In this document: piece by piece, positions 1 through 64,000 of the stretch
Layout of the letters: every line of letters begins with the position of its first letter
How positions within the stretch are numbered: the first letter of the stretch is position 1
NCBI GenBank assembly: GCA_903912525.1
Contig: CAIWHK010000028.1
Location: 1-64,000 of the forward strand
Direction: 5' to 3'
Origin: an uncultured bacterium
Lineage (GTDB): Bacteria > Krumholzibacteriota > Krumholzibacteriia > LZORAL124-64-63
DNA: 64,000 bases
Made by a program: the position numbers and the translations under genes
Notes under the pieces: generated by a model
What the model saw: only the letters and a program-made list of their open reading frames with translations
Databases searched by the model: none
Told to the model about the DNA's origin: nothing

Positions 1-672
1 CTCTGGTGGCGATGTTAGTGGCGGCATGATCGGTCGCACCGGAGCTGCCGTTGGCGCTGGCGGTATGGGTGCTGTTGTGGCTGGTACCGGACACGGCGGC
101 ATTGAGCACGGAATCCCCTGGCACGGGACGGCGTCACAGAACGACTTGTCTACAGTCAGGCCGGTCACGTCGACGCATCGCGTCTCTCTCAGTATGACCG
201 ATCCCTCGCCGCACGTTACCGAGCAAACGTTCCCCGCGCTCGGAAGCTGCTGACAGGCGTATTTGTAGAAGGAGGTCGGCACGGGGGTGAGGGCTGGCGG
301 GGCGGGACACGGCCCAGCGGAGCATGCGACTGCTGCGTCTCTCTGGGAAGGGCCTGCGTCACAGCGTCCGCAGTAGAACTCGGGCACTTGCTGCCCTTGC
401 GCACTGATGCAGTACCCGACCCACAACTTGATGCCACCAGAGCCGCAGGTGATGGAACAGGCATCGGTCATGTTGTACGTACAACGGTAAGTGTTGGGCG
501 GTTGAGCGGCGCAGCCAGCTGCAGAAGACCGATCGGCGCAAGCGCGCACATCTTTCCCGGATGGTTCACGAAAGCCGGAAGAAGCGAGGACGCACGCGGC
601 GAATAAATCAAAGACGTTACCGACGCATGCAAGCAGCAGAACTCGGTCTACACGCGAGGCTCGCGGTGCCAT
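1..672 (-). CDS. Secreted protein with two thrombospondin type-1-like repeats (3' end outside window)
   Basis: This open frame of 224 codons starts at an ATG at 670-672 and runs off the left edge without a stop. A hydrophobic N-terminus (residues ~10-33) looks like a signal peptide or anchor. Two cysteine-rich modules follow, about residues 62-122 and 136-193. Each has the TSP1 signature: CSITCGSGGIKLWVGYC at residue 72 and CSVTCGEGSVILRETRC at residue 150, followed by further paired cysteines. The last ~30 residues are rich in Pro, Ala and Thr, like a linker. TSP1 modules are mainly known from eukaryotic adhesion and matrix proteins and are uncommon in bacteria. Sampled GC is about 52-63%, well below the ~70% of the other genes, and no strong ribosome binding site is visible. 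It may be a transferred gene or part of a chimeric contig. The repeats are clear; the native origin of the gene is not. Confidence 0.6.
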   Translation of the reverse strand, partial: MAPRASRVDRVLLLACVGNVFDLFAACVLASSGFREPSGKDVRACADRSSAAGCAAQPPNTYRCTYNMTDACSITCGSGGIKLWVGYCISAQGQQVPEFYCGRCDAGPSQRDAAVACSAGPCPAPPALTPVPTSFYKYACQQLPSAGNVCSVTCGEGSVILRETRCVDVTGLTVDKSFCDAVPCQGIPCSMPPCPVPATTAPIPPAPTAAPVRPIMPPLTSPPE

Positions 673-708
673 TTTCCCGAGCGGTCCCCGGTCAATTCAT
701 TCGGTCCA

Positions 709-2721
709 TTAATAGTCGGGGGGTGGTGCCCCCCGTGAAGTACTGGACAATAAAGACAGGCCGGGCGGGGGCCCGTTCGAAGTTGGGCACGTGGGAGAAC
801 ACCCGCCGCCGCCGCCGCCGCCGCCGCCACCGCCGCCGCCGCGGTCGCCGGAACAGAAGATGGTCTGGTCAAACCCGCCACCGCCGCCGCCGCCGCCCGC
901 GCCGCTCTGGCCGCCCGCGCCCGCGAAGCCGCTGCTGCTGTTCGCCGCGAGCCAGAAGCCTCCCGAGATGAGGCCCACGGTCGAGACGGCGCCGCTGCCG
1001 TTGGCGCCGTTGCCGCCGTTGGCGCCGTTGCCGCCGGTGACGCCGTTGCCCGCGAGGGCGCCACATGACGAGGCGTAGAACCCGCCACTGCCCGGCGTCG
1101 CGCCGCTGCTGCCGGCGTTGCCCGCAAAGCCGGGGCCGGTGTACCCGCCCAAGCCACCGGCGCCTCCGGTGGCAGCGCCGCCGCCGCCGCTACCGCCGTT
1201 GCCGCCGCCCGATCCATTGGTCGCGCCGGACTGGCCATTGCCGCCGGCCAGGCCGGTCGACCCGGCGTTGCCGGTATTGCCCACGGTGCCGGTCGCGCCC
1301 GAAGCCGACGAGAACGCGCAGTCCACGAACTGCAGGTCCACGCAAGAGCCCAGCCACAGGCCGATCGATGGCGTGCCGGGCCCGCTGGCTGACGGCGCCT
1401 GGAAGTGCAGCCCGGTGTACGAGGCGCCGGCCACTCCCGACTGCAGGAACGCCGGGCTGAGCGCGGCCAGGATCGACCGGTCGCCGTTCGTGCGTTCCCA
1501 CGTCACCGGCGAGAAGCCGCCGATGATCGACACGTTGCTGTGCAACGGGACGTTCTCGTTGTAGGTGCCGGCCGCGACCAGCACCAGCGGCGATCCTGCG
1601 GCCACCGCCATGTTCAGTCCCATGGTCACCGTCGCCAACGGCGCCGTGGCGGAGCCCGGGTTGGCGTCGTTGCCGGTCGCCGTCGAGACGTGGATGTCCT
1701 CGATGACCGTGTAGTTCACGACCGCCAGGCCGATGGCTCCGCGGTTGTCGGTGACGCGGATCTTGGCGCGCCGGGCGCCGATACCCTCGGCCGTGAGGTT
1801 GAACGAGATGGCCGGGCTGATGTCCGAGTTGAAATCGAAAATGCCGTCGTCCTGGAGATCCCACTCGTACAGCACGATCGAACCGTCGGGATCGCTGGCG
1901 GCGGCGTCGAAGTTGGCGACCCACTGCGTCACGACGCCGCCCACCGTCGGCGACGTGATCGAGACCACGGGCGGCATGTTGTTCTCGCGCGGCAGGAACA
2001 GCGGGCTTACCTCGACGCTGTCGCCGGCCGCCGCGATGGTCCCAGGCGTCGACTGGTCCAGCCAGCCGGTGTGCGTCGCATTCAGCGTGTAGCTGCCGGC
2101 CGGCACATCGCGCATGACGAAGTCCCCATCGGCATTGGTTACCGCCACGTAGGAGGTGCCTTCGCAATAGACGACGGTGCTCTGGTAGTTCATCGCGTTC
2201 TGCAGCGCCGCCGTCCCGTGGAACGTGCCGGTCGGCACCAGTGCGATGTCGACGAAGGTGGTCTCGGCCAACGCTGCCGCCTGCTGGACCGGCAGCATCG
2301 CCGTAGCATGGCCGGCCAGGTGGTCGCGCGCATCGGTGGTCAGCACGTACGCGCCGGGCTCCAGGTCCGTGAAGGCGAACCAGCCCTCGGCCGTGGTGAC
2401 TGCGGCGTGCCGCGTGCCGGCGGCCTTGGCTGGTTCATCTGCCGCCGACACGTCCTCGCCGCGCGCCGCGGCCGCCAGCCGCGCCTTCACACTCGACGCG
2501 ATGCCGTCGATGAGCGGCTCGGCAGTGACGACCACGCCGGCGACGGCGTCGCCGCCCAGGTCGCGTACGGAGCCGCCCAGCACATTGCCGGTGGCCGGCA
2601 GCGGCTCCGGCAGCGGGCCGGTGCCAGGTTCGGAATTGCAGGCCGCCAGGAGGGCCAGGGCGCCGAGGGCGGCGAACCGGGCCAGGCCCCAGCGGTGGTG
2701 CAGCGTTCGCTTCAGTCTCAT
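709..2721 (-). CDS. Exported lipoprotein with carboxypeptidase-regulatory-like, PKD-like and DUF1565-like domains and a glycine-rich tail
   Basis: The 670-residue protein has a lipoprotein signal peptide with lipobox LAAC (Cys about residue 28). Two carboxypeptidase-regulatory-like beta-sandwiches follow (about 45-160 and 165-245), then a PKD-like domain (about 250-335; SDPDGSIVLYEWDLQDDG). After that comes a DUF1565/parallel-beta-helix start (HVSTATGNDANPGSATAPLA) and some 200 residues dominated by Gly, Asn, Ser and Ala, including long Gly runs. GGAGG lies 7 bases before the ATG. It is probably a surface-exposed lipoprotein, with no enzymatic motif seen. The last ~30 residues, after the poly-Gly encoded by a GCC/CCG microsatellite, differ in character. 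The native C-terminus could have been altered by slippage or a misassembly there. Confidence 0.75.
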   Translation of the reverse strand: MRLKRTLHHRWGLARFAALGALALLAACNSEPGTGPLPEPLPATGNVLGGSVRDLGGDAVAGVVVTAEPLIDGIASSVKARLAAAARGEDVSAADEPAKAAGTRHAAVTTAEGWFAFTDLEPGAYVLTTDARDHLAGHATAMLPVQQAAALAETTFVDIALVPTGTFHGTAALQNAMNYQSTVVYCEGTSYVAVTNADGDFVMRDVPAGSYTLNATHTGWLDQSTPGTIAAAGDSVEVSPLFLPRENNMPPVVSITSPTVGGVVTQWVANFDAAASDPDGSIVLYEWDLQDDGIFDFNSDISPAISFNLTAEGIGARRAKIRVTDNRGAIGLAVVNYTVIEDIHVSTATGNDANPGSATAPLATVTMGLNMAVAAGSPLVLVAAGTYNENVPLHSNVSIIGGFSPVTWERTNGDRSILAALSPAFLQSGVAGASYTGLHFQAPSASGPGTPSIGLWLGSCVDLQFVDCAFSSASGATGTVGNTGNAGSTGLAGGNGQSGATNGSGGGNGGSGGGGAATGGAGGLGGYTGPGFAGNAGSSGATPGSGGFYASSCGALAGNGVTGGNGANGGNGANGSGAVSTVGLISGGFWLAANSSSGFAGAGGQSGAGGGGGGGGFDQTIFCSGDRGGGGGGGGGGGGGCSPTCPTSNGPPPGLSLLSSTSRGAPPPDY
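803..843. repeat. (CCG)n trinucleotide microsatellite
   Basis: A nearly pure CCG/GCC run with a single CAC interruption encodes poly-Gly in the minus-strand lipoprotein; similar shorter runs lie at about 868-900. Base composition drops sharply to the left of this tract. It is therefore both a slippage-prone coding repeat and a plausible junction between unrelated sequences. Confidence 0.85.
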
Positions 2722-2786
2722 CGTGGGCCTCCGGAGTCGAGGGTCCTCAGTTGTCGGTGATCGGTGTCCCGATTCGTCGGGACGGT

Positions 2787-3419
2787 TCAGTGCACGCGGG
2801 CGAAGGGTCGGGTGACGGCCTGCCCGTTCGCTTCAAACCGCAGGTAGTAGCGTCCGGCCGGGACATCGCGTCCGTTGCCATCGCGGAAGTCCCAGGCGAG
2901 CAGGCGTTCACCGGCTGCGGCGGCCTGGTCGGACCAGGTGCGCACGCGCCGGCCGGCGAGGTCGAACACGGCGACGGTGGCCGGTCCGTCCTGGCCCAGG
3001 CGCAACCGGAACTGCACCTGACCGCGGGCGGGGTTGGGCCAGGGCGCGTCGATCGCCACGGCGGGCATTTGTGCAGCGACATCGACGCCACTGGCGGCGC
3101 CGGTGACCACGACGTTCTGCACGAGTCCGATGCGGTAGTCATCGACGCGGACGTCGAGGTGGTAGGTGCCGGCGGGCACGGCTTCCAGGCACCAGGTTCC
3201 ATCCGTGGCGCTGGCGGTATTGAGCCCGGTATATGACCAGTCGAGATTGCGGAGGAAGACCCCGGCCCTGGCGATGGGGGCGCTGGACAGGCCATCGCGG
3301 ACTGTGCCGCACAGGGTGCCGGCCCGGGCCGGCGAACCAGCGAGCAGCGGCAGCACCGCCAGCACCACCGGGATCAGGCCCCACGTCACCCGTGGGAACC
3401 TGCAGTTCGGCATTTTCAT
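2787..3419 (-). CDS. Secreted protein with carboxypeptidase-regulatory-like domain and FlgD-like C-terminal sorting domain
   Basis: The 210-residue protein starts at the ATG at 3417-3419, behind GAGAGGTGG. A signal peptide (residues 1-33, ending SPARA) leads into a short carboxypeptidase-regulatory-like beta-sandwich (about 35-105; WCLEAVPAGTYHLDVRVDDY). The C-terminal ~100 residues form an FlgD-like Ig domain (APWPNPARGQVQFRLRLGQD, then VAVFDLAGRRVRTW and DVPAGRYYLRFEANG). In Bacteroidota-related bacteria such C-terminal domains mark type IX-type exported cargo. The protein therefore looks like small cargo of the system encoded at 13-31 kb. It has no catalytic residues; its specific job is unknown. 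Confidence 0.75.
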   Translation of the reverse strand: MKMPNCRFPRVTWGLIPVVLAVLPLLAGSPARAGTLCGTVRDGLSSAPIARAGVFLRNLDWSYTGLNTASATDGTWCLEAVPAGTYHLDVRVDDYRIGLVQNVVVTGAASGVDVAAQMPAVAIDAPWPNPARGQVQFRLRLGQDGPATVAVFDLAGRRVRTWSDQAAAAGERLLAWDFRDGNGRDVPAGRYYLRFEANGQAVTRPFARVH

Positions 3420-3903
3420 GGCCACCTCTCGGGGGTGGGGTGGGTCGTCTCCGGGCCAGCCGGCCCGGCGATGAAAAACATACCATATCGCTCCGAAATG
3501 GGGTGGAGGGTTTTTCTTTGGTCTTGCGGGCCGGGTCAAGGGGGTGCTGGCCTGGCTGCAGGTCGCGGGCGGCGGCTGGCGCGAGATGGTGCTGGCGACA
3601 ACCGGGTCGCACAACCTGCGCGCCGGGGAGGGGGGTGCCTTGCCGGAACCGGCTAGATTCCTGGGAGACTTGCGCCGGCGCAACTACCAGACGGCATCAC
3701 TATCTGCCGCCGCCGCAAGGTGTTCAGTGGTGCGGGTGCGTGCTGGCGCGGACGATCCCTACAGAAAAAGACTATCATTATCTTTTTCATCAGATAGGAT
3801 CACGCCTCGCGCGCCGACTTTGCCGGGACTCGTCTCGCCCACACGTGAGCGGCTGCCGTCGGCCGGCGCGGAGCCCTTGGAGCAGCGTCTCGAAGGAGAT
3901 GTC
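3420..3903. other. Divergent intergenic region (484 bp)
   Basis: No convincing gene lies here between two divergently transcribed secreted-protein genes. It holds an AT-rich inverted repeat (3764-3788) and a GC palindrome core TTGCGCCGGCGCAA (3670-3683), the latter shared with the intergenic region near 7.48 kb. It must contain promoters for both neighbours, but no canonical pair stands out. Confidence 0.6.
3764..3788. promoter_or_regulatory. AT-rich inverted repeat upstream of secreted-protein gene
   Basis: Arms GAAAAAGA (3764-3771) and TCTTTTTC (3781-3788) are perfectly complementary around a 9-base loop, in an otherwise very GC-rich region. TAGGAT at 3795-3800 could be a -10 hexamer for the gene at 3904, which would place the repeat over the -35 region as an operator. 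This is inference from position only. Confidence 0.35.
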
Positions 3904-4659
3904 ATGAACACTGTGAAAAAGCTCGCTACCGCGTTGACCCTGGCTGTCGTCGTCTGCGCCAGCATCGGATCCGGCACGGCGTCCGCAACGAATATCCCCA
4001 TCACCTGGCTGGACCAGTCGCCGACGGCGTTCGGTGCGCCGGTGCCCAACGGCGCGGTCATCAACGTCGCCGGCGTCGGCAACGTGACGATCACCTACTC
4101 GATCCCGGCCCACTGGACGCACTCCCGCCTGCTGAGCGCCGGGTACACGGCCGGCAGCGTGACCAGCGGCCCGGACACCTACTCGTGGACGAACTACGAG
4201 GCCTTCAGCACGATCTTCACGCCCGGCCTGCTGGGCCCCGAGGTCGGCACGATCACCTACACGTTCGCATCCACGCTGCCGGCGGGCTCGGTCTTTGTCG
4301 GGCCGCTCGGCCTGGGCGCCACGACCAGCTTCGGCGGCGGCACGTCCACCACGCGTGTCCTGCAGAACGGCACTTTCCTGGGCGATTACGTCGGTGACGT
4401 GACGGCCGGCGCCTCCCAGTTCATCGGCGGCGTGGGGGCCTTCACGGTGATGAACTCGGTGACCGGCGCCGGCGGCGCCAACCCCTGGTGGAACTCGCAG
4501 CTGGCGGTCGTGCGCGTCGACGACGCGGTGTCGAGCATCACCGTCATCCAGACGCAGCTGCGCGGCGACGGCATCGGCGTCAACATCGGCTTCGAGGTGG
4601 ATTCGGTGGTCGGCAGCGAGCCGTCGACGTGGGGCGGGGTCAAGGGCCTGTTCCGGTAG
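3904..4659 (+). CDS. Secreted protein of unknown function with C-terminal TWG-x-x-K-x-x-FR motif
   Basis: The 251-residue product starts at an ATG preceded by AAGGAGATG. Residues 1-28 are a typical Sec signal peptide (lysines, hydrophobic core, ASA). The mature part is rich in Gly, Thr, Ser and Val with beta-strand-like alternation (repeated TITYTF-type strands), like a secreted beta-sandwich protein. It matches no family I can name. The protein ends EPSTWGGVKGLFR. The unrelated secreted protein at 6480-7205 ends SATSWGRLKASYR, so the C-terminus may be a shared sorting or anchoring signal. The gene is monocistronic, with a hairpin behind it. The function is unknown. Confidence 0.7.
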   Translation: MNTVKKLATALTLAVVVCASIGSGTASATNIPITWLDQSPTAFGAPVPNGAVINVAGVGNVTITYSIPAHWTHSRLLSAGYTAGSVTSGPDTYSWTNYEAFSTIFTPGLLGPEVGTITYTFASTLPAGSVFVGPLGLGATTSFGGGTSTTRVLQNGTFLGDYVGDVTAGASQFIGGVGAFTVMNSVTGAGGANPWWNSQLAVVRVDDAVSSITVIQTQLRGDGIGVNIGFEVDSVVGSEPSTWGGVKGLFR

Positions 4660-4688
4660 GCGCACGCAGGACACGACGCACAAGGTTC

Positions 4689-4718
4689 GGCCGGCTCCCG
4701 CAGGGGGGCCGGCCGTTT
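4689..4718. terminator. Hairpin between convergent genes, possible terminator
   Basis: GGCCGGC (4689-4695) pairs with GCCGGCC (4708-4714), with extra G-C pairs possible inside, followed by only GTTT. The site lies between two converging genes. The weak T-tract makes efficient intrinsic termination uncertain. Confidence 0.5.
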
Positions 4719-4735
4719 CGCAAGTCATCGGGTCC

Positions 4736-6244
4736 CTAGGCGTCCATGTCCGCCCACTTGCGGGCCGCGCGCGCGAAGAAGACCAGCGCGATGATGGCCG
4801 CGACGCCGATGCCGGCGAACGGCAGCCACACCTTCAGGTGCGGGTCGTAGGTCTCCCAGAGCAGCGTCGTGGCCGCCGCGGCGTCCAGCCCGGTCACCTG
4901 CTGCAGTTTCACGAAGGCCTCGGTGCGCGCCACGCCGGCCGCCGCGTCCAGGCTGCCCAGCCTGCCGTCCCAGCTGCTGCCGCCGGGCGCGTGCTCGGCC
5001 AGGTACTTCTGCGCCAGCACAGCCTTCTCGCCGAAATTGCCGTAGAAGTAGCCCTGCAGCTTCGAGCCCACCAGGCCGCCCACGCCCACGGGGATGTTCA
5101 CGAATCCCAGGTACAGGCCCTTCTTGTCCGCAGGGGCGATCAGCGCCAGGTACTCGTTCTTCTTCGGGCCGGTGAGCATCTCGCCGAACGAGAAGCCCAT
5201 CACGCCGAGCAGGAACACCGAGCCCAGGTTCGTCAGGCCGGCCACCAGCACGCCGATGGTGGCCATGCCCATGCCGATCACCATCGACTCGAGCGTGCGC
5301 ATCTTGCGCACGAGCCAGGACACCGGGATCATCAGCAGCACGATCAGCAGGGCATTGAGGTTCAGCAGGATCTCCTGCGGCACCTGCAGGCCGCGATCGG
5401 TCTCGATGGCCCACTTGTCCGGAAACAGCGGTGAACTCCGGAAGAAGGCGGCCGTTCCGCCCGAGTCGTTCCAGTCGGTCAGGAAGTTCGGGTGCAGGTC
5501 CCACAGGGTGTACATCATCAGCCAGAAGCAGCTCATGATGGCCAGCCAGGTGGCCAGTCGCCAGTCGCTCAGCGTGCGCAGCGTGCGCGTGAGCACCTGC
5601 AGCGGGCTCGCGGTCTTGTCCGAGCCGCTGGCGAAGTCCTTGAACGTGAACAGCATCAGGTAGTTCAGCGACATCACCGCGGCCGCGGTGAAGAACAGCG
5701 CCTGCCAGGAGTAGTCGTGGCGGATGAAGTTGGCGAGCATCGGCCCGATCGCCGCGCCCACGTTGACCACCCAGTAGAAGATGCCCCAGCCCAGCGACGA
5801 GTTCGTGCGGTCCAGGTTCTGCGCCAGGCTCCCCTGCAGCGAAGGCTTGAAGAATGCGGTGCCCGTGGCCAGCACCACCACGCCGAAGGTGAAGCCCAGA
5901 AAGCTGGTCTGCGTGGCCATCAGGCAGTAGCCCAGCACGTTGAGGGTGATCGCGAAGAACAGGCTTCGCTTGTACCCGTAGCGGTCGGCGAAGCCGCCCG
6001 TGAACGTGGGCAATATCGACTGGAAGGCGAACCACAGCGCGTAGATGGTGCCCTTGTCGGCGGCCGTGAAGTGCAGCCCGTGCGGGTCATCGGCCTGCAT
6101 GATGTAGATGGCCACCACCGAGCGGACCAGGTAGTAGGCCAGCCGCTCGAACATCTCGATGATGTTGAGCAGCCAGTAGCCGGTGGGAAAGCCCAACAGG
6201 CGGCCGCGGCCGGCGAGCGCGTCGGTCAGCGGGGTGTCGGTCAT
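4736..6244 (-). CDS. POT/MFS family proton-dependent oligopeptide transporter
   Basis: The product is a 502-residue inner-membrane protein with about 12-14 hydrophobic helices. The start chosen is the ATG at 6242-6244, behind GGAGGATCC; a longer upstream reading adds a non-hydrophobic, non-conserved extension. The first helix carries an EMFERLAYY motif, the counterpart of the E-x-x-E-R-F-x-Y-Y motif of the POT family that couples protons to peptide uptake. The MFS loop motif GGFADRYGYKRS and the later GPKKNEYLALIAPADKKGLY also fit POT proteins. It probably imports di- or tripeptides. It stands alone with its own promoter candidate. Its exact substrate cannot be told from sequence. Confidence 0.8.
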   Translation of the reverse strand: MTDTPLTDALAGRGRLLGFPTGYWLLNIIEMFERLAYYLVRSVVAIYIMQADDPHGLHFTAADKGTIYALWFAFQSILPTFTGGFADRYGYKRSLFFAITLNVLGYCLMATQTSFLGFTFGVVVLATGTAFFKPSLQGSLAQNLDRTNSSLGWGIFYWVVNVGAAIGPMLANFIRHDYSWQALFFTAAAVMSLNYLMLFTFKDFASGSDKTASPLQVLTRTLRTLSDWRLATWLAIMSCFWLMMYTLWDLHPNFLTDWNDSGGTAAFFRSSPLFPDKWAIETDRGLQVPQEILLNLNALLIVLLMIPVSWLVRKMRTLESMVIGMGMATIGVLVAGLTNLGSVFLLGVMGFSFGEMLTGPKKNEYLALIAPADKKGLYLGFVNIPVGVGGLVGSKLQGYFYGNFGEKAVLAQKYLAEHAPGGSSWDGRLGSLDAAAGVARTEAFVKLQQVTGLDAAAATTLLWETYDPHLKVWLPFAGIGVAAIIALVFFARAARKWADMDA

Positions 6245-6374
6245 GGCGGGGATCCTCCGTGGCGGTCGCGACCAGCCGCTCGGCTCAAGGGCCCGGATGC
6301 CCGGAGCCCGGGCGCGGATGTGGCCGTTGGCCTCATCGCCGCCCATGTCGCCCCGCACGGTTAACGTGAGGATC

Positions 6375-6401
6375 ACTATATCATGGCGCGGGCCATGACA
6401 A
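6375..6401 (-). promoter_or_regulatory. Candidate sigma-70 promoter of the peptide transporter gene
   Basis: Read on the minus strand, TTGTCA (6396-6401) and TATAGT (6375-6380) are each one mismatch from consensus, but their spacer is 15 bp, shorter than ideal. This would give a leader of about 120 nt before the ATG at 6244. Confidence 0.4.
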
Positions 6402-6479
6402 CAGCCGGTACGGTGCGGCGTGATCGGGGCCAGAGACGGTCATGGAATCGATGGCGGCTGCGACAATCCACACTGCCGA

Positions 6480-7205
6480 TCACCGGTAACTGGCCTTGAG
6501 CCGCCCCCAGGACGTCGCCGACACCGGCACGGCGCCCTCGCCGGTCGCGTTGAAGTTGTTGAACGCGAGCCCGATGCCCTGCGTCTTGGTGCCGATGAAG
6601 TCGATCGTGATGCGGGCGATGCCCGGCGTCAGTCCCGAGAACGCGAAGGTCCATGGCCGCCCGTCCAACTCCGTGTTCAGGCAACCGCTGTCCTGGGTGC
6701 CGACCGGCGAGTCGATCGTGTCGAGCAGGTTGCCCAACGCGTCGTAGGCCGCGACGCGGTACTGCTCGTTGAGCGGAAGCGACGCGTCGATGTCCCAGAT
6801 CTCTCCCGAGGCGGCCGAGACCGTCCCGCCCGCGTAGTGGATGACGAGCAGGCGGAAGTCGGCGCCCGGGGTCCCGCGCAGGAAGAAGTTCCCCAACTGC
6901 GTCTCGAACCCGGGCGAGGCCGTGTCGCGGTCCACGCAGGCGGCGAAGCCGTCAACGCCGTCATTGCCGATGGCCTCGAACACGGCGGGCGTGTCCGGCG
7001 TGCCGTTGCCGTCCGAGTCGAAACCGAACGTGATGCCCAGCCCGCCGACCGCGTAGGCGGACGCGAGGCCAAGCGACGCGTTGTCCACGGCGGGGGCCCC
7101 GGCAGGATCGTTCTCGAACGTGATGACCTGCGCCCGCGCCGGCGCCAGGGCGGCTGTCGCCAGCGCGATCGCCAGGGCCATGGTGGTGAACGGCGGACGG
7201 AACAT
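6480..7205 (-). CDS. Secreted protein of unknown function with C-terminal SWG-x-x-K-x-x-YR motif
   Basis: The 241-residue product has a clear Sec signal peptide (residues 1-25, ending APARA) and starts at an ATG behind AGGGGGAT. The mature part is a beta-rich domain with FENDPAG near its start, an FGFDSDGNGTPD segment that could bind calcium, and strands such as ARITIDFIGTKTQGIGLAFN near the end. It resembles the PEP-CTERM/exosortase-associated style of secreted beta-sandwich, but no family is certain. It ends SATSWGRLKASYR, matching the ending of the protein at 3904-4659. There is no enzymatic motif. It is probably an exported surface or extracellular protein. Confidence 0.7.
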   Translation of the reverse strand: MFRPPFTTMALAIALATAALAPARAQVITFENDPAGAPAVDNASLGLASAYAVGGLGITFGFDSDGNGTPDTPAVFEAIGNDGVDGFAACVDRDTASPGFETQLGNFFLRGTPGADFRLLVIHYAGGTVSAASGEIWDIDASLPLNEQYRVAAYDALGNLLDTIDSPVGTQDSGCLNTELDGRPWTFAFSGLTPGIARITIDFIGTKTQGIGLAFNNFNATGEGAVPVSATSWGRLKASYR

Positions 7206-7440
7206 GGGCGATCCCCCTGCGGTGTGTCGGCGGCCCGACGTTTCCGGACCAGGATCGGCGGCTTGCGGGCTGCCGCCTCAGCGTCGGTCGATTGTGGCAG
7301 ACTGCGGGGTGCCAAATCAATAGGGGAGTAACTTTGTACATGATAGAGTCTGATCAGGGAGGCCCGGCACCGCAAGTGGGTACTGGCGGCGCCCAGGCGC
7401 GTGTCCGCTGGCGCTTGCGTCATACGCTGGGGTGATCACC

Positions 7441-7494
7441 GCGACTTGCGCCGTAGACTTGCGACTTGCGCCGTAGACTTGCGCCGGCGCAAGT
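7441..7494. repeat. Clustered ACTTGCG repeats ending in an 18-bp palindrome
   Basis: A 20-bp unit (GCGACTTGCGCCGTAGACTT) occurs twice in direct tandem (7441-7460, 7461-7480) and runs into the perfect palindrome ACTTGCGCCGGCGCAAGT (7477-7494). ACTTGCG thus occurs four times in one orientation and once inverted. A near copy of the palindrome lies at 3668-3685. It could be a regulator binding array or a dispersed palindromic repeat. Confidence 0.75.
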
Positions 7495-7729
7495 GCCCGC
7501 GACGTGACTTCGGTGCCGAAGCGGCGAGAGATTCTGGGGCTCCGGACCTTCCTTCGAGTTGTGTGAGAAACCCGGCGCGGAATCCGCACGTGGACGCCGA
7601 CTTGCCTCGTCGTTCGCCGGGGTCGCCCTCCCGGCAGGGTCCGTGATCACGCGTTTTCGCTGACGCGGCCTCCGGCGGCAGCGGTTTCGGGGCGTTCCGC
7701 GAGCCCGCGTCGCCACGTCCCGCCCGCCG

Positions 7730-7758
7730 TTGTTGGCCGGGTTGTTTCTTGCTATCTT
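7730..7758 (+). promoter_or_regulatory. Candidate extended -10 promoter for dnaE
   Basis: TTGTTG (7730-7735), a 17-bp spacer and TATCTT (7753-7758) preceded by TGC form an extended -10 arrangement. The predicted start is about 75 nt before the dnaE ATG. The -35 is weak. Confidence 0.4.
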
Positions 7759-7838
7759 CCGCCCGCCGGCGGCGACCAGCCACGCGCGATCCCAGGACCG
7801 AACAGCACCCGCCGCAAGGCATTCCGGAAACACGGCAC

Positions 7839-10800
7839 ATGGCGACCGAGACTTTCGTCCACCTGCACAACCACTCGGACTACTCGCTGCTCGACGGCGC
7901 CCAGAAGACGTCCGACATGGCCAAGCGGGCGGCCAAGTACGAGCAGCCCGCGCTGGCACTGACCGACCACGGCAACATGTTCGGCGCCGTCGAGTTCTAC
8001 CTCGAGTGCAAGAAGCAGAAGATCAAGCCGATCATCGGCATGGAGGCGTACATCGCCGGCGACCGGCACAACCGGACCGCCGAGCGCGAGAACAAGAGCT
8101 ACCACATGGTGCTGCTGGCCCGGAACGAGACGGGCTACCGCAACCTGGTCAAGCTGGCCTCGGCCGCCTACCTCGAGGGCTTCTACTACCGCCCGCGCAT
8201 CGACCGCGAGATCCTCTCGACGTACGCCGAAGGCCTGATCGGCCTTTCGGCCTGCATGAGCGGCGAGCCCAATTTCCACCTGCGCTCGGGCAACGTCGCC
8301 GCCGCGGTGGAGGCGGCGAGTGCTTATCGGGACATCCTCGGCCGCGATCACTACTACCTCGAGATCCAGAACCACGGGATCCCCGAGGAGGAGCGCATCC
8401 GCCAGCTGATGCCCGAGGTGGCGAAGCAGACGGGCTGCCCGATCATCGCGACCAACGACTGCCACTTCCTGGACCGCGAGCACCACGAGGCCCACGACAT
8501 CCTCATGGCGCTGCAGACGGGCAAGACGCTCAACGACCCGACGCGCTGGCGCAGCAACACGCCCGAGGTGTACTTCAAGTCCTCGCAGCAGATGCTCGAG
8601 CTGTTCCGCGACTGGCCCGAGGCCGTCGCCAATACGCTGCGCGTGGCCGACCAGGTCGACTTCAACCTCGAGCTGGGCAAGCTGCTGTTGCCGGCCTTCC
8701 CGCTGCCGGACGAGTTCGCCACCGCCGACGACTACCTCGAGCACCTGGCGCGCGCCGGCCTGCCGAGGCGCTACGGGGCGCTGACGCCCGAGCTGGAGGA
8801 GCGCCTGGCCTACGAGCTGCGCGTCATCAAGCAGACCGGCTACGCCGGCTACTTCCTCATCGTCTGGGATTTCATCGAGGCCGCGCGCCGGCTGAACGTC
8901 CCGGTGGGCCCCGGCCGCGGTTCGGCCGCCGGCAGCCTGGTCTGCTACAGCGTCGGCATCACCGACATCGATCCCATCCGCCACCAGTTGCTGTTCGAGC
9001 GGTTCCTGAACCCCGAGCGCATCTCGATGCCGGATATCGACGTCGACTTCTGCTTCGAGGGCCGCGGCCGCGTCATCGAGTACGTGGCGCGCAAGTACGG
9101 GCGCGAGAACGTCTCGCAGATCATCACCTTCGGGACGATGGCCGCGCGCGCGGTGCTCAAGGACGTCGCGCGGGTGCTCGAGTTCTCGTTCGCCGACAGC
9201 GATCGCATCAGCAAGCTGGTGCCCGAAGAGCTGGGCATTACGCTGCAGAAGGCGCTCGACGAAGCGCCGGGCCTGAAGGAAGTGGCCAACGAGTCGCCCG
9301 CCCACGCGATGCTGCTGCGCAACGCGCTGGTGCTCGAGGGCTTCAACCGAAACACGGGGATCCACGCCGCCGGCGTGCTCATCACGCCGTCGCCGCTCGT
9401 CGAGCACGCGCCGCTCTACCGCAATACCAAGGGCGACATCACCGTCCAGTACGACATGAAGATGAGCGAGGCCCTCGGCCTGCTCAAGATGGACTTCCTG
9501 GGTCTGCGCACCCTCACGGTGATCGACAAGGCGCTCAACCTCATCGCCGAGTCGACCGGCACACGGATGACCGCCGACCAGATCCCGACCGAGGACGAGG
9601 GCACCTTCAAGCTGCTGCAGGAGGGCCGCACGGTCGGCATCTTCCAGCTCGAGAGCAGCGGCATGCAGGAGCTGGTCCGCAAGATGGCGCCCACCGGCTG
9701 GGACGACATCACCGCCATCTGCGCCCTGTACCGCCCGGGCCCCCTGGGCGCGGACATGGACAAGGCCTACGTCGAGCGCAAGCACGGGCGCCAGAAGGTG
9801 CAGTACAAGGACCCGGTGCTCGAGCCCATCCTGCGCGACACCTACGGCGTCATCCTCTACCAGGAACAGGTGATGCAGATCGCCGCCGCGATGGGCGGTT
9901 TCACCATGGGTGAAGCCGATACGCTGCGGAAGGCGATGGGCAAGAAGAACGCCGACATGATGGCGGCCCTGAAGGTGAAGTTCATCGATGGGGCGCGGGA
10001 ACGTAAGCACGACGAGCGCGCCGCCCGCGAGATCTACGAGGAGATGGAGTTCTTCGCCCAGTACGGCTTCAACAAGAGCCACTCGGCGGCGTACGCGCTC
10101 CTTTCCATCCAGACCGCCTGGCTGAAGGCGCACCACCCGGCCGAGTTCATGGCCGCGACGATGACCACCGAGATGCGCAAGAGCGAGCGCATCACGCAGC
10201 TGATCGACGAGTGCAAGGCGCTGGGCCTGGTGATCGTGCCGCCGGACATCAACCGTCCGCGCAGCGAGTTCGGCGTGCGCGACGGGCAGGTCGTGTTCGG
10301 GCTGGGGGCGGTGCGCGGTGTCGGCGCCGCGGCCATCGACGTCATCGCCGCCTGCCGCGACGAGCTGGGCCGCGACTTCACCGACCTGTTCGACCTCTGC
10401 GAGCACGTCGACCTGCAGAAGGTCAACCGCAAGGTGCTCGAAGGCCTGATCAACGCCGGCGCGATGGATCTCCTGCCCGGCCACCGCCGCCAGCTGCTGA
10501 TGAGCCTCGAACGCGCGCTCGGCTTCGGGCAGAAGTCGGCCCGCGACCGCGCCGGCGGCCAGGCGTCGCTGTTCGGCGGGCTGGGCGCGGTGCAGATGCG
10601 CCCGACGCTGCCCGACTGCGAACCGTTCGACCCGCTGGTCCTGCTCGGCCGCGAGCGCGAATCGGTGGGCTTCTTCCTGTCGGGCCATCCGTTCCACGAA
10701 TACCGCGAGCTCATCGCGGGGCTGCCGTGCGGCTCGACCGCCGGCGCCGCGAAGTCGGGCGACGGCGCCTGGGCCGATCTTGTCGGCATCATCACCTCGC

Positions 10801-11489
10801 ACACGATGCACCGCGACAAGCACAAGCGCGTGTACGCGCGGGCGCACTTCGAGGACAAGGCGGGCACCATCGGCCTGGTCATCTATGCGAGCGTGTACGA
10901 CCAGGTGCGCGAGCTCATCGGCGCCGACACCATCCTGGCCGTCGGCGGGCGCGTGCAGATGCGCAGCGACGGTTCGCGCGAGCTGGTGGTCGACCGCCTG
11001 ACCCGCATCGACGAAGTGATGGGCTCGTGGGTGAAGGACGTCTTCCTGAAGATCGACCTCGAGGCGGCCGGCCGCGCGGGGCTGGAGACCCTTGGCGCCA
11101 TCTTCCAGGACTTCGGGATCGCCGTCCCGCTGCGGCCGCTGCTGACGCCCGACCCCGACCTGGACAAGCCCGAGGCGCCGGCCCGCCCGGCGGCCGAGGC
11201 CGGCGGCGCCCGTCCCCAGGATCCCGACGGCGGCGGGGCCGAGCCGGCTGCCCCGCTCGGGCCCGACCCCGAGCTGGCCCGGCCCCCGGTGCTGGCCCGG
11301 CCGGTGCCCCTTGTGGTCGAAGTGGAGCGCGAAGGCAAGCCCTGGCTGCTCCGTTCCGGGGGGCGGGGGGTGGCCCTGACCCTGGACAGCCTGCGGCGGC
11401 TGCGGGGCCTGCCGGGGGTCGTGACCCTGCGCGTACGGGCCGAATTGCCCGCCGCCGTGGAACGCCGCCAGCGGTTCAACCGGGCCTGA
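7839..11489 (+). CDS. dnaE: DNA polymerase III subunit alpha
   Basis: This 1216-residue protein is the replicative polymerase. The ATG at 7839 gives the family N-terminus (MATETFVHLHNHSDYSLLDG), whose HLHNHSDYS is the PHP domain metal motif. The catalytic aspartates are D399/D401/D403 in MPDIDVDF and D552 in KMDFLG, closely matching Escherichia coli D401, D403 and D555. The glycine-rich GPGRGSAAGSL motif and the fingers region (GPLGADMDKAYVERKHG) are present. Helix-hairpin-helix and OB-fold regions follow. The last ~130 residues are low-complexity Ala, Pro and Glu-rich linker plus a short domain. Upstream initiation codons would add an unconserved extension. accA follows, the same dnaE-accA adjacency as in E. 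coli. Confidence 0.97.
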   Translation: MATETFVHLHNHSDYSLLDGAQKTSDMAKRAAKYEQPALALTDHGNMFGAVEFYLECKKQKIKPIIGMEAYIAGDRHNRTAERENKSYHMVLLARNETGYRNLVKLASAAYLEGFYYRPRIDREILSTYAEGLIGLSACMSGEPNFHLRSGNVAAAVEAASAYRDILGRDHYYLEIQNHGIPEEERIRQLMPEVAKQTGCPIIATNDCHFLDREHHEAHDILMALQTGKTLNDPTRWRSNTPEVYFKSSQQMLELFRDWPEAVANTLRVADQVDFNLELGKLLLPAFPLPDEFATADDYLEHLARAGLPRRYGALTPELEERLAYELRVIKQTGYAGYFLIVWDFIEAARRLNVPVGPGRGSAAGSLVCYSVGITDIDPIRHQLLFERFLNPERISMPDIDVDFCFEGRGRVIEYVARKYGRENVSQIITFGTMAARAVLKDVARVLEFSFADSDRISKLVPEELGITLQKALDEAPGLKEVANESPAHAMLLRNALVLEGFNRNTGIHAAGVLITPSPLVEHAPLYRNTKGDITVQYDMKMSEALGLLKMDFLGLRTLTVIDKALNLIAESTGTRMTADQIPTEDEGTFKLLQEGRTVGIFQLESSGMQELVRKMAPTGWDDITAICALYRPGPLGADMDKAYVERKHGRQKVQYKDPVLEPILRDTYGVILYQEQVMQIAAAMGGFTMGEADTLRKAMGKKNADMMAALKVKFIDGARERKHDERAAREIYEEMEFFAQYGFNKSHSAAYALLSIQTAWLKAHHPAEFMAATMTTEMRKSERITQLIDECKALGLVIVPPDINRPRSEFGVRDGQVVFGLGAVRGVGAAAIDVIAACRDELGRDFTDLFDLCEHVDLQKVNRKVLEGLINAGAMDLLPGHRRQLLMSLERALGFGQKSARDRAGGQASLFGGLGAVQMRPTLPDCEPFDPLVLLGRERESVGFFLSGHPFHEYRELIAGLPCGSTAGAAKSGDGAWADLVGIITSHTMHRDKHKRVYARAHFEDKAGTIGLVIYASVYDQVRELIGADTILAVGGRVQMRSDGSRELVVDRLTRIDEVMGSWVKDVFLKIDLEAAGRAGLETLGAIFQDFGIAVPLRPLLTPDPDLDKPEAPARPAAEAGGARPQDPDGGGAEPAAPLGPDPELARPPVLARPVPLVVEVEREGKPWLLRSGGRGVALTLDSLRRLRGLPGVVTLRVRAELPAAVERRQRFNRA

Positions 11490-11539
11490 TCCGGGCCCCG
11501 GACGGTCCCGCGGGGCATCCCCGGCCGCCGACCCCGACC

Positions 11540-11568
11540 TTGACACCGCTGCGGCAGAGTGACTTAAT
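11540..11568 (+). promoter_or_regulatory. Sigma-70 promoter of accA
   Basis: A perfect TTGACA (11540-11545), a 17-bp spacer and CTTAAT (11563-11568; 4 of 6) form a strong promoter between dnaE and accA. Transcription would start about 11575. Confidence 0.6.
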
Positions 11569-11577
11569 CTCCCAACG

Positions 11578-11611
11578 ACCGGCTGTTTTCGGTACCCCCA
11601 GAACAGCCGGT
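11578..11611 (+). promoter_or_regulatory. Stem-loop at the 5' end of the accA leader
   Basis: ACCGGCTGTT (11578-11587) pairs perfectly with AACAGCCGGT (11602-11611) around a 14-nt loop, starting a few bases after the predicted accA transcription start. Only TTGTGT follows, so it is a poor terminator. It may be a 5' stabilising or regulatory hairpin. Confidence 0.5.
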
Positions 11612-11699
11612 TGTGTATGCTCGGCCAGCCCGAAACCGGGTGGACGGCCCATCCGGGGCCGGCGGCAGGTGGGGCCCTCGGGCCGCCGGAAGGCGTGGG

Positions 11700-12680
11700 A
11701 TGGACTGGAAGAAGAAATCGATCTGGCTCGACTTCGAGCTGCCCATCGTCGAGCTGGAGGAGCGGATCCAGACCCTCCAGGACTCGGCGTCCGTGCGTGG
11801 CATGGACGTCGACGACGAGGTGGAGCGCCTGCGCGCCAAGGCCAGCCGGCTGGGCAAGGAGATCTTCGCCAAGCTCGAGCCCTGGCAGCGCGTCCAGCTG
11901 GCCCGTCATCCCCGCCGCCCGACCACCAACGACTACATCCACCACCTGTTCCCGGACTACATCGAGGTCCACGGCGACCGGATGTTCCGCGACGACGAGG
12001 CGATCGTCGCCGGCCTGGCCTCCCTCGGCGGCCGCAAGGTGATGGTCATCGGCCACCAGAAGGGCCGCGACACCAAGAGCAACATCCGCCGCAACTTCGG
12101 CATGGCCCACCCCGAGGGTTACCGCAAGGCCCTGCGCCTGATGGAGATGGCCGCGCGCTTCGGGCGCCCCGTCATCACCTTCATCGACACGCCGGGCGCC
12201 TATCCCGGCCTCGGCGCCGAGGAGCGCGGGCAGGCCGAGGCCATCGCCCGCAACCTGCGCGACATGTCCGACCTGCCGGTGCCCATCATTTGCCTGGTGA
12301 CGGGCGAGGGCGGCTCGGGCGGCGCGCTGGCCCTGGGCGTGGGCGATCGCGTCTACATGCTCGAGAACTCGATCTACTCGGTGATCAGCCCAGAGGGCTG
12401 CGCGGCCATCCTCTGGCGCGACCCGGCCAAGAGCAAGGACGCCGCCAAGGCGATGAAGCTGACGGCGGTCGACGCGCTCGAACTGGGCGTCATCGACGGC
12501 GTCATTCCCGAGCCCATCGGTGGCGCGCACCGCGACCACAAGGCGATCGCGATGTCGGTCAGGGCGGTCATCCTCGATGCGCTGGCCGAACTGGAACCGC
12601 TGCCGACCACCGAACTGCTCGAGCGTCGCCTGCGCAAGTTCCTCGGCATGGGGGTCTGGGAAGAGGCTGGGGGCGACTGA
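11700..12680 (+). CDS. accA: Acetyl-CoA carboxylase carboxyltransferase subunit alpha
   Basis: The 326-residue protein matches the normal AccA length. AccA and AccD form the carboxyltransferase that moves CO2 from carboxybiotin to acetyl-CoA, making malonyl-CoA for fatty acid synthesis in the cytoplasm. The start at 11700 follows GGAAGG. Family signatures are [13 protein letters not shown] at the N-terminus, [37 protein letters not shown] and the glycine-rich [16 protein letters not shown] of the crotonase-like fold, then [16 protein letters not shown]. accD and the biotin subunits are not in the window. It has its own promoter and leader hairpin, so it can be controlled separately from dnaE. 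Confidence 0.96.
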
Positions 12681-12752
12681 ACGGGCCTGCGCGCGCAGGC
12701 CGGTCAGGCCTGAGAGACAGCAGGTCGCGATCCGCTGATTCCGCGCCGGGGC

Positions 12753-12782
12753 TTGACACATGACCGCGATCGGCGGTATCAT
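12753..12782 (+). promoter_or_regulatory. Sigma-70 promoter downstream of accA
   Basis: TTGACA (12753-12758), an 18-bp spacer and TATCAT (12777-12782; 5 of 6) form a strong promoter. It points into a 330-base non-coding stretch rather than directly at a gene, with an intrinsic terminator about 50-75 bases further on. Confidence 0.55.
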
Positions 12783-12788
12783 CTTCCT

Positions 12789-12862
12789 GCCAACCAGTCC
12801 GAACCTCCGCGAGCCGCTCCGGCCGGCCTTGGGTTTTCCCCCCGAGGGCCGGCTCGTTTTGT
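12789..12862 (+). ncRNA. Possible short RNA or attenuated leader
   Basis: The interval is bounded by a strong promoter and an intrinsic terminator and holds no open frame with a ribosome binding site. It could be a free small RNA of about 70 nt or a leader whose terminator gates reading into the Trm112-like gene. It matches no RNA family I recognise. The call rests only on the promoter-terminator pair. Confidence 0.25.
12810..12862 (+). terminator. Intrinsic terminator or attenuator
   Basis: CGAGCCG plus GGCC on the left (with a 4-5 nt bulge) pairs with GGGCCGGCTCG on the right (12846-12856), followed at once by TTTTGTT. It could end accA transcripts, a short RNA from 12789, or both. Confidence 0.6.
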
Positions 12863-12951
12863 TGCCTGGTCGAACTTTCCCGGCGCACCGTGTCGTCGAC
12901 CGGCGCGCCCGCCCTGGCCCGGATACGGCTGCGGGCGTGGAAGTGACCTGT

Positions 12952-12979
12952 TTGCAACCCGCAACGATTCTACTATGAT
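12952..12979 (+). promoter_or_regulatory. Sigma-70 promoter of the Trm112-like / C25 protease operon
   Basis: TTGCAA (12952-12957), a 16-bp spacer and TATGAT (12974-12979; 5 of 6) precede the gene at 13114 by about 130 nt. It probably drives the small zinc-ribbon gene and the translationally coupled protease gene after it. Apart from this promoter, the preceding one and the terminator between them, nothing else is seen in 12681-13113. Confidence 0.5.
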
Positions 12980-13113
12980 GCCGACCTGTGGCCCGGCGGG
13001 CGCGGCTCGGCGCTCCGGTGGGCGGCCGCTTGCGACGGCCAGGCAGTCTCTTTGTAAGAACCGGCCCGGCGGCGTCCCGCGAGGGAACGCGCCAGGTGAG
13101 AGGACCTCGGACC

Positions 13114-13302
13114 ATGCTCGACCCCAAGCTCCTGGAGATCCTGGCCTGCCCGCTGTGCCGGCAATCCGTCACGCCGGACGCCGCCCACGCCTGGCTCTAC
13201 TGCCGCGGTTGCTCGGTGCGGTACCGCGTCGAGGAAGGCATCCCCATCATGCTGCCGGACGAGGCGCAGCCGATCCCCGCCGCCGGCGGGACAGGGGAGT
13301 AG
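13114..13302 (+). CDS. Trm112-like zinc-ribbon protein
   Basis: The 62-residue protein starts MLDPKLLEILACPLC, the standard opening of the bacterial YcaR/Trm112 family. It has CPLC and CRGC cysteine pairs for a zinc ribbon and the late IPIMLPDEA segment. In eukaryotes and archaea Trm112 activates methyltransferases; bacterial homologues are small and poorly understood, often near lipid A or envelope genes. The start follows GAGAGG. Its stop lies 4 bases before the GTG of the next gene, whose ribosome binding site sits inside this gene, so the two are probably translationally coupled. Confidence 0.85.
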   Translation: MLDPKLLEILACPLCRQSVTPDAAHAWLYCRGCSVRYRVEEGIPIMLPDEAQPIPAAGGTGE

Positions 13303-13306
13303 CCGC

Positions 13307-16300
13307 GTGTGCCTGTTCACGCATTTCGCGGCCGGTGCGCTGGCCGGCGGGCTGACCGGGTCGGTCGGCTGGGGCGCGGCCGCGGGCCTGGGTTCGCACG
13401 CCGTGCTGGACGTGCTGCCTCATTATGATCATCCGGACTGGCGCCTGGAACTGGGCGGCGGGCTGGCGGCGCTGGCGCTGCTGCTGCTGATGCCGTTCGC
13501 GACGCCGGCCGCCATCGTGGGAGGGATCGCCGGGATGCTGCCTGACCTGGAGAACCTGTTTCAGAAGCTGGGTCGCCTTGGGCGCGACCGCTTCGTCTTC
13601 CCGACCCACACCGGCCTGCTGAAGCACGGCAGTCGTCGCGGACCGCGCAACCTTGTCGTGCAGGCGGCGATCTTCGCCGCGTGCTTCGTCGTGCTCGGCC
13701 TGCTGCACCCGGGCGAAGCGGCGGCGGCCGACATGACGCCGGCCGATCAGGCTGCAGCGACGGCGACGAATGCAACGCCGGCGGCCGTGATGGCCGAGCC
13801 CGTCGTGCGCGTTGTCAGCCAGACGGCCGATCGCACCATCGTGCGCATCGACTTCCCGGTGCAGTCGGCCCCGGCCGACTGGCAGACGATCGATCCGGCG
13901 ACGGTGCGCTTCGCGCTGCCGCCCGTCATCGACGACATGGACGACGGCATCGGCGGGCAGTTGCGGATCCTGGCGCCCGAGATGCGCCTGTCGCTGGCCG
14001 TACCCACGCGCCAGGCGCCGCAGGTCGTGGTGACTGATGTGCGCTGGTGGCGCGAGCCGTCCGCGGGTCTCGACGAGTCATCGCTCGTCGTCGTCGGCGC
14101 GCCGGCCGTCTATCGCAAGGTGCCGCTGGCCGGCTTCCGCGTGGCGCTGGCGGGCGGCGATGGTGTGCTGGCCGGGCTGACGCTCGAGTGCCGCCACCCG
14201 GCGACCGCGCCGTTCGCGTCGCGCCTGTCACGCGCGGCGAAAGTCGCCGGTTCCGCCGGTGTCGACGCCGCGACGACGACGCCGGCCGGGGTCGCCAACG
14301 GCGACCTGTTCAACGCGCTGGCTGTGGGCGCGCGCGACGAATCGTTGGCTGTCGCCGCCGTGAAGGCGGCCGCGTTCGATCCGTTCAACGCCACCTCGCA
14401 CTGGGTCTCGGTGCGCCTGTCGGCAACGGGGCTCTACCGCCTGACGGGCCAGCAACTGGCCGGTTACGGCGTGCCTGTCGGCGACGTCGATCCGGCGAAG
14501 CTGCGGATGTTCCGCGGCGGTTCGCTGGCGCTGGAGATGGACCCGGAGTATCCCGACTCGCTGCAGGCCGACCGCACGCGCCTGAACGAAGTGGCGATCA
14601 ACGTCGTCGACGGCGGCGACGGCGAGTGGAACCTCGACGACGAGGTCCGTTTCTACGGCGTCGGCACCAGCGCCTGGCTGGACCGGCTCCAGGACGGCGC
14701 CGGCCGGCTCGAGCACTATGACCACCCCTACGCCGATGAAGCCGTCTACTGGCTGACGTGGGAGAACGACGCGACGGCTTCGCCCGTGCCGGGTGCGCCG
14801 CGCCGCGTGCCGGTGGTCCAGGCGCCGGCGCTGGGCGGCGAGGCGGTCACGACCGCGCGGCTGCGCCTGCACCTCGAGCAGCAGTATGCCGATATGGTGG
14901 GCGTGGTCGTCGACAACTGGGCCTGGGACAGCTCCATCTTCAGCTCACACACCGACCAGTTCGCCGTGCGCACGCCGGTGGCCGGATCGAGCACGCATTT
15001 CGTGGCCGACGTGCGCGGCATGTACGACCTCTACTCGGCCGCCTTCGTCTTCACGTCGAAGGCCTGGCTCAACAGCGACCAGGCGCAGGCCGGGACGACG
15101 ACGATCACGTATTCCGCGCAGAACGACAGTACGCGCGTGCGCATCTTCGGGGATTCGACGGCGCTCATCCCCGGCACGAACATCTTCACCGTCCAGAACG
15201 CCTCGGCGTCGCAGTCGACGCGGCGGCCGCTCGCGCTGGACAGCTTCGACCTGCTGTACTGGACCGCGCTCACGCTGGACCCGGCCTTCGGCCAGTACGA
15301 TTTCGCGCACTGGGGCGAGCAGGTCGCGGCCCCCGGCACGGCGACCGACCTGCGGTTGTCGGTGGCGGCGGGCGCCACACCCATCTTCTGGGACGTGTCG
15401 CAGCCCGATTCGGCGCGCATCCTGGTCGGCACGGCGGGTTCCGGCGTGGTGACCTACGGTGTCGTGCGCGATCCCGGGACCGACCTGCACTGCGTGGCGA
15501 GTGCGCCGGCCAGCCTGCTGGCCGTCACCTCGGGCACGCGGCAGCTGCCCGTGTCGCTGCTGGACGACGATGGTGATGTCGACTACGTCGCTGTCTCGGC
15601 ATCGGCGTTCTCGGCGGCGGGCCAGAGCCTGGCCACGTTCCACGGCTCTGTCCTGCCGGGTGTCGCTTCGCCGCGCGCGCGGGCCGTCACTGCCGAGGCC
15701 ATCTACAACAACTTCTCGGGCGGCCAGAAGGATCCGATGGCCATCCGCAACTACCTGCGGGGCCTCTACGAGTCCGGCGGCCAGCGCCTGAAGCACGTGT
15801 GTCTGGTCGGCAAGGCCAGCCGCGACTTCCGCAACTACCGGGGCGCCGTGCCCCTGGTCGACCTGTACGACATGGTGCCCACCGTCGTGCGGCACTATTT
15901 CCCGATGTTCCCGGTGGCCCTGAACCGCCAGACGCCGTTCGCCTCGGACGACGCGCTGGTCTCGTTCGACTCGGCGCCGCCGTCACCCATCTCGCGCGCC
16001 GACCTTGATGTGCCCGATGTCGCCTGCGGGCGGTTGCCGGCCGTGGACACGCAGCAGGCGCGCGCGATGGTCGATCGTGCGATCGAGCAGGCCGTGGCCC
16101 CGGCCGAGGGCGCCTGGCGCAACCGGATCATGCTGACCGCGGACGACGTCTACCGGCCCAGTTCGGGCCAGGTGCCGGTCTTCGGCGAGGACACGCACAC
16201 GCGCGAGGCCGAGGATGTCGCCGGCAATTTCCTGCCCGCCAGCCTGGACGTCGCCAAGCTCTACGGAATCGACTTCCCCTTCCCGCCGTCGTCGCAGGTC

Positions 16301-17794
16301 AAGCCGGCCGCCCGCGCGGCGATCAACGCCATGCTGAACTCCGGCACGACGCTGTACTACTACGTCGGCCACGGCGCCGAGGACAACCTGGCCGACGAGC
16401 AGATCTTCCAGTCGCGCGACATCGCCAACCTGGGCAACGGATCGCGGCGGCCGCTGTTTGTCGCCTTCAGCTGCGACGTCGGCGTCTACGACAGTCCGTC
16501 CCGCCTCTCGATGGCCGAGCAGTTCGTCAGCTACGCCGCCGGCGGCGCGTCCGGCGCCATCTGCGCCAGCCAGGTCAGCTGGAGCACCGACAACGACGCG
16601 GTGACCGAGGCGTTCTTCCGGAACCTGTTCCCGTCGCGCCACGTGCAGTCCGGCCGACCGGTCGGCGAGGCGCTCCGCCTGGCCAAGGGACAGATGGTGT
16701 CGCTCGACTACCGGGCCAACAGCCAGCGCTACAACCTCATGGGTGACCCGGCGATGCGGTTGCCGCATCCGGTGGATGACCTCGTGCTGGCCCCGGCCAG
16801 CCTTGACACGCTGCGCGCGGGCGCCCGGCAGACGGTTGTGTTGTCGGCCAGCGGGAAGGCGGCGCTCGGCGCCGGCGATCGCTATCGCCTGCGCGTGGAG
16901 GAGAGTTCGACCCCGCGCTCGTACGAGAACACGCCATTCGGCGGGACGGCCACCTGGGTCGAGAGCGGTTCGTCGGTCTTCGACGGGGAAGGCACAGCCG
17001 GTTCAGGCGACCTGGTGATCCCCTTCAAGGTCCCGGCGCAGATCCGCTACGGCGACAGGGGACGCGTGCGTCTGCTGGTCGAGTCTTCGGACGGCGACCA
17101 TGCCGCCGTGCAGGTGGTCCCCGCAGTGCGCGGTTCGCTGGGCGCGGTGGACGACATCCGTGGACCGCTCATCAGCCTGGCGTTCACGGGCGGCCGGCAC
17201 CGGGTACACCCGGGCGACGCACTTTCCGCGTCGCTGGTCGACACCAGCGGCATCGCGATGCTGGGCACCAGCCCGGGCAACTCGCTGCTCCTGGAACTGG
17301 ACGACTCGGGCCGGATGACCGACGTCACCCCGGCCTTCGCCTACGACCCGGACAGCTACACCAGCGGCGGCCTGGTCTACCCGCTGCCCCAGGACCTGCC
17401 CAGCGGGATCCACCGGGCAGCCCTGCACGCCAGCGATGCCCTCGGGAACGTGGGTTCCGACACCCTCAGCTTCGAGATCGTGCCCTCGGAAGTGGCCGGA
17501 ATCGAAGACGTTACCGTTTTCCCTAACCCGACGCCCGGCCCGTGCCGACTCCTGTGCGAGTTGAGCGACCCGATGGCCGTGCAGTGGGACATCTACACGC
17601 TGGCAGGCCAGCGCCTGCGCACGATCCAGGCGGAACCGGCGGATGCCGGCCCCTGTATCCTGGAATGGGACGGGCGCGACAGCCAGGGCGACGAGATCGC
17701 CAACGGCACCTACTTGTTTGTGCTGAGGGGCGCGGGCGCCTCGGCCGACGGACGTGAGATCACGAAGACGGGCAAACTGGTCATCATGCGATGA
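13307..17794 (+). CDS. C25 (gingipain/PorU-like) protease fused to an N-terminal membrane domain, with FlgD-like C-terminal domain
   Basis: This 1495-residue protein starts at a GTG behind GGGGAG. Residues 1-135 are a multi-helix membrane domain with conserved-looking HAVLDVLPHYDHPDW and GMLPDLENLF, resembling small DUF457/YdjM-like membrane proteins. Its last helix ends HPGEAAAA-DM, a good signal peptidase I site (A141/D142). The exported part begins with a beta-rich segment, then a caspase-like C25 domain with a catalytic His at 1022 (YYVGHGAEDN) and Cys at 1056 (VAFSCDVGVYD). An Ig-like region and an FlgD-type domain follow (VFPNPTPGPCRLLCELSD ... KTGKLVIMR). The PorV-like gene follows directly, as expected for PorU, the type IX protease that processes and attaches cargo. 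The fusion is unusual; the PorU role is inference. Confidence 0.8.
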   Translation: MCLFTHFAAGALAGGLTGSVGWGAAAGLGSHAVLDVLPHYDHPDWRLELGGGLAALALLLLMPFATPAAIVGGIAGMLPDLENLFQKLGRLGRDRFVFPTHTGLLKHGSRRGPRNLVVQAAIFAACFVVLGLLHPGEAAAADMTPADQAAATATNATPAAVMAEPVVRVVSQTADRTIVRIDFPVQSAPADWQTIDPATVRFALPPVIDDMDDGIGGQLRILAPEMRLSLAVPTRQAPQVVVTDVRWWREPSAGLDESSLVVVGAPAVYRKVPLAGFRVALAGGDGVLAGLTLECRHPATAPFASRLSRAAKVAGSAGVDAATTTPAGVANGDLFNALAVGARDESLAVAAVKAAAFDPFNATSHWVSVRLSATGLYRLTGQQLAGYGVPVGDVDPAKLRMFRGGSLALEMDPEYPDSLQADRTRLNEVAINVVDGGDGEWNLDDEVRFYGVGTSAWLDRLQDGAGRLEHYDHPYADEAVYWLTWENDATASPVPGAPRRVPVVQAPALGGEAVTTARLRLHLEQQYADMVGVVVDNWAWDSSIFSSHTDQFAVRTPVAGSSTHFVADVRGMYDLYSAAFVFTSKAWLNSDQAQAGTTTITYSAQNDSTRVRIFGDSTALIPGTNIFTVQNASASQSTRRPLALDSFDLLYWTALTLDPAFGQYDFAHWGEQVAAPGTATDLRLSVAAGATPIFWDVSQPDSARILVGTAGSGVVTYGVVRDPGTDLHCVASAPASLLAVTSGTRQLPVSLLDDDGDVDYVAVSASAFSAAGQSLATFHGSVLPGVASPRARAVTAEAIYNNFSGGQKDPMAIRNYLRGLYESGGQRLKHVCLVGKASRDFRNYRGAVPLVDLYDMVPTVVRHYFPMFPVALNRQTPFASDDALVSFDSAPPSPISRADLDVPDVACGRLPAVDTQQARAMVDRAIEQAVAPAEGAWRNRIMLTADDVYRPSSGQVPVFGEDTHTREAEDVAGNFLPASLDVAKLYGIDFPFPPSSQVKPAARAAINAMLNSGTTLYYYVGHGAEDNLADEQIFQSRDIANLGNGSRRPLFVAFSCDVGVYDSPSRLSMAEQFVSYAAGGASGAICASQVSWSTDNDAVTEAFFRNLFPSRHVQSGRPVGEALRLAKGQMVSLDYRANSQRYNLMGDPAMRLPHPVDDLVLAPASLDTLRAGARQTVVLSASGKAALGAGDRYRLRVEESSTPRSYENTPFGGTATWVESGSSVFDGEGTAGSGDLVIPFKVPAQIRYGDRGRVRLLVESSDGDHAAVQVVPAVRGSLGAVDDIRGPLISLAFTGGRHRVHPGDALSASLVDTSGIAMLGTSPGNSLLLELDDSGRMTDVTPAFAYDPDSYTSGGLVYPLPQDLPSGIHRAALHASDALGNVGSDTLSFEIVPSEVAGIEDVTVFPNPTPGPCRLLCELSDPMAVQWDIYTLAGQRLRTIQAEPADAGPCILEWDGRDSQGDEIANGTYLFVLRGAGASADGREITKTGKLVIMR

Positions 17795-17853
17795 TGGCCG
17801 GAGGGACGGGGCGCAGGCCCGGTCCCGGGACAACCACTGGAGGTAGGACGGAC

Positions 17854-18882
17854 ATGAAGAGGATGCTGACGACGGTCGCCCTGGTGGCGGCCCTGACTAT
17901 GGGTATCTGCGGCACGGCCCTGGCCGGTTCCGGCGCGGGCGCCATCAACCTCAGTTTCCCGGTCGGGGCGCGCTACAACGCTCTGGGCGAGTCGGGTACG
18001 GCTCTCGCGCAGGACGTCACCGCGCAGTGGTGGAATCCGGGCGGCCTGGGTTTCCTGCCGCAGCGTGACCAGCCGCACGACGTGCACATCATGCAGTCGA
18101 GCCTGGCCGAGGGCCTGGCCGAGGACATCGGCCTGTACTGGGGCGGCTACGCGACGCCGATGGGCGAGAACGGCGCCCTGGGCCTGTCGCTGAACTACCT
18201 GGACATGGGCGAGCAGCAGGGCACCGACGAGAACGGCGCCGAGACGGGCGTCTTCCGGTCGTACATGTTCGCGTTCGGCGCCTGCTACGGCGTGCGCGTT
18301 TCGCCCAACGTCGGCCTGGGCCTGGGCGTGAAGTACTTCCGCGACAAGCTGGCCGAGACGAACGTCATGCAGGACACGCAGGGCGGCGGCAGCGGCGACA
18401 GCTTCGGCGTGGACCTGGGCCTGATGTGGAAGGTGCCCAGCCTGAAGTCGAACATCGGCATCGCGGTGGCGAACCTCGGTCCGGACATCAAGCATGTCGA
18501 CGCGGACCAGAGCGACCCGATGCCGCGGAAGCTGACGATCGGCGTGGCGCACAGCCTGTACCACAGCGACTACATGGGCTTCCTGCTCGTCGCGGACTAC
18601 CTGGTGCCGTTGTACAAGTGGAAGGACAACGACTACGGCTTCGGCCTCGAGACGTCGCAGAAGGAATACGGCGTCGGCGCGGAGTGGAACTACCTGCGCT
18701 CGCTGTACGTCCGCCTCGGCTACAAGAGCGCCGAGTACGGCGACATCAAGGACTCGACCTTCGGGTTCGGCGTCGACCTCGATCGCTGGGTCGGCCAGCC
18801 GATCGCCTTCGACTTCGCGAAGGTGCCGCAGGCGCAGGGCCTGCCCAACGTGACGCGCCTGTCGATCGCGTACCGCTTCTAG
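17854..18882 (+). CDS. porV: PorV/PorQ-like outer-membrane protein
   Basis: The 342-residue protein has a signal peptide (1-26, ALA) and starts at an ATG behind a perfect GGAGGT. The mature N-terminus FPVGARYNALGESGTALAQD with AQWWNPGGLGFLP is the hallmark of the UPF0164/PorV family of FadL-type barrels. Repeated strands (LGLSLNYLDMGEQ, VGLGLGVKYFRDKL) run to a C-terminal aromatic (LSIAYRF), as in outer-membrane barrels. In Bacteroidota PorV shuttles type IX cargo from the translocon to the PorU protease. Here it lies directly after the C25 protease gene, supporting that pairing. The symbol is by family resemblance. Confidence 0.75.
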   Translation: MKRMLTTVALVAALTMGICGTALAGSGAGAINLSFPVGARYNALGESGTALAQDVTAQWWNPGGLGFLPQRDQPHDVHIMQSSLAEGLAEDIGLYWGGYATPMGENGALGLSLNYLDMGEQQGTDENGAETGVFRSYMFAFGACYGVRVSPNVGLGLGVKYFRDKLAETNVMQDTQGGGSGDSFGVDLGLMWKVPSLKSNIGIAVANLGPDIKHVDADQSDPMPRKLTIGVAHSLYHSDYMGFLLVADYLVPLYKWKDNDYGFGLETSQKEYGVGAEWNYLRSLYVRLGYKSAEYGDIKDSTFGFGVDLDRWVGQPIAFDFAKVPQAQGLPNVTRLSIAYRF

Positions 18883-18982
18883 CGGTCGCGGGCGACACAG
18901 GTAGGTGACGCTGGAACCTGACGATCGAACGTGACGCTTGAAACTAGACGGCCTCAACACCCCCTGAGCGAGGAGCCTGGCT

Positions 18983-21900
18983 TTGCCGCTCAAGACTGAC
19001 CACCGCCGGCCGCGGCCCAGGAGCCGCGGCCCGGCGGTCCTGCCGGTCTTCATCCTGTCCGTGCTGCTGGTCGCCGAGGCGGTGGCGGGCCCGCGCTGGG
19101 AGCGCCTGCCCGCACGTCGCTGGACTTGGGACCAGGTCGTCGCGACGACCGGCGGGCGCCGCGTTCTTGACGACGAACTGCAACGGCAGGGTGAGACCGT
19201 ACGCCGCTGGCGCGCCGTCCATGAACTGCTGGGCGAGAAACAGGTTTCGCGGAAGTCGCAGCGCCTGTTGGCCGAGCGGGGCCTCGGGCCCGCGCTCCTG
19301 GCCGCCGGCGCCGACCGCGACAAGGCGGCCAGCGGCATCGACACGCTGCGCGTGCTGTTCGTGCGCATCGCGTTCGACGGCAACCGCGCCCCGAACCTGA
19401 CGACGGTCCCGGCGGGCGGCGATTTCATGCTCGACCCGCTGGCCAACCCGGGCCCGCTGGAAGTCGACCCGCCGCCGCACGACAAGGCCTACTTCGAATC
19501 GCACCTGCAGGGCCTGACCGAGTACTACCGGTTCATGTCGGGCCGGCGTCTGCAGATCGAGGGCCAGGTCCTGCCCGCGGGGGACCAGGCGGCGTATCGC
19601 GTCCAGGACATCGCCGAATACGGGCCGGGCGCCGGCAACTTCTGGACGATGGCCGGCCTCGAGGCGCTCGTGCGCGACATGATCACCGCGACCGACCAGG
19701 GCACGGCCGCCGACGGCACCGTCAACCTGGCCGACTACGACGACAACGACCCGTTCACGTACGTCATCTTCGTGCATGCGGGCAGCGACTGGCAGAGCGA
19801 CGTGAACGGCGATTCGCCGAACGACGTCCCCACGTTCTTCGTGAACCTGGGCGAGGCGCAGGCGCTGACGACCATCGGCTCGGACGGTATTCCCGGTTCG
19901 CTGACCGAGTGTTCGGTGATTCCCGAGACGACCAACCAGGACGGTTACGCCGGCAGCATCGCCGCCGCGTTCTACCACGAGTTCGGCCACGCCCTGGGCC
20001 TGCCCGACGTCTACGACAGTTCGCGCGGCCTGCCGTCGGTCGGCATCTGGGACCTGATGGACTCGGGCACCAACCTTTCGGCCACGCTCGGGGCCATCAC
20101 CGCGGCGGGCGACACGGTCTACGTGGTCGCGGGCGGCGTGCTGCCCCCGTCGTTGTCGGCCTGGGACAAATGGTTCCTCGGCTGGCTCGAGACGCGCGAC
20201 CTCGACTACAAGAGCGGCGAGTACCGCCTGCCGGCGGTCGGCGTGCCGCGCGAGGACTATGCCATGTGGGCCGGCGGTTACGGCGCGTTCCGGCTGGCCG
20301 ACCCGCAGGCGTGGCGCGGCGGCCTGTCGCCGCGCGAGTGGTTCCTGATCGAGAACCGCTGGGTGCCCTCGGGCAACGAACCGCTGCCCTGGGACGCCCT
20401 GTCGTTCGAGCGCGACGACAGTACCGGCGTCATCCTCTACCTGGCAGGGCACGTGCCCGACACCGAGGTGTGGGAGAACAGCGGACTCTACGACTACTTC
20501 CTGCCCGCCGGCGGCGCGCTGGTCTGGCACGTGAACGCCGATCGCATCGAGGCGGGCCTCGAGTCGAACACGATCAACACCGACGGCGACGGCCTCAAGC
20601 TGGTCGAGGCTGACGGCCTGCAGGACATCGGCGTTCTCGACGCCTATGTGCTGGGCTGGTACGGTTCGTGGCGCGACCCGTTCGGCGGTCGCGACCTGGA
20701 CGGCGTGGCGACCGGCTACAACTCGCTTCCGGCCGACGGCTTCCCGAATACGCGCCTGCACGACCGGTCGTGGTCGCACCTGGCGCTGTCCAACATCGGG
20801 CCCTACGGCTCGCGGGCATTGCCGAGCGTGATGAAGTTCGAGGCCACGCTCGGGCGCGTGCCGCCCGGGCTGCCGTGGACCATCGCGTCCGAGTCCGAGT
20901 CCGAAGGCGTGCCCGCCGGGCCGCGGGCCATCGATCCCCTGACGCTGACGCCGCTCGAGGTGTCGGGCACCCGGCTGCTGCTGTTCACCGATGCGCCCGG
21001 CGCCAACCACGGCGACGCGCCGTTCGACGCCACCCTGTATGCGGTGACGGTGGACGGGCGCGAATGGTGGCCGCGGGCGAGTGGCCGCCCGGTGGGGGGC
21101 ATCTTCGGCCTCGGCGGACGGGTGGCCGGATCGCCCGTGGCGCTGGCGCAGTCGGGCGGCGGGACCGACCTGATCATCACGCTTCGCGAGGGATCCGTGC
21201 GGTCGGTCAGCCTCGGCGTGGCCGCCGTCACGGCCGGGTGGCAAATGGCGTTGGCCGATTCCCTGGTCTGCGGCGCGGTACCGTTGCGCGCCGGCCTCGC
21301 GACGCGACTGGCCTGTGCAGCGCCGGATCGCGTGTACCTGTTGACGTCGGCGGGTGCCGCCGTCGGCACCCCCTGGGTGCCCGGCGAACCGCTCGACCCC
21401 CAGGCCGAAGTGACCGGTGTCTGGCCGATTGCGACAGGTGTGTACGACCGACTGTGTGTCACGACCCGCGTCGGCTGGTACCTTGTCGGTACGGACGGCG
21501 ACGGCTGGACGACGACCGGATTCAACCCCTATCCGCGCCCTGCGGTCGGCGCGATCACGGCAGCGGTCGTGCCAGTTTCCGCGGTTGTGGCAACGGTCCA
21601 CGTGTTCGACGACCTGGGCGCCGTGGGAGCCTGGCGCCTTGACGACGAACTGGTCGAGGCTGCCGATCACGTGGCCGCTGTCGACGGCCCGCTCGTCTGT
21701 GCTCCGGCGGTGGCCGACGTGGACGGCGACGGACTCAACGACCTGGTGGCCGCCACGGCGACGCGCGTCTGCGCGCTGAAGGCCGACGGCATTCCCCTGC
21801 GCGGCTGGCCGCGTCGTTTGTACGACCTGTTCCCGCTGGCCGACACGACCCGCGTGGCCGGGCCGCTGGTCGTGGCCGACGCCACGGGTGACGGCCACAA

Positions 21901-22507
21901 CGAGATCTTCTTCAACACCGACGGCGGCCACCTCATGGGACTCGGCCCCGATGGCACGCTGCTCGAACAATTGCCGCTGCGCTGGGGCGACCGGCAGCAG
22001 GCCGGGTTCGCCATCGCCGACGGCACCGCCGGGCGCCTGCTGTGGCTGGTCTCGAGCGGCGGCTACACGTCGCCGCCGATGGAGCGCACGTGGGTCAACG
22101 GCCGCGTCGCGGCCTGGCAGGTGGACCGCCAGGTCGGCACCAGCGAATGGCTGGGCCCGGGCGGCGGTATCGCGCGCAATGGCCCGGCCGGCACGGCCGT
22201 GGACCTCGGTTCGGGCACGACCGCGGCGCTCGACCGCGCCGAAGTGGCCCTGTTCCCGAATCCGGTCAGCGGCGAGGCCGTCAATGCACGCTTCTGGTCG
22301 GACGCCGCCGGACCGGCGCGCCTGGCCGTGTACGACCTGCAGGGGGAACTGGTGCGCGAAGGCACCTTCGAGGGAGCCGGCGGGCAGATGAACCAGGTGC
22401 GCCTGGAACTGCCGGGCATCGCGAGCGGCATGTACGTTGCCGTCCTGGACTTCATGGGCTCCGGCGGCCGCCGGACCCGCACGATGACGCTGGCGGTCGA
22501 ACGATGA
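18983..22507 (+). CDS. M6-family (immune inhibitor A-like) secreted metalloprotease with FlgD-like C-terminal domain
   Basis: The 1174-residue protein uses a TTG start at 18983, with GAGGAG placed 7 bases upstream. A signal peptide lies at about residues 16-36 (VLPVFILSVLLVAEAVAG). The protease domain carries the zinc motif HEFGHALGLPD (H332, E333, H336) and further M6 features such as SVGIWDLMDSG. A long beta-rich region with FG-GAP-like repeats follows (DVDGDGLNDLVAATATRV, DATGDGHNEIFF). The last ~90 residues are an FlgD-like sorting domain (VALFPNPVSGEAVNARFW; SGMYVAVLDFMG). It is probably a cell-surface or secreted protease exported by the type IX-like machinery encoded next to it. Confidence 0.88.
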   Translation: MPLKTDHRRPRPRSRGPAVLPVFILSVLLVAEAVAGPRWERLPARRWTWDQVVATTGGRRVLDDELQRQGETVRRWRAVHELLGEKQVSRKSQRLLAERGLGPALLAAGADRDKAASGIDTLRVLFVRIAFDGNRAPNLTTVPAGGDFMLDPLANPGPLEVDPPPHDKAYFESHLQGLTEYYRFMSGRRLQIEGQVLPAGDQAAYRVQDIAEYGPGAGNFWTMAGLEALVRDMITATDQGTAADGTVNLADYDDNDPFTYVIFVHAGSDWQSDVNGDSPNDVPTFFVNLGEAQALTTIGSDGIPGSLTECSVIPETTNQDGYAGSIAAAFYHEFGHALGLPDVYDSSRGLPSVGIWDLMDSGTNLSATLGAITAAGDTVYVVAGGVLPPSLSAWDKWFLGWLETRDLDYKSGEYRLPAVGVPREDYAMWAGGYGAFRLADPQAWRGGLSPREWFLIENRWVPSGNEPLPWDALSFERDDSTGVILYLAGHVPDTEVWENSGLYDYFLPAGGALVWHVNADRIEAGLESNTINTDGDGLKLVEADGLQDIGVLDAYVLGWYGSWRDPFGGRDLDGVATGYNSLPADGFPNTRLHDRSWSHLALSNIGPYGSRALPSVMKFEATLGRVPPGLPWTIASESESEGVPAGPRAIDPLTLTPLEVSGTRLLLFTDAPGANHGDAPFDATLYAVTVDGREWWPRASGRPVGGIFGLGGRVAGSPVALAQSGGGTDLIITLREGSVRSVSLGVAAVTAGWQMALADSLVCGAVPLRAGLATRLACAAPDRVYLLTSAGAAVGTPWVPGEPLDPQAEVTGVWPIATGVYDRLCVTTRVGWYLVGTDGDGWTTTGFNPYPRPAVGAITAAVVPVSAVVATVHVFDDLGAVGAWRLDDELVEAADHVAAVDGPLVCAPAVADVDGDGLNDLVAATATRVCALKADGIPLRGWPRRLYDLFPLADTTRVAGPLVVADATGDGHNEIFFNTDGGHLMGLGPDGTLLEQLPLRWGDRQQAGFAIADGTAGRLLWLVSSGGYTSPPMERTWVNGRVAAWQVDRQVGTSEWLGPGGGIARNGPAGTAVDLGSGTTAALDRAEVALFPNPVSGEAVNARFWSDAAGPARLAVYDLQGELVREGTFEGAGGQMNQVRLELPGIASGMYVAVLDFMGSGGRRTRTMTLAVER

Positions 22508-22533
22508 CCGTCACCCACACGAGGGAGGAAGCG

Positions 22534-23523
22534 ATGCAGCGATCGAACATGGCCCGGCTGGGGCGTGGGCTGGCGACGGCCGGCCTGGTGGTTCTGCTGG
22601 CCGGGGCGGCTGCGGCGGCCACGGCGCCGGCCTCGGCGACAGAGACGGCCCGCGCGGCCTGGCTGCTTCAGCGCGACGCGGCGCAGACGCTGGCCCTGAC
22701 CGGCGAGTTCGCTGCGGCCGACGACTTCGGCGGCGGCGCTGCTTCCGGCGCCACCGATTTCGATAGCGCGAAGCGGGGCGGGGCGCTGCCGGTGCTGGCT
22801 TCCCTGGTGTTGCCCGGCGCGGGCGAGGCCATGCTGGGCCACAAGCGCGGCTACGTGATGATGGCCCTCGACATCTTCGCCTGGACGCAGGTGGCCAAGA
22901 ATCACGGCGACGGTAACGACCTGCGCGACGAGTACTATGCGTTCGCCGACGAGCACTACAGAGACGGCTTGCTTGCGAGGGCATACATCGCAGGCAATTC
23001 CGACCCCGAACGCGGAGGGGTTGGCTCGTTCTATTTTCCGAGTTATCCGTCCATTGCGGACTCAACTGAATTGGATGGTGCCCTTCCACTCTACGTGACC
23101 AAGGAAGAAGACAGGCGCGAGTACTACGAGAACCTCGGCAAGTGGGATCAGTTCGTGTTTGGTTGGGATGATTTCATGAGTCCGCAAAGCTATGCCACGA
23201 TTCCTGGAAACGAGTGGTACACGCCGACCGGCAACGCCAAGATCGACCTTGAGCAGCCCTGGGTGTCCGGGAATCGCGAAGCCTACCGGCTGATGCGCGA
23301 CGCCTCAAACGACGCCTTCAAGACACGCGACCGGTGGCTATACGTGAACATCGGCCTGCGCATCTTCAGCGTGCTGCAGACGGCGTACTTCGACGGTCTG
23401 CTCGGCGGCAACGGCGGCGGCGAGGGCGACGACCGCGTGTCGCTGGGCGGCCACGAGGTCAAGATCATCGCGCAGCCGACCGGGCTGCGGCGGGCCGTCG
23501 TGGCGGCCTCGGTTTCCTTCTGA
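22534..23523 (+). CDS. Exported DUF5683-like protein
   Basis: The 329-residue protein starts at the ATG at 22534, right behind GAGGGAGGAA; an ATG at 22504 overlapping the previous stop is possible but lacks such a site. A signal peptide (about 1-31) is followed by LPVLASLVLPGAGEAMLGHK and a hydrophobic stretch YVMMALDIFAWTQ, the LPG-x-G pattern of DUF5683-type envelope proteins. The C-terminus is beta-rich. The next gene is a paralogue (LPGAGQYYNGR). A patch of about 22960-23240 has clearly lower GC (near 52% at 23041-23100) than its flanks, which suggests recent replacement or transfer inside the gene. The function is unknown. Confidence 0.7.
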   Translation: MQRSNMARLGRGLATAGLVVLLAGAAAAATAPASATETARAAWLLQRDAAQTLALTGEFAAADDFGGGAASGATDFDSAKRGGALPVLASLVLPGAGEAMLGHKRGYVMMALDIFAWTQVAKNHGDGNDLRDEYYAFADEHYRDGLLARAYIAGNSDPERGGVGSFYFPSYPSIADSTELDGALPLYVTKEEDRREYYENLGKWDQFVFGWDDFMSPQSYATIPGNEWYTPTGNAKIDLEQPWVSGNREAYRLMRDASNDAFKTRDRWLYVNIGLRIFSVLQTAYFDGLLGGNGGGEGDDRVSLGGHEVKIIAQPTGLRRAVVAASVSF

Positions 23524-23579
23524 CGACCCCGAACGCGGGCGGCGCCACCGGCGCGGCGGCCCGGGCGAAAGGCGAGACG

Positions 23580-24458
23580 GTGGACAGACACGGCGGCAGC
23601 AGGCACAAGGTAGCGCGCCTCGGCGCGATGGTCGTGATTGCGACGGTGGCGCTCGTTTCCGGCGGCGTCGGCCAGGCGCGGGCGCAGGCGGAATTCACCT
23701 CCGTCGAACACGATGTGCTCGGCAGCCAGGCTTCGACCGCCTGGCGGGCGACGCTCTTCGGCGACGCGGGGCGGACGCAGGACATCGGAGGCTCGCGCGT
23801 CCCGGACGAATTCGGTTCCGGGCGCGCGCGCAAGCCCGACGAGGCCGCGCCCGTCGGGACGCGGAACCTCGGGCGCAAGCTCAAGGCGGGAGCGCTCTCG
23901 CTTGTCCTGCCCGGCGCCGGGCAGTATTACAACGGCAGGCATGAACGTGCCTACCTGATGGCCGGCATCGAAGCGGGCATCTGGACGGCCTGGTTCGCGT
24001 TCGATCACTACGGCGACGGCCGCATGGACTCGTCGCGCGAATGGGCCGGGCTGTACGCCGGAACCGGCGGCGATCATGTCGATTCGTATTGGCAGAGCGT
24101 CGGCATGTTCACCGACAGCGACGCCTACAACGACTCGCGCTATCGCGAGGCCCGCGCCACGGGCGAGGACGTCTCGAGCCTTGTCTCGGCCGACGATGCG
24201 TGGGAATGGGCCAACGAGGACCGCCGCTACGGCTACGCGATCCTGCGCGCGAAGGGCAACTCTGCCTACGATCGCCGTGACTTCATGATCCTGTTCGCGG
24301 TGCTCAACCGCGCCGTCTCGGTGTTCGATGCCGTGGTGGGCGCCGGTCACCATGACGGGACGGCGCAGGCGCGCGTCCTCGGCATGGACGTCGAACTGCA
24401 GGTCAATCCTGCCTCGCCGGACCCGTACGCCCGCTGCGTCGTATCGCGGGGCTTCTAG
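23580..24458 (+). CDS. Exported DUF5683-like protein, paralogue of its neighbour
   Basis: The 292-residue protein is read from a GTG at 23580, with AAAGGCGAG upstream; an ATG at 23626-23628 is the alternative. A signal peptide (about residues 12-35, ending GQARA) is followed by LKAGALSLVLPGAGQYYNGR and ERAYLMAGIEAGIWTAWFAF, the DUF5683-type motif and membrane-associated helix. Residues after that include an RRDFMILFAVLNRAVSVFDA helix and a beta-like end. Its layout parallels the protein before it, pointing to tandem duplication. Its stop overlaps the next start by one base. It is probably an envelope protein; its role is unknown. Confidence 0.7.
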   Translation: MDRHGGSRHKVARLGAMVVIATVALVSGGVGQARAQAEFTSVEHDVLGSQASTAWRATLFGDAGRTQDIGGSRVPDEFGSGRARKPDEAAPVGTRNLGRKLKAGALSLVLPGAGQYYNGRHERAYLMAGIEAGIWTAWFAFDHYGDGRMDSSREWAGLYAGTGGDHVDSYWQSVGMFTDSDAYNDSRYREARATGEDVSSLVSADDAWEWANEDRRYGYAILRAKGNSAYDRRDFMILFAVLNRAVSVFDAVVGAGHHDGTAQARVLGMDVELQVNPASPDPYARCVVSRGF

Positions 24459-25477
24459 TGGGCGGGCCGGCGAGCTGCAGCCGCCGGCGTGCGTGGCCGC
24501 TCCTGGCCGTCGCCGTGTCCGCGGCGTTGCTTGCGATGCTCACGGTTGGTTGCGCCGGTGGCGCCGGGGGCGCCGGGCGCGCCATTAGCGAAGATGTCGC
24601 GCGGGCCAACGGTTCCACGCCGGTGACGCTGACGTTCCTGACTTCCTGGGAGAACGTACCGGGCGCAACGTACTACCCGCTCGACGGCATTGCCGGGTGC
24701 TGCTACGGCCCGGACGGCACGCTACTCGTCTGTGACGAGAAGCGGGGTGTTGTTCACGCGCAGGACCCGCGCAACCTCGAGTGGACCGAATTCGACGCCC
24801 CGCCGATGCGTCCCTATCAGCCCTGCGATGTCGCCTACGACGGGCTCAGGGTTCTCGTGCTCGACCGTGCCGGCGCCAGTATCCAGCGCTTCGAGGCGCG
24901 CGGCGCCTGGCTGGACGAGCTGGTCGACCTGCGCCAGCTCGATCCCGGCGAGCATCCATCGGCGACGGCGATGGCGATCGATCGCGATGGCCGCATGGTC
25001 ATCGCCGACGGTGCTTCACAACAGGTGCTCGTCCTCGATTCGTTCCTGTCGCTGCACATGCGCGTGGGCGGGCCGGGCACCGTCGGGGACCAGTTCCGCG
25101 ACCCGGCGGGGATCGCCTTCATGGACGACGGCGGTTTCGTCGTCGCCGACCGCGGCAACCGGCGGCTGTGCCGCTACGGCCGCAACGGGTTCTTCGAGGA
25201 CACCATCGGGGGGGATTTCGACGTCGACAATCCCTTCGTCGCTCCTCAGGGCATTGACGTCGACCGCTTCGGCAACGTGTTCGTGGCCGATCCGGCGGCA
25301 GGTCGCATCCACGTGCTCGACCATCGCCTGCGCCTGCTCTTCTCGATCGGGCCGGAACTCAGCCTGCAGGCGGCGCCGGTCGTCCCGGTGGACGTCGCGG
25401 TCAGCCCCGACGGCATGCTTGCCGTGACCGACCGCTCGCGCGCAGCGATCCTGCTCTACCGCATCACCTACGAGTGA
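24458..25477 (+). CDS. NHL-repeat beta-propeller lipoprotein
   Basis: The 339-residue protein starts at a GTG that shares its first base with the previous stop. The lipoprotein signal ends in TVGC (Cys about residue 32). The rest is a series of roughly 45-residue NHL/beta-propeller blades with the usual pattern of a hydrophobic strand, aspartate and glycine (MAIDRDGRMVIADGASQQV; IAFMDDGGFVVADRGNRRLC; GIDVDRFGNVFVADPAAGRI). Such propellers bind proteins or ligands and have no catalytic motif here. It is translationally coupled to the neighbours (TGATG overlap downstream). It may be an outer-membrane-attached accessory of the envelope machinery. Confidence 0.78.
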   Translation: MGGPASCSRRRAWPLLAVAVSAALLAMLTVGCAGGAGGAGRAISEDVARANGSTPVTLTFLTSWENVPGATYYPLDGIAGCCYGPDGTLLVCDEKRGVVHAQDPRNLEWTEFDAPPMRPYQPCDVAYDGLRVLVLDRAGASIQRFEARGAWLDELVDLRQLDPGEHPSATAMAIDRDGRMVIADGASQQVLVLDSFLSLHMRVGGPGTVGDQFRDPAGIAFMDDGGFVVADRGNRRLCRYGRNGFFEDTIGGDFDVDNPFVAPQGIDVDRFGNVFVADPAAGRIHVLDHRLRLLFSIGPELSLQAAPVVPVDVAVSPDGMLAVTDRSRAAILLYRITYE

Positions 25478-28400
25478 TGGCCATGGCCCGGGGGCACAGG
25501 CGACCGCACGCGTCGGCCATCCCCGCCGTCCTGGTACTGCTGCTGGCCTTGTCCACGGCGAGCGGCGTCTGCGCCGATATCCCGTCGCCTGCCGTCGCCG
25601 ATACCGCGACCACCCTCTTCGAGCAGGAATTCCACCTGATGCCGGCGGCGCCGCGTGCGCTGCCGTTGGCGCACGGCTTCATCGAGCCCGGCTCGTTGCG
25701 GCTCGTGGTGGACGGGCAGCCGTGGCGCGAGGAAACGGACTACCACCTGCGCGCGCGCAGTGGCCTGGTGATCCCGCTGCGCGGTTGGCGTGCCGCGGCG
25801 CCGGACAGCGCAGGCGGACCCGGCGCGGGACTGGCCCTCGTCAGCGCGACATACCGCTTCGTTCCGGTTCCGGTGGCGGCGCGCGTCGATCTGCGGCCGG
25901 TGTCGCCGCCGCCGGGGACGCCGGGTTCGGCATGGAGCGTCGCGACGGGCGGGGGCAAGGCGCTGGTGACGGCCGGACCGGGCACCTGGCGCGACGACGG
26001 CCTGCGCGTCAGCGGCAGCAAGACCGTTCAGGTGGCCTCGGGGTCGCGACGCGAGATGACCGTCGACCAGAATCTGCGGCTGAACATCGCCGGGCAACTG
26101 ACGCCCGACATCGCGGTGCGCGCGTTCCTCTCGGACGACAACCTGCCGGTCGTGCCCGAGGGCAACACCGAAGAGCTCAAGGACATCGACAAGGTGCTCG
26201 TGCAGATCGACGGCCCGGCCTGGAACGCGACGCTGGGCGACCTGGTCGTGCAGCGGCGGGGGACGACTTTCGGCGACGTGCGCCGCAAACTGCAGGGCAT
26301 CGACATCAAGGCGCGGGCCGGGGCCACCACCGTCGGCGCCGTTGCCGGCGCGCCGCGCGGCACGTACCGCTCGATCCAGATCCAGGGTCAGGAATCGAAC
26401 CAGGGACCGTACCGCCTGTCGGCCGGCGAAGGCGCAGCCAACCTCTTCCTCGTCGCCGGTTCCGAGCGCGTGACGCTCGACGGTCAGCCGCTCGTGCGCG
26501 GCGCCGACCGCGACTACGTCGTCGACTACGTGCTCGGGACCGTCACGTTCACGTACCGCCGCCTGATCACCTCCGAGTCGCTGATCACCGTCGAGTTCGA
26601 GGAGGGCGAGGGCGCCTACAGCCGCACCGTGCTGGGCGCGAACGTCGGGCACGAACTCCGGTTGCCCGGCTTCGGCGCGACCGCGCGGCTGCGCGCGCGG
26701 GTGTATCGCGAGGCCGACGATCCGAAGCGACTGCGCACGGGCGACCTCGCGGCCGGCGACGAGGCTGTCCTGGCGGGCGCGGGCGACGAGGCGGCGTTTG
26801 CGCTGGCGTCGGGCGCCAGCGCGGCGCTGCCGGGGCAGGGCCAGTACGACCGCGTCGTAACCGGGACCGACACGACGTATGCTTTCAACGCCGCGGGCGG
26901 TGACTGGAATGTGGCCTTCCACTACGCGGGCACCGGCCGGGGGGACTATCGCTTTGAACGGCTGACATCCTCGGGGCAACGCGTGTATCTGTTCACGGGG
27001 CCCGGACAGGGCGCGTACCTGGTCGGGCGTCCGTTGGCGCTGCCGGGTGCGCACAACCTGGCGACATTCAGCCTGCAGGCCGGTGACTCCCTCGGCAGCG
27101 GCCTCGACGCCGAATGGAATGCCTCGACGGTCGACCGTAACCTGCTGTCGACCATCGACGACGGCGACAACGCCGGCGGCGCCGGCCGGCTGGCCGCGCG
27201 CTGGCGGCCGGGAGAGGTGGATGTCGGCGGGCGATCCCTCGGGCGCCTGTCGCTGGGCGGCGCGTGGGAGTCCCGCGATGCGCGGTTCCGGCCCCTGCAA
27301 CTGCGGCGCGCCGTCGGTGACTACGAAGGCTGGGGCCTCGGCGAGCGGGCCCGACGTGACGGCTTCTTCGACCAGGCCGACCGGCAGGCGGAGGCCTACG
27401 CGAACTGGCAGGCGGGCGGCGCGGGGCGGATGGCGGGCGTCGTGGCGTCGATGGGTGCCCTCGAGCATGGCGATGCGCTGTCGGCGGATCGCAGGTCGCT
27501 CGATGCCCAGTGGCGCGTGGCGGGCGGCAGTGGTCGCCACCAATGGTCGGGCGCGGCGGCAAGCGACGACGTCGACCGGCTGGACATCGAACGGCGCGAT
27601 CAGCGCCACGAGCTGTCGTGGAGGCTGGGCCCGGTGCAGCCGACGCTCACGCACGAGCGCCGCCGCTGGCGCGATGACGCCGTGACGACGGCGCGCGGCG
27701 CCGGCTACCGGTTCGAGGAGACGGGCGTGCAACTGGCAGGCGCGCCGGGCAGCGCCGCCAGCTGGCGCGCCGAGTTCCGGCAGGGTCTCGTGGATTCGAT
27801 GCGGCAGGGCGCCTGGCGGCGCGAGCGCGACAGCCGGACCGCGGGCGCATCGCTGACCACAGGCTCGTTCGGGGGCATGCGGCTGGTCGGCGAGGGCGCC
27901 TGGCGGGAGGTCGCACGCCCAGGCGGTCCCGGAGAGACGACGCGCCTGGCGCGGCTGGACATCGGCGGGCGCTGGGATCGCACGGCGAGCGACTGGTCGC
28001 TGGGCTACCGCGTCGACAACAGCCGGACCGAGGTGCTCGACCGGCAGATCACGTTCGTCGGCGAGCGGCAGGGCGATTTCGATGAGGATGGCCGTTTCGC
28101 GGGTGACGGACTGGGGGCCTACGACATGGTGCTGGCGGGCACCGACAGCACGGTAGCCACGACCGCGGTGCGCGGCGACCTCCGTTGGCGGCAGGGGTTC
28201 GCGTTCCTGGGACGCGATCGCTGGTACGGCGCCTGGTCGACGCAGACGGTCGCCTCGCTGGAAGGGCGCAGCACGACCGGCGACATCGGCCGCCTGCTGG
28301 CGTTGGACCCGGCCGTCGTCTTCGACGGGCGCACGGCCGTGCTGGGAGACCTCAACTGGTCGCAGGAACTCTCGCTGCTCGAGCACGAGCCGCGTTTCGA

Positions 28401-28989
28401 CCTGCGCGGGCGCTTTGGGTATCGCCAGACGCGCGACCGGCAGTACGCCGCCCATCCCGAAGACAGGCTCGACCGCCGCTGGCAGGCGACCGGCAGCGCG
28501 AACCTCACGGCACGCACCACGCTGCGCGCGCGACTGGCCCGGGACGCCGAGCGCCGCGAGTCCGCCGAAGCAGCGGCGAGCGCGCGGCGCAGCCAGGACC
28601 TGGTGACCCGCCGCGCCGAGCTCGGCTGGCAATTCTCCCCGGGAGCCGACGTGCGGCTTGGCCTGCAGGGCGAACGCGTGACGCGCCGCGATGCCGTCTC
28701 AGCCGTGGCCCAACGTGAGTGGGCCGTGCGGCCCTCGGCGCGCGCACGCCTGCGCGGCGGCTGGTCGGCGCTGGCCGAGGCGCGCTGGTCGGACGTCACG
28801 AGCGACGAGCCCGTGGGCGCCCAGCGGCCGTACTCGTTCCCCTACCGCGGCGGCAACGTCGAGTCGACGTTGCGCGTGTCGTGGGAGCCGTCGAACTACC
28901 TGACGTTGTCTGCGAGCTGGTTCGCGCGACGGCAGGGCGAGAGGGGGTGGCAGCATGATGTCCGCCTGGAATCGACGGCCCGGTTCTGA
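25477..28989 (+). CDS. Very large outer-membrane beta-barrel-like protein, SprA-like motif
   Basis: The 1170-residue protein starts at an ATG inside the TGATG overlap with the lipoprotein gene. A signal peptide (about 14-34) is followed by an N-terminal domain with GSLRLVVDGQPW. Then comes DGQPLVRGADRDYVVDYVLG followed by TVTF, the 'label-repeat' style of motif also seen in SprA and related Bacteroidota-group barrels. From about residue 400 on the chain is alternating Arg/Ala/Trp-rich strands ending in LESTARF, typical of outer-membrane barrels. Its position between PorU/PorV-like genes and an Omp85 gene would fit a translocon or envelope channel. It is half the usual length of SprA, so that identity is only a hypothesis. 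Confidence 0.6.
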   Translation: MAMARGHRRPHASAIPAVLVLLLALSTASGVCADIPSPAVADTATTLFEQEFHLMPAAPRALPLAHGFIEPGSLRLVVDGQPWREETDYHLRARSGLVIPLRGWRAAAPDSAGGPGAGLALVSATYRFVPVPVAARVDLRPVSPPPGTPGSAWSVATGGGKALVTAGPGTWRDDGLRVSGSKTVQVASGSRREMTVDQNLRLNIAGQLTPDIAVRAFLSDDNLPVVPEGNTEELKDIDKVLVQIDGPAWNATLGDLVVQRRGTTFGDVRRKLQGIDIKARAGATTVGAVAGAPRGTYRSIQIQGQESNQGPYRLSAGEGAANLFLVAGSERVTLDGQPLVRGADRDYVVDYVLGTVTFTYRRLITSESLITVEFEEGEGAYSRTVLGANVGHELRLPGFGATARLRARVYREADDPKRLRTGDLAAGDEAVLAGAGDEAAFALASGASAALPGQGQYDRVVTGTDTTYAFNAAGGDWNVAFHYAGTGRGDYRFERLTSSGQRVYLFTGPGQGAYLVGRPLALPGAHNLATFSLQAGDSLGSGLDAEWNASTVDRNLLSTIDDGDNAGGAGRLAARWRPGEVDVGGRSLGRLSLGGAWESRDARFRPLQLRRAVGDYEGWGLGERARRDGFFDQADRQAEAYANWQAGGAGRMAGVVASMGALEHGDALSADRRSLDAQWRVAGGSGRHQWSGAAASDDVDRLDIERRDQRHELSWRLGPVQPTLTHERRRWRDDAVTTARGAGYRFEETGVQLAGAPGSAASWRAEFRQGLVDSMRQGAWRRERDSRTAGASLTTGSFGGMRLVGEGAWREVARPGGPGETTRLARLDIGGRWDRTASDWSLGYRVDNSRTEVLDRQITFVGERQGDFDEDGRFAGDGLGAYDMVLAGTDSTVATTAVRGDLRWRQGFAFLGRDRWYGAWSTQTVASLEGRSTTGDIGRLLALDPAVVFDGRTAVLGDLNWSQELSLLEHEPRFDLRGRFGYRQTRDRQYAAHPEDRLDRRWQATGSANLTARTTLRARLARDAERRESAEAAASARRSQDLVTRRAELGWQFSPGADVRLGLQGERVTRRDAVSAVAQREWAVRPSARARLRGGWSALAEARWSDVTSDEPVGAQRPYSFPYRGGNVESTLRVSWEPSNYLTLSASWFARRQGERGWQHDVRLESTARF

Positions 28990-30928
28990 GGTCCCCCAAC
29001 GATTCCGTCCCCTCGGTACGCGCATTCCGGTGGGCGCGCTGCTGGCCTTGGCATTCCTGGCGCTGCCGACCCCGTGGCTTGCCGCTGCAGGTGCCTGGCC
29101 GGGTTCGTATTTCGTGATGCCGTTGCTGCCCGACCGGGCAAGCGTGCGGCCACCGGCCCCGCCGGCCGTCCGACGCCCGGGCGTGCTCGTGGTCGCGCAG
29201 GGTTTCCCGGATCGACCGCGGGAACAGGGCTGGTTGCGCGAGGATCGCGCGTGGCTGGCTGGACCCGGCGTCCTGTTGCCGTCGACGCTTGTCTCCGATA
29301 TGGACACGGACCTGCGCCCGCGCCTGTGGGCCGCGGTCGTCGCCGGCGGCGATACGATCGCACCTGTCCGCGAACGCGCGACGGCGCTGCGCGACCGCTG
29401 GCTCGCGCGCGGCTATCTGCAGGCCTCTGTCGCGGCGCGGGGCGATACCCTGCTCCTGGCGCCCGGTGTCGCCTGGACGATGGCGGCGTGGTCGGTCGCC
29501 GGTGACGGGTTCCCCGGTCGGGCCCGCCTGCTCGCGGACTGGTTGCCGCCGGCAGGAGCCCGTTGTGACGCAGCAACCGCCGATCGCGCCGTGCGCGGCC
29601 TGCTGGCTGCCGTCGGCGAGCAGGGCTATCCCTATCCGCGCTGGGTGGTGTCGGACCTGAGGCTCGATCCCGCGGCGCACGTCGTGACCATCATGGGGAC
29701 GCTGCTGCCCGGGGCTCGGGCGGTGATCGGGCCGGTCACCAGCGATCTGCCGGACCCGCGGGCCGCGCGTTTCGCGGTGCGTGCCAGTGGCCTGACACGC
29801 GGCGCGCCGGTGCGCGACAGCGACCTGCGCCGCGCCGTCGATCGGCTCTGGTCCCGTGAACTGTATGCGGCGGTCGACACCCCGCGCGTCTACACGACCA
29901 CCGCCCCTGACACCGTGGGTGTGCACCTGCCGCTGCAGCTGAGGCCGAAACAGAACCGGCTCCAGGTGGTGCTGGGCTTCAGCCGGCGCGATGCGCTGCA
30001 ACCTGCGCGCCTGAGCGGCGAGGTCGACTTGCGCCTGCCGAACCTCGCTTCGAGCGGTCGCGCGCTGCGCGTGGGCTGGCGAGACGACGGCGCCGGCCAG
30101 GCACGCTTCGGCTTCTCGTGGCTCGAACCGCTCGCCTTCGGCACGCCGCTTGATGCGTCGCTCGCACTCGACAGCGAGGTCCAGGACGCCTCGCACACGC
30201 GGTTCACGACCGAATTCGCGGCCCGGTTGCCGGTCGTGGCGTTGTGGGGCGCCGAAATGGGTTTCGGTTGGGACCGCACGACGTATCCCGAAGGCGTCGT
30301 CGCGCGCAGTGAACGCTCGCGGGCGCGCGCCGCGCTGACGCACCGCCGCGGCGATCGCGCGCGCAGCGGTTGGGAGGGGGCCTTCGCCGTGGAGTCCGCC
30401 TGGCGCTCGGCACAGGCCCGGGAGGGCGCCGCCGGTGCGGCTTCGCTCGCGGCAGCCGTCCGGCAGCGCCTGCTGTCCGGTGATGCGGCGGGCGAGGTGT
30501 GGGTCGGTCGCCGGGCGTCGCTGGCGGCGCGCGTCTCGGTGCGCGAGTTGACGGGGGACGAGCGCCAGGCACCGCTGGCGGAGCATTTCCGCTTCGGTGG
30601 CGCCAACAGCGTGCGCGGCTACTCCGAGGGCGCCTTCCACGGCGTGGAAGCGGCCTGGGCCGGCCTGGAATGGCGGTTGGGTTCGGCGCGGGGCTCGCGC
30701 CTTTACACCTTCTGGGACGTGGGGTACTTTGAGTTCTGGTCGGTATCGGGCGCGGGAGAAGGCGCCGCGGGCCCGTCCGTCGAGGCGCGCCGGGGCTGGC
30801 CGCACGGCTTCGGCCTGGGCCTGCTGGCCCGCACCCCCGGCGGCGACCTGTCGCTGGCGATCGGTTTCCCCGGCACGGTCGATTTCGACCAGGCCAAGCT
30901 GCACGTCACCCTGCTCGAATCGTTCTGA
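28955..30928 (+). CDS. Omp85/BamA-TamA family outer-membrane protein
   Basis: The 657-residue protein overlaps the end of the preceding gene by 35 bases. Residues 1-46 form a signal peptide region (GALLALAFLALP; WLAAAGA). POTRA-like modules follow (about 120-330). The C-terminal half is a 16-strand-type barrel with the family signature FRFGGANSVRGYSEGAF, whose VRGY motif is the conserved L6 loop of Omp85 proteins. It ends near YFEFWSVSG and KLHVTLLESF with a terminal Phe. Members insert barrel proteins or export polypeptides. With the adjacent large barrel gene it may form a dedicated assembly pair. It is probably not the housekeeping BamA, because of its context. Confidence 0.78.
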   Translation: MMSAWNRRPGSEVPQRFRPLGTRIPVGALLALAFLALPTPWLAAAGAWPGSYFVMPLLPDRASVRPPAPPAVRRPGVLVVAQGFPDRPREQGWLREDRAWLAGPGVLLPSTLVSDMDTDLRPRLWAAVVAGGDTIAPVRERATALRDRWLARGYLQASVAARGDTLLLAPGVAWTMAAWSVAGDGFPGRARLLADWLPPAGARCDAATADRAVRGLLAAVGEQGYPYPRWVVSDLRLDPAAHVVTIMGTLLPGARAVIGPVTSDLPDPRAARFAVRASGLTRGAPVRDSDLRRAVDRLWSRELYAAVDTPRVYTTTAPDTVGVHLPLQLRPKQNRLQVVLGFSRRDALQPARLSGEVDLRLPNLASSGRALRVGWRDDGAGQARFGFSWLEPLAFGTPLDASLALDSEVQDASHTRFTTEFAARLPVVALWGAEMGFGWDRTTYPEGVVARSERSRARAALTHRRGDRARSGWEGAFAVESAWRSAQAREGAAGAASLAAAVRQRLLSGDAAGEVWVGRRASLAARVSVRELTGDERQAPLAEHFRFGGANSVRGYSEGAFHGVEAAWAGLEWRLGSARGSRLYTFWDVGYFEFWSVSGAGEGAAGPSVEARRGWPHGFGLGLLARTPGGDLSLAIGFPGTVDFDQAKLHVTLLESF

Positions 30929-35749
<4,821 letters not shown>

Positions 35750-35753
<4 letters not shown>

Positions 35754-37081
35754 CCCCGCCGCTGCATATCGACCACGCCGCGCTCGACGGGCGCCCGCTG
35801 GACCTGCTGGTCACCGGCATTGCGCAGCTGTGCACGGTTCACGAGCCGGAGCTTGAGGCCGTGGGCCCGCGGCGGCGCGAGGGCCTCGGCGCGCTCGGAC
35901 TTGTGGAAGGCGCCGCCCTGGCGGTGCGCGAAGGGCGTGTCGTCGCAACGGGACGCGAAGCGGATCTCCTAAAGGCGCTCGGTGCCGACGCGCCCGTGAC
36001 TTCGGCCACGCGCACCGTCGATGCGCGCGGACGCGCCGTCATTCCCGGATTCGTCGACCCGCACACACATGCCGTCTTTGGTCGCTGGCGGCAGGACGAG
36101 TACGAACGCCGGGTGCGCGGCGAGTCGTACCAGGCGATCGCCGCGGCCGGCGGCGGCATCAACGCCTCGGTGCGCGACCTGCGCGGGCGCGACGAGGACG
36201 AACTCTGCGCCCTGGCCACCGGCCGATTGCGCGAGATGATGGCGTGGGGGACGACGACGGTCGAAATCAAGAGCGGGTACGGACTGAGTCTCGAGGACGA
36301 GGCGAAGATGCTTCGCGCGGCCCGCAGGGCAGCACAGGCAATCGGCCTCGACGCGGTGCTCACGTGCCTGGCCGCTCACGAGGTCCCGCCGGAATACCGC
36401 GAGCGCCGCGGCGAATACGTGCAGCTGGTCACCGAGGTGATCCTGCCGTACATGGCGAGCGAAGGCGTGGCCGATCGCTGCGATGTCTTCTGTGAGCCGA
36501 CGGTCTTCGACCTGGCCGATTCCGAGGCCATCCTCCGGCGGGCCGCGGAACTGGGTCTGCAACTGACCGTCCACGCCGATGAACTGGAGCCGTTCGGCGG
36601 CGCAGCGCTCGCCGCGCGCCTGGGCGCGGCCTCGGCCGACCACCTGATCCGCATCGACGCGGCAGGCCGCGCGGCGCTGGCTGCATCCCGCACCGTGGCC
36701 GTCCTGTTGCCGGGCACGGTCTTCACCCTGGGCCTCAAACAGTACGCCCCGGCCCGGGATATGGTCGCCGACGGTTGCGCCGTCGCGCTGGCCTCGGATT
36801 TCAACCCCGGCAGCTGCCCCATCCTGGCCATGCCCCTGGTGATGTCCATCGCCTGCTCGCAGATGCGCCTGACGCCGGCTGAAGCCCTGGTGGCATCCAC
36901 GCTGAACGCAGCCTGGGCCCTGGGCCGGCAGGCCGTGGCGGGGTCCCTGGCGCCGGGCAAACGAGCCGATTTCGTGATACTTGACGGGGATGACTATCGC
37001 CTCGTTCCCTATCGCGCCGCCCACAACCCCGTGGCCGGGGTTTTTGTTGGGGGGCAGGAGATTATGCTCAACCCGGAGTGA
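35750..37081 (+). CDS. hutI: Imidazolonepropionase
   Basis: The 443-residue protein catalyses the third step of histidine degradation, hydrolysing imidazolone propionate to formiminoglutamate. It has the amidohydrolase metal motif VDPHTHAVF, the family signature FGRWRQDEYERR, KSGYGLSLEDEAKMLR, TCLAAHEVPPEYR, TVHADELEPFGGAALAAR and SDFNPGSCP. It is somewhat longer than typical HutI because of an N-terminal extension (TGIAQLCTVHEPE). The start ATG overlaps the helicase stop (ATGA). No hutH, hutU or hutG is next to it. A T-tract-bearing hairpin (37025-37045) lies within its last codons. Confidence 0.92.
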
Positions 37082-37187
37082 GCCCAGTCGATCTATTGCC
37101 CCGAGGCGAAGGGTCCCCCAGGGGGCTCCCGCCGGACCGGCCACAGCCCGTGTTGACACCTTTATGTGACCGTCGGGGGTCCGCATC

Positions 37188-38843
37188 TTGTCCAAACTGA
37201 GCCAGCTGAAGCAGGACGCCTACCAGGCCGGCAAGAAGCGGAACTGGGCCCAGGCCATTGCGCTCTACGAGGATATCCTCGACAAGGACAAGAACAATCC
37301 GACCATCATCAACGAACTGGGCGATCTCTGCCTGCGCGCCGGCGACACGTCTGCGGCCGTCCGCCACTTCCTGAGCGCCGCGTCCAAGTACCGCCAGACC
37401 GGCCTGCTCAACAACGCCGTCGCGATCTACAAGAAGATCCTGCGCTACGACGCGGACAACCAGAACGCCCACTGGTACCTGGCCGAGACGCGCGCCAGCC
37501 AGGGCCTGTTGATGGAGGGCGAGGAACACGCCCTGCTGTTCCTGCAGAATTCGGGCAGGGTCGCGGGCGACATCAAGGAAATTTTCATCAAGCGCTGTGC
37601 GCAACTCTTCGAGCTGATGCCCGAGGGCGAAGCCGTACACGCCGAACTCGTCCAGATCTTCAACTTCTGGCAGCTGCCGCTCGAGTCGGCCCGCGCGCTG
37701 TGCCTGATCGCGGCCGTGCGCCAGACGGCCGGCGACGCCGAAACCGCCCGCGCCCGTATCGACGAGGCGCTGGCGCGCAGTCCCGAAGTCACGAACTACG
37801 TTGAATACGCACGGTGGGACCGGGCGGCGAACCCTGGCCGGGCCGTCGCCGTGGACCAGGTTGTCGCCTTTGGCGCCGTCGACCTCGAGCCCGCCGTGGC
37901 TCAGGGCCCCGTCGCAGTGCCCCTGGCCGCGCTCGTCGACGAGGAACCGGCACCCCGTGGGCACTTCGGCGATATCGACATCATGGGCCCGGCGCCGGCT
38001 GTCGTGGCCGATGTCGTGGAACCCGCCGCCGACGAAGCAGACGACGGCGAAGCGCCCTCCGCTGCGCACGAATTCGACGTGAATGGCGAGGCCACCGAGT
38101 TCGACGTTTCTTCCGGCGCCGATGCGGCCGCCGTGGACGAGGGTGCACTGCCGGCAGGCGTTCGCCGCGTCTCGGACATCCTGGCGCAGTCCGATCCCAC
38201 GCGCGACGAGAAGGACGGCGACGGCTGCTTTGAGATCGATGGCGGCGAGGACCTCGATGCGCTCGTCCGCGAGGCGCTGGCCAAGTCGCGCCTGCATCGG
38301 GCCCCGGCCGCTGCACCGGCAACGCCCGTGGTGCCGCCGGTCCGCCGCGAGCCGGCCGACGATCCCCTGTCCCGCATGCTGAACGCCGCGCCGGAGGACA
38401 CGACAGGCCACGACTCCTCGCAGCTCGCCACCATCGCCTCGGAGATCGGGGCCGTCGTCGGTGGCTCCGGCGAGGCGGCCGATGCCGAGCGGCTCTACGA
38501 AATGGGCATGGTCTACCTCGAGATGGGCCTCTACGACCAGGCATGCGACAGCTTCAGCACGGCTGCCTGCGACGAAAACTATGCCGTCCGAGCCCACGAG
38601 ATGTGGGGGATCGCGCTGCAGCGCGCCGATCGCCTCTGCGAGGCGATCACCGTCCTGAACGACGGCCTCGCGTATGCGCCCGCCGGGTCGCGCGAGCAGC
38701 ACGGGCTTCGCTACCACCTCGGCCGGGCCTACGAGCAGGCCGGCCAGGACGACCAGGCCGCCGAGTGCTACCGCGCCATCCGCGCCGAGGACGCCGCCTT
38801 CCTGGACGTCGGCCAGCGGCTGCGGCGGCTCGTGACCGTCTGA
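37188..38843 (+). CDS. Tetratricopeptide-repeat protein
   Basis: The 551-residue cytoplasmic protein uses a TTG start (MSKLSQLKQDAYQAGKKRNW) with GGGGG about 8 bases before. TPR-like helices fill residues 1-200 (AIALYEDILDKDKNNPTIIN; AVAIYKKILRYDADNQNAHW). A long Ala, Asp and Glu-rich low-complexity segment (about 205-400) links to a second TPR block (MGMVYLEMGLYDQACDSFST; GRAYEQAGQDDQAAECYRA). It has no signal peptide or membrane helix. Such proteins are scaffolds. Its place before the ECF/barrel and pilus genes gives little more. The 106 bases before it contain TTGACA at 37153-37158 without a matching -10. Confidence 0.72.
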   Translation: MSKLSQLKQDAYQAGKKRNWAQAIALYEDILDKDKNNPTIINELGDLCLRAGDTSAAVRHFLSAASKYRQTGLLNNAVAIYKKILRYDADNQNAHWYLAETRASQGLLMEGEEHALLFLQNSGRVAGDIKEIFIKRCAQLFELMPEGEAVHAELVQIFNFWQLPLESARALCLIAAVRQTAGDAETARARIDEALARSPEVTNYVEYARWDRAANPGRAVAVDQVVAFGAVDLEPAVAQGPVAVPLAALVDEEPAPRGHFGDIDIMGPAPAVVADVVEPAADEADDGEAPSAAHEFDVNGEATEFDVSSGADAAAVDEGALPAGVRRVSDILAQSDPTRDEKDGDGCFEIDGGEDLDALVREALAKSRLHRAPAAAPATPVVPPVRREPADDPLSRMLNAAPEDTTGHDSSQLATIASEIGAVVGGSGEAADAERLYEMGMVYLEMGLYDQACDSFSTAACDENYAVRAHEMWGIALQRADRLCEAITVLNDGLAYAPAGSREQHGLRYHLGRAYEQAGQDDQAAECYRAIRAEDAAFLDVGQRLRRLVTV

Positions 38844-38949
38844 CCCGGACCCCGGGCCCCGATCACCGCCGCCCCCTTTCCAAGCCACTCCCGGCGCCGG
38901 CCCCAAGCGCGCCGTTGCCCGCCGCCCCTTCGTTGCCTATGATGCCGGG

Positions 38950-41592
38950 ATGCTGGAACCCAATCGCGATCCTCGTCCTTCCTCCTCGGTCCGGCGGCCT
39001 GTGCTGCTGGGCCTTTTCGCCGGCACGGCCGTCGGCGGCGGCCACCTGCTGGCGGCCGTTCCCAACGTCGAGGTGATGTCGCTGATCACGGCGATCGCGG
39101 GCATCGTCCTGGGGCCCGGCCTCGGCTTCGCCTGCGGCGCCCTGGCCGCCGGCATCTACTCCCTGAGCACGCCCATCGGCCTGCCGACGCCGCCGCTGCT
39201 GGCGGCCCAGATGATCGGGATGGGGTGCGCCGGGCTGCTCGGCCCGCTGGCAGCGGGATCCCGCGGCCGGGACCGGTTGCAGAGCCCGGCCCGGGCGATG
39301 GCACGCGCCGGCGCCGGCGGACTGGTGGTGACGGTGATCTTCGACCTGCTGACCAACCTGGCAACGCTGGCGACATTCGCCATGCCGATCCGCGTACTGC
39401 TGGTCGGCGCCATCCCGTTCTTTGCCATCCACGCCGGCTCCAACATCGTCATCTTCGCGGCGCTGCTGCCGGTGCTGGCGCGGCGCCTCGGGCCGCTGGC
39501 GCAACCGCGCATCGGCGGGCACCCGGGCTCGCTGCCGGCGGTCGCCTGCCTCGGCCTCGGGCTGGGACTCGGCGCGCTGGCGGCGGCGGTCCCTGCGCGC
39601 GCGCAGGAGCCCGCGTCGGCCACCGCGCCGGTCGACACCACGCAGGCCGTCGTTGCGGCTCCTGCCGATTCTGCGACCACCGCAGCGGCTCCCGTCGGCG
39701 CCACCACCGCCACCACCGCACCCGCCGCGACCGGTCCCCACGGCTGGCACCGCGCCCTGTGGAACCCATTCGATCCGACGTACCTGGCCTGGGCCGAGCG
39801 CCGGTCCCCGTGGCTGGCCACCAGCGACGGCGGCACAGCAGCGCAGGCGCGCCTGGTCGGCGAGGCCGGCACCACCGCCATGCCGCTTGTCGTGCGCGAC
39901 GGCGTGCCGCTGGGCACCGGGCACGTGCTGGCAGACGATGTGTGGCTCGTCGGCATCGAGGGCTGTGTGATCGCCGCGGGCGGTCTGGGCGCCGACGGTT
40001 GGGGCGGCACCGGCGGCCTGGTGACGTTGACGGCGCGCGACGACGAACCGGCGCGCGCGATCTCGTCGTACCGCGGCATCAGGGGCAAGCACGAGAGCTA
40101 CTTCCGGGGCGTGGATTTCCTGACGCCGCGCGCCGACTGGCGCGTCAGGTTCGATTTCGAGGAGTCACTCGACAACGAAGGCTACAACCACACGACGCTG
40201 GACGACGAATCCTTCGCGGACCGGCGCGCCGACCGTTTCACGGGACAGGGCAAGGTGCGCCAGAGCCGGACTCAGGTCTCGCGCGCGTTTCCCGACGGCA
40301 GTGAACTTTCGGTGGAAGTCGGCTCCGGGCGGCGCACGCGCGACGACCTGCCATCGCTCGGCGCGGGCAGCCTCGAGTCCTGGGATCGCTCGGCGGCGGT
40401 GCGCATGCGCTGGCTGCGGGGCGCGTGGGACCTGCGCCCGGTGCTGTTCTGGGTCGAGCGCGACGTGGCCTGGGCGCCACGGCCGGAGAGCCTGGGCGCC
40501 CCCCTCGACATGCGCTTGCTGGAAACCGGCCGCCAGGGCCTGCGGTTCGACGTGCGGCGCCGCACCGCGAGCGCCGACACCGCCGCGGCCGATTCGACGC
40601 TGGCCCACACCCGGGTGCGCCCCGTCGACGAGTCCGCGCCGTTGCTGAGCCTGACGGCACAGGGGTGGACGCTGCGGGACGACGGCACCACCGCCGCCTG
40701 GGCCGCGGGCGACACCTTTGCCGTCGCCGGCCGCGGCGACGAACTGCGGGGCGCTTTCGGCTGGGACGGCCGGTTGGCCGGTGCCCACGCCGTGGCGCAG
40801 GCCGGCGCGCTCTGGAGCCGTGCGCTGGGCGCCGGCCCCGACGCCGCCTTCAGCTTGTCCGAGGCTTCGGACGATCCCCGTTGGAAGCTGGGGTTGGAGT
40901 GGGGGGGGCGTGCCCCGCGCAGTGACGAGCTGTTGACACCCCTGCGCCAGGTCGTCGCCGGCGCGCCACGGGCCCTGTTGCCCAACGCCGACCTCGATCG
41001 CGAGCAAGTCCTTCGCGCCACGTTGGTTACGTCAACTCGCCTGGTCGGCGTGGACCTTGCCGTGGGGGCCAGTGGGCGCCGCCTCAGGCGCGGCATCGCC
41101 TGGCAGGCCGACGCGCTCGACGAGGTATCCGACCCGGCGACCGGGCGCTGGGCCAACGACCTGGACCTGACGGCCTGGCGGCTGGACGCCCGGTTGGCGC
41201 GCGCTGGCCGGTTCCTGGGCTGGGCCCGACTCTCGGCGGAGGGCGTGTGGCAGGGTTTCGACGTCACCAGCGGCCAGACAGCGCTCCCTCCCGGGCAGTG
41301 GCAGCGCCTGCGGGTGGACTGGGAGAACCACTTCTTCATGGAAGACGGGATCCTGCAGGTCTCCCTGCTGACGACGCGCCGGGCCGAGGCGGCCGACCCC
41401 TGGGATGTGACCGGGCAGTGGCAACTGCCCGCCCGGATCAACCACGACCTCCTGCTGGGCTTCCGGCTGACGGGGGCGCACCTGACGCTGGGTGTGCGCA
41501 ACCTGGCCGGGACGCGGCAGCAGCTGTCAGCGGGGGCCCTGAGCCCGGGCCGGGAAATGGACATGCGGCTGGAGTGGGGCTTCCACCAGTAG
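38950..41592 (+). CDS. ECF-type S-component fused to a TonB-receptor-like outer-membrane barrel
   Basis: The 880-residue protein starts at the ATG at 38950. Residues 1-190 are a six-helix membrane domain like ECF transporter S-components (PNVEVMSLITAIAGIVLGPG; SLSTPIGLPTPPLLAAQMIG), which bind vitamins or metals in the inner membrane. A hydrophobic segment (about 195-213) then ends in PARA-QE, a signal peptidase I site (A218/Q219). An Ala, Thr and Pro-rich linker follows, then a short plug-like motif (VVRDGVPLGTGHVLADDVWL; GGTGGLVTLTAR) and a long beta-barrel. The barrel ends in LTLGVRNLAGTRQQLSAGAL and a terminal EWGFHQ, as in TonB-dependent receptors. This joins inner- and outer-membrane uptake parts in one frame with no stop. 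The substrate is unknown. Confidence 0.75.
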   Translation: MLEPNRDPRPSSSVRRPVLLGLFAGTAVGGGHLLAAVPNVEVMSLITAIAGIVLGPGLGFACGALAAGIYSLSTPIGLPTPPLLAAQMIGMGCAGLLGPLAAGSRGRDRLQSPARAMARAGAGGLVVTVIFDLLTNLATLATFAMPIRVLLVGAIPFFAIHAGSNIVIFAALLPVLARRLGPLAQPRIGGHPGSLPAVACLGLGLGLGALAAAVPARAQEPASATAPVDTTQAVVAAPADSATTAAAPVGATTATTAPAATGPHGWHRALWNPFDPTYLAWAERRSPWLATSDGGTAAQARLVGEAGTTAMPLVVRDGVPLGTGHVLADDVWLVGIEGCVIAAGGLGADGWGGTGGLVTLTARDDEPARAISSYRGIRGKHESYFRGVDFLTPRADWRVRFDFEESLDNEGYNHTTLDDESFADRRADRFTGQGKVRQSRTQVSRAFPDGSELSVEVGSGRRTRDDLPSLGAGSLESWDRSAAVRMRWLRGAWDLRPVLFWVERDVAWAPRPESLGAPLDMRLLETGRQGLRFDVRRRTASADTAAADSTLAHTRVRPVDESAPLLSLTAQGWTLRDDGTTAAWAAGDTFAVAGRGDELRGAFGWDGRLAGAHAVAQAGALWSRALGAGPDAAFSLSEASDDPRWKLGLEWGGRAPRSDELLTPLRQVVAGAPRALLPNADLDREQVLRATLVTSTRLVGVDLAVGASGRRLRRGIAWQADALDEVSDPATGRWANDLDLTAWRLDARLARAGRFLGWARLSAEGVWQGFDVTSGQTALPPGQWQRLRVDWENHFFMEDGILQVSLLTTRRAEAADPWDVTGQWQLPARINHDLLLGFRLTGAHLTLGVRNLAGTRQQLSAGALSPGREMDMRLEWGFHQ

Positions 41593-42209
41593 CGTCGTCG
41601 CCGGTCCCAACCCCAAATCCAACCCAGCCAGCTCGCCGCCGCGCATCGCGGGCGCTCCTGGGCCCCCGCCAGGCCGTGGGGATCGTGCTGGCGCTGGCCC
41701 TGCTCCTGGCGGGCCGTGAGGTCCGTCGAAGGCTCCTGATCGGCCCTGAGGGCGCCTGGCGTGACGACCTGTGGCTGGACGAACTCGTTGAAACGTCACC
41801 GACTGCCGACCCGAACGAAGCCCCCACCGGCACCGCCGCCCCGGCCGGGGGAACCCCGGGAATGCCGGAATCGGTTGGGTCGACCCTGGTGCCGGCCCCG
41901 ATCGCCCAGATTGCTCCCACCCGGGCAGAATCCGGCCCGCCCCGCGCCCGCCGGGGCACCCGACCCGCCCTGGCGGCCCCCTTGCGCATCAACCGGTGCT
42001 CTGCAGACAGCCTGCAACTGCTGCCGGGCGTCGGCCCGGTCCTGGCGGCCCGGATCGACGAAGCGCGCCGGGGCGGCATCATTTTCCGGGCCCCGGCCGA
42101 CCTGCTCACCATCAAGGGCATCGGCCCGGCCGCCATGGCCCGGCTGGCCCCCCTGGTGATATTCGCCGATCAGGCCGGCGCCCCCGCCAACCGGCACAAT
42201 CCCCATTAA
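41574..42209 (+). CDS. ComEA-like helix-hairpin-helix protein
   Basis: The reading is taken from a GTG at 41574 that overlaps the end of the barrel gene (211 residues); a GTG at 41676 would shorten it. One membrane helix (residues ~36-50, AVGIVLALALLLAG) anchors a Pro, Ala and Thr-rich periplasmic stretch. It ends in a helix-hairpin-helix domain of the ComEA type (LRINRCSADSLQLLPGVGPV, then TIKGIGPAAMARL). ComEA binds DNA in the periplasm and pulls it in during transformation. Its place directly before the pilus locus, with dprA in the same window, supports a competence role. The initiation site is uncertain. Confidence 0.65.
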   Translation: MGLPPVASSPVPTPNPTQPARRRASRALLGPRQAVGIVLALALLLAGREVRRRLLIGPEGAWRDDLWLDELVETSPTADPNEAPTGTAAPAGGTPGMPESVGSTLVPAPIAQIAPTRAESGPPRARRGTRPALAAPLRINRCSADSLQLLPGVGPVLAARIDEARRGGIIFRAPADLLTIKGIGPAAMARLAPLVIFADQAGAPANRHNPH

Positions 42210-42344
42210 AGTCAAATGGTTCGCGACCGAATCAATTGCCGGTAGGGATGGCCTGGGCACCGGGCCCGCCGCTTGCAGACAAGCAAGGCGGCCGGGCTCC
42301 GGTTGCGCCGTCATGGATCCGACAGCGGAAGCGGGTATCGCGGG

Positions 42345-44042
<1,698 letters not shown>

Positions 44043-44074
44043 TGGCGACCAACGGCATCCAGGGAGGAAACATC

Positions 44075-45148
44075 GTGATCGGCATGAGAGAACTGCTCGA
44101 AGAGATGGTCGCCAGGAGCGCCAGCGACCTGCACATCACGGCGGGCCTTTCGCCGCAGTACCGGATCGATGGTTCCATCGTTCCGACGCAGTTCCCGGCC
44201 CTCGCCGGCGACGATACGCGGCGCCTGGCCTACAGCATCCTGAACGACGAGCAGAAGAAGCGGTTCGAGAACGAGCATGAGCTCGACTTCTCGTTCGGCG
44301 TGACCGGGCTCAGCCGTTTCCGCGCCAACGTCTTCCAGCAGCGCGGCGTCACCGCCATGGCGATCCGGCAGATCCCGTACCAGATCCACTCGTTCGAACA
44401 GCTGGGCCTGCCGCCCATCTGCCGGCAGCTCATCAATCGCACGCAGGGCCTGGTTCTGGTCACCGGTCCCACCGGCAGCGGCAAGTCGACCACGCTGGCG
44501 ACGATGGTCGACACCATCAACACGGTGCGCAAGGGCCACATCATCACGATCGAGGACCCGATCGAGTTCGTGCACCAGCACAAGGGCTGCGTGGTCAACC
44601 AGCGCGAGGTCAACAGCGACACGAACAGCTTTCCGGCCGCGCTGAAGTACGTGCTGCGCCAGGATCCCGACGTGATCCTGATCGGTGAAATGCGCGACCA
44701 CGAGACGGTCGCGGCAGCGCTGACCATCGCCGAGACGGGTCACCTGGTGCTGGCGACGCTGCACACCAACAGCACGTTCGAGACGATCAACCGCATCGTC
44801 GACGTCTTTCCGACCGGCCAGCAGAACCAGGTGCGCTCGCAGCTCGCGTTCTGCATGTCGGGCGTCATCACGCAGCAGCTGATTCCGCGCGCCAAGGGCG
44901 CCGGTCGCGTCATGACGATCGAGGTCATGGTCTGCACGCCGGCCATCAAGGCGCTGATCCGCGACAACAAGGTACACCAGATCTACGGCCTGATGCAGGC
45001 CGGCCAGAAGCACGGGATGCAGACGATGAACCAGTCGCTGCATCACGCTGTCGTCAATAAGTGGATTACGATGGACGAAGCGGTCAGCCGCAGCGGCGAC
45101 GCCGGGGAGCTGCTGCAGATGCTGGGTGAGCCGAGCACTACGCGCTAG
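44075..45148 (+). CDS. pilT: Type IV pilus retraction ATPase PilT
   Basis: The 357-residue protein is read from a GTG at 44075 because AGGGAGGAA lies 6 bases before it and the product then starts MIGMRELLEEMVARSASDLH, as PilT proteins do. An ATG at 44042 would add 11 residues. The Walker A box is GPTGSGKSTTL (131-141), followed by TIEDPIEFVHQHKGCVVNQR, VILIGEMRDHETVAAAL and TLHTNSTFETINRIVDVFP. No zinc cysteines are present, as expected. PilT powers pilus retraction, needed for twitching and usually for DNA uptake. Confidence 0.96.
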   Translation: MIGMRELLEEMVARSASDLHITAGLSPQYRIDGSIVPTQFPALAGDDTRRLAYSILNDEQKKRFENEHELDFSFGVTGLSRFRANVFQQRGVTAMAIRQIPYQIHSFEQLGLPPICRQLINRTQGLVLVTGPTGSGKSTTLATMVDTINTVRKGHIITIEDPIEFVHQHKGCVVNQREVNSDTNSFPAALKYVLRQDPDVILIGEMRDHETVAAALTIAETGHLVLATLHTNSTFETINRIVDVFPTGQQNQVRSQLAFCMSGVITQQLIPRAKGAGRVMTIEVMVCTPAIKALIRDNKVHQIYGLMQAGQKHGMQTMNQSLHHAVVNKWITMDEAVSRSGDAGELLQMLGEPSTTR

Positions 45149-45166
45149 GCGCGAAAGGGAGACACC

Positions 45167-46387
45167 GTGAGCTCGACGACTGTATTCCTGTGGACGGGCA
45201 AGACCAGCAAGGGCGAGGTCCTGACCGGCGAGTACGAGGCGCCCGACAAGGCCGCCGTGACCGACTACCTGCGCAAGCGGCGGATCGTCATCACGTCCGT
45301 CCGCAAGAAGGTCAAATCGCAGGGCCTGAACGCCATGATGCAGAAGAAGACGGTCAGCGTGAAGGACCTGTCGGTCTTCACGCGCCAGTTCGCCACCATG
45401 GTCAACGCCGGCCTGCCCCTGGTGCAGTGCCTGGACGTCCTGGGGCGCCAGCTGGACAAGCCGCACTTCAAGGAAGTGGTGCTGCAGGTGACGGCCGATG
45501 TCGAGGGCGGTTCGACCCTGGCCGAGGCGATGGCGAAGCACCCGAAGATCTTCTCGGACCTCTATTCGAACATGATCGCTGCCGGCGAGGCCGGCGGTAT
45601 CCTGGACACCATCCTGGGTCGCCTGGCGATCTTCCTGGAGAAGGCCGACGCCCTGCAGCGCAAGGTCAAGGGCGCGATGACCTACCCCGTCATCGTGCTG
45701 ACCGTCGCCGGCGGCGCCTGCATCTTCATGCTCATGTTCGTCATCCCCGTGTTCGCGAAGATGTTCTCGGACTTCGGCGGCACGCTGCCGGCGCCCACGC
45801 GCATCGTCATGAACCTGTCGAACTTCATCCGCCACTACTGGTGGGCCCTGGGCGGCGGCGCCGCGCTGCTGAGCTTCGCGTTCAAGCGCTACCGCGCCAC
45901 GTCCTCGGGCCGGCGCGTCACCGACCGGCTGGCCACGAAGATTCCCATCCTGGGCCCCGTCGTGCTGAAGTCGGCCATCGCGCGCTTCACGCGCACGCTC
46001 GGCACGCTGATCGGCTCGGGCGTGCCCATCCTGCAGGGCCTGGAGATCACGGCGCGCACCGCCGGCAACAAGATCATCCAGGAGGCCATCGAGGAGACAG
46101 CCAAGAGCATCAGCCAGGGCGAGACGATCGCCAAGCCGCTGCGTGAGAGCGGCGTGTTCCCGCCGATGGTCGTGCAGATGATCGGCATCGGCGAACAGAC
46201 CGGCGCCCTGGACGAGATGCTGTCGAAGATCGCCGACTTCTACGACGACGAGGTGGACGCTGCGGTTGACGCGTTGACCGCCGCCATCGAGCCGATCATG
46301 ATCGTGCTGATGGGTACGATGGTCGGCGGCATGCTCGTGGCGATGTACCTGCCCATGTTCAAGATGTCGAGCGTGGTGGGAGGCTGA
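45167..46387 (+). CDS. pilC: Type IV pilus inner-membrane platform protein PilC
   Basis: The 406-residue protein starts at a GTG preceded by AAAGGGAGA. It has two GspF-type cytoplasmic domains (residues ~65-185 and ~270-390) with the repeated pattern FTRQFATMVNAGLPLVQCLD and FTRTLGTLIGSGVPILQGLE. These are separated by membrane helices (YPVIVLTVAGGACIFMLMFV; MIVLMGTMVGGMLVAMYLPM). PilC is the inner-membrane platform acted on by PilB and PilT. It fits the pilB-T-C order and reads almost directly into pilS. Confidence 0.96.
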   Translation: MSSTTVFLWTGKTSKGEVLTGEYEAPDKAAVTDYLRKRRIVITSVRKKVKSQGLNAMMQKKTVSVKDLSVFTRQFATMVNAGLPLVQCLDVLGRQLDKPHFKEVVLQVTADVEGGSTLAEAMAKHPKIFSDLYSNMIAAGEAGGILDTILGRLAIFLEKADALQRKVKGAMTYPVIVLTVAGGACIFMLMFVIPVFAKMFSDFGGTLPAPTRIVMNLSNFIRHYWWALGGGAALLSFAFKRYRATSSGRRVTDRLATKIPILGPVVLKSAIARFTRTLGTLIGSGVPILQGLEITARTAGNKIIQEAIEETAKSISQGETIAKPLRESGVFPPMVVQMIGIGEQTGALDEMLSKIADFYDDEVDAAVDALTAAIEPIMIVLMGTMVGGMLVAMYLPMFKMSSVVGG

Positions 46388-46389
46388 CC

Positions 46390-48141
46390 TTGTCGGGCGA
46401 CGAACGCAGCACGCGGGCCGGGTCACCGGCTTCCGAGGGAGGCCGGGGCGACCCGGCTTCCCGTCTGTTGCGTTGGCGCGTGCTGATGACGGCCGTGCTG
46501 GCGGTCGTGACGGCGGTCGCCGGCCTGGTCGGGGTGGCCGAGGTCTGGCGGCCGGGCGTGCTGGCCTCGCTGGGCCTGTTGTGCACCTCGCTGGCGGTCA
46601 GCTGGGCCGCCTCGATGGCCGGTGTCCGGCAGCGCCCGCTACTCGTGATGCAGGTCGTCTCTGACACCATCGCGATCGGGCTGCTGGTGCAGTTCACGGG
46701 TGGCCCGTATTCGGCGCTGCCGCTGGCGTTCTGCGTGCCCATCATGTGCGCCGCCCTGTACCTGGACCGACGCTGGTCACTGGTGGTGGCGGGGGCCGCG
46801 GCCGTCCTGGTCGGGGGCGCGCATTTCGGCCTGGCGCTCGGCTGGCTGGCTTCGGGCGACCATCCTTCCCTGGACTACCTGTCGGGCTGGCCGGTGCTGA
46901 TCACCGCGCTGCACATGTCGCTGTTCGTCGTGGTGGGCATGGTCGCCGGGGACCTCGCGGCGAAGCTCGAACGGCGCCGGCGCGAGCAGGCCCGCAGCCA
47001 GCGGTTGGTCGAGCAGGCCCGCCGCGAGGTGCGCGATATCCTGGACTGCCTCCAGAGCGGCCTGCTGACCGTCGACACGCGCGGCACCGTCACGCGGGTC
47101 AATCCCTCGTGCTGTCGCATCCTGGGGTTGCTGGAAACGCAGCTGCTGGGCGCCCCGCTGCAGACGCTCGTCGACGAAGGCCTCGAGGCGCTGGCGGCGC
47201 TCGTGCTGCCTGTCGCCGCCGGCGGCACGGCGGTCATTCGTGGCGAGACCACACTGCGTCAGCAGGGTGTGCTGGTTCCGATCGGCCTGAATGTCAGCCA
47301 TGTGACCGGCGCGCGCGGCGAGGTGACGGGCGCGGTCGTCGTCTTCACCGACCTGACCCGCGAGAAGGAACTGACGGCACGGCGGCGCGAGACCGACCGC
47401 CTGGCCGCCGTCGGCGAACTGGCCGCCAGCATTGCGCACGAGATCCGCAACCCGCTTGCCTCGATCCGCGGTTCGGTCGAGATGCTCTCGGGCGAGCTCG
47501 AGCTGGAAGGCTATCAACGGCAGCTGTTCGACCTCGTGCTCAAGGAGAGCGCGCGGGTGAACTCGATCATCAGCGATTTCCTGGCCTATTCGCGCATGCG
47601 ACCGGTCTCGCGGCGACGCTTCGCCGCTTCATCGTTCAAGGACGAAACGCTGCTGCTGTTGCGGCAGCACGTGGCGGCTGCGCGCGGCGACGTGCGGGTG
47701 TCGGCGGACGTCACGCCGGCCGACCTCGAGCTGGTGGCCGACCCGGCGCAGCTGACGCAGCTGGCGCTCAACCTGGCGATCAACGCCTGCGAAGCGATGC
47801 GCTATCACGGCCGGCTGCGGCTGGCGATCCACCTGGTCGGCGGTGGCGAGACATTCGAGCTTGTCGTCACCGATGACGGCCCGGGCATCGAGGCCGACAT
47901 CCGGGACGATCTTTTCCAGCCCTTCAAGACCACGAAGGAAGGCGGCACAGGCCTGGGCCTGTCTGTGGTCGCGCGCATCGCGACCGCCCACGGCGGCACC
48001 GTGCGCGCCGAGGACGCCCCCGGCGGCGGCGCCATCTTCCGCGTCCGCTGGCCGCGGGTCGAGCTTGCCGCCGAGGAGACGCACGTACCCGAACCTGCTT
48101 CGGCCGAACCCGCCCGCGAGACCATCCTGGTCACCGTCTAG
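46390..48141 (+). CDS. pilS: Sensor histidine kinase PilS
   Basis: The 583-residue protein uses a TTG start with GGGAGG just upstream, 2 bases after the pilC stop. Six membrane helices (residues ~30-190) form the input domain. A PAS-like domain follows (about 215-330; ILDCLQSGLLTVDTRGTVTR), then the phosphoacceptor helix with H350 in IAHEIRNPLASIRGSVEML. The HATPase domain has N, G1 and G2 boxes (LNLAINACEAM; DDGPGI; GGTGLGLSVVARIA). PilS controls PilR and hence pilin transcription. The short gap to pilC argues for cotranscription, while pilR has its own upstream region. Confidence 0.93.
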   Translation: MSGDERSTRAGSPASEGGRGDPASRLLRWRVLMTAVLAVVTAVAGLVGVAEVWRPGVLASLGLLCTSLAVSWAASMAGVRQRPLLVMQVVSDTIAIGLLVQFTGGPYSALPLAFCVPIMCAALYLDRRWSLVVAGAAAVLVGGAHFGLALGWLASGDHPSLDYLSGWPVLITALHMSLFVVVGMVAGDLAAKLERRRREQARSQRLVEQARREVRDILDCLQSGLLTVDTRGTVTRVNPSCCRILGLLETQLLGAPLQTLVDEGLEALAALVLPVAAGGTAVIRGETTLRQQGVLVPIGLNVSHVTGARGEVTGAVVVFTDLTREKELTARRRETDRLAAVGELAASIAHEIRNPLASIRGSVEMLSGELELEGYQRQLFDLVLKESARVNSIISDFLAYSRMRPVSRRRFAASSFKDETLLLLRQHVAAARGDVRVSADVTPADLELVADPAQLTQLALNLAINACEAMRYHGRLRLAIHLVGGGETFELVVTDDGPGIEADIRDDLFQPFKTTKEGGTGLGLSVVARIATAHGGTVRAEDAPGGGAIFRVRWPRVELAAEETHVPEPASAEPARETILVTV

Positions 48142-48353
48142 CGGCTGCTCCTTTCCGCTCCCTGTCCAACCGCGCCCATTGGGACCGACCTGCATGCACC
48201 TTTTCGGACACGGGTCCGGGCAATCGGCCGGGAATAGTTCCTAAAGTGCAAAAAACATTGATTAGATCATAAAGAAAGGCGGATTGCGGTCGATATCGTC
48301 CACAACGCTGCATTTCGCCCGGCAGTCAGGATGCCACACCGAGGAGATACCCC

Positions 48354-49865
48354 ATGCCTTTGGGCAGAATCCTTGTCGTTGATGATGAAGACTCCATGTG
48401 CCAGTACCTGTCGATCCTCCTGCGCAAGGAAGGGTACACCGTGCGCACGGCCAACTCGGGAGCCCAGGCCCTCAAGGCGATCGAGGAGGAACCCGCAGAC
48501 CTGGTGATGACTGATATCCAAATGCCGAAGATGGACGGTATCCAGTTGCTGAAGGGCATCAAGGCGATGGATCCCACGACGCCCGTGGTGATCATGACGG
48601 CCTATGCCAGCGAGCAGTCGGCGATCGACGCCGTCAACCTCGGCGCCTTCAGCTACCTGCAGAAGCACTGCAAGAACGACGAGATCAAGATCGTCGTGCG
48701 CAACGCGCTCGCGCTGCGGCAGGCCAAGACCGAGGCGCAGGAACTGCGCCGCGAGCTGTCGAAGAAGAAGACCACGAAGTCGATCATCGGCCAGAGCCCG
48801 CGCATGCGTTCGGTCTTCAAGATGGTCGACAAGATCGCCTCGACGACGGCGACCATCCTCATCAACGGCGAGAGCGGCACGGGCAAGGAGCTCATCGCCC
48901 AGTCGATCCACCAGCGCTCGGACCGCGCCAACGAGACGTTTGTCGCCATCAACTGCGGCGCCATCCCCGAGACGCTGCTCGAGAGCCAGCTTTTCGGCCA
49001 TGTGAAGGGCTCGTTCACGGGAGCCGATCGCGACCACGACGGCTTCTGCCGCCAGGCAGAGAACGGCACGATCTTCCTCGACGAGATCGGCGAGACCCCG
49101 CACGCCATCCAGGTCAAGCTGCTGCGCATGCTGCAGGAACGCGAGATCTACCCGGTGGGCAGCAGCTGTCCGGTGAAGGTCAACGTGCGCGTCATCGCGG
49201 CGACCAACCGCGACCTCGAGGACGAGGTCGCCCGCGGCAACTTCCGCACCGACCTCTACTACCGGTTGAACGTGATCCCGCTGAACCTGCCCTCACTTCG
49301 TGACCGGGTCGACGATATCCCGCTGCTGGTCGACCACTTCCTGAAGCGCTGCTGCCCCGGCGAGTACGTCGGCCCTCTGCCGACGATCCTGGACGACGGC
49401 GCGCTGCGCGCCCTGCAGGCCTACGACTGGCCGGGCAACGTGCGCGAGCTGGAAAACGTCATCGAGCGGGCGAGCATCATCCGCGAGGGCACCCGCATCA
49501 CCATGCGCGACCTGCCGACCTTCGTGGCCGACGCGCAGGGCGGGCAGGCCGCGGGCGGCAACCTGGCCGTGGGCGGGCCGTGGACGCTCGAGGACCTGGA
49601 GAAGGCCCACATCCTGGCTGTCCTGGACGGCAGCGGCCGGGCCCGCAAGCAGACGGCGGACATTCTCGGAATCAATGCCTCGACGTTGTATCGAAAGCTA
49701 AAGAAGTACGGCGTCCAGGACGATGATGATGTGCAGGCGCTGGCCGACGACCTGGCCGGCACCGCCGGGGAGGAACTCCTCGCGGCGATCGATGCCCAGC
49801 TGCGCGAGCAGGACGGGTCGGTCGCGGCACCCGGTGTGCCCGAACTGGAAACAGTGGGTTCCTGA
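48354..49865 (+). CDS. pilR: Sigma-54-dependent response regulator PilR
   Basis: The 503-residue activator starts behind GAGGAGA. The receiver domain has the phosphoacceptor D54 (MTDIQMPKMDG). The AAA domain has Walker A GESGTGKE (172-179), the sigma-54 contact loop GSFTGA (219-224, where most relatives have GAFTGA), and FLDEIGETPHAIQVKLLRML. The C-terminal Fis-type helix-turn-helix is at about 405-445 (RKQTADILGINASTLYRKLK). It should activate sigma-54 promoters, and three good ones lie in this locus. The 212 bases before it are AT-rich around 48240-48280 and probably hold its own promoter, though no clean hexamer pair is seen. Confidence 0.95.
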   Translation: MPLGRILVVDDEDSMCQYLSILLRKEGYTVRTANSGAQALKAIEEEPADLVMTDIQMPKMDGIQLLKGIKAMDPTTPVVIMTAYASEQSAIDAVNLGAFSYLQKHCKNDEIKIVVRNALALRQAKTEAQELRRELSKKKTTKSIIGQSPRMRSVFKMVDKIASTTATILINGESGTGKELIAQSIHQRSDRANETFVAINCGAIPETLLESQLFGHVKGSFTGADRDHDGFCRQAENGTIFLDEIGETPHAIQVKLLRMLQEREIYPVGSSCPVKVNVRVIAATNRDLEDEVARGNFRTDLYYRLNVIPLNLPSLRDRVDDIPLLVDHFLKRCCPGEYVGPLPTILDDGALRALQAYDWPGNVRELENVIERASIIREGTRITMRDLPTFVADAQGGQAAGGNLAVGGPWTLEDLEKAHILAVLDGSGRARKQTADILGINASTLYRKLKKYGVQDDDDVQALADDLAGTAGEELLAAIDAQLREQDGSVAAPGVPELETVGS

Positions 49866-49938
49866 CCAGGGGACCGCGGGCAAAAAGGCACGGAGCTTCC
49901 GCCCGGCGGGGGCAAAGTGCAGGGTCGATGCACGGCGG

Positions 49939-49956
49939 GGATCGCGCGGGCGATCC
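49939..49956. promoter_or_regulatory. Inverted repeat upstream of the pilA sigma-54 promoter
   Basis: GGATCGC (49939-49945) and GCGATCC (49950-49956) are perfectly complementary with a 4-bp spacer. They lie about 60-80 bp before the -24/-12 element, where enhancer sites of sigma-54 activators usually sit. A PilR site is possible but unproven. Confidence 0.3.
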
Positions 49957-50018
49957 AAGGACAGGGATAAAACAGTCTGGGATTGGCAGTTACCAGAAAC
50001 GCAACGTTCGCCGCCGAG

Positions 50019-50034
50019 TGGCACGGCCGTTGCA
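50019..50034 (+). promoter_or_regulatory. Sigma-54 promoter of pilA
   Basis: TGGCACGGCCGTTGCA is an exact match to the -24/-12 consensus TGGCAC-N5-TTGCW, with GG and GC ten bases apart. Transcription would start about 50045, giving an 80-nt leader before pilA. PilR, encoded just upstream, is the expected activator. Confidence 0.88.
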
Positions 50035-50124
50035 ATGAGCAGGTGCCATTCGCAGCCACAGGAGCGCCGGCCTTGACCGGCGATCGCACGCGGGCCCCCG
50101 GGCCCCAGTCCAAGGAGACGGACA

Positions 50125-50535
50125 ATGACGAATCGCAAAGGATTTACGCTGATCGAGCTGATGATCGTCGTGGTCATCATCGGCATCCTGGCCGCCATCG
50201 CCATCCCCAACTTCATCAGCATGCAGGACCGTGCGAAGGAAGCCAAGGTCAAGGGCGCGGCGCACACCGTGCAGCTGGCCGCTGAGGACTATGCTGTCCG
50301 CAACGACGGCATCTACTCGGACGCGCAGGCTGACCTGCAGGCCCTGCTGCCCGGCGGTAACCTGCTGGACAACGCGTTCTCCGGCGTCGCCGCCGAGCCC
50401 CAGTTCGCTGCGGCCGCGGGCGCTGCCGGTGAGGTTGGCATCCAGGCTGTGGTGCAGGGCGGCGTGAACGTCGGCTACACCATCACCGGCTTCGGCAAGA
50501 CGGCCAACATCCTGACCCTGGTCAGCGGTTCGTAG
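50125..50535 (+). CDS. pilA: Type IVa major pilin PilA
   Basis: The 136-residue prepilin starts behind AAGGAGA. The leader MTNRKG is cut by PilD before FTLIELMIVVVIIGILAAIA, the standard N-methylated hydrophobic helix with Glu5. The head domain is short (IYSDAQADLQALLPGGNLLD and strands such as VGIQAVVQGGVNVGYTITGF) and has no cysteine pair. Its own sigma-54 promoter and its own terminator (50560-50595) make it a strong monocistronic unit, as expected for the major pilin. A second pilin of equal length is at 51282. Confidence 0.96.
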   Translation: MTNRKGFTLIELMIVVVIIGILAAIAIPNFISMQDRAKEAKVKGAAHTVQLAAEDYAVRNDGIYSDAQADLQALLPGGNLLDNAFSGVAAEPQFAAAAGAAGEVGIQAVVQGGVNVGYTITGFGKTANILTLVSGS

Positions 50536-50559
50536 GCACGACTGCCGGCTCTGGCGAAT

Positions 50560-50595
50560 GGGACGGGGTCGTGTGAGCGGCCCCGTCCCTTCTTC
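50560..50595 (+). terminator. Intrinsic terminator after pilA
   Basis: GGGACGGGG (50560-50568) pairs perfectly with CCCCGTCCC (50581-50589) around a 12-nt loop, followed by TTCTT. It would end most pilA transcripts before the pilin-like gene. Confidence 0.75.
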
Positions 50596-50618
50596 GCACA
50601 GCGGGGATAGGGAAGGAC

Positions 50619-51230
50619 ATGGACCAGACGCAGGAAACGACGACCCCGACGCCGGAGACGGCTGCCGACGCTGCGGGCGGCAAGCCGAAGCTGAAGCTCC
50701 CGGGCTTGAAGCTGCCGGCGCTCAAGCTGCCCGCGCTCGGACCTGTCCTGGCCAAGCTGCCGCGTCCCCGGCTCGCGATGCCGGATCCCGCGGCGCTGGA
50801 CCCGCGCCGCTGGCGCATCGGCAAGTCGGTGCTGCCGGACCTCTGGCTGGCCGTGGGGGCGGCGAGCCTGGTTCTCAGCATCCTCTACATGGTCATGGGC
50901 CCCGCCCGCGAACAGGTGCGGATGCGGTCGGCCGAGGTGGCGACGAGGAACAACGCGGCGACGCTGCAGCTGGCCGCCGAGACCTACGCCGCCGCGAACA
51001 TGGGTCGCTACCCGCGGGACGTGCGGGAGCTGCTGCCCTACCTGCCGGGTGGGGAAGCCCCGCGCAACCCGTTCAGCGGCGACCCGGTCATGTTCCGCGC
51101 GGCCGGCGGTGACCTCACCTGGCGCACGCAGGCGGGCCGGGACTATGTGATCGAGGCCTGGGGCCCGGGGCCGGCAAGGCCCAGCCGCCTGGCGACGCTG
51201 CGCGGGAAGGCACCTGCGCAGGCCCATTGA
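50619..51230 (+). CDS. Pilin-like protein with Lys/Pro-rich N-terminal extension and no prepilin motif
   Basis: The 203-residue protein starts behind GGGAAGGA. Residues 1-70 are hydrophilic and repetitive (KLKLPGLKLPALKLPALG). One membrane helix follows (about 77-95, LWLAVGAASLVLSILYMVMG). After the helix, ATLQLAAETYAAANMGRYPR and LLPYLPGGEAPRNPFSG align with the matching parts of both flanking pilins (TLQLAVEDYAVAHEGIY; LLPGAGMLANVFTG). The prepilin cleavage motif G-F-T-L-I-E is absent, so PilD should not process it and it cannot polymerise normally. It looks like a pilin head transplanted onto an inner-membrane anchor with a cytoplasmic tail. A minor-pilin-like regulator or platform partner is possible; the function is unknown. 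Confidence 0.7.
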   Translation: MDQTQETTTPTPETAADAAGGKPKLKLPGLKLPALKLPALGPVLAKLPRPRLAMPDPAALDPRRWRIGKSVLPDLWLAVGAASLVLSILYMVMGPAREQVRMRSAEVATRNNAATLQLAAETYAAANMGRYPRDVRELLPYLPGGEAPRNPFSGDPVMFRAAGGDLTWRTQAGRDYVIEAWGPGPARPSRLATLRGKAPAQAH

Positions 51231-51281
51231 TTCCCGACAGGAACACGATCCACAGCCACCGGGGGAAATGAGGAAGACACC

Positions 51282-51692
51282 ATGAGAATGCGCGAAGGAT
51301 TCACCCTGATCGAGCTCATGATCGTCGTTGTCGTGATCGGCATCCTGGCAGCCATCGCGATCCCCAACTACATGAGCATGCAGGACCACGCCAAGGAAGC
51401 CGGCACCAAGAGCGGCGCCCACACGCTGCAGCTGGCGGTCGAGGACTATGCCGTCGCTCACGAGGGCATCTACTCGGTCGCGGCCGCGGACATCACACCC
51501 CTGTTGCCGGGCGCCGGCATGCTGGCCAACGTATTCACCGGCGCCCGCAGCGAGCCGCAGTTCGGCGCTGCTGCGGGTGCTCCCGGCGAAATCGGCATCG
51601 AGCTGGTCGTGCAGGGCGGGATGCCCACCGGCTACGTGATCACCGCAGCCGGGCGCACCGGCAACTGCTTCACGGTCAACAACGGCAACTGA
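51282..51692 (+). CDS. Second type IVa pilin
   Basis: The 136-residue prepilin starts behind GAGGAAG. The leader MRMREG precedes FTLIELMIVVVVIGILAAIA, with Glu5 present. The rest parallels PilA over its full length (for example EDYAVAHEGIYSVAAADITP versus EDYAVRNDGIYSDAQADLQA), so it arose by tandem duplication; one cysteine is near the end (GNCFTVNNGN). It lacks an obvious promoter of its own and may be read with the pilin-like gene before it. It may be a minor or alternate pilin. Confidence 0.9.
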   Translation: MRMREGFTLIELMIVVVVIGILAAIAIPNYMSMQDHAKEAGTKSGAHTLQLAVEDYAVAHEGIYSVAAADITPLLPGAGMLANVFTGARSEPQFGAAAGAPGEIGIELVVQGGMPTGYVITAAGRTGNCFTVNNGN

Positions 51693-51706
51693 CCGACCCG
51701 CGCGGG

Positions 51707-51722
51707 TGGCACCGCCATTGCA
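51707..51722 (+). promoter_or_regulatory. Sigma-54 promoter of the ABC transporter genes
   Basis: TGGCACCGCCATTGCA matches the -24/-12 consensus exactly, with GG and GC ten bases apart. It lies 15 bases after the second pilin stop and points to the ATPase gene at 51806. Transcription would start about 51733. Confidence 0.85.
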
Positions 51723-51748
51723 ATCCAATCCGTGAAACCGAGAAAAAC

Positions 51749-51784
51749 GACCGCCGGGGGCCCATTGGGGGCCCTCTGGCGGTC
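51749..51784 (+). promoter_or_regulatory. Large GC hairpin in the ABC operon leader
   Basis: GACCGCC (51749-51755) pairs with GGCGGTC (51778-51784), enclosing further G/C complementarity (GGGCCC ... GGGCCC). It lies between the sigma-54 promoter and the ribosome binding site GGAGGTGGG. Without a T-tract it is more likely a leader or stability structure than a terminator. Confidence 0.5.
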
Positions 51785-51805
51785 CCTAGGGGCCGGAGGT
51801 GGGCG

Positions 51806-52858
51806 ATGTCCCGTCAGGTAGTGGCAGAAAACGTACCGCACGCGCGCGCCCGCGCAATGGCCGGCAATCGGCCGGAGCTTGACCTGGGCACGCCGGGCGC
51901 CGAGCCCGGGATCGCCGCCGAACCGGCCCTGCACGTGGTGGACCTGACCAAGAGCTTCCGGTCGGGCTTCGCGCGCCGGGAAATCCGGGGCATCGAAGGT
52001 GTCTCGTTCACGGTCGCCCGCGGCGAGGTGTTCGCCCTGCTGGGTCACAACGGCGCGGGAAAGACGACCACGATCGGCTGCCTGCTTGACCTGGTGCGCC
52101 CCGAGCGCGGCGAAGTAAAACTCCTGGGCCGTGACCATCGCGACCGCGTTTCGCGTGCGCGGGTCGGCTACCTGCCCGAACGCCCATACTTCTTCGACTA
52201 CCTGACCGGCCGCGAGTTGCTCGAATTCTACGCCGACCTGCAGGACATCGATCGGCGCGAGCGCACCGGCCGCATCGACGAGGTGCTGCGCCAGGTCGAC
52301 ATGTTCAGCGACGCCGGCCGCCGCCTGAACAAGTACTCCAAGGGCATGCTGCAGCGGCTGGGGCTGGCGCAGGCGCTGCTCGGCGACCCGGACCTGCTCA
52401 TCCTCGACGAGCCGATGTCGGGCCTCGACCCCATGGGGCGCCTGGAAGTGCGTTCGCTCCTGTTGGGCCTCAAGAAGCAGGGTCGGACGATCCTCCTTTC
52501 CAGCCACATCGTGCCCGACGTCGAGCAGCTGGCCGATGCGGTCGGCATCCTGCGCGACGGCCGACTGGTCCTGAACCAGCGCCTCGGGTCCCTGGCCGAC
52601 GCCTGCTCGTACCGCGTCCGCGCGGGCGCCCCCGCAGCGACAGTGCTCGCGGCCGCGGTGCCGCTGTGGGCCATGTCGGCAGTCGACCCCGCCAGTGCGG
52701 GCGCGGTTACCGACCTTTCGGCCGCCGACCCGCGCCAACTGCGCGAACTGCTCGAGGCCTGCGACCGGGCAGGGTTGGCGGTGCTGGCCGTGGATTCGCA
52801 ACGGTCCGGCCTGGAGGACCTGTTCCTGACGACCCACCGCCGCGGGGGAGAGGCATGA
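51806..52858 (+). CDS. ABC transporter ATP-binding protein of the pilus locus (PilH-like)
   Basis: The 350-residue protein starts behind GGAGGTGGG. After a ~45-residue leader comes a standard ABC domain: Walker A LLGHNGAGKTTTIG, the YLPERPYFFDYLTGRELL region, signature YSKGMLQRLGLAQALL, Walker B LLILDEPMSGLDP and switch LLSSHIVPDVEQLAD. The C-terminus carries a ~90-residue extra domain. In Myxococcus the pil locus carries an ABC transporter (PilG, PilH, PilI) between pilA and pilD, needed for piliation. This gene, the permease after it and the TPR gene occupy that same place, so it is probably the PilH counterpart. Its transported substrate is not known. Confidence 0.88.
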   Translation: MSRQVVAENVPHARARAMAGNRPELDLGTPGAEPGIAAEPALHVVDLTKSFRSGFARREIRGIEGVSFTVARGEVFALLGHNGAGKTTTIGCLLDLVRPERGEVKLLGRDHRDRVSRARVGYLPERPYFFDYLTGRELLEFYADLQDIDRRERTGRIDEVLRQVDMFSDAGRRLNKYSKGMLQRLGLAQALLGDPDLLILDEPMSGLDPMGRLEVRSLLLGLKKQGRTILLSSHIVPDVEQLADAVGILRDGRLVLNQRLGSLADACSYRVRAGAPAATVLAAAVPLWAMSAVDPASAGAVTDLSAADPRQLRELLEACDRAGLAVLAVDSQRSGLEDLFLTTHRRGGEA

Positions 52859-53631
52859 CCCGGAACCACGTCATCGCGCTGGCCCGCGGCACGTTCCTGG
52901 AGACCGTGCGCGACCGCGTGTTCTACCTTGTCGCCGTGTTCGGCTTCATCATGATGGGCAGCACCACGATCCTCTCGCCGCTGACCATCGGCGCCCAGGG
53001 CAAGATCGTCAGCGACGTCGGCCTGGCCGCGATGACGCTGCTCGGGCTGCTCGTGGTCGTCTTCGTCGGCAGCGGCATGGTGCACAAGGAACTGGACAAG
53101 GGCACCATCACGACGATCCTGTCGAGGCCCGTCGGCCGTCGCGAGTACCTGCTGGGCAAGTTCCTCGGCCTGAACCTGACGATGGCCGCGATGCTGGCCG
53201 TGATGTCCGTGCTGTTCCTGCTGATGCTGCTGCTTTCGCCGGGCGCCTTTTCGCTTCGCTTCGGCATCGCGTTCTACATGGCGTTCATCGAACTGTCGCT
53301 GATCACGGCAATCGTCGTCTTCTTCTCGACCTGCGTCTCGCCGGTGCTGTCCGCCGTGTTCACGCTCGGCGCCTTCGTGGCTGGCCATCTCAGCGAGTCG
53401 ATCCGCGACTTCGGGCACCTGCAGCAGGGACCCGTCGCCCAGGCCGTCGGCACCGTCGTCTACTACCTGCTCCCGAACCTCGAAGTATTCAACGTGCGCG
53501 GCTCGATCGTGCACGGCGACCCCGTGACGGCAGCGCACATCGGCCTTGCCACGCTGTACGCCGTGTGCTGGTCCACGCTTCTCCTGCTGCTGTCCGGTGC
53601 CGTGTTCAGCCGCCGGGAGCTGCGAGGGTGA
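52855..53631 (+). CDS. ABC-2 type permease of the pilus locus
   Basis: The 258-residue membrane protein starts at an ATG overlapping the ATPase stop (ATGA). About six helices are visible (YLVAVFGFIMMGSTTI; AAMTLLGLLVVVFVGSGMV; MAAMLAVMSVLFLLMLLL; LATLYAVCWSTLLLLLSG). The soluble turn ELDKGTITTILSRPVGRREY is the usual ABC-2 permease feature. It pairs with the ATPase before it to form an exporter-type transporter inside the pilus gene order, like PilI in Myxococcus. The substrate is unknown. Confidence 0.85.
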   Translation: MTRNHVIALARGTFLETVRDRVFYLVAVFGFIMMGSTTILSPLTIGAQGKIVSDVGLAAMTLLGLLVVVFVGSGMVHKELDKGTITTILSRPVGRREYLLGKFLGLNLTMAAMLAVMSVLFLLMLLLSPGAFSLRFGIAFYMAFIELSLITAIVVFFSTCVSPVLSAVFTLGAFVAGHLSESIRDFGHLQQGPVAQAVGTVVYYLLPNLEVFNVRGSIVHGDPVTAAHIGLATLYAVCWSTLLLLLSGAVFSRRELRG

Positions 53632-54341
53632 ACGCCCGGCGCGGCACGTTTGTCCGCTGGCTCGCCTGCCTCGTGCTGGTGGCCGGCATCGTCGTGACGC
53701 TGGGCGCGCTCGACACCCGCAGCCAGCGCGTCCGCCGCCAGGAACGGCTCTATTTCCCGTCCGGTCGCGCGATCGTCGAATCCTCGGTCGGTTTCCGCGA
53801 GGTCGCGGCCGACTGGCTCTGGTTCCGCTTCGTGCAGTACTTCGGCTCCTACGCCAAGGGCCAGAACGACCTCCGCTACTTCGACCTCCTGGTCGATGCC
53901 ATCACGCGCCTGGATCCGAAGTTCGTCGACGCCTACCACTTCGCCTCGCTGGTCGCATGGTCGGAGCTGGGCGACTTCCCGAAGTCGCTGGACCTGCTCA
54001 AGCGCGGCATCCTGGCCAACCCGGGTTCGGCGAAGCTGCACTTCCAGGTCGGCTTCACGTACTACGTCTTCTACCAGGACTACCGGCGCGCGGCGACGTG
54101 GTTCGAGGCAGCCGCGAGGTGTCCCGACGGCACGGAGATGGAGTCCCGTTTCGCCGCGTTCGCACGCCACCGCGCCGGCGACGACGCCGTCTCTCTGGAA
54201 CTGTGGAAGGAAATGGCGCGCTCGACCGCCATCCCGCAGATGCGCGAGCTCGCCGAGACGATGATCGCGCGCCTGGAGAAGCACCTCGAGGCGGTGCGCC
54301 GTTACGGGCCCGACTTCATCGGGCCGATCCCGGAGCTGTGA
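53628..54341 (+). CDS. Membrane-anchored TPR-like protein of the pilus locus
   Basis: The 237-residue protein starts at a GTG that overlaps the permease stop. One N-terminal membrane helix (residues ~9-27, WLACLVLVAGIVVTLGAL) is followed by an all-helical periplasmic domain with TPR-like spacing (FDLLVDAITRLDPKFVDAYH; LDLLKRGILANPGSAKLHFQ). The segment VASADWLWFRF-like region (VAADWLWFRFVQYFG) is well conserved in look. It sits between the ABC permease and pilD, where Myxococcus has its third ABC-module gene. It is likely an accessory of that transporter, by inference from position. Confidence 0.72.
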   Translation: MNARRGTFVRWLACLVLVAGIVVTLGALDTRSQRVRRQERLYFPSGRAIVESSVGFREVAADWLWFRFVQYFGSYAKGQNDLRYFDLLVDAITRLDPKFVDAYHFASLVAWSELGDFPKSLDLLKRGILANPGSAKLHFQVGFTYYVFYQDYRRAATWFEAAARCPDGTEMESRFAAFARHRAGDDAVSLELWKEMARSTAIPQMRELAETMIARLEKHLEAVRRYGPDFIGPIPEL

Positions 54342-54342
54342 G

Positions 54343-55122
54343 ATGACCCTGCCCTACGAGACCGGATTCTTCTACGCGCTGGCCGCGACGCTCGGCGCCT
54401 GCTTCGGCAGCTTCAGCAACGTGCTCATCCACCGCCTGCCGCGCGACCTCAGCGTCGTGCGCCCGCGTTCGGCGTGCCCGCAGTGCGCGCACGCGATCTC
54501 GTGGTGGGAGAACATCCCGGTGCTCAGCTGGCTTCTGCTGCGCGGCAATTGCCGCGGCTGCAAGGCGCCGATCTCGCCGCGCTACCCGCTGGTCGAACTG
54601 GCCGGCGCCGCTTGCGGCCTCGTCGGGGTCTGGCGTTTCGGCTGGAGCGTGCCGGGGCTTTCTGCATCCCTGTTGCTGCTGCTGCTGCTGGATATTGCAC
54701 TGATCGACTGGGAACACATGATCATTCCCCACACGCTGACGATCGCCGGCGGCGTGATCGGGCTGGGCGCGTCGTTCCTCGACGGTCGCGGCCCGGCCCC
54801 GGCGCTCCTGGGGATGGCCGTGGGGGCCGGATCGATCCTCGCCGTGTCGTGGGGTTACCGGCTGGTCCGCGGCGTCGTCGGCATGGGCGGGGGCGATGTC
54901 ATGCTGATGGGCATGGTCGGCGCCTTCCTGGGCGTCTGGGGCGTGTTCGGCACGCTGTTCGGCGGCGCGCTTTTCGGCACCCTCTGGATCGTCATCAGCA
55001 CGCGCGGACGCGTCCAGGGCAACGCCAAACTGCCGTTCGGCACGTTCCTCGCACTGGCCGCGGCCGTGGTGCTGCTGGCCGGTCCCGCCCTCGCGCGCTG
55101 GTACCTCGGCCTTTCCCGCTGA
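54343..55122 (+). CDS. pilD: Prepilin peptidase and N-methyltransferase PilD
   Basis: The 259-residue polytopic protein cuts prepilin leaders and methylates the new Phe1. The N-terminal methylase/zinc part has the two cysteine pairs (CPQC near residue 44, CRGC near residue 71). The aspartyl protease residues are D122 (LIDWEHMIIP) and D185 in MGGGDVML, the conserved G-x-G-D motif. Eight or so helices are seen. Gene order pilD-pilM follows Myxococcus. It should process both pilins but not the motif-less pilin-like protein at 50619. Confidence 0.95.
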   Translation: MTLPYETGFFYALAATLGACFGSFSNVLIHRLPRDLSVVRPRSACPQCAHAISWWENIPVLSWLLLRGNCRGCKAPISPRYPLVELAGAACGLVGVWRFGWSVPGLSASLLLLLLLDIALIDWEHMIIPHTLTIAGGVIGLGASFLDGRGPAPALLGMAVGAGSILAVSWGYRLVRGVVGMGGGDVMLMGMVGAFLGVWGVFGTLFGGALFGTLWIVISTRGRVQGNAKLPFGTFLALAAAVVLLAGPALARWYLGLSR

Positions 55123-55152
55123 CCGGCAACTCTTGCCGGGCGGGATCGTCCC

Positions 55153-55176
55153 TGGACGGAGCGCAGCTGCCGTCCA
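55153..55176. promoter_or_regulatory. Inverted repeat upstream of the pilM sigma-54 promoter
   Basis: TGGACGG (55153-55159) and CCGTCCA (55170-55176) are perfectly complementary with a 10-bp spacer, 80-105 bp before the -24/-12 element. It may be an activator site or, less likely, a weak pilD terminator (no T-tract). Confidence 0.3.
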
Positions 55177-55256
55177 CGGGGCGGACAGGAGCCGGCGCGG
55201 GGCCCGTGCGCAGGGAAATACGCTCAAGCCGGACAAGCGCGGGCCGAATCCTCATG

Positions 55257-55272
55257 TGGCACGCATGTTGCG
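55257..55272 (+). promoter_or_regulatory. Sigma-54 promoter of pilMNOPQ
   Basis: TGGCACGCATGTTGCG matches TGGCAC-N5-TTGC with only the last, weak position off. GG and GC are ten bases apart. It lies about 75 bases before the pilM start, in the 223-base gap after pilD. Confidence 0.75.
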
Positions 55273-55345
55273 GATCGCCCCCGGATCGTCCCGGGGCCGT
55301 CGGGCAACGCCCTCACCGAAGCTCGAACAGCGAGGCAGGACTCAC

Positions 55346-56506
55346 ATGTTCGGATTCCTGAAACGGAAACGAAGGACACTCATCGGCATGGACATCGGTT
55401 CCCATGTCGTGAAGTGCCTGAGGCTGGACCTGGGTGGCGAACGCCCCGAGGTCACGCATTTCGGCATGGCGGACCTTCCGCCCGATGCCATCGTCGACGG
55501 CGAGATCATGGATCGCGAACTCGTGATCCAGACGATCCGCGAGGCCGCCCGGCGGGCCGACCTGCCGAACGAGCCGGTCGCCAGCGCGGTGGCCGGTCGC
55601 GCGGTCATCGTGAAGAAGATCGTGATGGACAAGATGAGCGAGGCGGACGCGCGCGAGGCCATCTATTGGGAGGCCGAACAGCATGTCCCGTTCGACATCG
55701 ACGACATCACGCTCGACTTCCAGATCCTGCAGCCGGACATCGGCGCCGGCCAGATGGAACTGCTGCTCGTCGCCGCCAAGAAGGACATGATCCAGGCGCA
55801 CGCCGAGCTGATCCGCGATGCGGGCTTCACGCCGCTGGTGATCGACGTCGCGTCGTTCGCCAACCAGAACGCGTGGGAGAAGCTGCGGCGCGAGCCGGTC
55901 GCGGTTCCCGCGGCACCGGTGAACGCCGACGCCGTCGACGGGCTCGCGCCCTTCGACGACGACCAGCCCGAGGCCGGACCCGCCGTGGCCAAGGATGCCG
56001 GCGAATTCGTGGCCCTGCTGGACGTCGGCGGCGGCGTGACCAACGTGCACATCGTCCGCGACGGCGTGCCGTACTTCACGCGCGACCTGCCGATCGGCAC
56101 TTCGCACTTCATCGAGGAATTCCAGAAGCAACTCGGCCTGACGTACGACACGGCGTTCCGCGTGTCGCGCGGCCACACCGAGGACGCCGACGCGCAGCTG
56201 GTGGCCGACATCGTGCGCTCGGTCGGCGGCGAGATCTACCAGGGCCTTGAGCCCAGCCTGTCCTACCTGAAGACGGCGGGCGAGGCCGACGGCATCGACC
56301 GCATCGTCCTGAGCGGCGGCGGCGCCCACGTGCCGGGCCTGAAGGAATACCTGGCCGAGAGCTACGGCGTACCGGCCGAGATCGCCGACCCGCTCGGCAA
56401 CCTCGACTACGCGTCGGGCCTGTTCGGCGATTCGGAACCTGCCGACCTCAGCCCGCTGCTGACGGTGTGCGTGGGCCTGGCCCTGAGAGAGGCGGTGGAG
56501 GCATGA
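55346..56506 (+). CDS. pilM: Type IV pilus assembly protein PilM
   Basis: The 386-residue cytoplasmic protein starts MFGFLKRKRRTLIGMDIGSH behind GGCAGGA. It has an actin-like ATPase fold with phosphate-1 motif GMDIGSHVVKCLRLD, the second phosphate loop FVALLDVGGGVTNVHIV and the adenosine motif VLSGGGAHVPGLKEYL. PilM binds the cytoplasmic N-terminus of PilN and links it to the motor. The stop overlaps the pilN start. An upstream in-frame extension to 55133 is not used because the sequence before 55346 does not look like PilM. Confidence 0.96.
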   Translation: MFGFLKRKRRTLIGMDIGSHVVKCLRLDLGGERPEVTHFGMADLPPDAIVDGEIMDRELVIQTIREAARRADLPNEPVASAVAGRAVIVKKIVMDKMSEADAREAIYWEAEQHVPFDIDDITLDFQILQPDIGAGQMELLLVAAKKDMIQAHAELIRDAGFTPLVIDVASFANQNAWEKLRREPVAVPAAPVNADAVDGLAPFDDDQPEAGPAVAKDAGEFVALLDVGGGVTNVHIVRDGVPYFTRDLPIGTSHFIEEFQKQLGLTYDTAFRVSRGHTEDADAQLVADIVRSVGGEIYQGLEPSLSYLKTAGEADGIDRIVLSGGGAHVPGLKEYLAESYGVPAEIADPLGNLDYASGLFGDSEPADLSPLLTVCVGLALREAVEA

Positions 56507-57081
56507 TCAGGATCAACCTGCTGCCCCGGGACGAACAGCCCGCGAAGGCCCGGCTGGCCATCCCGCAGCTGGGCGCGCTGGCCCCGTTGGCGCTGCTGCT
56601 GGTGGTCGCCGTGGGCGTGGGCGGGGCCTGGTACTACCAGTCCCAGCAGATCAAGGCGCTGAACACGGTCATCGCGGCCGAGGAGGCCGAGACCCGCCAG
56701 CTGGCGCCCGAGATCGCCAAGATCCAGCGGCTGAACCAGCAGCGGAAGGACCTCAATGACCGCCTCGACGTCATCACGCGGCTGGATGCCGATCGGTACT
56801 TCCGCGTGCACCTGATGGACGAGCTGAACCGCAGCCTGCCCGAGCACATGTGGCTGACGCGGTTCGAGGATGTCGGCTCGGACGAGTACACCGTCGAGGG
56901 CGTGACCTTCTCCAATTTCCTGGTCAGCGACTTCCTGCAGAACGTGACCGAGAGTCCCTATTTCGCCTCGATCAGCCTGCTCGTCGCCGAGAAGGGCGAG
57001 ATCGACAAGGTTCGCGTGGTCAAGTTCAAGGCCCAGGCCAAAGCCGTGCGCAACGCCGCGCCGGCGCCGTTCGAAGGGTAG
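56503..57081 (+). CDS. pilN: Type IV pilus assembly protein PilN
   Basis: The 192-residue protein begins MIRINLLPRDEQPAKARLAI. Its INLLP motif is the PilM-binding segment of PilN. One membrane helix (about 26-45) is followed by a coiled-coil stretch (IKALNTVIAAEEAETRQLAP) and a ferredoxin-like periplasmic domain (YTVEGVTFSNFLVSDFLQNV). The start ATG overlaps the pilM stop (ATGA). PilN and PilO form the alignment dimer in the inner membrane. Confidence 0.94.
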   Translation: MIRINLLPRDEQPAKARLAIPQLGALAPLALLLVVAVGVGGAWYYQSQQIKALNTVIAAEEAETRQLAPEIAKIQRLNQQRKDLNDRLDVITRLDADRYFRVHLMDELNRSLPEHMWLTRFEDVGSDEYTVEGVTFSNFLVSDFLQNVTESPYFASISLLVAEKGEIDKVRVVKFKAQAKAVRNAAPAPFEG

Positions 57082-57092
57082 GAAGGACCGCC

Positions 57093-57815
57093 ATGAAGAT
57101 CGACCTCAAGAGCCCCAATTTCATCCGCTGGGCCGTGGCGGTGCTGGTCGTGGTGGCGGTGGTGCCGACGTATTTCCTGTCGAGCACGTATCCGTTCACC
57201 TGGGCCTCGCGCTCCCAGACCATCGGACAGCTGAACGAGCGGCACGAGAAGCTCTCCCAGGAGCTTGAGCGCGCGCGCCTGTTGGTGCGCAACCTCGAGC
57301 GCGTCGAGCAGGAGTACGCCATCCTGCACGACCAGTGGAATGTTGCCGCGACCCTGCTGCCGGACCAGAACGAGATGCCCGACCTGCTGCGCAAGGTGAC
57401 CGCTGCCGGCCAGCAGTCGGGCGTTGACTTCGAGATTTTCCGGCCGCAGGCCGTGGTCAACCAGGGCTTCTATTCGGACAACCCGGTCGAGGTGCGCGTC
57501 AACGGCGGGTACCACCAGACCGGCATCTTCCTGAGCCGCCTGGCGAATCTCAACCGCATCGTCAACGTGTCCGGCCTGAAGATGCAGGGACACGACAAGC
57601 CGAAGGAAGACGGCTTCACGGTGCAGACGGACATGATCCTGACCGCCTACACGCAGGGCCCCGGCAATGCGCCGGCGATCGAGGAACCCGGCACGACGAA
57701 GAAGCTCGACGCGAAGGCCAACGTGGCCCGCGCGGGCGCCGCCGTCACGGGCAAGGTCGTCAAGGCCGCCACCGCCGACCCGGCGGCAAAGCCCGGGCAA
57801 AAGGGAGGGCACTGA
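57093..57815 (+). CDS. pilO: Type IV pilus assembly protein PilO
   Basis: The 240-residue protein starts behind GGAAGGA. A membrane helix (about 12-30, WAVAVLVVVAVVPTYFL) is followed by a coiled coil (LNERHEKLSQELERARLLVR) and the ferredoxin-like domain (LRKVTAAGQQSGVDFEIFRP; GGYHQTGIFLSRLANLNRIV). The last ~50 residues are a Lys and Ala-rich, probably flexible tail. It partners PilN. Its stop shares one base with the pilP start. Confidence 0.93.
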   Translation: MKIDLKSPNFIRWAVAVLVVVAVVPTYFLSSTYPFTWASRSQTIGQLNERHEKLSQELERARLLVRNLERVEQEYAILHDQWNVAATLLPDQNEMPDLLRKVTAAGQQSGVDFEIFRPQAVVNQGFYSDNPVEVRVNGGYHQTGIFLSRLANLNRIVNVSGLKMQGHDKPKEDGFTVQTDMILTAYTQGPGNAPAIEEPGTTKKLDAKANVARAGAAVTGKVVKAATADPAAKPGQKGGH

Positions 57816-58414
57816 TGAAGACGCTCATGATCGCGCGGGTGTCGGCTCTGGCCGTGCTGGCCGCGCTGGCCGTCCTGCTGCCGCCCTCGCTGGTCGCCGC
57901 GGCCGACGGGAATCCGTCCGCGCCGGCGGCGAAGGTCGCCACCGCAGCGGCGGCGTCGCAGGCGGAGGGTGCTCCGGTGTCCTTCGTGGCCGTGGACGAT
58001 GGCGCGGCCGTAGAGGATGACGCCGAGGGTGAGGCCGCCGCCGACGACGCGCAACTGTCGCCGTCGCAGGTGTCGGCCGACCGGATCAATGCGATCCGCG
58101 CCAACGAGTACTTCTACCAGTCGTACGGGAAGGGGGACCCGTTCTCGGTCCTCGTGAACGGCGACTTCGAGCAGACCGGCGCTGCCGAGCTGGTCGATGC
58201 GAACAGCGCCCGCCTGGTGGGCGTCATGTGGGGCCAGGACGATCGGTTCGCCCTGGTCGAGGACGGCGAAGGTTTCGGTTACATCCTGCGTGTCGGCGAC
58301 CAGGTCCGCAACGGCCGCGTCGTCAGCATCCGCAAGAGTTCGCTCACGGCTCAGGTCTCGTTGTACGGCATCACGAGCAACGTAGTCCTCAAGCTGGATA
58401 ACCTGGAGGAGTAA
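57815..58414 (+). CDS. pilP: Type IV pilus assembly protein PilP
   Basis: The 199-residue periplasmic protein has a signal peptide (1-30, VAAA) but no lipobox cysteine, whereas many PilP are lipoproteins. A disordered acidic/Ala-rich stretch (about 35-85) leads to the folded domain with VEDGEGFGYILRVGDQVRNG, the conserved PilP beta-sandwich. PilP links PilN/PilO to the secretin. It lies in the normal place before pilQ. Confidence 0.92.
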   Translation: MKTLMIARVSALAVLAALAVLLPPSLVAAADGNPSAPAAKVATAAAASQAEGAPVSFVAVDDGAAVEDDAEGEAAADDAQLSPSQVSADRINAIRANEYFYQSYGKGDPFSVLVNGDFEQTGAAELVDANSARLVGVMWGQDDRFALVEDGEGFGYILRVGDQVRNGRVVSIRKSSLTAQVSLYGITSNVVLKLDNLEE

Positions 58415-58417
58415 GAG

Positions 58418-59764
58418 ATGTTCCGCACTGTTCGCTGCGCGGTCCTCGCCTTGACGCTGTCGGCCGCGGTAGCCGGCACGCTGGCCCCGGTCGCGGTCAT
58501 GGCCGCGGGCCCGGATGCCGGCTACAAGACCCGGCTCATCTCGCTGGACGTCCAGGATGCCGAGATCGGCACCGTTCTGCGCTCGCTCGCGGGCTACTCC
58601 GGCACGAACATCGTGGCCTCGCCGAAAGTCGTCGGCAAGGTGACGGTGAAATTGCAGGACGTGCCTTGGCTCGAGGCGCTCGAGGTCATCCTGCGCTCCC
58701 ATTCCTTCGACTACCTGGAGCAGGACGGCATCTACCGCATCGACACGGCCGAGGCCCTGCGGCAGGAGAAGCTGGAGTCCCAGCGCTCGCGCAAGCAGGT
58801 CGAGGAGCTCGAGGCGCTCCATCTCGGCATGATCGTGCTGCGGTACGCCAACGCCGAAGAGGTCAAGGGCGCCCTTGAGAAGATGCTGACCGAGCGCGGC
58901 AGCATTGACGTCGACGCCCGCACCAACAGCCTCCTGGTCAACGATGTGCCCAGCCGCGTCAACCTGATCACCGCCATGGCCGGCCAGCTGGACACCCAGA
59001 CGCCCCAGGTCGAGATCAACGCGCGCGTGGTCGACATGGACTCGCGGGCGACACGTGAGCTGGGTGTCAACTGGTCGCTGGCCAATTTGAGCGTCCCGGG
59101 CAAGAACATCGGCGGCAGCATGTCCATCGACAATGCCATGCAGAACCCGTCCGGTGACCTGCGGGTGGCCACGGTCCAGGACTGGGGCGAGCTGATGGTG
59201 AAGGTGCAGGCGCTCGAGAGCGACAACCGCGCCCAGCTGATCAGCAACCCGGTCATCACGACCACGGACAACCGCGAGGCCAAGATCCTCGTCGGCCAGA
59301 AGATCCCGCTGATCGTCGCCGACCAGGCCGGCAACGCGATCACACAGTTGACGACGATCGGCATCCAGTTGCGCGTGACGCCGCACATCAACAGCGAAAG
59401 CCGGATCACGCTGGACATCCACAACGAGGTCAGCGACCTCTCCAGCCAGGCCACCGTGCAGGGCGGCGTGATCATCAACACCAGCGAATCCGACACGCGC
59501 GTGCTGGTCGAGAACGGCTCGACGGCGATCATCGCCGGCTTGATCCGCAAGATCGACAGCAAGCTCGAGACGGGCATCCCGGTGCTGAAGTCGCTGCCGG
59601 TGCTCGGCGCCCTGTTCCGTCACTCCTCGGACACCAAGATCGACCGCGAGCTCGTCATCTTCGTGACGCCGCGCATCGTCACCGACGTCTACATGCAGCG
59701 CAAGGCGATCACCGAGGACTCGGCCGTGCAGTACAACCCGGAGCTGGGTGAAGCCCGCTTCTGA
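58418..59764 (+). CDS. pilQ: Type IV pilus secretin PilQ
   Basis: The 448-residue protein starts behind GAGGAG. A signal peptide (1-29) is followed by an STN/N0-like domain (about 38-105, ISLDVQDAEIGTVLRSLAGY), an N1/secretin short domain (about 125-190, LRYANAEEVKGALEKMLTER) and the secretin barrel (about 225-430, with NPVITTTDNREAKILVGQKI and GSTAIIAGLIRKIDSKLETG). The AMIN domains found in long PilQ proteins are missing, making it about 250 residues shorter than usual. It forms the outer-membrane pore. A strong terminator follows. Confidence 0.95.
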   Translation: MFRTVRCAVLALTLSAAVAGTLAPVAVMAAGPDAGYKTRLISLDVQDAEIGTVLRSLAGYSGTNIVASPKVVGKVTVKLQDVPWLEALEVILRSHSFDYLEQDGIYRIDTAEALRQEKLESQRSRKQVEELEALHLGMIVLRYANAEEVKGALEKMLTERGSIDVDARTNSLLVNDVPSRVNLITAMAGQLDTQTPQVEINARVVDMDSRATRELGVNWSLANLSVPGKNIGGSMSIDNAMQNPSGDLRVATVQDWGELMVKVQALESDNRAQLISNPVITTTDNREAKILVGQKIPLIVADQAGNAITQLTTIGIQLRVTPHINSESRITLDIHNEVSDLSSQATVQGGVIINTSESDTRVLVENGSTAIIAGLIRKIDSKLETGIPVLKSLPVLGALFRHSSDTKIDRELVIFVTPRIVTDVYMQRKAITEDSAVQYNPELGEARF

Positions 59765-59788
59765 GCGGAGCAACCCTGGCCTCTGAAC

Positions 59789-59824
59789 AACGCCCCCCGG
59801 CCCGGCCCGGGGGGCGTTTTCTTT
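59789..59824 (+). terminator. Strong intrinsic terminator after pilQ
   Basis: AACGCCCCCCGG (59789-59800) pairs over 12 bp with CCGGGGGGCGTT (59807-59818) around a 6-nt loop, followed by a T-rich tract (TTTTCTTT). It clearly closes the pilus locus. Confidence 0.92.
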
Positions 59825-59889
59825 GAGGCCTGCGTCCGTCGCCCAAATACGTGCTGGCACGGCGGCTCCGGTGGTGTAGGTTGTCCGCC

Positions 59890-60426
59890 ATGTGGACGTC
59901 ATTCGTGGGTTTCATGGGCAGTGGCAAGACGACGGTGGCCGATGCGTTGCAGGCGGCCTCCGGTCGCCCCGTCGTGCACCTCGACGACGCCGTGGCGGCG
60001 CGGTCCGGGCGGTCGGTGGCGGCAATCTTCGCCGCCGAGGGCGAAACCGCGTTCCGGGTGTGTGAACTGCAGGAACTTTCGGCGCTCGACCCGGCGCGAA
60101 ATCTGGTTGTCGACACGGGCGGCGGCATCGTCGAAACCGCGGCGGCAGTCGAACTGCTGCGCGAGCGGGGCGTCGTGATCTGGCTGGACGCGCCGTGGGA
60201 GGTCATCCGCGGGCGCCTGAAGGGCGGCCAGCCCGGGGACCGACCGCTGGTCGATCGGCTCGGCTGGGCCGGCCTCGAGGAATTATTCCGTCGCCGGCGC
60301 CAACTGTACGCCGCGGCCGCCGATTTCCGCCTGCCGGCCACGGCCACGGCGCCCGCTCTGCTGGCGCGCACGGCGATGCTGCGCAGCCTGGTCTGGTCGC
60401 GCCGCCGCCCGGAGCAGCGTCGATGA
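59890..60426 (+). CDS. aroK: Shikimate kinase
   Basis: The 178-residue protein phosphorylates shikimate at O3 in the aromatic amino acid pathway. Walker A is GFMGSGKTTVADAL. The shikimate-binding residues are visible in HLDDAVAARSGRSV (Asp), AFRVCELQEL (Arg) and VDTGGGIVE (the GGG motif). The lid contains RPLVDR. The start at the ATG at 59890 puts GFMGSGKT at the usual place. It begins a new operon: the stop overlaps the rsmD start (ATGA). Confidence 0.93.
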   Translation: MWTSFVGFMGSGKTTVADALQAASGRPVVHLDDAVAARSGRSVAAIFAAEGETAFRVCELQELSALDPARNLVVDTGGGIVETAAAVELLRERGVVIWLDAPWEVIRGRLKGGQPGDRPLVDRLGWAGLEELFRRRRQLYAAAADFRLPATATAPALLARTAMLRSLVWSRRRPEQRR

Positions 60427-60989
60427 GGGTCGTGGCGGGGCGCTGGCGCGGGCGGCGGCTGCTGGCGCCCTCCGGTGACGGGATCCGCCCCACGGCGGAC
60501 CGCGTCAAGGAGGCGCTGTTCAGCATCCTCGGTCGCCGGGTCGAGGGTGCCTTGTTCGTGGACCTGTGCTGCGGGACGGGGGCCCTGGGGATCGAAGCCC
60601 TCAGCCGGGGCGCGGCCCGGGCCGTGTTTGTCGACGAGTCGCGGGATGCCCTGGCCCTGGCCCGGGCCAACCTGGAACACTGCGGCGCCGAGGTCGCCAC
60701 GTGGAGCCTTGAGCGGGCCGACGCGGCTGCCTGGCTCGACCGCTGGCGTCCGGTTCCGGGGCAATCCTGGCTGGCGGTCGCGGACCCGCCCTACCGCGCG
60801 GGGCTCGCGGCGCCTATCATGGGGAAGCTGGCCGCGCTCGGCCAGGGTGGGGGTTGCCGCGCGTTCGTGGTCGAACTGGGCTCGGGCGAGGCGCCCGCCG
60901 CGTCGCAGGCGCCCGGGTGGCAACTGCGGCGGTACGGCCAGTCGACGCTGGCCCTTTGGTTTCCGGACGCCGATTCGCCCGCCGCCTGA
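60423..60989 (+). CDS. rsmD: 16S rRNA (guanine(966)-N(2))-methyltransferase RsmD
   Basis: The 188-residue protein begins MRVVAGRWRGRRLLAPSGDG, then IRPTADRVKEALFSIL, the RsmD N-terminal signature. The SAM-binding motif is VDLCCGTGALGIEALSRGA and the catalytic motif is ADPPY. It methylates G966 of 16S rRNA using S-adenosylmethionine. The start overlaps the aroK stop. The end of the gene is part of a 21-bp tandem duplication that also copies the stop codon. Confidence 0.93.
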   Translation: MRVVAGRWRGRRLLAPSGDGIRPTADRVKEALFSILGRRVEGALFVDLCCGTGALGIEALSRGAARAVFVDESRDALALARANLEHCGAEVATWSLERADAAAWLDRWRPVPGQSWLAVADPPYRAGLAAPIMGKLAALGQGGGCRAFVVELGSGEAPAASQAPGWQLRRYGQSTLALWFPDADSPAA

Positions 60990-61011
60990 ACCGAATCGCC
61001 CGCCGCCTGAA
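60970..61011. repeat. 21-bp tandem duplication over the rsmD stop
   Basis: Two 21-bp units (60970-60990 and 60991-61011) match at 20 of 21 positions. Each contains CGCCCGCCGCCTGAA, so the rsmD stop TGA occurs again 21 bases on in the same frame. Confidence 0.85.
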
Positions 61012-61021
61012 AGGGGAGGCC

Positions 61022-61507
61022 ATGCACCGGCACGTGCTCTACCCGGGATCCTTCGACCCGGTCACGCTCGGCCACCTGGACATCGTCGAGCGGGCGAGCC
61101 GCCTGTTCGACCGGGTGACCGTGGTCGTCGCCGACATCGGCAAGGCCGGCCTGCTGCCGGTCGGCGAGCGCGTCGACCTGTTCCGCGCCTCGGTGCAGGG
61201 ACTGCCGGGCGTCGAGGTGCACCCGTTTTCAGGCCTGCTGGTCGATGAGGTCCGCGCCCGGGGCGCGTCGGCCGTCGTGCGCGGCATCCGCACGCAGGGC
61301 GACTACGAGCATGAATGGACGATGGCCGGCGTCAACGCCCTGCTGTCATCCGATGTCGAGTACATCTACCTGCTGGCGCGGCCGCAGCTGGCGGCCATCT
61401 CCAGCACGCTCGTGCGCGACGTGCTGCGCCACGGCGGGGCGCTCGAGCGCCTGGTGCCGGCGCCGGTCGCCGCCGTCCTGGCCGGCCGTTCGTTCCCGCA
61501 CGCCTGA
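61022..61507 (+). CDS. coaD: Pantetheine-phosphate adenylyltransferase
   Basis: The 161-residue protein catalyses the fourth step of coenzyme A synthesis, transferring AMP to 4'-phosphopantetheine. YPGSFDPVTLGHLDIVERA holds the T/H-x-G-H nucleotide motif. VRGIRTQGDYEHEWTMAGVN and the I-S-S-T segment (LAAISSTLVRDVLRHGG) are also typical. The start is an ATG behind AAAGGGGAGG. It is close behind rsmD, an adjacency (rsmD-coaD) widespread in bacteria. Confidence 0.95.
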   Translation: MHRHVLYPGSFDPVTLGHLDIVERASRLFDRVTVVVADIGKAGLLPVGERVDLFRASVQGLPGVEVHPFSGLLVDEVRARGASAVVRGIRTQGDYEHEWTMAGVNALLSSDVEYIYLLARPQLAAISSTLVRDVLRHGGALERLVPAPVAAVLAGRSFPHA

Positions 61508-61616
61508 CGAAGGCCATGGCGTGCAAGGGAATGCCGCGTGGACAGTGCGGCCTTCGGGCGCCACCGGCGCTTGACGCTTGTGACCGACCAGATACCTGCG
61601 ACCGAGGAGTGAAGCG

Positions 61617-62615
61617 TTGTTCCTGGATACAGCCACCATCACCGTCCTGTCCGGCAAGGGCGGCGACGGCGCCGTCTCGATCCGGCGCGAGAAGTTCGTC
61701 CCCTGCGGCGGCCCCGACGGCGGCAACGGCGGGCGCGGCGGCTCGGTGTGGCTGGTGGCCGACCCTCATCTGGCCACGCTGCTGGATTTCCGCTACAAGC
61801 GCCGGTACGAGGCGAAGCCCGGCGACAAGGGCGGCGCCAACAACTGCACCGGCCGCGACGCCGACGACATCGAGATCAAGATCCCCTGCGGCACCACGGT
61901 GTTCGACGAGGAGTCGGGCGAGCAGGTGGGCGACCTGATCGAGGCGGGGGACCGGCTCTTGCTGGCTGCTGGCGGCAAGGGCGGCAAGGGCAACTGGGAA
62001 TTCCGCACCGCGCGCAACCAGACGCCCATGAAGGCCACGTCCGGCAAGCCCGGCGTCGAGCGCATCCTGCGGTTCGAACTGAAGCTGATCGCCGACATCG
62101 GGCTGGTCGGCGAACCCAATGCGGGCAAGAGCACGCTGCTGTCGGTGATGACCGCGGCGCGCCCGAAGGTGGCGGACTACCCGTTCACGACACTGATCCC
62201 GAACCTCGGCATCGTCGACCTCGGCGACTACGCGAGCTGCACGCTGGCTGACATCCCCGGGCTCATCGAGGGCGCCTCGGAAGGCCGCGGGCTGGGCCAC
62301 GAGTTCCTGCGCCACGTCGAGCGCACGCGCGCCCTGCTGCTGCTGGTCGACCCGTCGGTCAGCGAGCCGGCCGCGGCGCTGGACATGCTGCGCGGCGAGC
62401 TGGTGGCGCACGGGCGGCACCTGGCGAAGCTGCCGTTCGCCGTGATCGTGACCAAGCGCGACCTGCTGGACGATGAAGCGGCCGCCGAGGCTCTGGAAAA
62501 AGCGAAGGCGTGGGCCGCCAAGGCCGGCGCGGTCGAGACGCTGCAGATCTCGGCGGTGGCCAGCAAAGGCCTGACCGAACTGCGACACCTGATGCGGCGC
62601 CTGTACAACGCCTGA
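61617..62615 (+). CDS. obgE: GTPase ObgE
   Basis: The 332-residue protein is read from a TTG at 61617, with GAGGAGTG well placed upstream, giving MFLDTATITVLSGKGGDGAV. The Gly-rich Obg domain fills residues 1-160 (GGPDGGNGGRGGSVWLVADP). The GTPase domain has G1 GEPNAGKSTLLS, G3 ADIPGLIEGAS and G4 TKRD (T in place of the usual N). Obg GTPases act in ribosome assembly and stress control. The TGS-like C-terminal extension of some relatives is absent, as is common. Confidence 0.95.
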   Translation: MFLDTATITVLSGKGGDGAVSIRREKFVPCGGPDGGNGGRGGSVWLVADPHLATLLDFRYKRRYEAKPGDKGGANNCTGRDADDIEIKIPCGTTVFDEESGEQVGDLIEAGDRLLLAAGGKGGKGNWEFRTARNQTPMKATSGKPGVERILRFELKLIADIGLVGEPNAGKSTLLSVMTAARPKVADYPFTTLIPNLGIVDLGDYASCTLADIPGLIEGASEGRGLGHEFLRHVERTRALLLLVDPSVSEPAAALDMLRGELVAHGRHLAKLPFAVIVTKRDLLDDEAAAEALEKAKAWAAKAGAVETLQISAVASKGLTELRHLMRRLYNA

Positions 62616-62661
62616 CGCGGCGGGCGCCGACGTTCCTCCTCCCGGACGGGACGAACCGACG

Positions 62662-63603
62662 TTGCACTTCCCCGATGGCGCCCTTCCGGCGGCGCCCCGC
62701 ACCGTGGCCGCGCAGGCGCGCTGGCTGCGCGACGACGACCCCCACTGGCCGCCCCTGTGGCGCACCCTGGACGTTCCGCCCCCCGCGGTGCACGCCTGCG
62801 GCATGACGGGCGCGCTGGCGCGCCCGTGCCTGGGCATCGTCGGCACCCGCAACGCCACGCCGCGCGGCCTTGCGTTCGCGCGCGACCTGGCGCAGCGGCT
62901 GTCCGCCGCCGGCTGGGTCATCACCAGCGGCCTCGCGCGCGGCATCGACGCGGCGGCCCACAAGGGGGCGCTCGACGCCGGCGGCCTGACCGTGGCGGTG
63001 ATGGCGACCGGCAACGACGGCTGCTACCCGTACGCGCACCGCGGCCTGCTGGCGCAGGTGCGCGCGCAGGGGTGTTCCATCACGCAGTTCCGCCCCGGGA
63101 CGCCGCCGCTCAAGCACCACTTCCTGCAGCGCAATGAACTCCTGGCGGGGCTTGTGCACGGTGTCGTCGTCGTCGAGGCGCCCAAGGACAGCGGCGCCCT
63201 GGACACCGCGCGCCGCGCGCTTAACGCCGGGCGCGAGGTCTTCGCCGTGCCCGGCCCCGTGGACGGCAAACGCTACGAGGGTTGCCATAATCTGCTGCGC
63301 GAGGGCGCCTGCCTGGTCGAGAAGGCGGAACACGTCCTGGAGGTGCTCGGCCTGCCGGACCGTGACGGGCTGATCAGGGGTGACGCCGCCCGCGCGGCCG
63401 CGACGCCGCCGCTGCCCGACCATGCGGCGGCCCGCTGGCTGTGGGACCGGCTCGACCCCAACGGGACGGGCCGCGATGAACTGCGCCGCCAGTGGCCGGG
63501 CGACGAGCACGGCTTCATCGAGGGCGTGACCGCGCTCGAACTGGCCGGCCTGATCCACCGGTTGCCGGGCGGGCTGCTGGCCCGTAGAATCTGGACCGGT
63601 TGA
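62662..63603 (+). CDS. dprA: DNA-processing protein DprA
   Basis: The 313-residue protein is read from a TTG at 62662 with only a weak ribosome binding site. The Rossmann-type domain has GIVGTRNATPRGLAFARDLA, ITSGLARGIDAAAHKGALD, VMATGNDGCYPYAHR, FLQRNELLAGLVHGVVVVEA and VFAVPGPVDGKRYEGCHNLL, all DprA motifs. A winged-helix C-terminal domain follows (about 255-313). DprA loads RecA on incoming single-stranded DNA during transformation. Together with the pilus and ComEA-like genes it points to natural competence. The stop is duplicated by a 17-bp tandem repeat. Confidence 0.94.
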   Translation: MHFPDGALPAAPRTVAAQARWLRDDDPHWPPLWRTLDVPPPAVHACGMTGALARPCLGIVGTRNATPRGLAFARDLAQRLSAAGWVITSGLARGIDAAAHKGALDAGGLTVAVMATGNDGCYPYAHRGLLAQVRAQGCSITQFRPGTPPLKHHFLQRNELLAGLVHGVVVVEAPKDSGALDTARRALNAGREVFAVPGPVDGKRYEGCHNLLREGACLVEKAEHVLEVLGLPDRDGLIRGDAARAAATPPLPDHAAARWLWDRLDPNGTGRDELRRQWPGDEHGFIEGVTALELAGLIHRLPGGLLARRIWTG

Positions 63604-63620
63604 GACTCTGGACCGGCTGA
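63587..63620. repeat. 17-bp tandem duplication over the dprA stop
   Basis: Two 17-bp units (63587-63603 and 63604-63620) match at 15 of 17 positions, each containing CTCTGGACCGG-like sequence and ending in TGA. The dprA stop is the end of the first unit. Confidence 0.8.
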
Positions 63621-63658
63621 GGAGCATCCGCCCGCCGCTCCCGCGTGGAGGCAACACC

Positions 63659-64000
63659 CTGGCATCGCCCGCCCGCCAACGATTCGACTACGCGCTGCTG
63701 CGCGCCGTGGCCGGCCTGGTGTCGCTGCTGCCGCGCCGGGCGCTGCTGTCGTTCGGCCGCGGCCTGGGCGCGCTGGTCTGGCGCCACGGCCTGTACCGTC
63801 GCGCCATCGTGCGGGACAACCTGCGCCGCGCCCTGGGCGACACGATGGATGACGCGCGCCGCGATGCGGTGGCCGCCGCGTTCTTCCGTCATCTCGGCCT
63901 GAACCTGGTGGAGTTCCTGCTGCTGGGGCGCCTGCGGCCGCAACAGATCCGCGACTGGGTCGACCTGGAGGGCTTGGAGCACTACCGCGCCGCCGCGGCG
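63659..64000 (+). CDS. LpxL/HtrB-like lipid A acyltransferase (3' end outside window)
   Basis: The open frame runs to the right edge (114 codons). It reads MASPARQRFDYALLRAVAGL, then VSLLPRRALLSFGRGLGALV and AIVRDNLRRALGDTMDDARR, and FFRHLGLNLVEFLLLGRL, the start of the LpxL/LpxM lysophospholipid acyltransferase family that adds secondary acyl chains to lipid A. There is no ATG, GTG or TTG in frame at the right place. A CTG at 63659 lies 7 bases after GGAGG (63647-63651) and is the likeliest start; a GTG about 48 bases further in is the alternative. The catalytic H-x4-D motif would lie beyond the window. Confidence 0.78.
   Translation, partial: MASPARQRFDYALLRAVAGLVSLLPRRALLSFGRGLGALVWRHGLYRRAIVRDNLRRALGDTMDDARRDAVAAAFFRHLGLNLVEFLLLGRLRPQQIRDWVDLEGLEHYRAAAA

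Follow-up and report, generated by a model that had tools for sequence, protein, structure and literature searches.

A polytopic membrane protein and the exported protein that follows it can be encoded as one chain, as in fbcH of Bradyrhizobium, whose product is a cytochrome b/c1 precursor that is proteolytically separated. PorU, the sortase of the type IX secretion system (T9SS), usually begins with a plain N-terminal Sec signal peptide, which is a customary and not a defining feature of the protein. In P. gingivalis, PorU is located on the cell surface and bound to PorV, according to PMC5562754. In the same organism the activity of LpxE, the lipid A 1-phosphatase, is functionally tied to the T9SS, as described in PMC12704123. 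Small polytopic proteins of the YdjM/YfhP type have received the remark 'putative phospholipase', and their deletion gave no antibiotic phenotype in PMC10215302. YdjM-type proteins also carry the label metal-dependent hydrolase in database records. In a literature search limited to the pairing of Krumholzibacteriota and type IX secretion, no paper combining the two was found.

In this study we analysed a gene of the Krumholzibacteriota in which a PorU-type sortase is preceded, in one frame, by a membrane domain. The gene lies in the window, by which we mean the whole stretch of 64,000 nucleotides that was analysed (Table 1). Its frame opens with GTG and runs for 1,495 codons free of internal stops. 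We consider, with a probability of about 75%, that the gene encodes a precursor of two proteins which arose by a clade-specific fusion and is split by signal peptidase I, the membrane domain having a job of its own and the sortase being exported. The start is situated four bases past the stop of the Trm112p-like gene and follows a good ribosome binding site, both as given in an initial annotation made from the window; the motifs LPHYDHPDW and LPDLENLF and the residue pair A141/D142 named there are likewise all present.

Table 1. Features of the fused gene and its surroundings (window positions; residues are those of the fused protein).
Feature	Position	Strand	Basis or remark
accA, acetyl-CoA carboxylase carboxyltransferase alpha	11613..12680	+	PF03255 E 5.2e-147; heads conserved neighbourhood
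Trm112p-like small gene, 62 aa	13114..13302	+	PF03966 E 1.7e-11
Ribosome-binding-site-like AGGGGAG	13293..13299	+	sequence inspection; 7 bases 5' of GTG
Fused gene, membrane domain + PorU sortase, 1,495 aa	13307..17794	+	one open frame
Membrane domain, residues 1-135	13307..13711	+	profile, alignment, AlphaFold2 model
Last helix (residues 115-133), proposed internal signal sequence	13649..13705	+	AlphaFold2 helix; hydropathy; G003 paralogue alignment
A138-A141, proposed signal peptidase I recognition/cut region	13718..13729	+	small-x-Ala in 22/22 fused sequences
Hypervariable linker, residues 142-165, past proposed cut	13730..13801	+	low identity, raised dN/dS over 136-165
PorU (type IX secretion sortase) homology, residues 362-1493	14390..17785	+	NF033707, 464.1 bits
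Peptidase C25 catalytic region, residues 760-1152	15584..16762	+	PF01364 E 7.4e-74; H1022 (GHG), C1056 (SCD)
FlgD-Ig-like C-terminal domain, residues 1425-1474	17579..17728	+	PF13860 E 9.5e-8
PorV/PorQ-family outer membrane protein	17791..18882	+	NF033709 E 1e-53, PF19572 E 2e-15

By its profile matches, the larger part of the fused protein is a PorU-type T9SS sortase; transpeptidation of cargo onto a surface glycolipid is its predicted activity. The score against the PorU sortase equivalog model lies above the cut-off of 420, which, together with the match to Peptidase_C25, bears out the C25/PorU-like assignment of the initial annotation. The His/Cys pair of C25 falls within the PF01364 match, and we take H1022 and C1056 to be the catalytic dyad of this family. 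The protein shares with other T9SS sortases the C-terminal Ig-like domain and the neighbouring porV, and SprA_N is encoded elsewhere in the genome. The ATG of the PorV-family gene overlaps the porU stop, and an alternative later start near 17854 is possible. The difference from these sortases lies at the N-terminus, where a five-helix membrane domain stands in the place of the usual plain Sec signal peptide, which is absent.

The long frame might be the product of an assembly or sequencing error that deleted a stop codon between two genes, and it is true that other families encode the two parts in different genes. We searched a profile of the domain (A2) in 98 genomes, 80 of the class of the window and 18 outside it. 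Matches were obtained in 46 genomes, every one in this class: 22 of 38 in the family of the window (f1), 19 of 20 in f3, 4 of 5 in f7 and 1 of 6 in f6, with none in the 11 genomes of f2, f4, f5 and f8 and none in the 18 outside the class. No match was seen in 132 genomes of the phylum of G088, a set that had no positive control. The junction is open in all 22 domain-bearing f1 genomes; 16 of these frames extend into most of porU, and the other six stop at or near a contig end. The stop of one fused locus (L140, in G032), 298 codons in, is close to the contig end and well beyond the junction. A PorU tree of 60 rows, built by a quick method, groups all fused rows in a single clade (support 100); this clade also contains L088, which, like L089, L094 and L103, is cut at the contig end, so that these four rows do not count as domain-less. 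An error was rejected, and its probability is close to nil, because the junction is open in 22 of 22 domain-bearing f1 genomes from many independent assemblies.

Outside f1 the domain is encoded by its own gene (133-137 aa), immediately 5' of porU. There are 17 such stand-alone loci, 16 of which extend to the next gene, and that gene is porU in all 16. The start codon lies in a four-base overlap with the stop (ATGA or TTGA) at 14 of the 16, the usual sign of coupled translation. The initial annotation had suggested an alignment of relatives and had regarded a stop codon between the two parts as the mark of an error here; stops were found only in other families, where the parts are overlapping separate genes. 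The fusion seen in the window is therefore genuine and confined to one clade; its two parts correspond to neighbouring genes that overlap but remain distinct in other families of the class. In the basal members of f1, porU has no such domain and shows an ordinary signal-peptide-like N-terminus wherever its start is covered. The domain is dispensable for the T9SS in general, since five of the six f6 genomes and all 11 genomes of f2, f4, f5 and f8 are without it. At L073 (genome G073), a degraded stand-alone domain gene with both ends kept and the middle gone is found at about 287-428 of the reversed locus, beside an open porU; this could be a real loss or an assembly artefact.

The proposal that the last helix of the domain doubles as the signal sequence of the sortase, made in the initial annotation, gained support from three directions: a conserved cut motif, a paralogue without the domain, and the plain signal peptides of separate and domain-less PorU. 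A hydropathy peak of 2.59 lies at residues 116-133. Past this helix, at a fixed place, the small-x-Ala motif is A-x-A in 20 of the 22 fused sequences and V-S-A and S-T-A in the remaining two, all of which are acceptable to signal peptidase I. Alanine occupies positions Q119+19, +21 and +22 in 19, 20 and 20 of the 22 sequences; over the next 22 columns it is found in a mean of 3.4 of the 22. A genome of the same genus as the window (G003) possesses two tandem porU genes, the first without the domain and with a plain signal peptide (RFAVVTAAVLALVCAAAGAA), the second fused. The alignment of the first copy to the fused one begins where the last helix starts and shows 63.7% identity in 1,393 columns, the signal peptide of the first copy being aligned with that helix. 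At this locus (L084) the copies occupy 1546-5772 and 6249-10691, and a trm112 match precedes the second. The separate and domain-less PorU with a covered start begin with a plain signal peptide, in agreement with what had been stated as normal for PorU. From these sequences, cleavage of the fused chain by signal peptidase I is likely.

It is less easy to reconcile these data with a fusion that stays uncut, in which the sortase would be tethered to the inner membrane via helix 5 and work in the periplasm. The region past residue 141 could also be a tether; identity over residues 136-165 averages 0.39 between pairs, and dN/dS there is 0.42-0.74 in four pairs. However, the cut motif has been retained after the last helix in every fused sequence, and an ordinary signal peptide is carried by the domain-less paralogue and by domain-less or separate PorU with a covered start. 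Since in P. gingivalis the cell surface is where PorU, bound to PorV, acts (PMC5562754), release from the inner membrane would be expected and permanent anchoring is argued against, if this is valid here, where porV also follows porU. We therefore regard a permanent tether as unlikely. The stand-alone domain copies are without the small-x-Ala motif and mostly end in Arg-containing tails past the last helix, so that their own C-terminus may lie on either side of the membrane.

Another possibility is that ribosomes also initiate internally, shortly before helix 5, so that one frame would yield two products and the sortase would have a short signal peptide to itself. In the window one GTG is present at Q119-1, but it is accompanied by just 2 of 6 Shine-Dalgarno matches and by no basic n-region. 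Among the 16 fused genes examined no start position is common to all, and the commonest (Q119-28), present in 11, is absent from the window. Internal initiation of a separate sortase was rejected because no internal start is conserved in these 16 genes, and we consider it highly improbable.

In a precursor split by signal peptidase I, events might proceed as follows. Translation from the single start would lead to insertion of helices 1-4, and the positively charged loop 87-114 would remain inside. Helix 5, oriented N-in and C-out, would serve as an internal signal sequence and send the sortase through Sec, and signal peptidase I would cut behind the A-x-A, at about residue 140/141. Once released, the sortase would reach the outer membrane together with PorV, which is encoded beside it, and the domain would be left in the inner membrane with its own function, for which a metal-dependent reaction on a membrane lipid seems the most likely. 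As in fbcH, one chain contains a polytopic membrane protein followed by an exported one, the cleavage being presumed for the fused protein. However, the products of fbcH stay together as subunits of a respiratory complex, whereas those of the fused gene would go to different membranes, the domain to the inner and the sortase to the outer one. The fused gene may represent a bacterial case in which an inner-membrane protein and an exported outer-membrane enzyme are made on one chain, likely split by signal peptidase.

The membrane domain itself, about 135 residues long and described as multi-helical in the initial annotation, was modelled with confidence. AlphaFold2, supplied with 39 aligned relatives, predicted an all-helical structure (pLDDT 93.4, pTM 0.86) with helices at residues 3-17, 20-36, 45-61, 67-87 and 115-133. 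Residues 1-141 alone gave zero Pfam or NCBIfam family matches at E values up to 5, and no solved relative of the domain was found by sequence at E up to 10. Fold searches with the model yielded no significant match in the PDB, with a best Foldseek E of 3.8 and a best VIA Z of 4.6, and none among viral models; a missing match does not imply a new fold. Nine residues, H6, H31, D35, H39, D41, D80, E82, H101 and H107, are invariant in all 39 aligned sequences, which take in distant stand-alone relatives from two Firmicutes genomes and one Blackburnbacteria genome. If the basic loop 87-114 is inside, as the positive-inside rule suggests, all nine would be at the cytoplasmic face; the predicted helices and this loop orientation would thus place them on one face, as a single site would need. 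The invariant residues are potential ligands; we infer that the domain binds metal and that its most likely enzyme role would be a metal-dependent step on membrane lipid at the cytoplasmic face.

Over residues 1-135, dN/dS was about 0.18-0.24 in four pairwise comparisons. Mean identity over 105 pairs was 0.73 for the domain, whereas three segments of the sortase gave 0.43, 0.55 and 0.58. These sequence comparisons show that the domain is under purifying selection as a protein in the fused frame. Even if the chain is cut, the domain might be merely a targeting or folding aid, that is, a long signal-anchor with no chemistry of its own. That it may be missing agrees with such a role: among the 80 genomes of the class, 34 gave no domain match, some owing to incomplete assemblies, and G073 retains only remnants before its open porU frame. 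However, the nine His, Asp and Glu residues are invariant in stand-alone copies as well, including the distant Firmicutes and Blackburnbacteria copies that have no adjoining porU, and the domain is better conserved than the sortase it would merely assist. A pure targeting aid is therefore doubtful, and a domain with its own function is the reading that we follow.

The nearest likeness of the domain is to YdjM (PF04307) and DUF4184 (PF13803). By hmmscan, YdjM gave weak matches in 9 of 31 domain members (best E 5e-4), none over the Pfam cut-off in any of the 31, and DUF4184 a weak match in one of the 31 (E 0.0016), none over the gathering score. In profile comparisons by hhalign, which used only 7 and 5 template sequences, the probability was 71.6-73.4% against YdjM, on the PD-x-E/H-x-G part, and 76% against a DUF4184-like set, on SH-x-x-LD-x-x-x-H-x-D. 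All are small polytopic proteins with an N-terminal TH, a helix end with PD-x-D/E, H-x-G...H and SH-x-x-LD motifs, and an SHxxLDxxxHxD-like motif is common to the domain and the DUF4184-like set. The order of the motifs differs. In YdjM it is TH or TQ, PDxD, HRxxTHS and H-x-x-x-D, whereas in the domain it is TH, SHxxLDxxPHxD, PDxEN and H...HG, that is, permuted. When the domain profile was doubled in tandem, the best YdjM alignment crossed the joint, with the score rising from 36.1 to 45.6 and the probability from 73% to 88%; reversed controls remained below 1%. With the DUF4184-like set, doubling the profile did not improve the match (76% to 58%). These results are suggestive, though not proof, of a circular permutation of the domain relative to YdjM, and from this weak similarity a hydrolase may be considered a candidate role. 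True YdjM was found in one of 58 genomes of the phylum (G040), on a contig other than that of its porU. A search with PF13803 gave no match, in the controls either, and has no bearing on the presence of DUF4184.

The stand-alone Firmicutes relatives (L163 9986-10387 and L164 2936-3334) both lie between what we take to be a MurJ-like gene and lepA, a setting that hints at an envelope-lipid role. The Blackburnbacteria relative (L165 9902-10408) is situated between genes that are presumably glycosyltransferase-like and mutM-like. LpxE (PMC12704123) is likewise a lipid enzyme linked to the T9SS, the lipid role of the domain being only putative; it differs in that it is not fused to PorU, and no sequence relation is claimed.

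The unnamed membrane protein is tied to the T9SS sortase by three signs, namely the adjacency at 16 of 16 loci, the start/stop overlap and the fusion. This makes it a specific candidate for an envelope-lipid step that has gone unrecognised in the T9SS outside Bacteroidota. A more far-reaching reading, which is speculative and which we put forward only tentatively, is that a circularly permuted YdjM/DUF4184-like membrane metalloenzyme serves the type IX sortase of Krumholzibacteriota as a dedicated partner and makes or trims the membrane lipid later joined to cargo, one clade producing both 1:1 as a single chain that signal peptidase splits.

The surroundings of the gene are also conserved. In sister loci (L064-L123), read for gene presence and order only, the order accA-trm112-[domain]-porU-porV is kept across the class whether or not the domain is present, and partly so in G080. 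accA stands 5' of porU in most of the loci that extend far enough, and trm112 does so in loci both with and without the membrane domain. We know of no functional reason for accA and trm112 to stand beside T9SS genes. Directly after porV, the window encodes at 18983-22504 (+) a protein that resembles M6-family proteases. Its T9SS sorting tail is weak (TIGR04183, 20.7 bits, below the cut-off of 23), and the protein partially matches the model 'T9SS-dependent M6-like inactivated metalloprotease'.

Follow-up and report, generated by a model that had tools for sequence, protein, structure and literature searches.

A pilin paralogue without the prepilin motif is encoded directly behind pilA in Krumholzibacteria and may serve as a membrane partner of PilA

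The type IV pilus locus of an uncultured bacterium of the class Krumholzibacteriia encodes, directly behind pilA, a protein that is, as judged from its sequence, a full-length pilin homologue minus Gly-1, Phe1 and Glu5. This protein, the product of the open reading frame at 50619-51230 of the window (the whole 64,000-nucleotide stretch of DNA analysed), is here called X. No description of the X family was found in the literature searched; X is a new family, and pilin-linked accessory proteins are already known as a kind.

The window derives from an assembly of 72 contigs that is 97.8% complete, and the genes treated here all lie on its forward strand. The locus runs in the order PilC, PilS, PilR, PilA, X, Pil2, ABC ATPase, ABC permease, TPR protein, PilD, PilM, PilN and PilO, with names assigned from gene order and Pfam; the names PilH and PilI for the ABC ATPase and permease follow an analogy with Myxococcus (PMC6060248). 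A PilS-like sensor kinase (46390-48141; 6TM_PilS-like region, PAS, HisKA and HATPase) and a PilR-like sigma-54 response regulator (48354-49865) precede PilA, a major-type pilin that is full length here, with 136 residues including the head (50125-50535; intact GFTLIE; Pfam N_methyl, E 2.9e-10; AlphaFold2 pilin fold with a mean pLDDT of 89.8). X is followed by Pil2, a second pilin of 136 residues with intact GFTLIE (51282-51692; Pfam N_methyl, E 3e-8), by the ATPase in the PilH position (51806-52858; Pfam ABC_tran, 1.6e-29, and synteny) and by the permease in the PilI position (52870-53631; Pfam ABC2_membrane_2, 3.4e-12). The number of pilins between X and PilH varies among genomes (0, 1 or 2); for instance, one genome (G012, L040:1566-2402) has two tandem extra pilins downstream of X. 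In a genome of genus g4, which is without X (G006, L051:6162-6575), the second pilin has the unusual motif GFGLAETAVV, in which G-1, F1 and E5 are kept and the rest is changed.

X itself is a protein of 203 residues whose reading frame occupies exactly 50619-51230 (forward strand), with an ATG start and GGAAGG just 5' of it. A sequence-only reading of this DNA had described it as a pilin-like protein flanked by two true pilins and lacking a prepilin motif, and this description stands: both neighbours carry GFTLIE, while X gives no match at E<=1 to Pfam or NCBIfam, N_methyl included. In a tblastn search of its own genome, X matched the two flanking pilins (50068-50421, E 5.4e-7; 51330-51578, E 1.5e-6) and a lone pilin on another contig (E 9.6e-6). 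The genome's lone extra major-type pilin (G000:C14:21134-21547; L074:4138-4548) has an intact motif, and no other pil reference gene was matched in the 11 kb surrounding it. When a profile of 18 X orthologues was compared with one of 27 pilins from the class, the match had a probability of 99.3% and an E value of 3e-20 over 111 columns; given this E value, the similarity of X to pilins is not due to chance. Searching solved structures in the PDB with the X profile returned chance-level matches only, the fourth being Thermus PilA5 (E 0.98). AlphaFold2, run with the X alignment, predicted X with pLDDT above 90 across most of the core. The model contains a helix (69-126), a short helix (135-141) and three strands (166-171, 175-182 and 189-196), and the PilA model contains a helix (9-59), a short helix (68-74) and strands at 104-111, 114-123 and 128-134, plus one short strand. 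The predicted fold of X thus has the pilin order of helix, short helix and three strands and follows the neighbouring pilin element by element; the lack of structural similarity that the sequence-only reading had named as refuting was not observed. Foldseek against the PDB returned nothing significant for the X model, nor for a true PilA control (best pilin-like match EpsG, E 3.2); because the control was equally null, the null result for X was discarded as insensitive.

What distinguishes X from its neighbours lies at the start of the helix. Residues 74-95 (50838-50903) form the transmembrane alpha1-N and correspond to pilin positions +1 to +22, with D74 at the F1 position, A78 at the E5 position and P95 as Pro22; residues 96-203 (50904-51227) form alpha1-C and a small beta head, predicted to be periplasmic, with elements as in PilA. 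Counted back from the invariant proline, the alpha1 helix aligns with both flanking pilins without gaps. The sequence-only reading was right that the part after the helix aligns with both pilins, but homology does not begin only there, since the helix itself aligns. At positions -1, +1, +5 and +22, the pilins have G, F, E and P and X has P, D, A and P. Among 18 aligned X orthologues, position -1 is P (14), S (2) or D (2) and never G or A, +1 is always D or E, and +5 is A, T, V or G and never E. Two further orthologues (G077 and G078) fit this pattern, one of them having A at -1 but D at +1 and A at +5, and glycine at -1 is absent from all 20. The class III signal (Gly or Ala at -1, Phe or Met at +1, Glu at +5) is therefore missing from the X orthologues, whereas the other pilin hallmark, an uncharged hydrophobic alpha1-N ending in Pro22, is present in X: in 18/18 aligned orthologues Pro22 is kept and +2 to +21 are uncharged. 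Because the second pilins inspected at X loci retain G-1, F1 and E5, the loss of the prepilin residues is specific to X. From the lost motif we infer, as the sequence-only reading had, that cleavage of X by PilD is not to be expected and that X is no normal filament subunit.

Residues 1-73 (50619-50837) make up a Lys/Pro/Leu-rich cytoplasmic tail that is predicted to be disordered and contains the Lys/Pro repeat KLKLPGLKLPALKLP. The repeat is real, as first noticed, but it does not replace the prepilin motif; the extra tail lies upstream of the mutated motif. Nor is the extension a hallmark of X: a tail of about 73-76 residues before the helix is confined to this genus, and in the other genera the tail has 12-31 residues and is usually basic. 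The defining change of X is the motif, not the tail. A start-codon artefact was ruled out as the source of the long tail, the start of which is the same within the genus and which is under selection (omega 0.28-0.63).

The X profile was searched against 80 genomes of the class, and a phylum-level search covered the same 80. X is present in 20 of the 38 genomes of one family (f1), representing 7 genera, and in 0 of the 42 genomes of other families. The 20 genomes match at E<=2.3e-54, and all other matches have E>=1e-18; nearly all of these weaker matches start near pilin position 22, and they were taken as true pilins, which those inspected are. X lies downstream of pilA wherever the contig is long enough, and each of the 19 other carriers has the gene in the corresponding position; the general loss from relatives that the sequence-only reading had named as refuting is thus not seen. 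The contigs with named X orthologues belong mostly to metagenome-assembled genomes of Candidatus Krumholzibacteriia or Krumholzibacteriota. One public record titled Gemmatimonadales (JAHOYV010000029.1; L089) bears this Krumholzibacteria-family locus, and its label is probably wrong. Genomes of the family without any PilI match (e.g., genus g6) are likewise without X; five genomes of genera g3 and g6 (G005, G008, G016, G025 and G031) have neither a PilI-type permease match nor X, and these have apparently lost the pilus cluster, or their assemblies do not include it.

In a tree of PilC, PilR, PilH, PilI and PilM, the X-bearing genera g1, g5, g7, g9, g10 and g12 fall in one clade (support 0.986), and genera g4 and g13, which are without X, branch outside it; the seventh X genus, g2, was left out of the tree as its contig is too short. 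The clade also contains g8, two genomes of which (G010 and G027) have a contiguous PilR-PilA-Pil2-PilH stretch from which X is missing. In the pilin tree X is monophyletic (support 1.0). The simplest history is a single gain of X and its loss from one genus, g8. Its omega of 0.07-0.43 indicates purifying selection, and the orthologues comprise 20 open, intact copies in 7 genera with 23 invariant columns; X is a working gene, neither a freak nor a pseudogene. The loci of g5 and g2 contain X but no Pil2, so the constant neighbour of X is PilA. The same observation, together with the presence of Pil2 without X in g8, weakened the candidate idea that X is a partner of Pil2.

The arrangement of expression signals sets X apart from pilA. 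A sigma-54 (-24/-12) promoter, TGGCAC-N5-TTGCA, lies upstream of pilA as an exact match (50019-50034, forward strand), and a TGGC[AC]-N6-TTGC site is found at the corresponding place in 18/18 X loci examined. A second promoter-like site, also an exact match, lies between pil2 and the ABC genes (51707-51722, forward strand); a similar site is found upstream of PilH at every X locus with a long enough contig and in several X-less genomes of the family, and the PilH/PilI ABC transporter is probably part of the PilR regulon in these bacteria. A sigma-54 site with one mismatch lies just upstream of PilM (55257-55272). Between pilA and X no such site was found in the X-bearing loci, and a sigma-54 promoter of its own was rejected for X. 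The interval instead holds a terminator-like hairpin of about -29 kcal/mol followed by CTTC (50558-50591, forward strand; hairpin search and ViennaRNA), which a generic terminator scan with a loop limit of 8 did not list. In 18/18 X loci this interval contains a hairpin (-23 to -33 kcal/mol) with a pyrimidine-rich stretch after it. X-less relatives have an equivalent hairpin downstream of pilA; the hairpin therefore predates X, and the idea that it was gained together with X was rejected on this ground. Because X lies behind this hairpin and is without its own sigma-54 promoter, it is probably expressed by read-through and at a lower level than PilA, although a sigma-70 promoter could have escaped detection. 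The dS of X exceeds that of PilA in 7/7 pairs, which agrees, as indirect evidence, with X being less highly expressed and under weaker codon constraint.

The reading favoured here, held tentatively and by analogy with known pilin-linked proteins, is that X may be a non-polymerising inner-membrane partner of PilA, either a chaperone or an assembly adaptor. X would have arisen as a paralogue of a pilin gene of this locus and been turned into a permanent inner-membrane protein. If PilD cannot cut it, X would persist as a single-pass protein with a cytoplasmic basic tail and a periplasmic head, and read-through of the hairpin would supply it in smaller amounts than PilA. Within the membrane, the pilin-pilin surfaces of its helix and head could then let X pair with PilA, either mature or in precursor form, and X might stabilise PilA or pass it to the assembly platform while itself staying out of the fibre. 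Because related genera manage without X, it is not generally needed for assembly.

A possible but unlikely alternative is that X mimics a pilin, cannot be cleaved, stays in the membrane and has a dedicated regulatory role, in which it either sets the PilS-PilR switch or blocks or roots the pilus base. Were this so, pilin inventory or fibre length would be gauged against a fixed internal reference and not against PilA alone. In the first form, which the sequence-only reading had raised and which by itself is somewhat less probable, X at a fixed level in the membrane would contact PilS as a pilin does and set or buffer the signal of the PilA pool. Autoregulation in Pseudomonas works through direct contact between PilS and PilA (PMC6058289). 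The pilin-like helix of X, which cannot leave the membrane, would suit such a ligand, as would the sigma-54 promoter at pilA and the presence of pilR and pilS two and three genes upstream of X in every long-enough contig. However, pilS-pilR-pilA is intact in relatives without X (g4, g8, g13 and other families), and X-less relatives keep the pilA sigma-54 site as well; thus, PilS regulation does not need X. Moreover, the helix surface of X at +1 to +21 differs strongly from that of PilA, the most conserved region of X is the periplasmic head, which a pure intramembrane ligand would not need, and nothing links X specifically to PilS. The gene layout is at least as compatible with a chaperone or adaptor role. 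In the second form, which is doubtful, X would be a non-extractable subunit at the platform that blocks extension, ends retraction or roots the fibre. With its head and Pro22 kept, Glu5 and the free N-terminus lost and a basic tail added, X could dock there and not be extracted, and its presumably low expression would suit such a role; nevertheless, the missing Glu5 should weaken docking, and no precedent was found in the literature searched.

The remaining readings fare worse. X could in principle be an atypical minor pilin that is processed unusually and enters the fibre, as GspK-type minor pseudopilins without Glu5 do. Some minor pilin-like proteins are indeed without Glu5, and X keeps a pilin head; GspK-type proteins, however, retain the Gly-1 cleavage site, whereas in the aligned X orthologues -1 is occupied by P, S or D and +1 is acidic, and X's own genome already has ordinary prepilin-motif clusters elsewhere, which makes this reading improbable. 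It is more improbable still that signal peptidase I frees X as a soluble periplasmic pilin domain. The hydrophobic segment near its N-terminus could serve as a signal peptide, for which the signal-peptide-bearing GSU1497 is a precedent (PMC5174107), but only 4/18 orthologues have an AxA-like site close to the end of the helix, alpha1 is predicted to run unbroken over residues 69-126, and Pro22 is retained as in membrane pilins. That X is a functionless, decaying duplicate has very little to commend it: within this genus X has diverged faster than PilA (76 vs 90% identity to the nearest relative), but the purifying selection, intact copies and invariant columns described above largely refute decay.

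Pilins are defined by a signal that allows them to be cut and stacked. In X this signal was lost a single time, at the base of one bacterial clade, and nearly every lineage descended from that ancestor has retained X as a protein of its own, encoded next to its parent. Mutations of Gly-1 and Glu5 are a classical means to study pilin processing and assembly, and X would offer a natural test of how a pilin helix and head act in the membrane before assembly.

Among known proteins, X resembles type IVa major pilins (PilA) and pseudopilins (GspG) in its homologous helix with Pro22, its small beta head and its predicted topology; it differs from them in having no Gly-1, Phe1 or Glu5 and an acidic +1, so that cutting and assembly are not expected. 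With the PilS-PilA autoregulation of Pseudomonas, the locus shares the neighbourhood of pilS, pilR and a sigma-54 pilA promoter and the prospect of a pilin signal in the inner membrane (PMC6058289), although in that system the ligand is PilA itself, and no dedicated uncleavable paralogue was found in the literature searched. In Pseudomonas, TfpY is encoded behind the pilA terminator and has been proposed to touch PilA and promote assembly from outside the fibre (PMC11841053). X shares with TfpY, TfpX, TfpZ and FimB of Pseudomonadota the position of an inner-membrane protein gene directly downstream of the pilin gene and of a terminator thought to be attenuating, a layout found in 18/18 X loci. 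In contrast, TfpY-like proteins cross the membrane with three helices and carry an unrelated domain of mixed alpha/beta type, whereas X has one transmembrane helix and a pilin head and is a pilin homologue; X was found only in Krumholzibacteria, and the TfpY family belongs to Pseudomonadota. In Geobacter, GSU1497 (PilA-C or Spc) lies next to pilA, is thought to be a degenerate pilin duplicate and has been reported to stabilise PilA (PMC5174107). GSU1497 and X both adjoin pilA, derive from a pilin and are without the prepilin motif, but GSU1497 is a beta head only and partners a truncated PilA, whereas X has its own transmembrane helix beside a full-length PilA. X belongs to neither the TfpY nor the GSU1497 family; as a partner of PilA, it would be an accessory factor that originated from a pilin and converged with both.
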